From NCBI GenBank assembly GCA_001784115.1, contig MFPD01000014.1:20404-56508 (forward strand): 36,105 bases of DNA, read 5' to 3'. Origin of the DNA: Candidatus Levybacteria bacterium RIFCSPLOWO2_02_FULL_37_18 (GTDB lineage Bacteria; Patescibacteriota; Microgenomatia; Levybacterales; UBA12049). A program made the translations under genes and the position numbers. Within the stretch, counting starts at the first letter, position 1. Every line of letters starts with the position of its first letter. Shown one piece after another: positions 1 through 36,105 of this stretch. The notes under the pieces were generated by a model. It was not told where the DNA came from, searched no databases, and was given only the letters and a program-made list of their open reading frames with translations.

Positions 1-17
1 TAGCTTACACCGCCACT

Positions 18-167
18 CTCAAAAAATAGAATATTTTTTGAGAAAATCCGAAATTCTAAATTCGAAATCCGAAAAATGTTTATTCATTTGAATTTTGAAC
101 ATTTAAATTTTTATTTCGAATTTCGATATTCATGCTTCGAATTTCTCAAAGCATTCTATGCTTTGAG
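18..167 (-). repeat. Family A repeat inserted in 16S helix 26 (V5), flanked by hairpins
   Basis: The insertion core (43-144) is AT-rich and, read on the minus strand, begins AAATTCGAAGCATGAATATC and ends TTCGAATTTAGAATTTCGGA. It is bracketed by two short hairpins: 145-167 (10-bp stem, CTCAAAGCAT/ATGCTTTGAG) and 18-42 (11-bp stem, CTCAAAAAATA/TATTTTTTGAG). The flanks rejoin normal 16S sequence at once (GTCCGCTAGCTGTCA on one side, AGTGGCGGTGTAAGC on the other). The paired flanking hairpins look like two diverged copies of the host helix tip. No ORF, no LAGLIDADG signature and no group I intron core is visible. Confidence 0.85.
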
Positions 168-532
168 AGTGACAGCTAGCGGACATCGTTTACGGCTAGG
201 ACTACACAGGTCTCTAATCTGTTTCGCTACCCTAGCTTTCGTGCCTCAGCGTCAGGAAGATCCCAGATGCCTGCCTTCGCCTTTGGTGTTCCAGTTAATA
301 TCAACGCATTTCACTGCTACACTAACTGTTCCAGCATCCCTGACAATCCTCAACCCCGATAGTATCGTGCCAGATTCTAAGGTTAAGCCTTAGTATTTAA
401 AGCATGACTGATCGGGGCGCCTACGCACACTTTACGCCCAATGAATCCGGATAACGCTTGCCTCCTACGTATTACCGAGACTTCTGGCACGTAGTTAGTA
501 GAGGCTTATTCTACCCGCCGTGAATGGCGGGT

Positions 533-577
<45 letters not shown>

Positions 578-868
578 CGCTGGGTCAGACTTTCGTCCAT
601 TGCCCAATATTCCTGGTTGCTGCCACCCGTAGGTGTACTGCCCGTGTCTCAGTGCAGTTGTGGCTGATCGACCTCTCAGTCCAGCTACCCGTCATCGCCT
701 TGGTGGGCTTTTACCCCGCCAACTAGCTGATAGGACGCAGGCTCATCCCTTGGTGCACCGTTAAGTGCTTTACTCTTACGAGAAACTATGGACTATTACC
801 CCCTCTTTCGAGGGGCTATGGTCCGCCTAAGGGGTAGATTCCTACGCGTTACTCACCCGTCCGCCACT

Positions 869-1028
869 CTCGTGCATAGCACGAGAAAATCCGAAATTCG
901 AAATACTAAACAAATTCTAATTTTCTAAGTCCAAATGTTCCAAACGTTTAGTATCTTGGTCATTCGAATTTTGATATTGTTTCGAGTTTCGATATTCGTG
1001 CTTCGAATTTCCTTGTGCTACGTACAAG
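869..1028 (-). repeat. Family A repeat inserted in 16S helix 6 (V1), flanked by hairpins
   Basis: The core (about 886-1010), read on the minus strand, starts AAATTCGAAGCACGAATATC and ends TTTCGAATTTCGGATTTTC. It contains the motif AAACGTTTGGAACATT, which also occurs in the copy inside the polymer ligase gene at 16171-16295. As in h26, it is bracketed by mini-hairpins: 1012-1028 (CTTGTGC/GTACAAG, one wobble) and 869-885 (perfect CTCGTGC/GCACGAG). Normal 16S resumes directly at AGTGGCGGACGGGTGAG. The copy adds about 140 nt to a helix that is normally a short variable tip. Confidence 0.85.
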
Positions 1029-1047
1029 CGTTCGACTTGCATGCCTA

Positions 1048-1090
<43 letters not shown>

Positions 1091-1097
1091 AAAAAAA

Positions 1098-1336
1098 ATT
1101 GACTCGGTCAATTTTTTGCAGTCTCGCCATAAATCGCTCTTCGAACCGCAGTTCAAATGAACTAAGGCGAGAAGTAAGATTAGGCGGACAAAAAAATTAA
1201 CTTTGTCATTGGATTGTTTTTTAAGGAACCAATCCAAAAAAATTCCTACCACTTTCTGGTTGAGAACTTACACCTCACGCGTAAGTTCTAAAATCCTGAA
1301 TTCAGTTGTTAATGTGCAAAATTGGTTTTAAAGATG
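1098..1336 (-). promoter_or_regulatory. 16S leader / upstream region
   Basis: No gene is visible between the 16S 5' end and the terminator at 1337-1358. The region holds several inverted repeats that would fold in the precursor RNA: 1096-1102 with 1108-1114, directly before the mature 5' end; 1123-1128 with 1166-1171 (CTCGCC/GGCGAG); 1209-1216 with 1230-1237; and 1263-1271 with 1281-1289 (9 bp). It must carry the rRNA promoter and leader, but no -35/-10 pair is convincing enough to place. Confidence 0.5.
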
Positions 1337-1358
1337 AAAAAACCTCGCCAAAGCGAGG
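1337..1358 (-). terminator. Rho-independent terminator
   Basis: On the minus strand this reads CCTCGC-TTTG-GCGAGG followed by six T. It lies downstream of the proline-rich gene and upstream of the 16S gene, so it separates that transcript from the rRNA operon. Confidence 0.8.
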
Positions 1359-1464
1359 TATTAATCTCAATTCTGCTTATGCAGAACTTTGGCGAAACTT
1401 TTACATACTAAAAAGAGTATAGAACCTTTTTACTTCCATGTCAACCCCCCAATTTTTATGAAAG

Positions 1465-1857
1465 TTAAGCAGACCGTGGAACTGCTTGGGACGGCGGCGG
1501 TGGTGCAACCGGAGGCGCTGGTTGTTCAACGACAGGTGGTGCTGCTTGAGCCGGCGAAGTTGGTAATTCTGTATGGGAAGATGTTGGTGGTATTTGATTT
1601 ATAAACTGGCTGATATCCGGAGCAGGTGGAATAGGTGGACTAACCACCGCCGGAGGTTGATAGCGTGCTGGTTCTGTCGGAACTGGTAAATTTATTGGAG
1701 CTTTTGCCATTTGTTCTTCTTCGTACCGGCGAACCAGTCTGACTATATCATCAAAAAAACGTTCTTCGAAAGTGCGTTTGCGAACAGTTTCGGGAACAGT
1801 TGGCGAAGCTTCTGCTTGAGATGCTGGCAGAACTCCTTCTTGTCTTGTATTATCCAT
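1465..1857 (-). CDS. Small proline-rich protein of unknown function
   Basis: The product has 130 residues. The N-terminal half is charged and probably helical (RKRTFEERFFDDIVRLVRRY, residues about 26-45). The C-terminal half is a low-complexity Pro/Ala/Val/Gln tail (for example PAPPVAPPPPSQ). No signal peptide or membrane segment is visible, so it is likely cytoplasmic, perhaps an adaptor. The start ATG lies 7 nt after a TTGACA-17-ATTCAC promoter-like pair, a weak match to the leaderless pattern seen elsewhere here. It is transcribed toward the rRNA operon but ends before the terminator at 1337-1358. I do not recognise a family. The reading frame is supported by the clean start and a composition unlike random translation. 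Confidence 0.6.
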   Translation of the reverse strand: MDNTRQEGVLPASQAEASPTVPETVRKRTFEERFFDDIVRLVRRYEEEQMAKAPINLPVPTEPARYQPPAVVSPPIPPAPDISQFINQIPPTSSHTELPTSPAQAAPPVVEQPAPPVAPPPPSQAVPRSA

Positions 1858-1911
1858 GTAATTAGTGAATCATATTTGACATTAACTTGTCAATAGCAAA
1901 ATTTTTTGCTT

Positions 1912-2577
1912 TTAGTGTTTGTATAAAGTTTTTACCAACCGAATAGGATATTCAATAAAAAAAGACTGCGGCCTTTTTTTGATTCGCCTGGCTGACACTT
2001 TGACCACCAGTGATTTGTCATACCCTATTACTCCTCCGATTTTACCAGCGTGCAAGGCCAAATCAAAATCTTCGTGAACTTTTCTGTCATCAAGACAAAT
2101 CACTTTTTTTATTTTTTCCCAAAACGCTTTGGTAATAATCATGTTTGCGCCAATAGTGAAATGCTGTTTTTTTAGTTTTTTAAGCGCAAACAGAAAGAGC
2201 CTGGAGGGAAAAGAAGTTTTTATCGGACCGTCGTAAAAGCTAACCGGTCCTGCGAGCAAATCAATGTTTGATTTTCTAAAATCAGCTTTTATTTTTTCAA
2301 TCCAGTCATAAGGAACAATAGTATCTGCATCACACCGGGCAATGAGATCAAATGCGGCTTTGTCAAAACCGGCGTTACGCGCAGAAGTTATGCCTTGAAC
2401 AGGTTCATAAACTATCTCAACCGGAAATTCTTTACAAATCTTAACTGTTTTATCTGTTGAATTATTATCAACCACAATAATTTCATCCGCTTTTTCTTCC
2501 TGCTCCATTAAGCTTTGAAGACATCCTTTGATAAACTTTTCCTCGTTATATGCCGGAATTACCACCGAAACTTTCAT
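1912..2577 (-). CDS. Family 2 glycosyltransferase
   Basis: A 221-residue GT-A fold glycosyltransferase of the GT2 type. It starts MKVSVVIPAYNEEKFIKGC, followed by EIIVVDNNSTDKT (nucleotide-sugar binding) and the metal-binding DAD motif in ARCDADTIVPYDW. It lacks a transmembrane tail, so it is a soluble or peripheral enzyme transferring a sugar to an unknown acceptor. An in-frame start 12 codons upstream exists, but those codons come from a repeat (2583-2625). The chosen ATG begins at the conserved beta strand and has AGGTG upstream as a plausible ribosome binding site. It lies just downstream of the SpoU-family methyltransferase on the same strand. Confidence 0.88.
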   Translation of the reverse strand: MKVSVVIPAYNEEKFIKGCLQSLMEQEEKADEIIVVDNNSTDKTVKICKEFPVEIVYEPVQGITSARNAGFDKAAFDLIARCDADTIVPYDWIEKIKADFRKSNIDLLAGPVSFYDGPIKTSFPSRLFLFALKKLKKQHFTIGANMIITKAFWEKIKKVICLDDRKVHEDFDLALHAGKIGGVIGYDKSLVVKVSARRIKKRPQSFFIEYPIRLVKTLYKH

Positions 2578-2582
2578 AAAAA

Positions 2583-2625
2583 GTACACCTGGGAGGTGGA
2601 TTCCTATTGACATCTAGGGATTTTT
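2583..2625. repeat. REP-like repeat related to the RAYT element ends (variant)
   Basis: On the plus strand a CACCT-GGG-AGGTG hairpin (5-bp stem, 3-nt loop) is followed by GGA, a short spacer, TATTGACATCTAGGGA and TTTTT. The left end of the RAYT element (13245-13285) has the same plan: CACCC-TTG-GGGTG, GGA, spacer, TATTGACACCCGCGGA, TTTTT. It lies between two genes and encodes the last residues (KNP) and stop of the upstream methyltransferase on the minus strand, plus the SD-like AGGTG before the GT2 gene. Sequence identity to the RAYT ends is partial, so it would be a diverged or second subfamily. Confidence 0.55.
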
Positions 2626-3153
2626 AGAACTCCCCATCACTTTAAAAAGAACTATTCCCAATGATACCATAACATTAAGAGATGTATTCACTCCCCACAT
2701 AGGTAGTTCAACTATGCAATCTGCGATATCTAAAACTTCTTTTGAAACGCCATGTGTTTCATTTCCCACTACCAACGCGATGGGGAAAGTATATTCGACC
2801 TTATCGTATGGCACACTCCTTGCATCTTGTTCTATAGCAATAATTTTTATACCTGATACTTGATGCTTAATACTTGATGCTGCGGAAACCGCGGTTTCCG
2901 CATATTCCCAAGCTACCCACTCGGTTGTATTAATTGAGGCTTTTTTAATTCTTGTGTGCGGTGGAGTTTCTGTTTGTCCGCATAAAAAAACTTTTTCCGC
3001 AGCCGCTGCATCTGCTAATCGAAAAATTGAACCCACATTATAAGTATCCAATACATTATCAACAATAATATATACCGGGTTCTTTTTGATTTTCTTTAGA
3101 TCTTCAAGGTTTGGAACCATTGTTCGGAGTTCTTTTGCCTTTAACGTAATCAT
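2614..3153 (-). CDS. SpoU/TrmH-family RNA 2'-O-methyltransferase
   Basis: A SPOUT-class methyltransferase of 179 residues that would 2'-O-methylate tRNA or rRNA using S-adenosylmethionine bound in a trefoil knot. Motif 1 is NVLDTYNVGSIFRLADA, motif 2 is ALVVGNETHGVS and motif 3 is LPMWGVNTSLNVMVSLGIVL. The length fits single-domain TrmL/TrmH-like proteins without an N-terminal extension; which RNA it modifies cannot be told. The start ATG lies 6 nt after a perfect TATAAT (leaderless), and an in-frame TTG further upstream overlaps that box. Residues in ASSIKHQVSGIK come from a short repeat (2851-2882) that resembles one in the polymer ligase gene at 17143-17222. The C-terminal KNP and stop codon come from the repeat at 2583-2625. 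Confidence 0.9.
   Translation of the reverse strand: MITLKAKELRTMVPNLEDLKKIKKNPVYIIVDNVLDTYNVGSIFRLADAAAAEKVFLCGQTETPPHTRIKKASINTTEWVAWEYAETAVSAASSIKHQVSGIKIIAIEQDARSVPYDKVEYTFPIALVVGNETHGVSKEVLDIADCIVELPMWGVNTSLNVMVSLGIVLFKVMGSSKNP
2851..2882 (-). repeat. Short AAGTAT-type repeat inside the methyltransferase gene
   Basis: Two near-copies of GCATCAAGTATTAAG / GCATCAAGTATCAGG lie in tandem and encode SSIKHQVSGIK in frame. A related block (AAGTATCATGTATCAAGTAT) sits in frame at 17143-17222. The insertion falls between the conserved SPOUT core elements, in a likely surface loop. Confidence 0.5.
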
Positions 3154-3213
3154 GGAGGTATTATACAAAATTCGAGGTTTATTTTCTTTAAGATTTTATT
3201 CCTTTGAACATAT

Positions 3214-4197
3214 TTAGTCTTTGCTACTTTTACCACTGCCGGAAGATCCTTCCCCGGAGGTGCTTGTCACCGGTTGTGTTTTTACTTGATTTACTTCTTT
3301 TCTGGTTGAATTAAGTTTTAAAGCTGCCTCTTGCGCTTTTTGGACTGTTTCCTTTACTTCCAAAGCTTCCTTTGCCTCAAGTTTTAAGAGTTCATCATTT
3401 TTCTTTCTTTCGTATTCTAAAAGTCTTTCTTCATCTTTTCTTAATTCTTCATTTTTTTCTTCAATTGCTTTTTTAATAGCTTCTTCTCTTTTTTTAAGAG
3501 ATTTTCTTGCAGCCTCTTTTTCTTGCTCTTGCAATTCCTCCAGATATTCAACCACGTCACGGGCAGAATCTGATGTCTTTTTTATACCGCGGTGTACATT
3601 TCTTTCTAAATCATCTTCTATTTCTTCTTGGAGCTGGTCTTCGGGAAGAGCATCTTCTATTTTAACTTTTGATTCTAAAACTCCTTGGGAAACAACTGCA
3701 ACTTTCGCTTTTAGCTCTCCTCCTGCTTCCTCTTCTAAAGAATCTAAGGCTTCCTGCTTTTTTTTGATACTGTCATTTATTTCTTTTGCTACCAGGGTCA
3801 CATTTTTTCCTGCTAACTGTGCCCGCTCTATCTCTGCTGCTGCTTCTTTAATATTGTCCGAAACACCAGAAAGGGCAATATCTATTCCTTTAGGATCTTG
3901 TTTGGCAAGCATAAAACGAAGCTCTGCAAGACGTTCTCCAGCAATTTTAGAACGAACCTTTGCTTTTGCTTCAGGAGTTATAGCAAGAAACAAATTAACA
4001 TCTTGTTTTAATCTGTCCAGAAAGAATAAAGGACTATCAGGCAAAATAAAACCAGGCCCTTCAACCGTCGGAGGCAGGCTTGGAACACCAACCGAAGTAC
4101 CGAGCACTTTTGACCTATGACGAGCTTGTGCTTCATCAACTCTGACTATAAGAAAGAAAAAAATCGCGCACAAAAGAATAATTCTACTTCTTTTCAC
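3214..4197 (-). CDS. DUF5667-like secreted or anchored coiled-coil protein
   Basis: A 327-residue protein. It starts with a signal peptide or anchor (GTG start, KRSRIILLCAIFFFLIV), followed by the DUF5667-type stretch ILPDSPLFFLDRLKQDVNLF and AKVRSKIAGERLAELRFML. Then comes a long charged coiled coil (residues about 150-300, rich in E, K, Q, with EEAIKKAIEEKNEELRKDEE) and a Ser/Gly tail. The domain is common in CPR envelope proteins; its function is unknown. An in-frame TTG at 4233 exists, but that TTG is part of the TTGACA -35 box. TTGACA-18-CACAAT-6 nt leads to the GTG at 4197, where the signal peptide begins. It is transcribed divergently from the membrane protein at 4276. Confidence 0.85.
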   Translation of the reverse strand: MKRSRIILLCAIFFFLIVRVDEAQARHRSKVLGTSVGVPSLPPTVEGPGFILPDSPLFFLDRLKQDVNLFLAITPEAKAKVRSKIAGERLAELRFMLAKQDPKGIDIALSGVSDNIKEAAAEIERAQLAGKNVTLVAKEINDSIKKKQEALDSLEEEAGGELKAKVAVVSQGVLESKVKIEDALPEDQLQEEIEDDLERNVHRGIKKTSDSARDVVEYLEELQEQEKEAARKSLKKREEAIKKAIEEKNEELRKDEERLLEYERKKNDELLKLEAKEALEVKETVQKAQEAALKLNSTRKEVNQVKTQPVTSTSGEGSSGSGKSSKD

Positions 4198-4203
4198 AGT
4201 TCT

Positions 4204-4267
4204 ATTGTGGTCACGTTTGAATAAGTTTGTCAAGCCCCTTGTAACACCCCCAGCACTATGCTACGCT
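4204..4267. promoter_or_regulatory. Divergent promoter pair
   Basis: Minus strand: TTGACA (4233-4228), 18 bp, CACAAT (4209-4204), then 6 nt to the GTG of the DUF5667 gene. Plus strand: TTGTAA (4239-4244), 17 bp, TACGCT (4262-4267), then 8 nt to the ATG at 4276. Both would yield leaderless mRNAs. Confidence 0.6.
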
Positions 4268-4275
4268 ATTCTTTT

Positions 4276-4725
4276 ATGACGGCAACAGCACACGCACTCA
4301 TAGGAGCAATCATTGCTGCAAAAATTCCAAATCCGTATATCGCAATACCGTTGGCTGTAATAAGCCACGTTGCGGCAGATATATTTCCCCACTGGGACTC
4401 TGGAACCAATGGCGAATCAAAAACCAAACAACGGCTTCGAATCGAAGCCACCATTGACGTCTTGCTTGGATTTTTACTTTCGTATATTGGTATCTTTTGG
4501 CTCTTTCCCAATACCGATCCTATATACACCTTTATAATAATAATTGCTTCTCAATCATTAGATTGGATTACCATGCCGTATTACTTCTTCAATATTAAAT
4601 ATCCCGTAGCATTATGGATGTACAAAATGCAAAAAGGATTTAATTCGAAATTGGATAAACCGTGGGGAATTATTAATCAGGTTTTGGTAATTGTATTCAT
4701 TATCATTTTAGCAAAATTGTTTTAA
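4276..4725 (+). CDS. Polytopic membrane protein, metal-dependent hydrolase-like (DUF457/YdjM type)
   Basis: A 149-residue membrane protein with about four hydrophobic segments. The N-terminus TATAHALIGAIIAAK and the later SHVAADIFPHWD give the His/Asp-rich pattern of LexA-binding, membrane-bound putative hydrolases (DUF457/YdjM). A further polar segment reads QSLDWITMP. The family's reaction is not established. The in-frame ATG at 4258 falls inside the inferred promoter, so the ATG at 4276 (MTATAHALIG), 8 nt after the -10 box, is preferred. Its 3' end converges on topA with only 16 bp between. Confidence 0.75.
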   Translation: MTATAHALIGAIIAAKIPNPYIAIPLAVISHVAADIFPHWDSGTNGESKTKQRLRIEATIDVLLGFLLSYIGIFWLFPNTDPIYTFIIIIASQSLDWITMPYYFFNIKYPVALWMYKMQKGFNSKLDKPWGIINQVLVIVFIIILAKLF

Positions 4726-4740
4726 ATCTTGTTGTTTGTT

Positions 4741-4785
4741 TTTACACCCTTGGGGTGGAATAGGCACGCACCCGCGGATTTTTAA
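4741..4785. repeat. Solo copy of the RAYT element end at the topA 3' end
   Basis: The plus strand reads TTTACACCCTTGGGGTGGAA followed by TAGGCACGCACCCGCGGATT. The right end of the RAYT element (minus strand of 13957-13997) has the same sequence over about 40 nt with one clear difference (CACCC against CACCT). The CACCC-TTG-GGGTG hairpin is intact. Read on the minus strand in the topA frame, it encodes the last 12 or so residues (KNPRVRAYSTPRV) and the stop codon. Confidence 0.85.
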
Positions 4786-6919
4786 CCTCCTTAAGGTTCC
4801 AAGCAGCAAAATCGCATTTTGGATAATTTGCGCACCCGTAAAACTTTCTTCCTTTTCTTGTTTTTCTGACAATAATGTCTCCTCCGTCTTTAGGACATGT
4901 GAATTTTGTTTTTTCAACAAATGCTTTTTTAAAATCACATTCGGGGAATTTCGAACACGACAAAAACTTACCAAACCTGCCGATTCGAATAACCAAAGGA
5001 AAAGAGCACTTCTCGCACTTTTGGTCAGTCTCTTCGGTCTGAATTTGCACCCTGGCAGCTCCTTTTACTGTTTCTAATTTCCGAGAAAATGGACCATAAA
5101 AATCTTTAATTATAGGTATCCATTGTTTTTCTCCGCTGGCAATCTCATCCAATTGTTGTTCCATGGTTGCTGTAAAAGGAATGTCGTCAATATCGGAAAA
5201 ATGTGCCACCAAAAAATCATTTACCGCAACTCCAACAGCAGTTGGTTTAAACCTGTTTTCTTCTCTTTCGATATACTGTCTGGCTTCGATGGTCGAAATA
5301 ATCGTGGCATACGTCGAAGGTCTGCCGATTCCATCTTCCTCAAGCGATTTTACAAGCGATGCTTCATTATATCGCGGAGGCGCCATGGTTTCGTGAAACA
5401 CCTCATAAGCTTTCTGTAAATCTAAAACTTCGTTTCTTACAAACTTTGGCAGTTTTGTATCTTGCAATGCCTGCGGATTAACTTTTAAAAACCCATCAAA
5501 AACAAGTACCGACCCATTGGCTTTAAGAAGACATGAACTGTCATTGCGAGGATTCGAAGAATCCGCGGCAATCTTTTTTGTGCTCGCAATGACAAATACA
5601 CTGGTCGACTCAATCACCGCATCTGCCATTTGCGTTGCCACTGCTCTTCTCCAAATCATCTCATATAGCCTAGCATAATCTCTACCCAATGCATTCTCAA
5701 TTATAGATTCTGAATTCTGAACTCGTGTCGGGCGAATCGCTTCGTGGGCTTCTTGAGCAAGTTTTTGCTTTGTCTTATACAAACGCGGTTGAACATACTT
5801 TTCTCCAAATTCTTTTTTTATAAACCCGATAATTGCTCCCCGGGCAGAAGTAGACAAAACAACCGAATCGGTACGATGATACGTAATATACCCTTCTTCG
5901 TAGAGTTTTTGCGCCAGGCTCATGGTTCTTTTCCCGGAAAATCCTAACCTTCTTGCTCCGTCTTGCTGAAGTGTAGACGTGATATATGGAGGAGAAGGCG
6001 AGCGCTTCATTTCTTTTTGAGTAACATCACTGACAATGAATTGTTTTTTTTCTAAATCCAAAACTATTTGTTTTGCCTTACCTTCGGTATTAATAATTGT
6101 TTTAGTAACTGTATAGTCTCCGTTATAGAGCTTAAACTTCTCTTGTTGTTCTATCTTTTCTCCATTAATCTCGATTAACTCAAATTCTACGTTATTATTG
6201 TCATTGCGAGGAATCCGCGACGAAGCAATCCCTGCCTTGCCGGCAGGCAGGTCGAGACTGCCGCGTTCTCCTTCGGCAAGCTCAGGATCACTCGCAATGA
6301 CATGAGATGGCCGAGCTAATATCGCATGAACAGTAAAGTATTCTTCTTTTTTAAACTTCTCAATTTCTCGTTCTCTTTCCGCAATCAACCGCAAAGCCAC
6401 CGACTGAACCCTTCCCGCAGAAAGTCCGCGTCTGACTTTTTGCCATAACAGGGGGGATAATGTATAACCAACTAATCGATCAAGAACACGACGCGCTGTT
6501 TGCGCATTTACCAAATTCATATCAATTGAACCCGGATTACTAAGCGCATGTTCAATCGCTTCTTTTGTTATCTCATGAAAAACTATTCTTAAAAAATTTT
6601 GACTTTTGACTTTTGACTTTTGACTTTTGCTTAGCATGTCTTTGACATGCGAGGCGATGGCTTCTCCTTCCCTGTCCGGATCTGTTGCTAAAATAATCTG
6701 TTCTGCGGATTGAGCTGCGGATTTTAATTCCGATATAGTCTTTTTTTTATCCTTCATTATCTGGTAATCAGGTAAAAAATTATTTTCCGTATCAACCCCA
6801 AGAGTACTTTTTGGCAAATCCATAACATGCCCCATCGAGGCTTTGATGGTAAATTCATTGCCCAAAAACTTTCCGATCGTACGGGCTTTAGTTGGCGATT
6901 CCACTATAACTAGTTTCAT
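4742..6919 (-). CDS. topA: DNA topoisomerase I
   Basis: A 725-residue type IA topoisomerase, which relaxes negative supercoils through a 5'-phosphotyrosine intermediate. The TOPRIM domain has KLVIVESPTKARTIGKFLG at the start and ILATDPDREGEAIASHV (acidic DxDxE triad). The active-site region is GYITYHRTDSVVLS, with the catalytic Tyr near residue 346. Two C-terminal zinc ribbons follow (CEKC...CSKFPEC and CPKDGG...CANYPKC). Three low-conservation stretches look inserted: SQKSKVKSQ (7-bp tandem GACTTTT repeats, 6597-6630), a block of about 34 residues from a family B repeat (6200-6301) and about 18 residues from another (5540-5594). The C-terminus after the last zinc ribbon is supplied by a RAYT-end repeat. 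No good promoter is seen; a family B repeat lies directly upstream. Confidence 0.97.
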   Translation of the reverse strand: MKLVIVESPTKARTIGKFLGNEFTIKASMGHVMDLPKSTLGVDTENNFLPDYQIMKDKKKTISELKSAAQSAEQIILATDPDREGEAIASHVKDMLSKSQKSKVKSQNFLRIVFHEITKEAIEHALSNPGSIDMNLVNAQTARRVLDRLVGYTLSPLLWQKVRRGLSAGRVQSVALRLIAEREREIEKFKKEEYFTVHAILARPSHVIASDPELAEGERGSLDLPAGKAGIASSRIPRNDNNNVEFELIEINGEKIEQQEKFKLYNGDYTVTKTIINTEGKAKQIVLDLEKKQFIVSDVTQKEMKRSPSPPYITSTLQQDGARRLGFSGKRTMSLAQKLYEEGYITYHRTDSVVLSTSARGAIIGFIKKEFGEKYVQPRLYKTKQKLAQEAHEAIRPTRVQNSESIIENALGRDYARLYEMIWRRAVATQMADAVIESTSVFVIASTKKIAADSSNPRNDSSCLLKANGSVLVFDGFLKVNPQALQDTKLPKFVRNEVLDLQKAYEVFHETMAPPRYNEASLVKSLEEDGIGRPSTYATIISTIEARQYIEREENRFKPTAVGVAVNDFLVAHFSDIDDIPFTATMEQQLDEIASGEKQWIPIIKDFYGPFSRKLETVKGAARVQIQTEETDQKCEKCSFPLVIRIGRFGKFLSCSKFPECDFKKAFVEKTKFTCPKDGGDIIVRKTRKGRKFYGCANYPKCDFAAWNLKEVKNPRVRAYSTPRV
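5540..5594. repeat. Family B repeat, in frame inside topA
   Basis: It has 11-bp terminal inverted repeats, GTCATTGCGAG (5540-5550) and CTCGCAATGAC (5583-5593), with an inner GATTCGAAGAATC palindrome. Translated in the topA frame it gives VIASTKKIAADSSNPRNDS, which interrupts the conserved domain without a frame break. Confidence 0.85.
6200..6301. repeat. Family B repeat (long form), in frame inside topA
   Basis: Termini are GTCATTGCGAG (6200-6210) and CTCGCAATGAC (6291-6301), a perfect 11-bp inverted pair. The interior holds CCTGCCTTGCCGGCAGGCAGG, itself a palindrome, suggesting a nested insertion. It adds about 34 codons to topA (starting VIASDPELAEGERGS and ending SRIPRND). Confidence 0.88.
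6597..6630 (-). repeat. Tandem 7-bp repeat in topA
   Basis: Four to five copies of GACTTTT in tandem (plus strand). They encode SKSQKSKVKSQ in frame, between the TOPRIM ATDPDREGE motif and the following conserved helix. Similar AACTTTTAA/AAGTTCAAA blocks occur in pbp2 (10507-10562), mreB (14426-14470) and dprA (7247-7300), each giving SSKLK-like residues. Confidence 0.65.
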
Positions 6920-6931
6920 AGATTTCTTTAT

Positions 6932-7010
6932 GTCATTCTGAACGAAGTGAAGAATCTTTTCCTTAAACTAACGAAGAGATGTTTTGCTCTGCTCAACATG
7001 ACATGATGAC
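6932..7010. repeat. Family B repeat upstream of topA
   Basis: GTCATTCTGAACGAAGTGAA followed by GAATCT at one side, and AACATGACATGATGAC at the other, are degenerate family B ends. This fills most of the gap between topA and dprA; no gene lies here. Confidence 0.6.
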
Positions 7011-7051
7011 AATTGTAGCATTTCATTATACAAGAGGTGTCAAGCCCCGAT

Positions 7052-8161
7052 TTACTCCTGATAAGAAGAAAACATACCTTGCGAGTTTTTTATCATCCCT
7101 TTCATTTCCATAAGCGTAAGCAAGCTTCCGAGCTTCGAACTGGAGAATCCAGTTTCTCTGGCAATCGTATCAAAATGCAACGCCTCATTTTCAAGCATTT
7201 CTAGTATCTTTCTCTCCTCCCTCGTCCCCGCTCTTGGTTCTTTCAGATTTGAACTTTGAGTTGTAGTTTTAACATTTAAGACTTGAGATTTGAGTTCTTC
7301 GGCAATATCTTTTGCCGAAGTTACAAGCTTTGCTCCTCTTTGGATAAGCCTGAATGGTCCCTTCGACATTCCCGAAGTAACTGGTCCTGGTACTGCAAAA
7401 ACAGGACGGTTAAACTTAAACGCGTAATCTGCGGTAATCAACGAACCGCTATCCTCTGCTCCTTCGGTCACCAAAACTCCATCAGATAAACCCGCAATAA
7501 TTCTATTCCGAGCCGGAAAAGATCCTTGAGTCGGCGGATGATTTAGAGGAAACTCCGATACAATAGCTCCACCTTTTTTTAAAATTTCATTATATAAAAA
7601 TTGATTCTCTTCTGGAGTGCAACAATCAACTCCGCACCCCAAAACCGCAATTGTATATCCATTATTTTCAAGAGTTGTTTTGTGGGCAAGCGCATCAACT
7701 CCAAGAGCCAAACCGGAAACAATGGTAATTCCATTTTGAACAAGATCCCGAGTAAACAACTCAGTCACTTCCCTCCCGTACTCGGTAATCTTCCTTGTTC
7801 CAACAACGGCCAGAAAACTGTCATTCTGAACTTGATTCAGAATCTCTTTATTACCCTTAGCATACAAAACAAACGGTGGTTTTATGATTTTCTTTAAAAG
7901 TTGGGGATATTCTTTGTCTTGCAATGTAACAAACCATACATTTTTTCTTTGCAACTCGTTTTGATATCCATCGAATGGAAATGAAGATCGAAAGTCTATG
8001 AATTTTTTCATATATCTTTCTTGAATAAATTCTTGTAAGTCAGACTCCGAAGCATTCCACGCGTTTTTTGCAGAGCCAAATCTTTGAAGAAGTTTTTTAA
8101 ATGTTACTGTTCCTATTCCCGGAAAAACAGAAAATGCCAGCCAATATGTTCTTTCTTCCAT
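7052..8161 (-). CDS. dprA: DNA-processing protein DprA/Smf
   Basis: DprA loads RecA on single-stranded DNA taken up during transformation. At 369 residues it has a family-typical length. The Rossmann core is visible: LAVVGTRKITEYGREV, IVSGLALGVDALAHKTTLE, TIAVLGCGVD, GAIVSEFPLNHPP, FPARNRIIAGLSDGVLVTEG and GSLITADYAFKFNRPVFAVPG. A C-terminal winged helix (ERKILEMLENEALHFDTIA) follows. A small family B repeat (7820-7846) is read in frame as EILNQVQNDS just before the first core strand. The stretch ELKSQVLNVKTTTQSSNLK (7247-7300) also looks inserted. An ATG at 8203 is in frame, but promoter TTGTCA-17-TACTAT and 7 nt place the start at 8161 (MEERTYWLAF). Confidence 0.95.
   Translation of the reverse strand: MEERTYWLAFSVFPGIGTVTFKKLLQRFGSAKNAWNASESDLQEFIQERYMKKFIDFRSSFPFDGYQNELQRKNVWFVTLQDKEYPQLLKKIIKPPFVLYAKGNKEILNQVQNDSFLAVVGTRKITEYGREVTELFTRDLVQNGITIVSGLALGVDALAHKTTLENNGYTIAVLGCGVDCCTPEENQFLYNEILKKGGAIVSEFPLNHPPTQGSFPARNRIIAGLSDGVLVTEGAEDSGSLITADYAFKFNRPVFAVPGPVTSGMSKGPFRLIQRGAKLVTSAKDIAEELKSQVLNVKTTTQSSNLKEPRAGTREERKILEMLENEALHFDTIARETGFSSSKLGSLLTLMEMKGMIKNSQGMFSSYQE
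7820..7846. repeat. Short family B repeat, in frame inside dprA
   Basis: GTCATTCTGAACTTGATTCA followed by GAATCTC, with the internal inverted repeat TTCTGAA/TTCAGAA. It encodes EILNQVQNDS, immediately before the conserved LAVVGTRK strand of DprA. Confidence 0.75.
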
Positions 8162-8167
8162 ACTGAA

Positions 8168-8219
8168 TATAGTAAAAGTATTAAAACTATTTGACAAGAA
8201 CAAGAATTCCTGAAATACT
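8168..8219. promoter_or_regulatory. Bidirectional promoter with overlapping -35 boxes
   Basis: TTGACAA at 8191-8197 serves both strands. Plus: TTGACA (8191-8196), 17 bp, AATACT (8214-8219), 6 nt, ATG 8226. Minus: TTGTCA (8197-8192), 17 bp, TACTAT (8174-8169), 7 nt, ATG of dprA at 8161. Both transcripts would be leaderless. Confidence 0.7.
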
Positions 8220-8225
8220 TTTTTT

Positions 8226-9071
8226 ATGGACCCAAATGCCCAGCCAATTCAGCAAGCTCCAACTCAATCAGCTCCGAGTCCACCTGCTCAACAACAGCCT
8301 CAACAACCAGTTCAAATACCCACAGCACCTCCCTCCCCGCCCCCGCAAGCACCTATTTCAAAAAAAGGGCATTCATTTCCTTTACCATTACACTCCCTGT
8401 CTTTAAAAATTATTTTAGGAATTATTCTTGTAGTAACACTGGGTGGTGGTGGCGTATTTGTACTATCACAGGAGTCTAATCCTCAAACAAAAGTTACTCC
8501 GACTCCTGCCCCCGGATGCAGATATCAGGAAGTTACGTGTATACAATCACCTTGTCCGAAAGTTCTTATTTGTACGCCAACACCGGTACCCGAAGTGCCC
8601 ACTCTTATCCCGACTTTTGCCCCTCCAACGCCAACAGCAGTTCCAACTACTCCCACAGCAGCGCCAGTTGCTACTCCTTCTGCAAAAATGTACACCAATG
8701 CAAACGGGTATTCTCTTACCTATCCTTTTGATTTTAAAATTTCCTCAGACTCGGCAACCATATTTGAAATTCAAAACCCAGCTCTTACTATGACTTTTAT
8801 CTCCGAAACCGCAACCGACACCGCAAAAGCTACTCTATTAAAACGGCCGAAATTTTGTCCCATAAATGTAGCAGACACAGATGCAACTGTTTCTGGAAAA
8901 GTCGCGTATAGAAGAAACGGAACATTTGCAGACGGAGTAAACTGTCTGGAAGTTGTAATTCCCAATGTAAATAAATTACTGGATATCAAAGGAAAACCCG
9001 CATCCGCTTCCCAATCTGCCGGAACTGACCTCTTTAACGAAATCCTGTTAAACCTCAAATTCACTCAATAA
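8226..9071 (+). CDS. Pro-rich membrane-anchored protein with extracellular domain
   Basis: A 281-residue protein. The cytoplasmic N-terminus is rich in Pro/Gln (about 55 residues). One transmembrane segment follows (LKIILGIILVVTLGGGGVFVL, about 60-82), then a short Cys cluster (PGCRYQEVTCIQSPCPKVLIC). A Pro/Thr linker leads to a C-terminal domain of about 125 residues starting MYTNANGYSLTYPFDFKIS. This last part resembles PsbP-like or lipoprotein-type beta domains often found after such linkers in CPR proteins; that is inference. It is probably exposed on the outer face of the membrane. It is divergent from dprA and shares its promoter region. Confidence 0.8.
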   Translation: MDPNAQPIQQAPTQSAPSPPAQQQPQQPVQIPTAPPSPPPQAPISKKGHSFPLPLHSLSLKIILGIILVVTLGGGGVFVLSQESNPQTKVTPTPAPGCRYQEVTCIQSPCPKVLICTPTPVPEVPTLIPTFAPPTPTAVPTTPTAAPVATPSAKMYTNANGYSLTYPFDFKISSDSATIFEIQNPALTMTFISETATDTAKATLLKRPKFCPINVADTDATVSGKVAYRRNGTFADGVNCLEVVIPNVNKLLDIKGKPASASQSAGTDLFNEILLNLKFTQ

Positions 9072-9072
9072 T

Positions 9073-9450
9073 TTATTTCGGGGAAGTTATTTTTATGTCT
9101 TTTATGGGGAAAACTGACGTATTGTTGGTAACTAATGTAAGATCCTGCTGTTTTGCCTGTGCAGCCAAAAAAACAATCTACTATAAGAATTCGTTTTGTT
9201 TTTTCCAATGATTGTTTCCTATATTCTGCTGCCAAAAATGCAGCTTCTTCATTAACCGGCAGCACTCCAAAACGTGCCATAAGTTTTTTAAATACTGCTG
9301 CCTCTTTTTGTGATGCCTTAGCGAGATATTCCGCAACAACAACAACTACGGAAATATGGAGAAGATTCTTTTTGACAAGTTTTGTTAAGAAAGAAGATTC
9401 TGGCTGATGTCCTTCTAATCCTTGTTTTAGTAGGTTTAAGCGATGCGATA
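9073..9450 (-). pseudogene. PIN-domain toxin remnant (frameshifted, N-terminus lost)
   Basis: The minus-strand reading shows the PIN-domain pieces LLHISVVVVVAEYLAKA (second acidic residue), VFKKLMARFGVLPVNEEAAF and RILIVDCF (third acidic residue). After DCF a homopolymer (seven T on the minus strand, 9167-9173) has one base too many. Removing it restores AAQAKQQDLTLVTNN and SVFPIKDIKITSPK, ending at 9073. The N-terminal strand with the first catalytic Asp is missing; the reading joins directly onto antitoxin-like sequence, as if a deletion had fused the two genes. The toxin is very probably inactive. Confidence 0.75.
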
Positions 9451-9616
9451 ATATCTGCAAGTTTTGCTAAATCTTTTTTCTTTCTTTAGGCGCTCTTGAG
9501 CTGCAGCCCGAAGGTATTGTCCAAGACTTTCTCCGGTAAGCCGGCGCTGTCTGTCTATGTCGTTACGAAAATCTTGCGGTAAATAAATTTGGGTGCGATT
9601 GAGGATTGTTGCTCAT
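9440..9616 (-). pseudogene. Antitoxin remnant (frameshifted) of the PIN pair
   Basis: One frame gives NRTQIYLPQDFRNDIDRQRR then LTGESLGQYLRAAAQERLKK, which fits a ribbon-helix-helix type antitoxin. After a shift in an A-run it continues KDLAKLADIIASLKP. The only start, ATG at 9616 (ATGAGCAAC), is out of frame with this by one base. At least two frame breaks exist, so the gene is dead. It sits just upstream of the PIN remnant in normal antitoxin-toxin order. Confidence 0.65.
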
Positions 9617-9649
9617 GCATCACTTTACGATGTCTGTCAAGAACCAAAA

Positions 9650-9775
9650 ATTGAAACAGGTCACAGTTCTAACATAAAACTGTCATTCTGAGGCTGAAAG
9701 CCGAAGAATCTTTTACCGAATAGATCCTTCGCTACGCTCAGGATGACAATCCTTTGTCAAGTCCTGAACGGGTAC
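9650..9775. repeat. Composite family B repeat, copy 1
   Basis: TCACAGTTCTAACATAAAAC then TGTCATTCTGAG, GAAGAATCTTTTACCGAATA, GATCC and CTCAGGATGAC. A near-identical stretch of about 70 nt lies in opposite orientation at 35384-35551. The rest of the gap from 9617 to 9817 holds no gene. Confidence 0.85.
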
Positions 9776-9781
9776 CCAGAT

Positions 9782-9810
9782 TTGACATCCACTTTTTAAG
9801 ATGAAATACT
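9782..9810 (+). promoter_or_regulatory. Promoter of the small Cys-rich protein
   Basis: TTGACA (9782-9787), 17 bp, AATACT (9805-9810), then 7 nt to the ATG at 9818. Confidence 0.6.
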
Positions 9811-9817
9811 ATTTATA

Positions 9818-10144
9818 ATGAACCGGCAAAACCCAGCTCAATCGAATGAACAATTTTCAGAGCCCAAACCCTCTTTTCTCTGGATAAAAATCCTATTGAT
9901 TGTAATTATTTGTGCGGTTCTATTTGGATTTGGCGGATATTATTTGGGAAAACAAAACAATAAATCTGCACCGGTTACAACTGCGTATCCAACTTCTACT
10001 CCCTCTCCAATTCCAACCATTGGCCCCCGGGTTGCACAACCGGGCGGACAGTGCGGCACAATCGCAGGAATTGTTTGCCCAACAGAATACGTATGTAAAT
10101 ATGAAGGCAACTACCCCGACGCGGCCGGAGTGTGTGTAAAGTAG
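9818..10144 (+). CDS. Small membrane-anchored protein with Cys-rich C-terminal domain
   Basis: A 108-residue protein with a short polar N-terminus, one transmembrane helix (ILLIVIICAVLFGFGGYYLG, about 28-48) and a Thr/Pro linker. The compact C-terminal module is GGQCGTIAGIVCPTEYVCK then YEGNYPDAAGVCVK. The spacing of its four Cys suggests a disulfide-stabilised extracellular module. The domain is met in CPR surface proteins, but I know no assigned function. The start is fixed by the promoter 7 nt upstream. It ends 2 bp before the convergent PBP2 gene stop. Confidence 0.8.
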   Translation: MNRQNPAQSNEQFSEPKPSFLWIKILLIVIICAVLFGFGGYYLGKQNNKSAPVTTAYPTSTPSPIPTIGPRVAQPGGQCGTIAGIVCPTEYVCKYEGNYPDAAGVCVK

Positions 10145-10146
10145 CC

Positions 10147-11967
10147 CTATTGCCCAAACCACTCCTCAAGTATTTTCTTTGCCACTGGAGCTGCAATATT
10201 TGACCCCTCTCCGCTTGTTTCTGCTAAAACCGTAACCACAATCTGCGGGTCATAAGCCGGCGCAAAAAGCGTAATCCACGCATGCGGCAAAGTAGTCTCT
10301 CCACCATGCTGCGCGGTCCCCGTCTTACATGCAACTGTTATATGTCTTTGATCTTTAAATTGTGCTGAACTTGTAGACTGTGCTGTTTCCAAAATATTCC
10401 TTCCGTCTATTTGCAATTTACTGTTTACTATTTTAAATTCGAACAGCGGCCACGCCACTCCTCCCGGACTACAACTCTCTACCATTCCCTCTCTTATTAA
10501 TTCTAAATTCTTTGAACTTACTAACTTTGAACTTTTAACTTTTAATTTTGAACTTTTTAAAAGGTGTGGTTGATACAGCGTTCCTCCACTGGCAACCGCC
10601 CTCGTCCAACCATTCACTTGAAGCGGTGTAGTTAATAAAAACCCCTGCCCAATGCCATAATGGTACGAGTCTCCCAAATACCAGCCCTCCCCCAATTCTT
10701 TTTGTTTCCATTTCTCATCCGGAACCAATCCCTCTGCTTCTCCTTCCAAATCAATGCCACTTTTTTCTCCAATACCAAAGCTACGAGCGGTTTTAGAAAG
10801 TTTATCAACGCCAATTTTATCCGCAAGAACATAGAAAAAAATATCATTACTTCTTTTGATTGCTTTTACCACATTAACCAACCCTTCTGTTCTCCCGTAT
10901 TCGGTAAAATACCAATTCGAAAAAGAAAACGCTCCTACTGTTATAACTCCATTGTCTTCAACTTCAAACTTTTCATCAATAACATTGTTTTCCAAACCAG
11001 AAGCAGATGTAACGAGTTTAAATGTAGACCCGGGCGGATATACTCCGCCAATGCTGCGGTTTAAAAGCGGTTGATTATCGCCATCAGTCAATATTTGATC
11101 AACTGAGGCATAAGCGCTCCCCGAAGAAGTGAGCTCACCCTGAGGAACGAAGCGACGAAGGGTAAACAAATTAGGATCAAATGAGGGCTTAGAAACAAGC
11201 GTTACTACTTCTCCTTCTGGAGTCGTAACCACCACTGCTCCTTTTTTGACGTCTTTTAATCCTTCAAAAGCCGCAGTTTGAAGTTTTACGTCAAGAGTCA
11301 AAGTAATATCATTACCAGGTATTGGATCTGTCTGGCCCAACGTTCTAATCGTCTTTCCCATTGCGTCAATTTCAACCAATTGTTTTCCGTCATTTCCTCT
11401 AAGCGTTGCTTCATACTGCTTTTCTATGCCTGATTTTCCCAGCAAATCCCCTGTCTTATAATCAGAATACACAGTGTCTTTTAACTCGTCTTTCGAGATC
11501 TGTCCGATATATCCAAGCACATGGGCCATCGCGTCTTTATAAGGGTACTGTCGTAATGAATCAATTTCTAAATTTTTTTCTCCTTGTGCCAAAACCTGCA
11601 ATGCTAATTCCTGCGTCAATTGAACTGTTCTTTTCTCCTGTATACCTCCCGACGGATCTTCTATTTTTCGAAATCCGGGTGTGTTAAACACCAAGGGAGT
11701 ATGGTTCCTGTCAAAAATAATACCCCGAGGGCTATGGATTACAATGGTTTTAATCCTGTTTTCATCAGACAGACCTCTGTAATAATTTCCACGTAAAACT
11801 TCGACAAAAAAAACTCTTACCAACAAAACTCCTATTGCTAAAAAAAGCAATACGGGAAGTAAAAACCCGCGCATTCGCATGCTCCCAAAAGGGGTATCGT
11901 CATAATTTCTTCTTTTTGATACTTTTTCCGTAGAAATAGAATCAGAAAAAGCAACACCAACCTTCAT
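10147..11967 (-). CDS. mrdA: Penicillin-binding protein 2 (peptidoglycan transpeptidase)
   Basis: A 606-residue class B PBP that cross-links peptidoglycan during side-wall growth. The N-terminal anchor is GFLLPVLLFLAIGVLLVRVFF (about 34-54), followed by a dimerisation/pedestal domain (SPRGIIFDRNHTPLVFNTPG). In the transpeptidase domain, SxxK is in PGSTFKLVTS (about residue 317), SxN in KRSNDIFFY, and KTGT in ACKTGTAQH (about 548). Residues KSSKLKVKSSKLVSSKNLE (10507-10562) are encoded by an AAGTTCAAAA-type repeat and look inserted in a surface loop. It is the last gene of the mreB-C-D-PBP2 set; a family B repeat fills the 31-bp gap to mreD. RodA is not in the window. Confidence 0.95.
   Translation of the reverse strand: MKVGVAFSDSISTEKVSKRRNYDDTPFGSMRMRGFLLPVLLFLAIGVLLVRVFFVEVLRGNYYRGLSDENRIKTIVIHSPRGIIFDRNHTPLVFNTPGFRKIEDPSGGIQEKRTVQLTQELALQVLAQGEKNLEIDSLRQYPYKDAMAHVLGYIGQISKDELKDTVYSDYKTGDLLGKSGIEKQYEATLRGNDGKQLVEIDAMGKTIRTLGQTDPIPGNDITLTLDVKLQTAAFEGLKDVKKGAVVVTTPEGEVVTLVSKPSFDPNLFTLRRFVPQGELTSSGSAYASVDQILTDGDNQPLLNRSIGGVYPPGSTFKLVTSASGLENNVIDEKFEVEDNGVITVGAFSFSNWYFTEYGRTEGLVNVVKAIKRSNDIFFYVLADKIGVDKLSKTARSFGIGEKSGIDLEGEAEGLVPDEKWKQKELGEGWYLGDSYHYGIGQGFLLTTPLQVNGWTRAVASGGTLYQPHLLKSSKLKVKSSKLVSSKNLELIREGMVESCSPGGVAWPLFEFKIVNSKLQIDGRNILETAQSTSSAQFKDQRHITVACKTGTAQHGGETTLPHAWITLFAPAYDPQIVVTVLAETSGEGSNIAAPVAKKILEEWFGQ
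10507..10562 (-). repeat. AAGTTCAAAA-type repeat inside the PBP2 gene
   Basis: The minus strand has AAAAAGTTCAAAATTAAAAG and AAGTTCAAAGTTAGTAAG in near-tandem, coding KSSKLKVKSSKLVSSK in frame. This stretch has no counterpart in typical PBP2 proteins (family knowledge). Confidence 0.55.
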
Positions 11968-11979
11968 ACGTTTATTTTT

Positions 11980-12043
11980 GTCATCCTGAACTTAGATATC
12001 AGAATCTACTCCTAATGGGATTCCGAAATAAATTCGCAGTGAC
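11980..12043. repeat. Family B repeat between mreD and PBP2
   Basis: It runs from GTCATCCTGAACT (11980) to TTCGCAGTGAC (12043), with inner AGAATC/GGATTCC elements. Its minus-strand reading supplies the last residues of MreD (VTANLFRNPIRSRF) and the stop codon. Confidence 0.75.
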
Positions 12044-12409
12044 ATGGAAAGTTGTAACTGCCAGTATTGAGCTCACTAATGCTCGAAACAAAATTTCACT
12101 GCTATTAACAAGAGCAAGATATCCTAAACTTCCTAAAAACGAAACAATAATCACAAACGGAATTGTCTTAATTTCGAATTTTCGCTCATATAAACTTACC
12201 AAAAACAAAAAGATTATATAATATGTACTGCTTATTCCCAGCTGACGCAGTTTTAAAACATCGATTAAAATTCCAACTCCAAAAGCCGCCAAAAAGACTC
12301 GATTACTTCTCCGATAGGTAAAAAAAAGGAGCAAGCTCGTCAATATAAGAGGAAGAGAAGTAATAATTCCTTCCAAAAAAAAAGCTGTTACCAACAGTAC
12401 CCATACCAT
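11999..12409 (-). CDS. mreD: Rod-shape determining membrane protein MreD
   Basis: A 136-residue integral membrane protein with about four or five hydrophobic helices (VWVLLVTAFFLEGIITSL, LILTSLLLFFTYRRS, VFLAAFGVGILIDVL, YYIIFLFLVSLYER, IIVSFLGSLGYLALV). The pattern and position directly after mreC, with 1 bp between, identify it as MreD, which links the MreB filament to the wall-synthesis complex. The C-terminal tail is repeat-encoded (11980-12043), so the native end was probably elsewhere. Sequence conservation of MreD is low; context carries much of the call. Confidence 0.88.
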   Translation of the reverse strand: MVWVLLVTAFFLEGIITSLPLILTSLLLFFTYRRSNRVFLAAFGVGILIDVLKLRQLGISSTYYIIFLFLVSLYERKFEIKTIPFVIIVSFLGSLGYLALVNSSEILFRALVSSILAVTTFHVTANLFRNPIRSRF

Positions 12410-12410
12410 A

Positions 12411-13247
12411 TTATTTATTGATGATAATAAAAACAGTTGATAATCTTGAAAAATCGAGTAAACTTTTTACTTTCGCGCTCTGGAACAAGCTGCTTGGTTT
12501 TTTATCAATTGAGAGTATTTTGCCGACAATAAGTCCCTTTGGATACCCTACTCCCCCTTTGTTGCTATCTCCTTTTGTAACGACGATATCCTCAATAGAA
12601 AGATTCTCTGAAAGTAATACATTTTCTAAAGTCATTTCTCCATTTCCTCCTCCTTTTATAATTCCTAACGCATTTGATGACAGAGTAAATACCGCAAAAG
12701 AGGAAGACTTGTTGGTAATAACCTCTATCTTACTAAGATGTTGGGTAACTTCTCCGATTTTTCCAACAACCGTATCTTTAAATATAACTCCCACTCCTTT
12801 TTTAACTCCATTCGCAAGTCCTTTATCTAAAATAAAACTTTCTGGAATTGATACTCCGGGAATAAAAACAGAAGTAGCAATCACTTTTGCAGGCATAAGA
12901 TGGAAAGGAAGAGACAAAGAAGATTCAAATTGGTCTTTTAAAGCTTGATTTTCTTTTCGCAATTCGGTTTGGTCAACTAATTTTTTTATTAACTCTCTAT
13001 TTTCTTTTTGTAGTGCAGTTTCAGATTGTTTTGAAGAAAAATTCAACACTGAATACAAACCATAAAGCGGAGCAAAAGATTTCTCAATTATTGTTCGAAC
13101 ACTTTGCAATCCGTCTGTTGCTGAAAGTAAATAGATAATAAAAGAAAGAAATAAAAAAAGAAGAAAATAGAAAAAAGTATCTTGTCCTCTTCGCACGCTT
13201 CTATTGTAACCGCTGAGCCTTAAACTTACAATCCTGTTATCTTTCAC
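12411..13247 (-). CDS. mreC: Rod-shape determining protein MreC
   Basis: A 278-residue periplasm-side scaffold of the elongation machinery. A transmembrane helix (FFYFLLFLFLSFIIYLLSA, about 25-43) is followed by a coiled coil (KENRELIKKLVDQTELRKEN) and the double beta-barrel region (VFIPGVSIPESFILDKGLAN, GVGVIFKDTVVGKIGEV). The start is GTG at 13247, the first codon of the RAYT-end hairpin (CACCC-TTG-GGGTG on the plus strand); there is no other start before the membrane segment. The insertion of the element thus touches or created the start codon. It is followed immediately by mreD. Confidence 0.93.
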   Translation of the reverse strand: MKDNRIVSLRLSGYNRSVRRGQDTFFYFLLFLFLSFIIYLLSATDGLQSVRTIIEKSFAPLYGLYSVLNFSSKQSETALQKENRELIKKLVDQTELRKENQALKDQFESSLSLPFHLMPAKVIATSVFIPGVSIPESFILDKGLANGVKKGVGVIFKDTVVGKIGEVTQHLSKIEVITNKSSSFAVFTLSSNALGIIKGGGNGEMTLENVLLSENLSIEDIVVTKGDSNKGGVGYPKGLIVGKILSIDKKPSSLFQSAKVKSLLDFSRLSTVFIIINK

Positions 13248-13997
13248 CCTTGGGGTGGAAACGTATTGACACCCGCGGAAATTTTTGTTTTACTAAACTT
13301 ATGCCATCACGAAGTATCCCTTTTGCAAATGGAGAATATTACCATGTTTTTAATAGAGGAGTTGCGAAAATCCCAATATTTAATCAAATACGAGATTACA
13401 AACGCTTTGTTAAAACAATGCTTTATTATCAAATTGATGATCCAAAACCAAAGTTTTCGCAATTTAAGCCTGAAAAAACAATTCTAAATACAGATAAGAA
13501 AATTGTTGATATTATCTCCTATTGTCTTATGCCAAATCATTTCCATTTTCTGCTTAAACAAAATAGGGAGAATGGTATTACTGAATTTGTCAGTAAATTA
13601 AGTAATAGTTATACAAAATATTTCAATACGAAATATAGAAGAGTTGGCCCTCTGCTTCAAGGTGAATTCAAATCAGTTCATGTGGAAACGAATGAACAGC
13701 TTATCCATCTAACCCGCTATATCCATCTTAATCCACTTGTAGGCTTTAAAACCAAAAATTTGGATACCTATTTGTGGTCTTCTTGCTGTGAATATGTGAA
13801 CCTTACAAAATCTGATATTTGTTCTAAAGAAATTATTTTAGGGCAATTCAAATCTTCTGATGATTACAAACAATTCGTTTTAGATCAAGAAGATTATGGA
13901 AAAAAATTGGAGATTATAAAACATCAGCTTTTGGATTTTGAAGAATAATCTGCCTAATCCGCAGGTGCGTGCCTATTCCACCCCAAGGGTGTAAATT
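13245..13997 (+). mobile_element. RAYT/IS200-like element inserted between mreB and mreC
   Basis: About 750 bp: one Y1 transposase gene between inverted ends. Left end (plus strand) is CACCCTTGGGGTGGAA... to GACACCCGCGGA. The right end, on the opposite strand, is CACCCTTGGGGTGGAATAGG then CACGCACCTGCGGATT. Each has a 5-bp-stem hairpin with a 3-nt loop. Outside the right end, arms TAATCTGCC (13946-13954) and GGCAGATTA (14005-14013) form a further long-range stem. The element splits an otherwise tight mreBCD-PBP2 cluster and lies opposite in strand. Lone ends at 4741-4785 (near identical) and 2583-2625 (variant) show that the ends spread without the gene. Confidence 0.85.
13301..13948 (+). CDS. 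REP-associated tyrosine transposase (RAYT, Y1 HUH family)
   Basis: A 215-residue single-domain transposase of the TnpA/REP family that cuts and joins single-stranded DNA. The HUH motif is in YCLMPNHFHFLLK (His80, His82), and the catalytic Tyr is in SNSYTKYFN (Tyr104). The family signature YHVFNRG lies near the N-terminus and LTRYIHLNPLV in the C-terminal half. The usual ORF extension starts at 13250, but the ATG at 13301 follows TTGACA-17-TTTACT-6 nt and matches the domain start. The TTGACA lies inside the left element end, so the element carries its own promoter. The intact frame and catalytic residues suggest it may still be active. Confidence 0.92.
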   Translation: MPSRSIPFANGEYYHVFNRGVAKIPIFNQIRDYKRFVKTMLYYQIDDPKPKFSQFKPEKTILNTDKKIVDIISYCLMPNHFHFLLKQNRENGITEFVSKLSNSYTKYFNTKYRRVGPLLQGEFKSVHVETNEQLIHLTRYIHLNPLVGFKTKNLDTYLWSSCCEYVNLTKSDICSKEIILGQFKSSDDYKQFVLDQEDYGKKLEIIKHQLLDFEE

Positions 13998-14019
13998 GAT
14001 GAACGGCAGATTAACAAGA

Positions 14020-15150
14020 CTATTGTAATCCTCCGATGACTTTTACGCGGTTAAGTAAATCTTGATCTTCCAAAACTTTTCCCGTACCTTTTGCAACAGT
14101 TGTTAAGGGATCCGAAGCGTGAACTACCGGCATCCGGGTTCTTTCGACAACTAAATGATCAAATCCTGGTAGTAAACTTCCTCCTCCGGTAAGCAATATC
14201 CCGTGTTCTAAAATATCGTTGGTTAATTCAGGTGGCGATTCCTCCAAAACACCAGCTACTTCTTCGATAATTCTTGTGATTACAGGTGATAGTGCTTCCC
14301 TAACTTCTATTTCCGTGATTCGCAAACTTTTTGGTAACCCGGTTTCTATATCCCTTCCCCTGACAATTGCCATTTTCTCCCTTCCTTCAACTTCTATTTT
14401 AACATTTTCTTCGCTCTCTTTTGCTTTTTCGGTTAACTTTTCACTTTTAAATTTTAACTTTGAACTTTTCTTATACGCGCTTCCTATCTTAATTTTCAAA
14501 TTCTCAATTGTTGCATCTCCCAATAATATTCCATGCCGAAGTCGAATGTAATGTCCTAATGCCTGATCCATATTATCTCCTCCCAACCGTAAAGACCGAG
14601 ATACTACAATCCCGCCTAATGAAATGACAGCGATTTCCGTTGTTCCACCGCCAATGTCTACTACCATGCTTCCTGTTGGCTTAAAAATCGAAATCCCCTC
14701 TCCAATTGCCGCAGCCATCGGCTCTTCGATTAAAAATGCTTTCCTGGCTCCCGCGGTTAAGGCTGCTTCCCATACGGCTCGTCTTTCTACTTCGGTAACA
14801 GACGAAGGAATCGCAACCACAACTTTTGGCCGGGCAAAAGAAACAGGTACTGGCGTGCCGACTTTATGAACGTCGGACAGGAGATACGAAAGAAGTACAA
14901 CCGTTGCGTCAAAATCAGAAATTATTCCGCCTTTTAAAGGCTTGATGGTAATAATATTTGCCGGAGTTTTACCCACCATTTTTTTTGCTTCCGTGCCAAA
15001 CGCGACGACTTTTTTGGTTTTTTTATGCAGTGCGATAACCGATGGCTCTCTGGCAACAATCCCTTTTCCTTTTACAAAAACCAATGTATTGGCAGTACCC
15101 AAATCTATACCAATATCATGACTAAACAAACTAAAAAAATGGTCAAACAT
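14020..15150 (-). CDS. mreB: Rod-shape actin homologue MreB
   Basis: A 376-residue bacterial actin that guides wall synthesis. It starts DIGIDLGTANTLVFVKGKG (phosphate 1), with VEEPMA-like LIEEPMAAAIGEG, phosphate 2 in MVVDIGGGTTEIAVISLGG, and adenosine motif HGILLTGGGSLLPGFD. Most MreB are about 335-345 residues. The extra length lies after IKIGSAY, where KSSKLKFKSEKLTEKAKES and following residues precede VRGRD. This insert is partly encoded by an AAGTTCAAAG-type repeat (14426-14470). Promoter TTGGAA-17-TAAAAT-6-ATG is upstream (15157-15185). The gene is separated from mreC by the RAYT element. Confidence 0.97.
   Translation of the reverse strand: MFDHFFSLFSHDIGIDLGTANTLVFVKGKGIVAREPSVIALHKKTKKVVAFGTEAKKMVGKTPANIITIKPLKGGIISDFDATVVLLSYLLSDVHKVGTPVPVSFARPKVVVAIPSSVTEVERRAVWEAALTAGARKAFLIEEPMAAAIGEGISIFKPTGSMVVDIGGGTTEIAVISLGGIVVSRSLRLGGDNMDQALGHYIRLRHGILLGDATIENLKIKIGSAYKKSSKLKFKSEKLTEKAKESEENVKIEVEGREKMAIVRGRDIETGLPKSLRITEIEVREALSPVITRIIEEVAGVLEESPPELTNDILEHGILLTGGGSLLPGFDHLVVERTRMPVVHASDPLTTVAKGTGKVLEDQDLLNRVKVIGGLQ
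14426..14470 (-). repeat. AAGTTCAAAG-type repeat inside mreB
   Basis: On the minus strand, AAAAGTTCAAAGTTAAAATT continues as TAAAAGTGAAAAGTTAA. It encodes KSSKLKFKSEKL in frame. Pbp2 carries a very similar block at 10507-10562 (KSSKLKVKSSKL). Confidence 0.6.
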
Positions 15151-15156
15151 AACTTC

Positions 15157-15185
15157 ATTTTAACACCTTGTTGATGTGTTTCCAA
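15157..15185 (-). promoter_or_regulatory. mreB promoter
   Basis: TTGGAA (15185-15180), 17 bp, TAAAAT (15162-15157), then 6 nt to the ATG at 15150. This is another leaderless arrangement. Confidence 0.6.
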
Positions 15186-15212
15186 TATGCTACATTAAAT
15201 TAATCTAATTAC

Positions 15213-15343
15213 TAAATCCTAAATCACAAATCCTAAATTCTAAATAATACCCAAATTCAAATAACCAAATTTCAAAACTGTTTAGTATTTAAAAATTAGA
15301 TATTGGAATTTATTTAGGATTTAGGTATTAGAAATTAGGATTT
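15213..15343 (+). repeat. Family A repeat between mreB and the polymer ligase
   Basis: AT-rich with palindromic arms: CTAAATCCTAAATCACAAAT near the left and TTTAGGATTTAGGTATTAGA near the right, with GTTTAGTATTT in the middle. It has the same outline as the 16S copies (AAATNC...GTTT...GGATTTT) but has diverged. It ends 6 nt before the next gene start, so that gene's promoter lies in or across it. Confidence 0.65.
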
Positions 15344-15349
15344 TCTATC

Positions 15350-17875
15350 ATGCCGGAAATAATTAATAAAATTTGTAGCTTTGTAATCGAATACTCTTTT
15401 TATCTTCTCTTTTTTCTCGTCCCATTAGTTTTTACCAGCAACACTTCGGAATTATTCGAATTTAACAAAATGTGGGTTACCTTTGGCATTACTACTATTA
15501 TTGTTGCCGCGTGGACAGTACAAATGATTGTTTCCAAAAGATTTTTTATCCAAAAAACTCCGTTGGATATTCCTATACTATTATTTTTAGCCTCTCAATT
15601 TTTTGCCACACTTTTTTCCTGGGACAGGCATGTTTCGATTTGGGGATACTACTCAAGGTTTAACGGTGGCTTCCTGTCAACATTATCCTACATCACATTA
15701 TATTATGCCTTTGTTACTTTCCTTCCGAGGAATAAGAAAATTGAACATAAAGGCACACCGTTTATTCTCAGAATCTCTCTTTTCATTGGCGCAGTTTTAT
15801 TAATCATTGCTGGAACTTATTTATCGACTGCTTTCCCCAATCACCAGGCAGAAGAAAACGCAGTATTGTTTTTTATTTTTATACTCATCTCGTTTTTTCT
15901 TTTTATATTTTCTCAATCAGGCGGATTTTTAAAACGGCTCCTTATTATTAATCTAGTCAGCGGATTAGTCGTTGCCCTGTGGGGACTTCCGTCACATTTT
16001 GGCTTTGACCCAACGTGTCTTTTGTTTCGGGGAACTTTTGATGTTTCGTGCTGGAACGAAGCGTTCCAGCCAAAAATCAGAATCTTTTCTACCCTCGGTC
16101 AACCCAATTGGCTGGCAGCATACCTCTCTGTTTTGATTCCAATTGCTTTAGCATTCGGACTCAAAACAATAAATTTGAATACCAAAGCACGAAATACGAA
16201 ACAAAACCAAAATTCAAATAATCAAAACTCAAAACGTTTGGAACATTCGAATTTTGGAACTTCGAATTTGTTTCGGATTTCGAATTTCGGATTTCTTATT
16301 TTAACTGTTTTATTCTATATTGACGTAATTTTCACCGATGCGCGCTCAGGATTTATTGGTTTATTGGCAGGACTCGCTGTCTTTTCTGCAGGCATTGTCT
16401 TTGTATTAAGAGGTGAACTGAAAAAATATGTCTTTTCCTTCATTACTATCGCACTGATATTTTTAATTGCCACATTTTTCTTTGGCTCGCCCATTATGTC
16501 TATCCGAAAATTTACGTATCCGGTATTGAAATTGAACTGGGAAAAAAAGGATTCTGGACCGCGCCAAACGCGGCTGACGCAACCTGAAAAACCACAAGGA
16601 CCCGCTTTGGAAACCGGCGGTACAGAATCCGGATCTATCCGGTTAAATGTTTGGCGTGGAGCACTAGACGCTTGGAAAGATAATCCGCTTTTTGGCACCG
16701 GAGTAGAAACATTTGCCTTTGCGTATTATAAATACCGGCCTCAAGCGCATAACCTTACGTCCGAATGGGATTATTTATACAACAAAGCCCACAATGAATA
16801 TTTAAACTATCTTGCAACTACCGGGTTATTGGGGCTTGGAACATATGTAGGAATGATTGGAATGTTCCTTTGGATTGTTTTTAAAACATTGATTGAAAAC
16901 CGTCATCCTGAATTCATTTCCGGATCTTCTCCTAATGAGATTCCGAAAAAAGTTCGGAATGACACTGTTTTAGCTTTAGCCTTGCTAAGTGGATATATTT
17001 CAATTCTTGTTAGTAATTTCTTCGGTTTCTCTGTCGTCATCATCAACCTCTACCTTTTCCTCATTCCTGCAATTGTTTTTGGCCTTTTGAACATATTTTA
17101 CGAAAAGGAAAATGAACAAAATAATGTATTACGTAGCAAGTATCATGTATCAAGTATACAGTGGGTAGGAATTGCATTAATACTACTTACTGCATACTAC
17201 ATACTAAATACTCTATACTTGTTCTGGCTGGCTGATACCGCGTACGCATTAGGATCTAATTTAAACAAAACCGGAAGTTACGACAGGGCGTATATTCGTC
17301 TTCGGCAAGCTGTTGCTACTCGCCCGAGTGAGCCGACATTTAAAGATGAACTAAGCATTAACGAAGCAATTTTGGCAATTAAATTTGCCAAAGAAAAAGA
17401 AGTCAAAACAGCTACCCAGCTTGTCCAGGACTCCATGGAATTAAGTAACCAGTTAAACACCGATTACCCGAATAACATCGTATTTTTAAAAACCAGAGTC
17501 AGAGTTTTTTCTCAACTGGCTCAGGTGAATGAACAATATTTGCAAATTGCCCTCGATGCTTTAATAAAAGCCAAAGAACTTGCACCAACTGACGCAAAAA
17601 TTGCTTACAATCTAGGAGTAATATTTGGAGAACTCGGCAATAAAGACAATACAATTTACGAACTGAAACGAGCAACAGAGCTCCGTCCTAATTATCTTGA
17701 TTCCTATTATGCCTTAGGTTTGTTTTACCACCAACTTTCTCTTGATAAAAATGGGAAAATTGAAAATCAGCAGTATTTTGACAAAGGAGTTAAGCAAATG
17801 AGATATATAATTTCCCATTTCTCAAATTCCGACTCAGCCAAAACAGCTCTTAAAACATGGGACGTAGAACTCTAG
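15350..17875 (+). CDS. O-antigen ligase/polymerase-like membrane protein with C-terminal TPRs
   Basis: An 841-residue protein. The first 590 or so residues are polytopic (10-12 hydrophobic helices) with the Wzy/WaaL signature WLAAYLSVLIPIAL, TDARSGFIGLLAG, GTGVETFAFAYYKYRPQ and NKAHNEYLNYLATTGLLGLG. The last 200 residues carry TPR motifs (DAKIAYNLGVIFGELGNKDN and DSYYALGLFYHQL). Such proteins polymerise or attach glycan to lipid or protein on the outer face of the membrane. Three stretches are repeat-derived and in frame: about residues 274-316 (family A), 518-538 (family B, HPEFISGSSPNEIPKKVRND) and around 597-624 (SKYHVSSIQ and following). A family A repeat lies directly upstream. The promoter is unclear. 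Confidence 0.9.
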   Translation: MPEIINKICSFVIEYSFYLLFFLVPLVFTSNTSELFEFNKMWVTFGITTIIVAAWTVQMIVSKRFFIQKTPLDIPILLFLASQFFATLFSWDRHVSIWGYYSRFNGGFLSTLSYITLYYAFVTFLPRNKKIEHKGTPFILRISLFIGAVLLIIAGTYLSTAFPNHQAEENAVLFFIFILISFFLFIFSQSGGFLKRLLIINLVSGLVVALWGLPSHFGFDPTCLLFRGTFDVSCWNEAFQPKIRIFSTLGQPNWLAAYLSVLIPIALAFGLKTINLNTKARNTKQNQNSNNQNSKRLEHSNFGTSNLFRISNFGFLILTVLFYIDVIFTDARSGFIGLLAGLAVFSAGIVFVLRGELKKYVFSFITIALIFLIATFFFGSPIMSIRKFTYPVLKLNWEKKDSGPRQTRLTQPEKPQGPALETGGTESGSIRLNVWRGALDAWKDNPLFGTGVETFAFAYYKYRPQAHNLTSEWDYLYNKAHNEYLNYLATTGLLGLGTYVGMIGMFLWIVFKTLIENRHPEFISGSSPNEIPKKVRNDTVLALALLSGYISILVSNFFGFSVVIINLYLFLIPAIVFGLLNIFYEKENEQNNVLRSKYHVSSIQWVGIALILLTAYYILNTLYLFWLADTAYALGSNLNKTGSYDRAYIRLRQAVATRPSEPTFKDELSINEAILAIKFAKEKEVKTATQLVQDSMELSNQLNTDYPNNIVFLKTRVRVFSQLAQVNEQYLQIALDALIKAKELAPTDAKIAYNLGVIFGELGNKDNTIYELKRATELRPNYLDSYYALGLFYHQLSLDKNGKIENQQYFDKGVKQMRYIISHFSNSDSAKTALKTWDVEL
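16171..16295 (+). repeat. Family A repeat, in frame inside the ligase/TPR gene
   Basis: It begins near AATTTGAATACCAAAGCACG, contains AAACGTTTGGAACATTCGAA, and ends TTTCGAATTTCGGATTTC. Middle and right end match the 16S V1 copy closely. It is translated as a polar Asn/Ser/Lys/Arg segment (starting NTKARNTKQNQNSNNQNSKR) between two hydrophobic helices. Confidence 0.85.
16902..16963 (+). repeat. Family B repeat, in frame inside the ligase/TPR gene
   Basis: GTCATCCTGAATTC at one end and GTTCGGAATGAC at the other, with CTAATGAGATTCCGAA inside (as in 11980-12043). It encodes HPEFISGSSPNEIPKKVRND in a loop between membrane segments. Confidence 0.8.
17143..17222 (+). repeat. AAGTAT-type repeats inside the ligase/TPR gene
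   Basis: GCAAGTATCATGTATCAAGT followed by ATACAGT, and then TGCATACTACATACTAAATA further on. These are inverted-like blocks resembling the repeat in the methyltransferase gene. The reading frame stays open (SKYHVSSIQ ... AYYILNTLY). Confidence 0.45.
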
Positions 17876-17882
17876 CATGTAA

Positions 17883-18150
17883 TCAATAGACCTGGTTGTG
17901 GGTTCCGATGTCGGTAAAAATGACACGTTCTTTAGATATTGGAAAATACACGATTCTAATATTTCCTGTTATTGAAAATGCTCGATATGTTCTCTTCTTT
18001 CCTGTAAGCTGATGATCTTTAAGTACTGGGTTTTGAGGATTCTGCCGAAAAAGAGCAATTCTTTCTTTAACTTTTTTTATAAGCTTTTGATTTTTTTTCT
18101 ATTCGTGTTTTGTATGACTTTTTAAACTGCGGATGAGGTTCTATTCTTAT
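17883..18150 (-). pseudogene. RelE/ParE-type toxin remnant (frameshift, no start codon)
   Basis: Minus-strand reading: IRIEPHPQFKKSYKTRIEK, then a break in a run of eight A (18091-18098). With one A removed it continues NQKLIKKVKERIALFRQNPQ, LKDHQLTGKKRTYRAFSITG, NIRIVYFPISKERVIFTDIG and THNQVY-stop. This is a typical mRNA-interferase or ParE-like toxin that would cleave ribosome-bound mRNA or block gyrase. The expected ATG overlapping the antitoxin stop is ATA, and the frame is broken, so the toxin is probably dead. A sequencing error in the homopolymer cannot be excluded, but the start defect is independent. Confidence 0.75.
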
Positions 18151-18428
18151 GAATTGAGATATTCCATTAGAGAATCAACATCTGTAAAGCTTTTTGTTTT
18201 TACTCTTCCGCTCTAAATATCATCTACCATTTTATTGTATCTTTTTTCAGCTTTAGAAGATAGTTGGACAGATTCATCAATCTCAAATGAAAGAACTCCT
18301 TTTGCCAACTTAGTTAAAATAAATCTAACCGCATCCTGCAGGGAAGAAAATCCTTGTTTTAATGCTTCTTTTTCAGCATCTTTTCGAAGTGCATGGTTAA
18401 TAGGAATTTGAAGTACTGTCCTGCTCAT
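18147..18428 (-). pseudogene. RelB/DinJ-like antitoxin with premature amber stop
   Basis: The open part (18213-18428) gives 71 residues, starting MSRTVLQIPINHALRKDAEK with the ribbon-helix-helix and LQDAVRFILTKLAKGVLSFE. A TAG at 18213-18215 follows MVDDI, yet the same frame continues SGRVKTKSFTDVDSLMEYL NS to TAA at 18147, the usual C-terminal toxin-binding tail. The tail is thus cut off by a single in-frame stop. DNA binding could survive, toxin neutralisation probably not. The 5' side carries an operator and promoter (18428-18462). Confidence 0.75.
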
Positions 18429-18462
18429 ATTACAATTGTAATACTTTTGTAATATTTGTCAA
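18428..18462 (-). promoter_or_regulatory. Antitoxin promoter and operator
   Basis: A 16-bp perfect palindrome TATTACAATTGTAATA (18428-18443) plus a third half site TTGTAATA (18447-18454) overlap the promoter TTGACA (18462-18457), 16 bp, TACAAT (18440-18435), 6 nt, ATG. This is the classic layout for autoregulation by a ribbon-helix-helix antitoxin. The palindrome also lies just upstream of the def promoter (TATAAT 18472-18477). Confidence 0.7.
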
Positions 18463-18471
18463 GAAGTATGT

Positions 18472-18477
18472 TATAAT
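18472..18477 (+). promoter_or_regulatory. def -10 box
   Basis: A perfect TATAAT, 7 nt before the def ATG. The -35 is weak: TTGTAA at 18447-18452 gives a 19-bp spacer and overlaps an antitoxin half site, so the antitoxin might also affect def. Confidence 0.55.
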
Positions 18478-18484
18478 TCTTTCC

Positions 18485-19039
18485 ATGTTAGACATTGTAA
18501 AAGCACCAAGTGAGGTTTTATCTCAAGTTACAAAAAAGGTAATTAAAATTGACAATTCTATTCTTAGTCTTATCCGGGAAATGAAGGAAACGCTAGAAAA
18601 TACCCGTGATCCGGAAGGCGTTGGCTTGGCAGCTCCTCAGGTCGGAAAATCTCTGCAAATTTTTATTATGAAACCAACTCCCAAATCTCCTATTACCGTA
18701 CACATTAACCCGGAAATAAAAAATGCATCTGGTGAGCTGGCTAACATGATTCGGCCCAAAAAATCAAAATCTCCGGCCAAACTCGAAGGCTGTCTTTCTT
18801 TACCCAGTATTTGGGGCACTGTCTTACGACATCCTTACTTGTCTCTGACTTATATGGACGAAGATAGTAAAACTCACACAAAAAAATTTAAAGGTTTTTC
18901 CGCAACTATTATCCAACACGAAGTCGACCACTTAAACGGAAATCTTTTCCCCAAACGGGTTTTGGAGCAAAAAGGCAAATTATATAAATCCCATAAAAAC
19001 GAAAAAGGCGAAGACGAGTTTGATGAGATAGAAATTTAA
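18485..19039 (+). CDS. def: Peptide deformylase
   Basis: A 184-residue metalloenzyme that removes the formyl group from nascent N-terminal Met. All three motifs are present: GVGLAAPQVG (motif I), EGCLSLP (motif II, Cys metal ligand) and QHEVDHLNG (motif III, two His ligands and the catalytic Glu). The segment NMIRPKKSKSPAKLEGCLSL is slightly longer than in E. coli Def. The start is set by a TATAAT box 7 nt upstream. It is followed by fmt, which adds the formyl group, so the pair works on the same pathway. Confidence 0.97.
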   Translation: MLDIVKAPSEVLSQVTKKVIKIDNSILSLIREMKETLENTRDPEGVGLAAPQVGKSLQIFIMKPTPKSPITVHINPEIKNASGELANMIRPKKSKSPAKLEGCLSLPSIWGTVLRHPYLSLTYMDEDSKTHTKKFKGFSATIIQHEVDHLNGNLFPKRVLEQKGKLYKSHKNEKGEDEFDEIEI

Positions 19040-19046
19040 CCGCTTT

Positions 19047-19114
19047 GTCATGCCGAATTTATTTCGGCATCTCAATTATTGAAAAAATAGATTCTGAAAC
19101 GAGTTCAGAATGAC
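19047..19114. repeat. Family B repeat between def and fmt
   Basis: GTCATGCCGAATTTATTTCG then GCAT at the left (inner hairpin GCCGAA/TTCGGC) and GAGTTCAGAATGAC at the right. A further half end AAGGATGAC lies at 19126-19134, directly before the fmt start, and could act as its Shine-Dalgarno sequence. Confidence 0.7.
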
Positions 19115-19135
19115 ATCGAATGTGTTAAGGATGAC

Positions 19136-20038
19136 ATGAATATTAACATAGTTTTTTTCGGCGCTTCCAAACACGTAATTCCCCTATTGGATGTTTTAAA
19201 AGAGAATCATACTCTATCTCTTATAATTACCACAGAATCGCTTCCAACCGAACCAGTCAGTACCTATGCTAAAACTCACACCATTCCCCTCCTAACAATA
19301 AAACAATGTAGCAATATAACAATTGAAGAAATTAAAAAAACAAATGCACCAATAGGAATATTAGCTTATTTCGGCATCATTCTCCCACCTACTGTTTTGA
19401 ACTTGTTTCCCAAAGGAATTCTCAATGTCCATCCTTCCCTTTTACCCTTATACCGCGGCTCAACACCAGTCCAGACAGCGATCTTAAATGGCGACAAAAC
19501 AACCGGCGTAACGTTTATTAAATTAGATGAGCAAACCGATCACGGTCCTATTATTTCGCAAATTAGTGAACCTATTCATGAAGATGATACTGCAGAAACA
19601 CTGTATCAACGGCTTTTTAAACGAGGTGCCAAGATTTTGAAAAAAGACTTACCACCTTATCTAGAAGATAAGGTTAAACTTAAAGTTCAAGACGACGCAA
19701 AAGCAACATTCACCCAAGACTTCACCCGCCATAGCGGATATTTTGATAGTAATAATCCACCGAGTCCCCAACAATTGGATCGCATGATCCGCGCATACCA
19801 TCCCTGGCCCGGATCGTGGACTCGTATTACTACGAACGATGAACGAATAACTGTGAACAAAATTATTAAATTTTTACCCGCTTCTAGTCATCCTGAACTC
19901 CTGCCTGTCGACAGGCAAGGTGATTCAGGATCTTTAAAATTTGTATTACAAATGGAAGGAAAAAAACCAATAAGTTTTAAAGATTTTATCAATGGATATC
20001 CCCAGCTTGCTGAGATAATAAAATCAATAATCCAGTAA
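19136..20038 (+). CDS. fmt: Methionyl-tRNA formyltransferase
   Basis: A 300-residue enzyme that formylates initiator Met-tRNA from 10-formyl-tetrahydrofolate. The start is NINIVFFGASKHVIPLLDVL. The catalytic region is ILNVHPSLLPLYRGSTPVQT (Asn and His of the triad) and TFIKLDEQTDHGPIISQ (Asp). The C-terminal OB-like domain includes MIRAYHPWPGSWTRI. The stretch SSHPELLPVDRQGDSGSL (19888-19932) is a family B repeat read in frame in the C-terminal domain. AAGGA lies 4 nt before the ATG, from the neighbouring repeat. Confidence 0.96.
   Translation: MNINIVFFGASKHVIPLLDVLKENHTLSLIITTESLPTEPVSTYAKTHTIPLLTIKQCSNITIEEIKKTNAPIGILAYFGIILPPTVLNLFPKGILNVHPSLLPLYRGSTPVQTAILNGDKTTGVTFIKLDEQTDHGPIISQISEPIHEDDTAETLYQRLFKRGAKILKKDLPPYLEDKVKLKVQDDAKATFTQDFTRHSGYFDSNNPPSPQQLDRMIRAYHPWPGSWTRITTNDERITVNKIIKFLPASSHPELLPVDRQGDSGSLKFVLQMEGKKPISFKDFINGYPQLAEIIKSIIQ
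19888..19932 (+). repeat. Family B repeat, in frame inside fmt
   Basis: GTCATCCTGAACTC ... GATTCAGGATC with the inner palindrome CCTGCCTGTCGACAGGCAAG. It encodes HPELLPVDRQGDSGS. Confidence 0.8.
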
Positions 20039-20046
20039 TCAAATTC

Positions 20047-20667
20047 TTATCTAATCAAAAGTTTTTCTGCAAAGGAAAAAAGCGAAAAAACAAAATTTCC
20101 TAGGGAAAAATTCCCAATGGGAAACAATAACAGAAAAAACAAAATAAACATTCCAATCGAACTTAATGACACATACGCATTTGCCTCCCGTTCGGGAAGT
20201 AAAAGAGCAAATACTTTAGACCCATCAAGAGGCGGAATTGGAAGCAAATTAAAAATTGCCAAAAGAAGGTTTATGTCTATAATTTTAATCAGGATGTATG
20301 ACAAAAATGCTGGAAAAAATCCATAGCCTAGTGCTTTAAACAACAAGCTTGCAACAATTGCCAAAAGCGCGTTTGTCAAAGGACCAGAAAGAGCAACTAA
20401 CGCTACATCTTTTCGTCCTTCTTTTAAGTTAAACGGGTCAATAGGCACTGGTTTGGCAGCTCCAAAAATAACAGACGACCCTGACATAAGCAAAAGTAAA
20501 GGCAGGATTATACTCATAAACGGGTCTATGTGGCTTTTGGGATTTAAAGTGAGCCTGCCGGATAATCGTGGAGTCGGGTCGCCAAACCTGTCAGCAACAA
20601 ATCCATGAGCTACCTCGTGCAAGATTGCTGAAAAAACAAGAATTGCCAAAGAAATTACTATATCCAT
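20047..20667 (-). CDS. Site-2 protease family membrane metalloprotease (M50)
   Basis: A 206-residue zinc protease embedded in the membrane. The HExxH motif is HEVAHGF (His17, Glu18, His21) in the first helix, and the third ligand lies in NLLPIPPLDGSKV. Four to five hydrophobic segments are visible. The small form without a PDZ domain matches the class seen in many bacteria (YwhC/FtsR-like). The substrate is unknown; such enzymes cut within the membrane, for example anti-sigma factors or leftover signal peptides. It converges with fmt (8 bp between stops) and is divergent from rpmB. Confidence 0.93.
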   Translation of the reverse strand: MDIVISLAILVFSAILHEVAHGFVADRFGDPTPRLSGRLTLNPKSHIDPFMSIILPLLLLMSGSSVIFGAAKPVPIDPFNLKEGRKDVALVALSGPLTNALLAIVASLLFKALGYGFFPAFLSYILIKIIDINLLLAIFNLLPIPPLDGSKVFALLLPEREANAYVSLSSIGMFILFFLLLFPIGNFSLGNFVFSLFSFAEKLLIR

Positions 20668-20707
20668 ATTGTTTTAAACGTGTTTCTATGATATCATATT
20701 TTTTGCA

Positions 20708-20974
20708 ATGAAGTGTTTTTTGTGTAAAAAAGGAATTCAAGTTGGCAGATCACACACTCATCATCCGGGTGTGGCAGGCCAAAGGTGGAAAAAACGCGCT
20801 CCTCATACAAGAAAGGTCTTCAAACCCAATCTTCACGTAGCACATACTCTCATAAATGGAGCCAGAAATAAAGTAAAACTCTGCACAAAATGTTTAAGAA
20901 AATATAAGCAAAGTATTAAACCAAAAGTTCAAATATCTTCAGAACAACCAGCAATTGCATCTATTTCCGCTTAG
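20708..20974 (+). CDS. rpmB: Large ribosomal subunit protein bL28
   Basis: An 88-residue ribosomal protein, basic, with the zinc-type CFLC...CTKC pattern. Signature stretches are RSHTHHPGVAGQRWKKRAPH and RKVFKPNLH. The family is usually 60-80 residues; this one has a C-terminal tail (ISSEQPAIASISA). TTGTTT-17-TATCAT is a possible promoter about 10 nt before the ATG. Confidence 0.93.
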   Translation: MKCFLCKKGIQVGRSHTHHPGVAGQRWKKRAPHTRKVFKPNLHVAHTLINGARNKVKLCTKCLRKYKQSIKPKVQISSEQPAIASISA

Positions 20975-20985
20975 TTCATAAAGTT

Positions 20986-21040
20986 GTCATTGCGAGCACG
21001 TTCGACAAGCTCAGTGTAAACCCCACGAAGCAATCTCTAC
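20986..21040. repeat. Family B repeat downstream of rpmB
   Basis: GTCATTGCGAGCACGTTCGA ... CACGAAGCAATCTC. It is a one-sided copy with GACAAGCTCAGTG in the middle. It fills the gap between rpmB and the next gene. Confidence 0.7.
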
Positions 21041-21078
21041 TTGACAATACCATACAACTTTTGTTCTACTATAGATAT

Positions 21079-21567
21079 ATGTCAAAATCCGGAAGATACG
21101 CTACCTTACTTTTAATCCTTACCATTCCCCTTCTCCTTTTTGCCATCGGAATTATCAAAATCCCCAAATCTCAAAAGAGTGGAACTTCAAGTCCTTCGCT
21201 TCCCTTTTCTCAACCAAACCAAAACCAACCGCAACCCAATAACGATCTCCCTGTCCAACCAGACACTAGCGCCGGGTCTGACTTATTATTTCTTTCCTAT
21301 TCCTTTGCCGGATCGGTTGTAAATATTTCCCCGACAACGTTGACTATGCAAACAAGAAATTTAAAACCAATACCTGAATTACCAATAACTAGTACCACGA
21401 AAATCGACAGGATTACTCCAACTGCTTTGGAAGTAAAAGAAGAGTCTGCAAGTATATCTGATATTAAAAAGGGTGATGAAGTAAACGTCTCGGCTGTATA
21501 CAACTACACCAAAAAATCCTGGACCACCCATCGCATCGCAATCATAACCCAATCAAATTCTAAATAA
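21079..21567 (+). CDS. Membrane-anchored protein with C-terminal beta domain (DUF5666-like)
   Basis: A 162-residue protein. The N-terminal anchor is YATLLLILTIPLLLFAIGII, followed by a Ser/Pro/Gln/Asn-rich linker (about 35-65) and a compact domain with AGSVVNISPTTLTMQTRN and DIKKGDEVNVSAVYNYTKKS. This pattern suggests an OB/DUF5666-like fold (inference). The start MSKSGRYA follows TACTAT by 6 nt; an in-frame ATG 6 codons earlier overlaps the -10 box. The next gene encodes a protein with the same plan, so the two are probably paralogues. Confidence 0.75.
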   Translation: MSKSGRYATLLLILTIPLLLFAIGIIKIPKSQKSGTSSPSLPFSQPNQNQPQPNNDLPVQPDTSAGSDLLFLSYSFAGSVVNISPTTLTMQTRNLKPIPELPITSTTKIDRITPTALEVKEESASISDIKKGDEVNVSAVYNYTKKSWTTHRIAIITQSNSK

Positions 21568-21677
21568 TTACTATGGAAACTCAGCAACCAGTCCTATCAT
21601 CACCAATTGAGCAAACAGAACCAACAGCTTCAAAAAACCCCTTGACAATAAATCAAAACCTATGTCATATTAAATTA

Positions 21678-22220
21678 ATGTCTAAATCAAACTTACTTCT
21701 TATTGTTCTTCTTATTATCACTACTGCTCTTTTAGGAATTGAGGCTTATTTTGCTCTTAAACCCAAAACTTCTCCTTCTGCACCCCAAGCTATACAACCT
21801 AGTACAACAACTGTTGTTGACAGTAAGCGTTCACTACCAATTCCCCTAACAAATCCTGCAATTAGAAACGCTAGTATTAACTATACTCTAAGAGGAATTA
21901 TACGTGAAGTCAAAAACTCACCTCAAGGACTAGAACTTATAACAGACATAAAAGGAAAAGAAGTGCCGCCATTAATTGTTACATCAAAAACTAATGTCTT
22001 ATCTTATGATGAAAAAGGTAAAAGGACAGAAGTTACTTCTTCGGCATTAAAACCAGATAAGATTGTCAATATAAATATAGTATATCAACCTCTTAAAAAT
22101 TCCAACTACGTGTCTCAAGTTAATATATTGCCAGAAAGCGTAAAATTAAGCCCGACATCTTCTCCTAAAACCACTACAACTTCTACTAAGATAACCATAA
22201 CTCCTACTAAAACAAAATAA
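21678..22220 (+). CDS. Membrane-anchored protein, likely paralogue of the preceding gene
   Basis: A 180-residue protein: anchor NLLLIVLLIITTALLGIEAYF, Pro/Ser/Thr linker, then a domain with YTLRGIIREVKNSPQGLELI and KPDKIVNINIVYQPL. The C-terminal tail is Thr/Ser/Lys-rich. Promoter TTGACA-17-TCATAT-7 nt supports the ATG at 21678. A longer form from 21573 (METQQPVLSS) is possible because the frame stays open and such polar N-tails occur in similar proteins here; that start lies 6 bp after the previous stop. The function is unknown and the product is probably surface exposed. Confidence 0.7.
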   Translation: MSKSNLLLIVLLIITTALLGIEAYFALKPKTSPSAPQAIQPSTTTVVDSKRSLPIPLTNPAIRNASINYTLRGIIREVKNSPQGLELITDIKGKEVPPLIVTSKTNVLSYDEKGKRTEVTSSALKPDKIVNINIVYQPLKNSNYVSQVNILPESVKLSPTSSPKTTTTSTKITITPTKTK

Positions 22221-22223
22221 TTT

Positions 22224-22841
22224 CTATTTCTGTTTAGTATTATTAGTGGTAAAGATTAATAAAATAAGCAGCAAAAGTGTTTTTAGACCTATATAAATAT
22301 CTACTCCTAGATTTTTTTTCTTAATATATTCAAGATCTAGATTCATCCAGTCCTCAAAATTTAATCTATGCGCTCCATTAAGAATCCAAGAAGATGTTAT
22401 TCCAGACAAGACAGAAAATCTGGCCCGATATTTAGAAGGAACTTTTAAGGCCTCCTCTACTGGCAATGGTCGTGGCCCCACAAAAGACATCTCTCCTCTT
22501 ACCACATTAAAAAGTTGAGGTAGCTCATCCAAACCTGTGTGTGATAAAAATTTACCAACTTTAGTATATCTTGGGTCATGTCTTATCTTAAAGACTGGCC
22601 CATCTGCTTCGTTAAGATGAACATAGTTTTTTTTAATATTATCCGCCTCGTCAACCATTGTACGAATTTTATATAATGTAAAAGGCTTTTTATCTTTTCC
22701 CAATCTTCTTTGTTTATAAATAAATGGGCCTCTGGATGTAGCTTTAACAATAATATATAAGAAAAACCATATGGGAGTTAATAAAAGCAAAATTGCTAGA
22801 GCTAAAAAGCTAGATATTAAATTAATTTCTGCTGTTTTCAC
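22224..22841 (-). CDS. Bacterial sugar transferase (polyprenyl-phosphate sugar-1-phosphate transferase)
   Basis: A 205-residue initiating enzyme of surface-polysaccharide assembly. It transfers a sugar-1-phosphate to undecaprenyl phosphate at the inner face of the membrane. Family motifs: N-terminal helix (SFLALAILLLLTPIWFFLYI), GPFIYKQRRLGKDKKPFTLY, KIRTMV, DPRYTKVGKFL, TGLDELPQLFNVVRGEMSFV, GPRPLPVEE. The short form with a single entry helix fits PglC/WecP-like enzymes. The start is a GTG. It opens the glycan locus on the minus strand, with its 3' end only 3 bp from the convergent gene. Confidence 0.94.
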   Translation of the reverse strand: MKTAEINLISSFLALAILLLLTPIWFFLYIIVKATSRGPFIYKQRRLGKDKKPFTLYKIRTMVDEADNIKKNYVHLNEADGPVFKIRHDPRYTKVGKFLSHTGLDELPQLFNVVRGEMSFVGPRPLPVEEALKVPSKYRARFSVLSGITSSWILNGAHRLNFEDWMNLDLEYIKKKNLGVDIYIGLKTLLLLILLIFTTNNTKQK

Positions 22842-22888
22842 CTAATAAATATTATAGTATAATTACATATAGATAATATAGATATTTA

Positions 22889-23713
22889 ATGAATCTAAAA
22901 AAAATCCTCGCGTTTATATATACCAATTATCTATTATCACTATTTGCGTTAATACTTGTTTTTGTTGGAATTGCCATTCTTTTTAAAGTTATTTTATTTA
23001 AACCTGTCTACCTTTATGCAAAAATAAAAGTAGGAGATTACTTGACTGGAGAATCAGTAGTAAAACCTAAATTATGGTTAGCTTTTGCATTAAAAAAGGG
23101 AGATGTAGAAAAACCTCTTATAGGAAAGCCTACAGCAGAACTATTAGGCTTTACTTACTATCCTTTAGAAAAAGGCAAAGGGCTCGATATCTATCTAAAT
23201 GTCAAGCTCAAAACAAGTTTAAACAAACAAATTCATAAATACAGTTTTAAACGATCTACTATAGCCATAGGATCACCAATTGATATAGAGTTTACCTCAA
23301 CTCAAATAACAGGAACCATAATAGGCTTGAGTGAAAAAGAATTTAAAGAAACATATGTTGATAAAATTATATATTTAGTATTTCAAGGTGGATATGGCAA
23401 AGATCACCCATATCGTTACGACAATATAAAAACTGGTGAGAAATATTATGATGGTCAAAACTACGTTTTTGAAGTACTAGATAAACAGCTACAAAAAAAC
23501 ATATGGTCTGTAGTTAACAATTTAAATGCTCAGATATATGAACGCGAAGTAGAAACTACCCAGGATATAATAGTTAAGGCAAAAATAAAAGCAAAAAAAA
23601 TTAATGATCAGCTGTTCTATGGTGAAGAATACCCTATATATGTAAACGCGCATATACCCTTTTTAACCTCCAATTTTACTTTTGAAAATTTTGTTATTAG
23701 AAAAATTGAATAG
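22889..23713 (+). CDS. Membrane-anchored protein of unknown function in the glycan locus
   Basis: A 274-residue protein with one N-terminal transmembrane helix (LLSLFALILVFVGIAILFKV) and a large outer domain of mainly beta character. Notable stretches are YAKIKVGDYLTGESVVKPKL, IGSPIDIEFTSTQITGTIIG and DGQNYVFEVLD. I do not recognise the family; the plan is reminiscent of DUF4330-type proteins often found with polysaccharide genes. Its last 51 bp overlap the 3' end of the convergent WecG/TagA gene. It is divergent from the sugar transferase. Confidence 0.75.
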   Translation: MNLKKILAFIYTNYLLSLFALILVFVGIAILFKVILFKPVYLYAKIKVGDYLTGESVVKPKLWLAFALKKGDVEKPLIGKPTAELLGFTYYPLEKGKGLDIYLNVKLKTSLNKQIHKYSFKRSTIAIGSPIDIEFTSTQITGTIIGLSEKEFKETYVDKIIYLVFQGGYGKDHPYRYDNIKTGEKYYDGQNYVFEVLDKQLQKNIWSVVNNLNAQIYEREVETTQDIIVKAKIKAKKINDQLFYGEEYPIYVNAHIPFLTSNFTFENFVIRKIE

Positions 23714-24478
23714 CATTAAAAATTTTTGATAAAATATTAAAACAACAAAAAGCGTGCCATATAACATATATCTCTTCCATAATCTTCCAGGCTCACACAT
23801 GAGTCTGAATAACCATTCCAATCCTTTATTTTGCATCCATTGAGGCGCTTGACGTTTTACTTTGGAAATAAAATCGAAAGCAGCACCAACTGGAATTATA
23901 ACTTTAGTTTTTTTAAAGCTAGGTTCTTGATATAACATTTTGTAAGTAAAAAACTCCTGACGTGGACTACCCAATCCTACAAAAACAATATCTGTCTTAG
24001 TTCTATCGAGATAATCAACAATTTCCTTCTGCTCGTTTTTATTCAATTCGGTAGATCTCGTATAAAGCCTTCCAACTATTTTAATCTTAGGAAATAAATC
24101 TGTTAAATTATTTTCCAGCTTTTGCAGGGTTTCTTTTGACGATCCATAAAGAAAGATTCTATAACTTCTTTTCTCTGCCAACCTACATACATCAAGCATT
24201 AATTGAGGACCATATACTCTATCTTTTAGTAAAACTCCATATAGAAAAAATAAAGACCATCTAACCCATTGACCATCAGGAGCTATATAATCAAATTTAT
24301 TCAAAACCTCCCTTAGTTTTTTATTCAACAGGGCAACGACTAAAGTCTGAGAAGCTATTGGTGATACCAGAAAGTTTTTTTTTGTCCTGATGCTTTTCTC
24401 TAAGTTAGCTAAAATAAACTCATAATCACAAGCTGAAACATAACTATTTAGTATCTTGTATTTGCCTAAAAATATCAT
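23663..24478 (-). CDS. WecG/TagA/CpsF family glycosyltransferase (GT26)
   Basis: A 271-residue enzyme that adds a (N-acetyl)mannosamine-type sugar to lipid-linked GlcNAc in teichoic acid or related glycans. The signature is FDYIAPDGQWVRW, KDRVYGPQLML, RIFLYGSSKETL, DIVFVGLGSPRQEFFTYKM and VGAAFDFISKVKRQAPQWMQ, then GLEWLFRLMCEPGRLWKRY. The C-terminal FVVLIFYQKFLMLF may be a membrane segment. A longer frame starts at 24526 but overlaps the preceding ligase gene; ATG at 24478 (MIFLGKYK) has AGAGAAAAG upstream. It is translated just downstream of the ligase gene. Confidence 0.93.
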   Translation of the reverse strand: MIFLGKYKILNSYVSACDYEFILANLEKSIRTKKNFLVSPIASQTLVVALLNKKLREVLNKFDYIAPDGQWVRWSLFFLYGVLLKDRVYGPQLMLDVCRLAEKRSYRIFLYGSSKETLQKLENNLTDLFPKIKIVGRLYTRSTELNKNEQKEIVDYLDRTKTDIVFVGLGSPRQEFFTYKMLYQEPSFKKTKVIIPVGAAFDFISKVKRQAPQWMQNKGLEWLFRLMCEPGRLWKRYMLYGTLFVVLIFYQKFLMLFNFSNNKIFKSKIGG

Positions 24479-24489
24479 AGCACTTTTCT

Positions 24490-25761
24490 CTACATAGTTT
24501 TGTAAACTAAACCCCTTAAAAGCCAAAATAAACCCAGGTAAGAAAATGTATATTGTGGGTTAATAAAAGAAAATAAAAATATAAGCCAAAAACATATGAT
24601 TATAGACAAATTCATTGTTAACTTTTTTTTTATAAATTTTATATCTGATTTTAAAAAATACCCAATTAAAATAAGCTGCGATAACAAGCCCAAAAATCCT
24701 GTCTCTGCTAAGGTACCTGATAAAATATTATGTGGATGCATGGCTGATATTTCTGATAGTTTCTGACGCCAATCATTATATAGTTTTTTAGGTCTATCTG
24801 AAAAAGACAAGTTATCATAAAAGTTGCCCAAGCCCACGCCTAAAATTGGAGAGGATAAGACCATCTCAAATGAAATTTCACTCCACCATAACCTACTTTT
24901 TATAGAATGAACATCTTCTTTAGTCGACAGCATAAATCTATCTACTAAATTAGACCCTAAAAAGCTATTTGAAGCTATGTAGCCTACATACAGAAAGAAT
25001 ATTATAAAAACTAACTGAAATAAAGAAGCTTTAACTTTACGCAAAAAAAGAACATGGCATGAAATAAAAGCCAAAAATACAATTAACAATTGACCTCTAA
25101 AATTAGATAAAAATGAATTAAAAGAAATCAACCCTATTGCCAGAAAAAAAAATATTCTAACTAGATTTCTTTTATAACTGTAAAAGTAATAAAACAGTAA
25201 TGGAATCAATCCCGCATCATAAACATCAGAAAAGAATCTATGCCTCTTAATGTTTATTTCCATCATTTCTAAATATTTATCATATAGAATATATTTTGAG
25301 AAAGAAAGGAAAAACTCAGGGAAAAAATAAACTATAATATTATAAAGAATTCCGATGATTATAGTTACAAGCAAGACTCTAATAACCATATTAATTTTTT
25401 CAGAAGAATCTAGAATAATCATCGAGAGAATAAAAATCAATATGCCTGCGATAACATCTTTATAAATTAAAATAAAACTACTTATATTAACGGCAGACAA
25501 AATAGAAATGCTTTGTGTAAAAAAGAAAAATGATAACATCATAGCTAACTTACGATCTATCTTGAAAAATAGCTTTTTTTCGTACAACAGCCATCCTGTA
25601 AACACAAACAACAATATTAACAAAAATCTGGCCAAGCTATGAGAAGTAACTAACGCATTCCTAACTGGTAATAGATAAAATGGTGGAAGACGCAAGCCCA
25701 AGACAACTAGACAAAAAATGATAAAATTGATTTTCTGCTGGGTTTTATATATATTCTTCAT
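24490..25761 (-). CDS. O-antigen ligase/polymerase family membrane protein
   Basis: A 423-residue protein with 10-12 transmembrane helices. The Wzy/WaaL signature is SPILGVGLGNFYDNLSF and, after a long outer loop, MHPHNILSGTLAETGFLGLL (the His-containing catalytic region). It would polymerise or ligate lipid-linked glycan on the outer face. It lies directly upstream of the WecG-type gene, so they probably share an mRNA. Its start codon touches the start of the divergent GT2 gene (CATATG). Confidence 0.9.
   Translation of the reverse strand: MKNIYKTQQKINFIIFCLVVLGLRLPPFYLLPVRNALVTSHSLARFLLILLFVFTGWLLYEKKLFFKIDRKLAMMLSFFFFTQSISILSAVNISSFILIYKDVIAGILIFILSMIILDSSEKINMVIRVLLVTIIIGILYNIIVYFFPEFFLSFSKYILYDKYLEMMEINIKRHRFFSDVYDAGLIPLLFYYFYSYKRNLVRIFFFLAIGLISFNSFLSNFRGQLLIVFLAFISCHVLFLRKVKASLFQLVFIIFFLYVGYIASNSFLGSNLVDRFMLSTKEDVHSIKSRLWWSEISFEMVLSSPILGVGLGNFYDNLSFSDRPKKLYNDWRQKLSEISAMHPHNILSGTLAETGFLGLLSQLILIGYFLKSDIKFIKKKLTMNLSIIICFWLIFLFSFINPQYTFSYLGLFWLLRGLVYKTM
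25727..25755 (+). promoter_or_regulatory. Promoter of the GT2 gene inside the divergent ligase gene
   Basis: TTGATT (25727-25732), 17 bp, TATATT (25750-25755), then 6 nt to the ATG at 25762. It lies wholly within the 5' coding part of the divergent ligase gene. Confidence 0.6.
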
Positions 25762-26664
25762 ATGAAATGTGATATTTCTTTTATCATACCAGTTTTAAAT
25801 GAGGAAGAAAAAATAGGAAAATTACTTAATAAAATACACCAAGCTTCTTCAGATTACAACACAGAAATAATTGTTATAGATTCCGGATCTACGGATAGTA
25901 CAGCTAAAATTGTAAAACTGTACCAAAGAAAAATTTCCAATTTACACCTTATATCCAAAAACAAGACTGACTTTAACAGATCAAAAACACGAAATTTGGC
26001 AATCAGAAAAGCTAAAAGTAAGCTTATCTGCCTCTGTACTGGGCATGCGATACCTACTAATAATAACTTCATAAAATACTTTTTAGATGATTTTAAACTT
26101 AATAATAAAGTTGTTGCTGTATTTACAGAAGACATACTTTCCCAATATACTCCTATTATTCCCAGAATAGAAGTAATGTGCAAAATGGAACGACTTAACA
26201 AGTACTGCAACAGAAATGGCGTGCTTCTGCAAACACTTAAAGCTCCATTTATTGATTATAACGAAAACAATAAATTTCTATGGTATTTTATGTCTAATAT
26301 ATTTACCTGTTATAAAAAATCATTTCTACTTAAATACCCTTTTCCTAATACAGAATACGGAGAAGATGCCCTGCTGGGTAAAATACTAATAGAAAAAGGT
26401 TATGCTAAAGTCTATGACAGACGTTGCGCCACCATACATTACCATAAATTTAGCCTTCTACAGTACTACCAAAGAGAAAAAGAGGACCTAAAGCTAAGAA
26501 TATCAAAGCTTAAAGTAAAAAATAGAGTTAATATTTCTGCAAAAATAGCAAAATTATTAAATATGAGAGTAAATCCTATCCAAAAAATCTATTTTCTATT
26601 ACAGTTACTCTTTTATTACAGCCTAAAACTTTTTATATTTGCCAGCTTATTCATTAAAAAATAA
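25762..26664 (+). CDS. Family 2 glycosyltransferase
   Basis: A 300-residue GT-A enzyme: ISFIIPVLNEEEKIGKLLNK, TEIIVIDSGSTDSTAKIV, DFNRSKTRNLAIRKAKSKLI. Where most GT2 enzymes have DxD, this one has CTGHAIP, a form seen in some rhamnosyl-type transferases. It also has YGEDALLGKIL (general acid/base region) and HYHKFSLLQYYQREKEDLKL. The hydrophobic C-terminus (LLQLLFYYSLKLFIFASLF) may anchor it. It is the only gene on the plus strand in this part of the locus and converges with the GT4 gene. Confidence 0.9.
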   Translation: MKCDISFIIPVLNEEEKIGKLLNKIHQASSDYNTEIIVIDSGSTDSTAKIVKLYQRKISNLHLISKNKTDFNRSKTRNLAIRKAKSKLICLCTGHAIPTNNNFIKYFLDDFKLNNKVVAVFTEDILSQYTPIIPRIEVMCKMERLNKYCNRNGVLLQTLKAPFIDYNENNKFLWYFMSNIFTCYKKSFLLKYPFPNTEYGEDALLGKILIEKGYAKVYDRRCATIHYHKFSLLQYYQREKEDLKLRISKLKVKNRVNISAKIAKLLNMRVNPIQKIYFLLQLLFYYSLKLFIFASLFIKK

Positions 26665-26670
26665 AATAAG

Positions 26671-27837
26671 CTATTTTTCTATCACTAAACCTTCATAAAT
26701 CTTTAAAAGAGAATTGTAGTGCTTTTCTGCTGAATATTTACTTTCATATTCCATTCGGACTACTTTGTTTAATTTTTTGAAGAGGGCTTTATTATTCCAT
26801 ATGTGCAATATCTTTACTTGTAAATCTTCATCGTTATTATATTGAAAAAATAGACCTCCTTTTCCATTTTTAACTCTTTCTTTGAATACTCCAAAACTAG
26901 GCACTAAAACCGGAGTCCCGTTTGCAAAGGATTCCAACACAACCAATGGACCAACTTCATACCAAAGAGACGGAACAATTGCACACAAAGCACATCCCAT
27001 ATATTTAAATACTTGTTTAGAAGAAAGAAAATTCCTAATCAGAATATTTTTATATCTGCTATATTCAGCCACTTTCTCCTTTAATGGACCATCACCAATA
27101 ACCACTAGTTTAACTGTAGACAAACGGGAAAAAATCTCAAGAAGCTGCATTATCCCCTTTTCTTCAGAAAACCTACCAACAAACAAAAAATAATCTTTTT
27201 TTTGTTTGAAATTTATTAATTTATCATTGTCCCCTACAAAATGATTTATTACTGTAGTTTTGTCTAAAGATAATCCTAATTTTTTTATATAATAGTTTCT
27301 GGTAATCTTTGCTGGAAACACATACATATCTATTAAATTAAAGTCGCCCTTAACTGAATAAAAGAAAAAAGATAAAGTAAAAATAAAGGAAGCAATAAAA
27401 GAATTGTTATAATAATTACAAAATATTGACAATAAAGGCGTCTTCTTTGAACCGCAAATAGCACATATGTTGTTATTAAAAAAAAGACCTTTATGAGGAA
27501 ATCTGTAATTATGTATAGTCTGTACAGTTGGCACATTAAATTTTTTGCAAATTTTATAAATAGAAGGACTAATTAAGGGATAAATGTTATTTAAGTGAAC
27601 TACTTCTGGTTTAAACTGCAAAATAGTTTCAGAAAATTCATCCTCCACTTTTCTATTCCAAAACATTCCTCCCGCTGCTTTAGCTTTTTCTACTAAACTA
27701 TCAGAAATATCTTTGTTCTCTTTGGTAAAGAGTTTAACTTGATGACCTTTTCTCTTTAGAAGATCTGCCAAAGATAAAAAATAGACATCTTCTCCCCCTT
27801 TGTATTTATAAAAATTATGTACTAGAAGTATTTTCAT
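26671..27837 (-). CDS. Family 4 glycosyltransferase (GT-B fold)
   Basis: A 388-residue retaining glycosyltransferase. N-domain: KILLVHNFYKYKGGEDVYFL and PEVVHLNNIYPLISPSIYK. C-domain: YFLFVGRFSEEKGIMQLLEI, LVVIGDGPLKEKV and the E-x7-E motif in YEVGPLVVLESFANGTPVLV. A Cys cluster in the middle (CAICGSKKTPLLSIFCNYY) may bind zinc. The sugar donor is unknown. It follows the DUF4956 gene with a 56-bp gap on the same strand. Confidence 0.93.
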   Translation of the reverse strand: MKILLVHNFYKYKGGEDVYFLSLADLLKRKGHQVKLFTKENKDISDSLVEKAKAAGGMFWNRKVEDEFSETILQFKPEVVHLNNIYPLISPSIYKICKKFNVPTVQTIHNYRFPHKGLFFNNNICAICGSKKTPLLSIFCNYYNNSFIASFIFTLSFFFYSVKGDFNLIDMYVFPAKITRNYYIKKLGLSLDKTTVINHFVGDNDKLINFKQKKDYFLFVGRFSEEKGIMQLLEIFSRLSTVKLVVIGDGPLKEKVAEYSRYKNILIRNFLSSKQVFKYMGCALCAIVPSLWYEVGPLVVLESFANGTPVLVPSFGVFKERVKNGKGGLFFQYNNDEDLQVKILHIWNNKALFKKLNKVVRMEYESKYSAEKHYNSLLKIYEGLVIEK

Positions 27838-27893
27838 TAAGCATTTGTAAGTTATTATATACCAGAGGCGCTTACTTTAAAAAAGAAGCAATA

Positions 27894-28592
27894 TCAATAC
27901 TCTAAATTAAATTTAGATGGATTTATATTTAGTGCCTTAAGTCCATTATTTTTTTTGAGCCTGCTTACCATTTGATTTAAATCTGCTTGTTTTTTTAGTA
28001 TTAGTGACATTGTTAGCTCTGTTTGTTTTTCATCTTTAGTAGTTTGTATATTTAAAATATCTTGTTTAACAACATATTTTTCTAACGACTCGGAAACGTC
28101 AGACATACTAGTCTTTGAGCCCTCCAATATACACGCTAATATATAACTACTATCAGAAGATTGACCAAAGTTTACGATCTTTAATAAATAAACCATACCT
28201 GAAACAACTATAGTAGAAAGAAAAGCTGAGGGAATCTGGTCTACACCAATTATAAAACCGGTTGCCAAAACCCAGAGAACAAAAAACATATCTTTAGCAT
28301 CTTTTATGGCTGTTCTAAACCTAATAACAGAAAAAGCACCAAATAGCCCTATTGCCCGAGGAATACTATTGGAAATAAAAATTATAATTAATGCAATAAC
28401 AGGTAAAATCAAAACTAGACTATTTACGAAGGAATGTGAATAAGAAACAGACCTACTTGTTTTTTTGTAAACATAGGCAATCAATAATCCTAATATGAAT
28501 GCAAATAATAATGAATAAAAAATATTTATGAAATAACTTAACTTGGAACCAAAATAAGTTAAAGGCATCTGGAAAAAACTATCTATATTCAT
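27894..28592 (-). CDS. DUF4956 membrane protein (partner of VTC-domain protein)
   Basis: A 232-residue protein with four to five transmembrane helices in the first 140 residues (FAFILGLLIAYVYKK, SLVLILPVIALIIIFISNS, VLWVLATGFIIGVDQIPSA, FLSTIVVSGMVYLLKIVNFG) and the hallmark GLFGAFSVIRFRTAIKDAKD. The C-terminal half is soluble, an ACT-like alpha/beta domain by appearance. DUF4956 genes regularly sit beside VTC polyphosphate polymerase and CotH genes, as here (12 bp from the VTC gene). It is a plausible membrane channel or anchor for polyphosphate; that role is inference. Confidence 0.9.
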   Translation of the reverse strand: MNIDSFFQMPLTYFGSKLSYFINIFYSLLFAFILGLLIAYVYKKTSRSVSYSHSFVNSLVLILPVIALIIIFISNSIPRAIGLFGAFSVIRFRTAIKDAKDMFFVLWVLATGFIIGVDQIPSAFLSTIVVSGMVYLLKIVNFGQSSDSSYILACILEGSKTSMSDVSESLEKYVVKQDILNIQTTKDEKQTELTMSLILKKQADLNQMVSRLKKNNGLKALNINPSKFNLEY

Positions 28593-28603
28593 GTTTGTTT
28601 ATT

Positions 28604-29308
28604 TTACATGTGTTCTACAAGGTTATCAATAGCAGCAGTATATTTAGAAAAAGCAGTCCTGTTAAAACTGTACAGTTTAATCATATCTCCCAACCAACTT
28701 GGCAGTAGACCATTGAACTTAATTTCCAAAAGAGTCAAAGGAAGAAAAGAAAATAAATTCCCGTGAATCATTTTATTTCTTAGGTGCATTACTCCAATAT
28801 CGTAGTCAATAGTTATTCTTAGATTTTTATTTATGGCCGAAACAAAAGGTTTTCTTTTATAAACAACTTGCGCCATAGGATGCAACTTCATGCTAAAGTA
28901 ATCATTAATGAGTTCACTGCGTAAAGCATTATCCACTATTTTATTAAGAATATTTTTTTTAACTTCCATGTCGTTATTTAAAGAACTTAGATTTAACTTA
29001 CTGCTTAATAAAGCCCTATCTTTATAAACAATATCTCCTTTCTTTCTTTTAATCTCAAAAAAATAATATCTTGGATCATTGTTATAATACCTAATTCTGT
29101 ATTTTTTTCTAGTAAAAACTCCTGCCAGTTTTTGATGATAGCAGTGCAAATCAGGAGAATCAAAATAGACACTATTAACAGTATAATAATTTCTATCTTT
29201 TATATATTTATCCAAAGACATGTGGAACGAAATAAATGGAATTACTATTTCTAGCATGTCAGCTGGCAAAAAATATTTAAACTCTATTCTTCTAGAATGA
29301 AACTGCAT
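28604..29308 (-). CDS. VTC-domain (polyphosphate polymerase-like) protein
   Basis: A 234-residue tunnel enzyme of the triphosphate tunnel/VTC type, expected to build polyphosphate from nucleotide triphosphate. The conserved charged pairs of the Vtc4 tunnel can be followed: RIEFKYFL, YDSPDL-like VYFDSPDLHCYHQK, RKKYRIRYY, YFFEIKRKKGDIVYKDRALL, VVYKRKPFV, LRITIDYDI, LLEIKFNG (metal Glu and Lys) and FSKYTAAID. No SPX domain or membrane segment is present, so it would work at the inner membrane face with DUF4956. Its start is 4 bp before the previous stop on the same strand (29308 against 29313). Confidence 0.92.
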   Translation of the reverse strand: MQFHSRRIEFKYFLPADMLEIVIPFISFHMSLDKYIKDRNYYTVNSVYFDSPDLHCYHQKLAGVFTRKKYRIRYYNNDPRYYFFEIKRKKGDIVYKDRALLSSKLNLSSLNNDMEVKKNILNKIVDNALRSELINDYFSMKLHPMAQVVYKRKPFVSAINKNLRITIDYDIGVMHLRNKMIHGNLFSFLPLTLLEIKFNGLLPSWLGDMIKLYSFNRTAFSKYTAAIDNLVEHM

Positions 29309-29312
29309 ATTT

Positions 29313-31130
29313 TTAATGTCTATTATTATACCTTAGCTTATCTATCAATGTATAATCAGATAACCCTATACTGGAAAAATCATTTTTTTCATTTAAATAA
29401 ACAGGATTTGCATTGACAAAAAAAGTATTGTCTAGCGACCAATTCTTATTTCTGAAAAAGTCCAAATTGAAGTCTCTAATAATATTAGTAGTTATATCTT
29501 CCCTTTTATCATCAGCAGATAATAATGAATAATAAATATTTATACTTGAGTTATCAGATGATTTCCTGTTAGGAAAAGTGTTTGTTACAACTGAGTTTTT
29601 CCCATTTTGAAAAAAAATAGAATTATTTACAACTATTTTTCCTCCTTCAAAAAAAGGCTTTTTTATATAAACATTTAATACTTCTTTATTTTTAAAAAAT
29701 ACACTGTTTGAAATATAAGCTTCTGAAGAATCTTTAGAAGCTATACCAATATTACATTCCTCAAGAAAATTATTAGAAATATCTATTCTGCTGCCCTCGC
29801 CTACGCTTATACATTTATCTTTAGACCTGAATATATAATTATTTTTTATAATTGTTGTACTACCCGAAAGATCAATTCCATCTTCGTTATTCTCTATAAA
29901 AGTATTACCTATTATTTCTCCGGACATGAAATCTTCGTCAATAGAATCAGCATGATTTCTATAAAAGTAAGAGTCATATACAGAAGCATTAGAATACTTA
30001 AGGTTTACTGCATCATCTCCATGAGCAAATGTAAACGAGGAATTTTTAATAATTACATCATTATTATGATACGCGCTAAACATACCGCTAAAAAAAATAC
30101 CATTAATGTAAGCGTCTTTCCCATTATCGATATTAAAGTATTCAAAGGTACTTCCTGATGCTCCTTCATTGGCTAAGGCAAATACACCAAACGACTTATC
30201 TAGCTTATCTACTTTTACCCTGATTGGCATTTCTTTTGTACCATCAGCAATTACTTTCGAATAAGATACAAAAGAAACTCCCGGTGCCAAAATTAAAGTC
30301 GTACCTGGTTCAATAATAAGCGGAGAATTTTTAGGAATGATTAAGGTCTGGGTAATCTTGTATTTTCCCCTTCCCAAAACTAAACTTTTCTTTTCTTCGT
30401 TGTATTTAAAAAACTTGTGCCCCTTTAAAAATTCATCAAGCGGTTGATTGATTAAATCTAAATCTCTGAGCAGTTCTTGATTAATATAGCGAAAAGAATA
30501 TGTTGCCTTATTATTTAAATCATATAAATTTTCAATAGTTACTTTTGGTTCTTTAGCAAAATTTATAAATTTATTGACAGGCGCTCTATCTTCTGAAACT
30601 ATAAAATAATTATATGATTCCTCTGGGAGATCCATGAAGTAACTAATCTTTTCATATTTACCTGTTACATTGCTTATCATTAAATTTTTGTCTACCTCAA
30701 AACCTACATAATCTTTATTATCTTTTGTCCAAGATTCATACGCTATTCCAAGTAGAATATCTTCTTTATCGAAAATTTGATTTTTGTTTGCATCAACATA
30801 CAGTTTTAATTTGGCCATTTTAACTTCCTGGTTTTTATAAAATTTAATCTTTATTAATCTAATTCCAATATTACGAGGAAATTGGGCATTCTTAATTTCG
30901 ACAAGTTTTTTTGCCATACCCTGAACAATCATTTCCAGACTCACAATTTTACCTTTATCTCTTGCAGTCATCAAAAGTCTCACTGGAGAATACTCCTCGG
31001 CTTCACCAATTTTAGGCGATCTAATCCTATAAAATGAAATGGCAGCTAATATTAATAAACAGGTTAAAAAAAACAAAGCAAGGCCAGCTATTTTTTTTAC
31101 ACCAACTAATGTTTTTCTTTGACGCTTCAT
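29313..31130 (-). CDS. Membrane-anchored right-handed parallel beta-helix protein
   Basis: A 605-residue protein. An N-terminal anchor (KIAGLALFFLTCLLILAAIS) is followed by a beta domain (about 50-250) and then a long beta-helix (about 260-540). Helix coils include PLIIEPGTTLILAPGVSFVS, GIFFSGMFSAYHNNDVIIKN, DSYFYRNHADSIDEDFMSGE, NNEDGIDLSGSTTIIKNNYI and SNSVFFKNKEV. The right-handed helix with repeated HADSIDED and NEDGIDL Asp-rich turns resembles carbohydrate-active or glycan-binding proteins. No catalytic assignment is possible. Its start overlaps the CotH fusion stop by 4 bp (ATGA type), so translation is coupled. Confidence 0.88.
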   Translation of the reverse strand: MKRQRKTLVGVKKIAGLALFFLTCLLILAAISFYRIRSPKIGEAEEYSPVRLLMTARDKGKIVSLEMIVQGMAKKLVEIKNAQFPRNIGIRLIKIKFYKNQEVKMAKLKLYVDANKNQIFDKEDILLGIAYESWTKDNKDYVGFEVDKNLMISNVTGKYEKISYFMDLPEESYNYFIVSEDRAPVNKFINFAKEPKVTIENLYDLNNKATYSFRYINQELLRDLDLINQPLDEFLKGHKFFKYNEEKKSLVLGRGKYKITQTLIIPKNSPLIIEPGTTLILAPGVSFVSYSKVIADGTKEMPIRVKVDKLDKSFGVFALANEGASGSTFEYFNIDNGKDAYINGIFFSGMFSAYHNNDVIIKNSSFTFAHGDDAVNLKYSNASVYDSYFYRNHADSIDEDFMSGEIIGNTFIENNEDGIDLSGSTTIIKNNYIFRSKDKCISVGEGSRIDISNNFLEECNIGIASKDSSEAYISNSVFFKNKEVLNVYIKKPFFEGGKIVVNNSIFFQNGKNSVVTNTFPNRKSSDNSSINIYYSLLSADDKREDITTNIIRDFNLDFFRNKNWSLDNTFFVNANPVYLNEKNDFSSIGLSDYTLIDKLRYNNRH

Positions 31131-33475
31131 AACTTCACAACTTTAACCCCGCCTGTAACATTGTTTTTGAATACTATCTCGTTCACACAGGACATCAGAT
31201 TAGAATCGAGGATAAAATTATATGTGGTCTTCTCTAAAGAGTAATAAGAGTCATAAACTTTATCTACTTGAATATAATTTGACCAAAAAACAGGAAGGTC
31301 CTCAACATTATATATTTTAAAGTTAGAATATTCTTCAAGGTCACCACCTAAATTATTGTTATAAGTCAATTGTCCTTTATTTAAACATGGAAATTTCAAG
31401 ATGGAATAATCGCTTTCGCTCTTAATCGTTACTTTTAAAATCCTTCCTTCTTTGGTAGCCTGTATTTCTCCTTCTGATAGTATTTCCTTGAGATAATTAG
31501 CGTTATTAACTATTGTCTTTCTTATGTTTCCAACTATTTTATGATATTGAGTATTAGAATGTACTTTTTGTAAATCTGCCTCAATAAACTCATTAACTTC
31601 TGATACGATTTTATCGTAATAAGCTAAATCGTCTACAATATGGTTACTATTCAAATAATTCCATAATAAAATATTTCTTTTATGCCTGATTTTCTTGCTC
31701 ATTAAAAGAGCTCTAGAAAAAATATTGTTTATAGGGGTAATTGAGTCTCTCTCTTTGTATTTATTTATTTCAACATCCCATGGTATTAATTCAAACTTAC
31801 CCTTGGTATTATTAAAGTATAGCCTTAAATTCTCGTAGTCATTTTGATGATGGTCTTTTGAGAGTACTGAATGGATATGCCAACTATAAAAACTATCCTC
31901 ATCTAGTATATCAAATATCTTTTGTTCTATCTCTATAGCCCTGTAATTTTTGAGTAAGTTAAACGTATAATCCAAAAAAGCGAAGTTTGACTGAAGATGA
32001 GGATCTTTAGTGTTTTTTTCCCAAAAATTCATATTTGCTGTAATCGTTTCAAACCAAGATATATCTATATTATTGTTAATGGTAGTAAGAAAATCAGAAT
32101 CAGAGATTCTTTGTTTAGTTTCTAGATATTTCTTATCCCAGTCTTCGATTTGGTAGTAAACTCCGGCAAAATCGTTATTAACAAATAGCAAAACAAATCG
32201 AGTATCTGGTGGCAAAAGACCAAGCTTTCTTGCTCTGTAATTATGGAATGCATCTGCGAAATAATATCTATCCGAGGAGATAAAAAGTTTTAATTTATTG
32301 GTGCCATAAAATGAATCTTCCTGGGTAAATCTTATTACCCATGATTTTTGTGGATATCTCCAGTGATTAGCAAAATCACCTCTATAGCGGACATTAACAT
32401 CATATACCTTATTCTGGTAAATAAATGTGGCATTAACATATTTTTTGCTGCTTTCTGACATTGGTTGCTTATTAAACCAGTCATCATTTTTATCAGGAGA
32501 TACGTAGGGCAAATTTTCGTCAAGCTTTTTTCTGTTTTTCTTATCAACTAATAGTTGATAAACTGGTAAATTAGTTTTTTTTATAAGCGGAGAGTTTATC
32601 TGTATTTTTGTTTTGTAGTTATGAAGTTCTACCGGCTCTTCAACTACTTTATCCTTAAAAACTTTTACATACGAAAATATTAATCTGCCAGAAACAGGAT
32701 CAGAAGTCATAGGAAAACCATTAATAATTCGCGTGATATTTCTTTTATCTGTACTTTTTGCATAGCTGTATCCATCTCCGGCCCAGATAAAAGCATTAGG
32801 TGGCAAAAGGGGTTCGATCTCGCGGTTCCATTTATTAAAATCATAAATTTGATTTGTCTTGGAAATGTCTGTAGAAATATGCTCAAGCCACAAAGGATGA
32901 TGAGTAAAAATAAATACATTTTTATACTGTTTTGAATTCTGTAAGGCATTCTTGAAATAATTTACTTGTCCCTTATCTACCTCATAACCTCCCATAATTA
33001 CTCTACCGTTCTCTCCTGTTTTTATTTTTTTATAATCCTCATTGGTTGTACTTAAAGTAACAAAAAGATTGTTCTGTTTAACAAAACTAAAATATAATTT
33101 ATTAAACCTTTTTATAAACAAATTTCTAGAATTACTACTTCCTACATCATGATTTCCTGGAACAAAGTAATAAGGAATTTTTGTAACTTTAAGTTTTTCT
33201 TCTAATAAATCCCATTCCTGCAGAGTACCATTTTTAACCATATCTCCTGTAAAAATAATAAAATCTGGCTTAAGATCTACTATTTTTTCAAGAGCAAGAT
33301 CAAACCCATCTGTATTTATCTGCGGATATATATGCCCAAGAACTACAAAAGATAACTCAGGACTTGAGTTTTTTTTAGAGATAAACGTTCTATTTGCAAA
33401 AAGCACTAAAGAAAAAGAAAGGGAAAAAGATATCAGAAGAATTAAAACAATCGTGGATCGATATTTTAACATCAT
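31127..33475 (-). CDS. Metallophosphoesterase-CotH kinase fusion protein
   Basis: A 782-residue protein with an N-terminal signal/anchor (STIVLILLISFSLSFSLVLF). The calcineurin-like domain (about 40-280) has PDFIIFTGDMVKNGT, YYFVPGNHDVG and IFTHHPLW. The usual first D-x-H is LGHIYPQ and the last GHxH is WAGDGYSYA, so two metal-ligand motifs are altered. The CotH-type atypical kinase domain (about 300-620) has VNVRYRGDFANHWRYPQKSW, LKLFISSDRYYFADA, LFVNNDFAGVYYQIEDWDKK, LSKDHHQNDYENLRLYF and FELIPWDVEINK (catalytic Asp residues). CotH kinases phosphorylate secreted or surface proteins. A beta-rich C-terminus follows. It is the first gene of a four-gene operon. Confidence 0.88.
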   Translation of the reverse strand: MMLKYRSTIVLILLISFSLSFSLVLFANRTFISKKNSSPELSFVVLGHIYPQINTDGFDLALEKIVDLKPDFIIFTGDMVKNGTLQEWDLLEEKLKVTKIPYYFVPGNHDVGSSNSRNLFIKRFNKLYFSFVKQNNLFVTLSTTNEDYKKIKTGENGRVIMGGYEVDKGQVNYFKNALQNSKQYKNVFIFTHHPLWLEHISTDISKTNQIYDFNKWNREIEPLLPPNAFIWAGDGYSYAKSTDKRNITRIINGFPMTSDPVSGRLIFSYVKVFKDKVVEEPVELHNYKTKIQINSPLIKKTNLPVYQLLVDKKNRKKLDENLPYVSPDKNDDWFNKQPMSESSKKYVNATFIYQNKVYDVNVRYRGDFANHWRYPQKSWVIRFTQEDSFYGTNKLKLFISSDRYYFADAFHNYRARKLGLLPPDTRFVLLFVNNDFAGVYYQIEDWDKKYLETKQRISDSDFLTTINNNIDISWFETITANMNFWEKNTKDPHLQSNFAFLDYTFNLLKNYRAIEIEQKIFDILDEDSFYSWHIHSVLSKDHHQNDYENLRLYFNNTKGKFELIPWDVEINKYKERDSITPINNIFSRALLMSKKIRHKRNILLWNYLNSNHIVDDLAYYDKIVSEVNEFIEADLQKVHSNTQYHKIVGNIRKTIVNNANYLKEILSEGEIQATKEGRILKVTIKSESDYSILKFPCLNKGQLTYNNNLGGDLEEYSNFKIYNVEDLPVFWSNYIQVDKVYDSYYSLEKTTYNFILDSNLMSCVNEIVFKNNVTGGVKVVKL

Positions 33476-33508
33476 AATAATCTACAATTTAACACGAATT
33501 TCGCAGTT

Positions 33509-33599
33509 GTCATTGCGAGGACTCAGAGCGAAGCGTGGGGGACGAAGCAATCTCCATCAATGAGATTGCCACGCTTCATTCCATTTCGCTCGCAATGAC
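33509..33599. repeat. Family B repeat upstream of the CotH operon
   Basis: Perfect 11-bp ends GTCATTGCGAG (33509-33519) and CTCGCAATGAC (33589-33599), with an inner GAAGCAATCTC/GAGATTGCC pair. It fills the gap between the operon start and the upstream ligase gene; no clear promoter is left in the remaining space. Confidence 0.88.
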
Positions 33600-33655
33600 A
33601 GCAAGTGCTAAACTTGTATTTAATATATGCTCTGGTTAAACATAAGCTTTCACTG

Positions 33656-34864
33656 TCAAATTAATCCTGTCAATAACCAGAAAATAAAAAATACTGTTGG
33701 CAGTTGCCAGTCAAAATCAACTAAAGCATTAAGGGCTGAGGATAAAAGACTCAACCACAGCATTAAAAAGAAAAATCTCTCGTTTGCTTCCAATTGTTCA
33801 AACACTCTTTTTCCACCTTCCCACAGGGCTGAAATAATAAGCATTATGCTCATAACAAAACCAAAAATCCCTGTATCAGAAAGCATTTGAAAGAAAAAAT
33901 TATGGACATAAAATGTTTTAGCTAATCCCAAACCGCTATTAAAATTAATTAACTTATAAGTATCTAAGCCTGTTCCGGCAAAAGGAACCAATCTGGCGCT
34001 CTCCACTGCCGACTTTATATACATAAGCCTAGCGGAAATATTTAAATCATAAATTGCAGACTCCAACTGTACCATTCCTTGCCTTGATAAGATAGACCAT
34101 ACTACAATAGCTACAACTAAAATCCAGAAAACAAATATAAAATTGATCTTTTGTCTTGATCTATATGAATACCCCAAAAAAAACAAGTAGCTCATAATAG
34201 AAAGTGAGATTAAGGATGCTTGAGCCGATGTTAAAATTAAAGAATATAGCAAAAATATAAAAATTAGAGAAAAAATAATTCTATAACCTAACTTATCCCA
34301 ATTAGTTTTCAAAACAAAAAGACACAAAGGGATGGCAAAAATAAGTAAGGCGGACAGATGGTTGTGGCCAAAATAGATCCACATAAAACTCACTCCTCTT
34401 GATAGCTTGCTTGAATAATGCAAAATAAGCGTATTGTATAAAGAGATGGTGGAAAGAACTACTGTTACAAAAATAAGAACTCCAGCCAAGCGTTCTTTTT
34501 TTTGCAAAGTGTTGAACACGGAACCACTCGTAACATAGATTACAAAATAGGAAAAAAACAATAATAACTGAACGTAACTTGTTTGAAGATTGGTGGAAAA
34601 AATAGTAGAGATGAACGAAACTGTGAGGAAAATCAAAAATATTTTGATTATTCTGTCATTGCGAGGAGCTTGCGACGAGGCAATCTCATGAGACTGCTTC
34701 GCTCCGCTCGCAGTGACAAGGCGACGCAATGCCAACGGCAATAAATACACCGCATACGCAAATACAATGTATCTTACCCATATACTATCCTGCTGCGGAA
34801 AAAACGGAAGATTTATTAAAGTAATAAACGTAATAATCTCGTAAAAAGACATAGATATATACAT
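33656..34864 (-). CDS. O-antigen ligase/polymerase family membrane protein
   Basis: About 402 residues with roughly 10 transmembrane helices. The Wzy/WaaL pattern is VPFAGTGLDTYKLINFN and, later, KTFYVHNFFFQMLSDTGIFG (catalytic-type His). Near residue 50 the segment RRLVTASGAKQSHEIASSQA then PRNDR is a translated family B repeat (34655-34717) between two helices. TTGTAA-17-TATGAT (34874-34869) overlaps the ATG at 34873, so the next ATG (34864) is preferred; 34852 is also possible. With the two others it makes three ligase/polymerase-type proteins in the window. Confidence 0.88.
   Translation of the reverse strand: MYISMSFYEIITFITLINLPFFPQQDSIWVRYIVFAYAVYLLPLALRRLVTASGAKQSHEIASSQAPRNDRIIKIFLIFLTVSFISTIFSTNLQTSYVQLLLFFSYFVIYVTSGSVFNTLQKKERLAGVLIFVTVVLSTISLYNTLILHYSSKLSRGVSFMWIYFGHNHLSALLIFAIPLCLFVLKTNWDKLGYRIIFSLIFIFLLYSLILTSAQASLISLSIMSYLFFLGYSYRSRQKINFIFVFWILVVAIVVWSILSRQGMVQLESAIYDLNISARLMYIKSAVESARLVPFAGTGLDTYKLINFNSGLGLAKTFYVHNFFFQMLSDTGIFGFVMSIMLIISALWEGGKRVFEQLEANERFFFLMLWLSLLSSALNALVDFDWQLPTVFFIFWLLTGLI
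34655..34717. repeat. Family B repeat, in frame inside the ligase gene
   Basis: GTCATTGCGAG (34655-34665) and CTCGCAGTGAC (34707-34717) flank GCAATCTC/GAGACTGC arms. The minus-strand translation VTASGAKQSHEIASSQAPRN is typical of this repeat in this reading frame. Confidence 0.88.
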
Positions 34865-34873
34865 ATCTATCAT

Positions 34874-35021
34874 AAAATGATAATCCGTTTCTTACAATGA
34901 GGAATATTGCACTTGACACTCAGGATGACAGAAGAATTCCTCAGCATGACAGGTTTATGTTAGGAGTGTAAACAGTACACACCCATACTTTTTTTGACTT
35001 ACTTTGATATTTTTGATTATC
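34874..35021. other. Intergenic stretch with degenerate family B pieces
   Basis: ACTCAGGATGACAGAAGAAT and TCCTCAGCATGACAGG (34917-34951) are partial family B ends. The rest is AT-rich; no gene is seen. Confidence 0.5.
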
Positions 35022-35050
35022 TTGTAAATCTTTGTGAAAGTATTTATACT
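35022..35050 (+). promoter_or_regulatory. Promoter of the first small coiled-coil gene
   Basis: TTGTAA (35022-35027), 17 bp, TATACT (35045-35050), then 7 nt to the ATG at 35058. This decides the start over the in-frame ATG at 35034, which lies inside the promoter. Confidence 0.65.
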
Positions 35051-35057
35051 TTTTGTT

Positions 35058-35348
35058 ATGTTAACAAAAACAGATTTAAAACAAATAGAAGGAATTGTGC
35101 AAGGTGTCGTTAGGAATGAGACAAGACAAATTATTCAGCAAGAACTTGAACCTATTAGAAAAGAGACAAGACAAATTATTCAGCAAGAACTTGAACCTAT
35201 TAGAAAAGATACGAAAACCTTAAAAAGGGATATGCGATATGTAAAAAAGACAATTGATATTATGGTGAGAATGTTTAATGAAGATGACGTAAAACTTAGG
35301 AAAAGAGTTGAGAAAATTGAAGATCATCTCGGTTTTGTTCAACCATAA
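35058..35348 (+). CDS. Small coiled-coil protein with an exact internal duplication
   Basis: A 96-residue, highly charged and helical protein. The 15-residue unit ETRQIIQQELEPIRK occurs twice in tandem, and the DNA copies (45 bp, about 35118-35207) are identical or nearly so, meaning a recent duplication. The rest (DTKTLKRDMRYVKKTIDIMV, KLRKRVEKIEDHLGF) continues the coiled coil. No membrane segment is present. The function is unknown; the plan is like the small gene at 35709, so they may be relatives. Such short coiled coils are frequent in CPR genomes near surface genes, but that does not assign a role. Confidence 0.75.
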   Translation: MLTKTDLKQIEGIVQGVVRNETRQIIQQELEPIRKETRQIIQQELEPIRKDTKTLKRDMRYVKKTIDIMVRMFNEDDVKLRKRVEKIEDHLGFVQP

Positions 35349-35383
35349 GAACCCACCCAAGATTTTCCAAATACCCTTCATTT

Positions 35384-35551
35384 TGTCAAATCCTAAACGG
35401 GCACGCTGGTAACTGTTCACGCTTCCGACACGATCTCGTCATCCTGAGCGTAGCCGAGTCAGACTCGGCGTAGTAAAGGATCTATTCGGTAAAAGACTCT
35501 TCTGCTTTCAGTCTCAGAATGACAGTTTTATGTTAGAACTGTGAACTGTTA
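35384..35551. repeat. Composite family B repeat, copy 2 (inverted relative to copy 1)
   Basis: Its reverse complement matches 9650-9775: TCACAGTTCTAACATAAAAC, TGTCATTCTGAG, TCTTTTACCGAATAGATCCT, CTCAGGATGACG. An extra GAGTCTGACTC palindrome is present in this copy. It fills the gap after the first coiled-coil gene. Confidence 0.85.
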
Positions 35552-35566
35552 CTTCAAATTCAGAGT

Positions 35567-35590
35567 CTTGACAGTATTATCAATAATCAT
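35567..35590 (+). promoter_or_regulatory. Possible promoter upstream of the second coiled-coil gene
   Basis: CTTGACAGTATTATCAATAA then TCATGGTATACT. The TTGACA to TATACT spacing is 19 bp, longer than usual. The start codon at 35709 is over 100 nt further, so this gene, unlike most here, would have a leader. Nothing else is visible between 35552 and 35708. Confidence 0.4.
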
Positions 35591-35708
35591 GGTATACTTA
35601 GCCCGTAAAACAGAAAAGCGTTGGATGGGACAATATTTTAGAAAAACTGGATTAAATAATCGAACTTAATAAGAACAATAAAAAGAAGCTACCTTTTTAG
35701 AAAGATAT

Positions 35709-36026
35709 ATGGAGAAGCAAAGCAAAAATAAGACAACAGGTTTAGCCACAAAGAACGATCTTAAAAAAGTTGAGAAATCGCTTAGAGTTGAATTACAAAA
35801 AGTTGAGAAATCGCTTAGAGTTGAATTACTGCGACTGGAAGAACGGATAGAGAATTCAGACGAAAATGCCATCGAATACAGAGACCAAATACTGACAAAG
35901 CTTGATAAGGTGATGGGAGAATTACAAACAATGCGGGAAGAAAATACTGTTGGAGCATATCAAATACGAGAACTTAGAGAAAAGGTTGATGGTCATGAAT
36001 TGAGAATTACTCGTCTTGAAAACTGA
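35709..36026 (+). CDS. Small coiled-coil protein with an exact internal duplication
   Basis: A 105-residue charged helical protein. The unit KVEKSLRVEL occurs twice in tandem; the 33-bp DNA repeat (AAAGTTGAGAAATCGCTTAG and onward, about 35766-35831) is exact. The duplication adds 11 residues, that is three heptad-like turns. The C-terminal half (LTKLDKVMGELQTMREEN, IRELREKVDGHELRITRLEN) continues the coiled coil. No signal peptide is present. The next reading frame begins at the 3' end with a TTG overlapping this stop, suggesting translational coupling with a Tat-type secreted protein. Confidence 0.75.
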   Translation: MEKQSKNKTTGLATKNDLKKVEKSLRVELQKVEKSLRVELLRLEERIENSDENAIEYRDQILTKLDKVMGELQTMREENTVGAYQIRELREKVDGHELRITRLEN

Positions 36027-36105
36027 AATTTCATACCACCGCTTAACAACCAGAAGAACTCTTCTTGGCATTGGCGCTGCTACAGTTGCAGCAAAAGCAA
36101 TGCCT
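36016..36105 (+). CDS. N-terminus of a possible Tat-exported protein (cut by the window end)
   Basis: From a TTG at 36016 (10 nt inside the previous gene) the frame reads MKTEISYHRLTTRRTLLGIG then AATVAAKAMP to the window end. TTRRTLLGIGAATVAA has the twin-arginine motif followed by a weakly hydrophobic stretch, as in Tat signal peptides. Only about 30 codons are present, so the product is unknown. The start choice is an inference from overlap and the lack of an ATG in this frame. Confidence 0.5.
   Translation, partial: MKTEISYHRLTTRRTLLGIGAATVAAKAMP

Follow-up and report, generated by a model that had tools for sequence, protein, structure and literature searches.

The window analysed here is a stretch of 36,105 nucleotides from Candidatus Levybacteria bacterium RIFCSPLOWO2_02_FULL_37_18 (contig MFPD01000014.1). 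It carries a core module of four contiguous minus-strand open reading frames (27894-33475), which encode a metallophosphoesterase-like (MPE-like)-CotH fusion, a beta-helix protein, a VTC-family enzyme and a DUF4956 membrane protein (Table 1). The first two frames overlap by 4 bp, and gaps of 4 bp and 11 bp separate beta-helix from VTC and VTC from DUF4956. The Pfam matches agree with the sequence-only reading, which had named these domains in four tightly packed genes. That reading began its interval at 26671. The four genes stand, but 26671 is where a fifth gene (GT4) ends; it runs in the same direction 56 bp downstream of DUF4956. Transmembrane segments lie at about residues 12-30 of the fusion and at residues 14-32 of the beta-helix protein, consistent with the anchoring proposed for the latter. 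The Wzy_C, WecG/TagA and GT2 genes in the flanks confirm the glycan-locus setting. A promoter and terminator scan gave signals no commoner than in shuffled sequence.

Table 1. Coordinates of the module, its domains and the flanking glycan genes in the window.
Feature	Positions	Strand	Size or evidence
MPE-CotH fusion, membrane-anchored: N-terminal TM, metallophosphoesterase-like domain, CotH domain, C-terminal beta tail	31127..33475	-	782 aa
Anchored beta-helix protein: TM, Ca-loop-like (DANKNQIFDKED) and Ig-like region, then right-handed beta-helix	29313..31130	-	605 aa
VTC-family triphosphate tunnel enzyme, TM-free; probable cytosolic polyphosphate polymerase	28604..29308	-	234 aa; Pfam 5.2e-39
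DUF4956, MgtC-like: four TM helices and ACT-like C-terminal domain	27894..28592	-	232 aa; Pfam 1.7e-13
GT4 glycosyltransferase, non-core	26671..27837	-	Pfam Glycos_transf_1 2.4e-25
Metallophosphoesterase-like domain, aa 43-270 of fusion	32666..33349	-	three-way alignment with L059 and L186
CotH domain, aa 343-672 of fusion	31460..32449	-	Pfam CotH and fold match
Conserved region including beta-helix, aa 172-509	29604..30617	-	19-sequence alignment
Wzy_C genes in flanks	24490-25761; 33656-34873; 15350-17875		glycan genes
WecG/TagA	23663-24526		flanking glycan gene
GT2	25762-26664		flanking glycan gene

Co-occurrence was surveyed in 380 genomes of the Patescibacteria, the phylum of the window. 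VTC, DUF4956 and CotH were each found in 28 genomes, and all three in 24. The pairwise overlaps were 24-26 genomes against 2.06 expected (hypergeometric p about 1e-30 to 1e-35; relatedness is ignored in this value, but 22 genera are involved). VTC and DUF4956 were adjacent in 22 of the 26 genomes carrying both and at most 4 kb apart in all 26, and CotH or Cthe_2159, another beta-helix, adjoined them in every one. Cthe_2159 stands as the third partner in four Patescibacteria genomes and in Firmicutes, where the CotH-VTC-DUF4956 set was also found. The glycan neighbours in relatives encode GT4, epimerase-like, DegT, UGD and methyltransferase proteins; GT4 genes were frequent and had no fixed position. 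These results show that the module is a recurrent, conserved functional unit in glycan loci and no chance cluster. They agree with the co-occurrence in other bacteria that the sequence-only reading had stated for the three families, and the opposite outcome, that the genes are rarely neighbours, was looked for and not seen. A chance grouping of unrelated envelope genes, their genome being gene-dense, would fit the restriction of the CotH fusion to the window genome within its sampled family (0 of 36). Against it stand the phylum-wide co-occurrence and adjacency, the gene fusions, and the recurrence of the set in Firmicutes and two published loci; it is hardly credible and is refuted by the 380-genome survey.

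One published set of this kind is the CotH-polyphosphate polymerase-DUF4956 accessory set beside Gram-positive pel operons (PMC7112168), which is SIR_1592-1594 in Streptococcus intermedius (PMC12345266). Here too the same three families form one set beside a polysaccharide locus, and the DUF4956 protein has likewise been described as an MgtC transmembrane domain plus an ACT domain. The three-family set is thus already known from pel loci. The window carries a variant of it, with a beta-helix, an MPE-like domain and a His-type CotH, in a phylum whose members are tiny and mostly depend on hosts. The arrangement was stated not to be found outside Pel loci (PMC12345266). In contrast, PelG above the cut-off was found in none of the 26 genomes carrying VTC and DUF4956. 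The module therefore occurs without Pel, contrary to the published statement, and is not contiguous with pelDEADAFG. The set is not Pel-specific and is common to Patescibacteria and Firmicutes. Another locus, Clostridium perfringens NELoc-2 (CP4_0460-0465, PMC2879425), also has VTC-domain proteins and CotH. Membrane proteins of 222-226 aa annotated there as 'tubulin/FtsZ' agree with DUF4956 in position and size, and we infer that they correspond to it. Unlike the window, NELoc-2, which is known from annotation, has a duplicated VTC pair and no beta-helix described.

The VTC protein matches Pfam VTC (PF09359) at 134.6 bits against a gathering score of 23, as do all 22 relatives tested, and 18 residues are invariant in the alignment of 22 proteins. 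Its closest relative in the PDB, by profile, is Vtc4 (3g3q, E=4.5e-27). The tunnel residues of Vtc4, which we take to be K200, R264, R266, K281, K294, Y359, R361, R373, E426, S457 and K458, align with K11, R71, R73, K87, K96, Y150, R152, R164, E195, S221 and K222 of the window protein. The charged tunnel was therefore intact as first read, apart from the position of Vtc4 Lys455, which is Ala. PPK1 was absent from the 26 genomes and PPK2 was represented by one marginal fragment, so that VTC is the sole recognisable polyphosphate polymerase in them and the set would give genomes that lack PPK a means of making polyphosphate. By homology and active-site conservation, the window VTC likely makes polyphosphate from ATP. 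Hydrolysis of tripolyphosphate or nucleoside triphosphates, with the remaining cluster serving ordinary wall decoration, is quite improbable. The triphosphate tunnel fold does support several activities (PMC4641920), and Glu9 resembles one position of the four-Glu acidic patch of polyphosphatases. The other two assignable positions of this patch, however, are basic as in the polymerase: Arg7, and Lys197, at the position after the metal Glu, which presumably equals Vtc4 Lys428. As in the yeast complex Vtc1/3/4, where a polymerase is coupled to a basic channel (PMC9911596), a Vtc4-type tunnel enzyme with its catalytic residues kept stands beside a membrane protein with a conserved basic motif. 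Unlike in yeast, the window VTC has no SPX domain, and its transmembrane partner is separate, MgtC-like and, as far as tested, without homology to Vtc1.

This partner matches PF16316 at 51.1 bits (cut-off 30.6) and has the four-helix layout with a cytoplasmic C-terminal domain. Its conserved loop reads G-A-x-x-x-(I/V)-R-F-R. The full alignment held no stretch conserved enough for the related-locus search, and a closer subset was used instead. In the AF2 model (pLDDT 80.5) the C-terminal domain resembles the MgtC C-terminal structures 7qa5 and 2lqj. The MgtC profile (PF02308) matched 13 of 24 members at E<=0.01 (best 1.6e-5), hhalign against one MgtC gave E=0.0022 with a probability of 13%, and the DUF4956 profile found no match among PDB sequences. 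Because a search within the class for a better profile returned two MgtC proteins alone, the MgtC-like assignment is of moderate strength. Polyphosphate translocation via DUF4956 is plausible. The literature searched described no assay of a VTC-DUF4956 pair from bacteria.

The S. intermedius deletions bear on whether polyphosphate matters. Deletion of DUF4956 raised Pel and deletion of the cotH-like gene lowered it, and either deletion reduced aggregation in 10% ASM to less than half (PMC12345266). These effects favour a module that acts on surface polysaccharide. The polymerase deletion retained aggregation, with no phenotype described (PMC12345266), and S. intermedius therefore gives no support to a polyphosphate role. 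The opposite shifts of Pel and the lack of a described phenotype for the polymerase deletion, together with the MgtC similarity and the ACT-like tail, would suit a membrane sensor, in which VTC-DUF4956 senses ATP or phosphate and adjusts polysaccharide export by contact, with polyphosphate a by-product or unmade. However, the VTC catalytic residues are invariant in 22 divergent proteins, which is unexpected for a pure sensor, and VTC stays when the extracellular partner switches from CotH to Cthe_2159. We consider such a sensor unlikely.

The CotH domain is clear in fold. Pfam CotH matches residues 362-672 of the fusion (1.3e-21; 77.9 bits, cut-off 23.8), and this part, as modelled by AF2, matches the Bacillus cereus CotH structure 5jda (E=3.1e-19, TM 0.81 by target length). 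In Bacillus CotH (5jd9/5jda), Asp228 and Asp251 have described roles and D228Q abolishes activity (PMC7821199). The window domain keeps the metal-binding Asp251 position (Asp567 in PWDVE), the KS lysine and a conserved Glu. The catalytic Asp is absent: the Asp228 position is His543 (Gln544 in a gap-free count), and this His is conserved across the lineage of the window CotH. The tree indicates that this His clade may be monophyletic, its deepest node having support of 0.13. No catalytic residue is invariant in the lineage, and some CotH relatives (L040, L059 and L064) have lost the Asp251 position too. Unlike Bacillus CotH, these proteins carry a membrane anchor and an MPE-like or beta-helix fusion. 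A related-locus search with the whole fusion protein found no relative.

Canonical protein-kinase activity of the window CotH is doubtful, because the essential Asp228 position is a conserved His. On a secretory-kinase model, in line with the sequence-only reading and with PMC7112168, CotH would use ATP or polyphosphate to phosphorylate the beta-helix protein or a polysaccharide synthase, thereby regulating glycan output. The certain fold and the retained residues speak for it, as do the D-type CotH proteins beside VTC-DUF4956 in other Patescibacteria (L037, L056 and L060) and in Firmicutes. The lineage-wide His and the inactivity of D228Q speak against it, and so does the pattern of conservation: in 18 proteins in which CotH is fused to the beta-helix, the CotH domain has 3 invariant columns (G, N and Y) and the attached beta-helix has 20. 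We regard this kinase as improbable. Of the proposed membrane machine that makes polyphosphate or phosphorylates surface proteins or glycans, the conserved glycan-locus unit and the Vtc4-like VTC stand, but active protein phosphorylation is doubtful.

The beta-helix protein matches Beta_helix (3e-7) and NosD (3.9e-7). From residue 92 onward it matches the segment after CotH in the fused relatives. Because fusion to CotH is the usual state of this beta-helix, the window carries the split version. Contrary to what was first supposed, the beta-helix is thus not unusual in the set; it is normally fused to CotH, or Cthe_2159 takes its place. Among the 20 invariant columns of the 19-sequence alignment, 13 are charged (8 Asp, 4 Lys and 1 Glu): D373, D395, D398, D400, D417, D420, D438, K439, E445, K466, D467, K490 and K491. 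They fall mostly in a 22-residue register and suggest a surface for binding or catalysis, so a role as kinase substrate fits poorly. PDB searches gave weak endopolygalacturonase and rhamnogalacturonase matches alone (E 0.06-0.4), and Pfam GH28 matched 3 of 19 members (best 3.2e-4), too weak for an enzyme class. Cthe_2159 (PF14262), a carbohydrate-binding, polysaccharide-lyase-like beta-helix (PMC6712302 and references in it), occupies the same third place in VTC-DUF4956 sets. Homology to it was rejected, as Pfam gave no match and the hhalign probability was 0.6%. With a His in place of the catalytic Asp and the invariant residues on the beta-helix, glycan or phosphate chemistry by the beta-helix becomes a more promising focus than kinase signalling.

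In the other half of the fusion, Pfam Metallophos matches residues 56-196 (5.8e-13). GD, GNHD and H are kept, but two of the five motifs of a Calcineurin-like metallophosphoesterase are replaced, GHxY standing for DxH (motif I) and GDG for GHxH (motif V). The AF2 model of this half was poor (misaligned input rows) and unusable, and the CotH half alone is cited. L059 and L186 carry the same substitutions in a three-way alignment, and an MPE-like gene and a CotH gene are neighbours in two other genomes. The domain belongs to a small subfamily that is linked to CotH and in which the metal motifs are altered. The fusion itself is unusual, as was first thought; the pairing recurs in those two genomes.

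A kinase-like protein that works outside the cell depends on a phosphate donor, and the literature searched gave no settled account of where CotH-type envelope proteins obtain one. The hypothesis of donor export can be tested on a conserved set in which a CotH-type protein stands with a polyphosphate polymerase and a membrane protein. We favour, at somewhat less than an even chance, an envelope module in which polyphosphate is made inside, probably threaded outward, and serves an assembly of CotH and beta-helix by which surface polysaccharide is modified. Cytosolic VTC would make the polymer from ATP. The four-helix, MgtC-like DUF4956 protein would link polymer synthesis with transfer of the anionic chain through the membrane; its conserved RFR loop would form a basic passage and its ACT-like tail a sensor. 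Outside, the anchored CotH-fold protein and the beta-helix may bind nascent polysaccharide; the invariant acid and lysine face of the beta-helix would carry out the chemistry on glycan or cations, and the His-type CotH may bind or transfer phosphate non-canonically or be a scaffold. The MPE-like domain, N-terminal to CotH and extracellular, may bind or trim phosphate groups. The outcome would be phosphate-dependent tuning of the amount or adhesion of surface polysaccharide. A bolder form, to which we give little probability, makes the His-type CotH/beta-helix a new extracytoplasmic enzyme that uses DUF4956-exported VTC polyphosphate as phosphoryl donor for surface polysaccharide. If polyphosphate is the donor, phosphorylation outside the cell would be solved without ATP.

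The four minus-strand genes (table below) encode a metallophosphoesterase-like (MPE)-CotH fusion, a right-handed beta-helix protein, VTC and DUF4956. The first two genes overlap by 4 bp, and the beta-helix/VTC and VTC/DUF4956 gaps are 4 and 11 bp. A GT4 glycosyltransferase gene, to which position 26671 (the start of the interval marked in the sequence-only reading) belongs, locates 56 bp downstream of DUF4956. The locus had been called a glycan locus, which is correct because three Wzy_C proteins, a WecG/TagA transferase and a GT2 are among the neighbours. The genome is 1.11 Mb in size and 96.5% complete. Close to the glycan locus, MreB, MreC and a class B penicillin-binding protein form one minus-strand run (window 12411-15150, 10147-11967), which is an ordinary rod-shape operon.

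Genes of the module and their positions in the window
Gene	Position	Strand
MPE-CotH fusion	31127-33475	minus
Beta-helix	29313-31130	minus
VTC	28604-29308	minus
DUF4956	27894-28592	minus

The co-occurrence survey suggested by the sequence-only reading was carried out in 380 genomes of the phylum, the same set for VTC, DUF4956 and CotH. Each family was found in 28 of the 380 genomes. The pairwise overlaps were 26, 24 and 26 versus 2.06 expected, and all three families were present in 24 genomes. The hypergeometric p values of the overlaps (6e-30 to 1e-35) ignore relatedness, but the 26 genomes represent 22 genera. In the 26 genomes with both VTC and DUF4956 (module genomes), the two genes are adjacent in 22 and not more than 4 kb apart in all. 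In 21 module genomes, CotH and VTC are at most 2.6 kb apart, and a divergent CotH-helix gene adjoins VTC-DUF4956 in one more (G170). In the remaining four, a Cthe_2159-type beta-helix gene adjoins the pair, with the domain verified in a single cluster representative. The module is real and conserved, of a known kind but in a differing version. None of the 36 sampled genomes from the family of the window encodes the MPE-CotH fusion protein; for VTC and DUF4956, the closest relatives (44% and 55% identity) come from a genome outside the window's class, G066. This patchy spread suggests transfer or repeated loss. The loci with the carbohydrate-binding Cthe_2159 beta-helix in CotH's place, as in Firmicutes, are L049, L053, L054 and L045 (contig edge); the first three also have, close to the set, a gene of the PGA_cap-cluster (capsule synthesis family).

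Gram-positive pel operons are adjoined by CotH, polyphosphate polymerase, DUF4956 and DUF4832 genes (PMC7112168), and the first three of these families are those of the window module. In C. perfringens, one locus holds both VTC and CotH (PMC2879425). Deleting the DUF4956 gene or the CotH gene of S. intermedius alters Pel level and aggregation, and no such change is described for deletion of the polymerase gene (PMC12345266). The arrangement was stated as not found outside Pel loci (PMC12345266). In contrast, PelG above the cut-off was found in none of the 26 module genomes, so the CotH-VTC-DUF4956 arrangement does exist without Pel. Among 80 Firmicutes loci picked by similarity to Patescibacteria DUF4956, the third gene is mostly Cthe_2159 (50 of 80), and CotH is present in 18. 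Two divergent genes of ~425 and ~225 aa adjoin many Firmicutes VTC-DUF4956-Cthe_2159 sets (e.g. L084, L102, L108); from their sizes, they may be a two-component system.

With a profile of 22 VTC relatives, the best solved structure was yeast Vtc4 (E=4.5e-27). Eleven Vtc4 tunnel residues all recur in window VTC (the charged ones had been called intact), mostly at positions that are invariant across the family. A four-Glu patch separates polyphosphatases from polymerases (PMC4641920); of the three patch positions that can be assigned in window VTC, two are basic, like their Vtc4 counterparts, and the third is Glu. PPK1 was found in none of the 26 module genomes and PPK2 only as one marginal fragment in one genome, so VTC would be their sole known polyphosphate polymerase. 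DUF4956 has four TM helices followed by a C-terminal ACT-like domain, and its invariant residues are G85, R91, F92, R93, G112 and G116. Its tail resembles MgtC tail structures, and 13 of 24 relatives match the Pfam MgtC family at E<=0.01; the homologue SIR_1592 was independently called MgtC + ACT (PMC12345266). By analogy with the yeast VTC channel (PMC9911596), DUF4956 could plausibly form a basic passage for polyphosphate. Most likely, the module as a whole works by synthesis, export and modification: VTC would make polyphosphate in the cytosol, the polymer would be moved outward across the membrane, and a CotH-fold/beta-helix assembly would alter surface polysaccharide outside. What is observed comprises the parts, their conservation and association, and the residue replacements; the polymerase activity, the translocation and all extracellular steps are inferred.

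The AF2 model of the CotH part matches Bacillus cereus CotH 5jda (E=3.1e-19, TM 0.81 by target length), so the CotH fold is certain. Asp228 and Asp251 are required in Bacillus CotH (PMC7821199). Their spacing of 23 residues identifies them as the Asp residues of NFDGF and PWDYD in the B. cereus sequence of the alignment. Window CotH keeps PWD (Asp567), and the Asp228 position is occupied by His543, or by Gln544 if ungapped. In helix-linked Patescibacteria CotH, this position is almost always His, the exceptions being one Gln and one other residue; Asp is found in Firmicutes CotH and in the CotH of loci L037, L056, L060, L176 and L177-L181.

Only the window has MPE and CotH in one protein. The closest MPE relatives found adjoin CotH-family genes in two other genomes, between the CotH-helix gene and VTC in L059 and immediately before a His-type CotH gene in L186. 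All three proteins have GHxY for DxH and GD for GHxH, and keep GD, GNHD and the motif IV His. MPE may be either a rebuilt metal site with exchanged ligands or a binding domain. The remaining matches in the class (42 other genomes' worth) are mostly ordinary phosphoesterases without the GHxY/GD pattern. L186 (G274:C7:109500-115000, 1862-4589), with the GHxY/GDxG subfamily as in the window, is the second CotH locus of a module genome, and VTC was not found in the 5.5 kb covered there. A very long membrane ORF in L158 (G530:C1:117260-117970; 1238 aa open frame) has at its C-terminus a phosphoesterase-like domain with motifs that are degenerate too (GNFD, SGD).

The beta-helix had been called unusual, but it is normally joined to CotH: in 18 proteins from other Patescibacteria (Peregrinibacteria, Magasanikbacteria, Peribacteria and others), CotH is followed on a single polypeptide by a window beta-helix homologue (single-sequence phmmer, E down to 1.7e-61). 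From aa 92, the window protein also matches the CotH-helix linker region (L038 from aa 472), and in the tree the window falls among fused relatives (support modest, 0.77). This is most simply read as the splitting of a once-fused gene in the lineage of the window. Overall identity in the 18 fused proteins is similar for the two parts (CotH 29%, beta-helix 34%), and the beta-helix has 20 invariant columns (including 8 Asp, 4 Lys and 1 Glu) versus three in CotH, none catalytic. The conserved beta-helix residues fall in a 22-residue register (D373-D395-D417-K439; N376-D398-D420-S442; K378-D400-S422-G444-K466; E445-D467), and therefore should be stacked on one face. Such a face would be expected for a binding or catalytic role rather than for a passive substrate of a CotH kinase, the role put up for testing in the sequence-only reading. 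The similarity to GH28 is weak. Two fused relatives have further parts: a 1545-aa Peregrinibacteria protein (L064:3517-8154), adjoining VTC and DUF4956, has three Ig-like N_BRCA1_IG domains before CotH and the beta-helix, and a 1196-aa protein (L050:9455-13045) has an extra partial CotH-like stretch (aa 605-802) between them.
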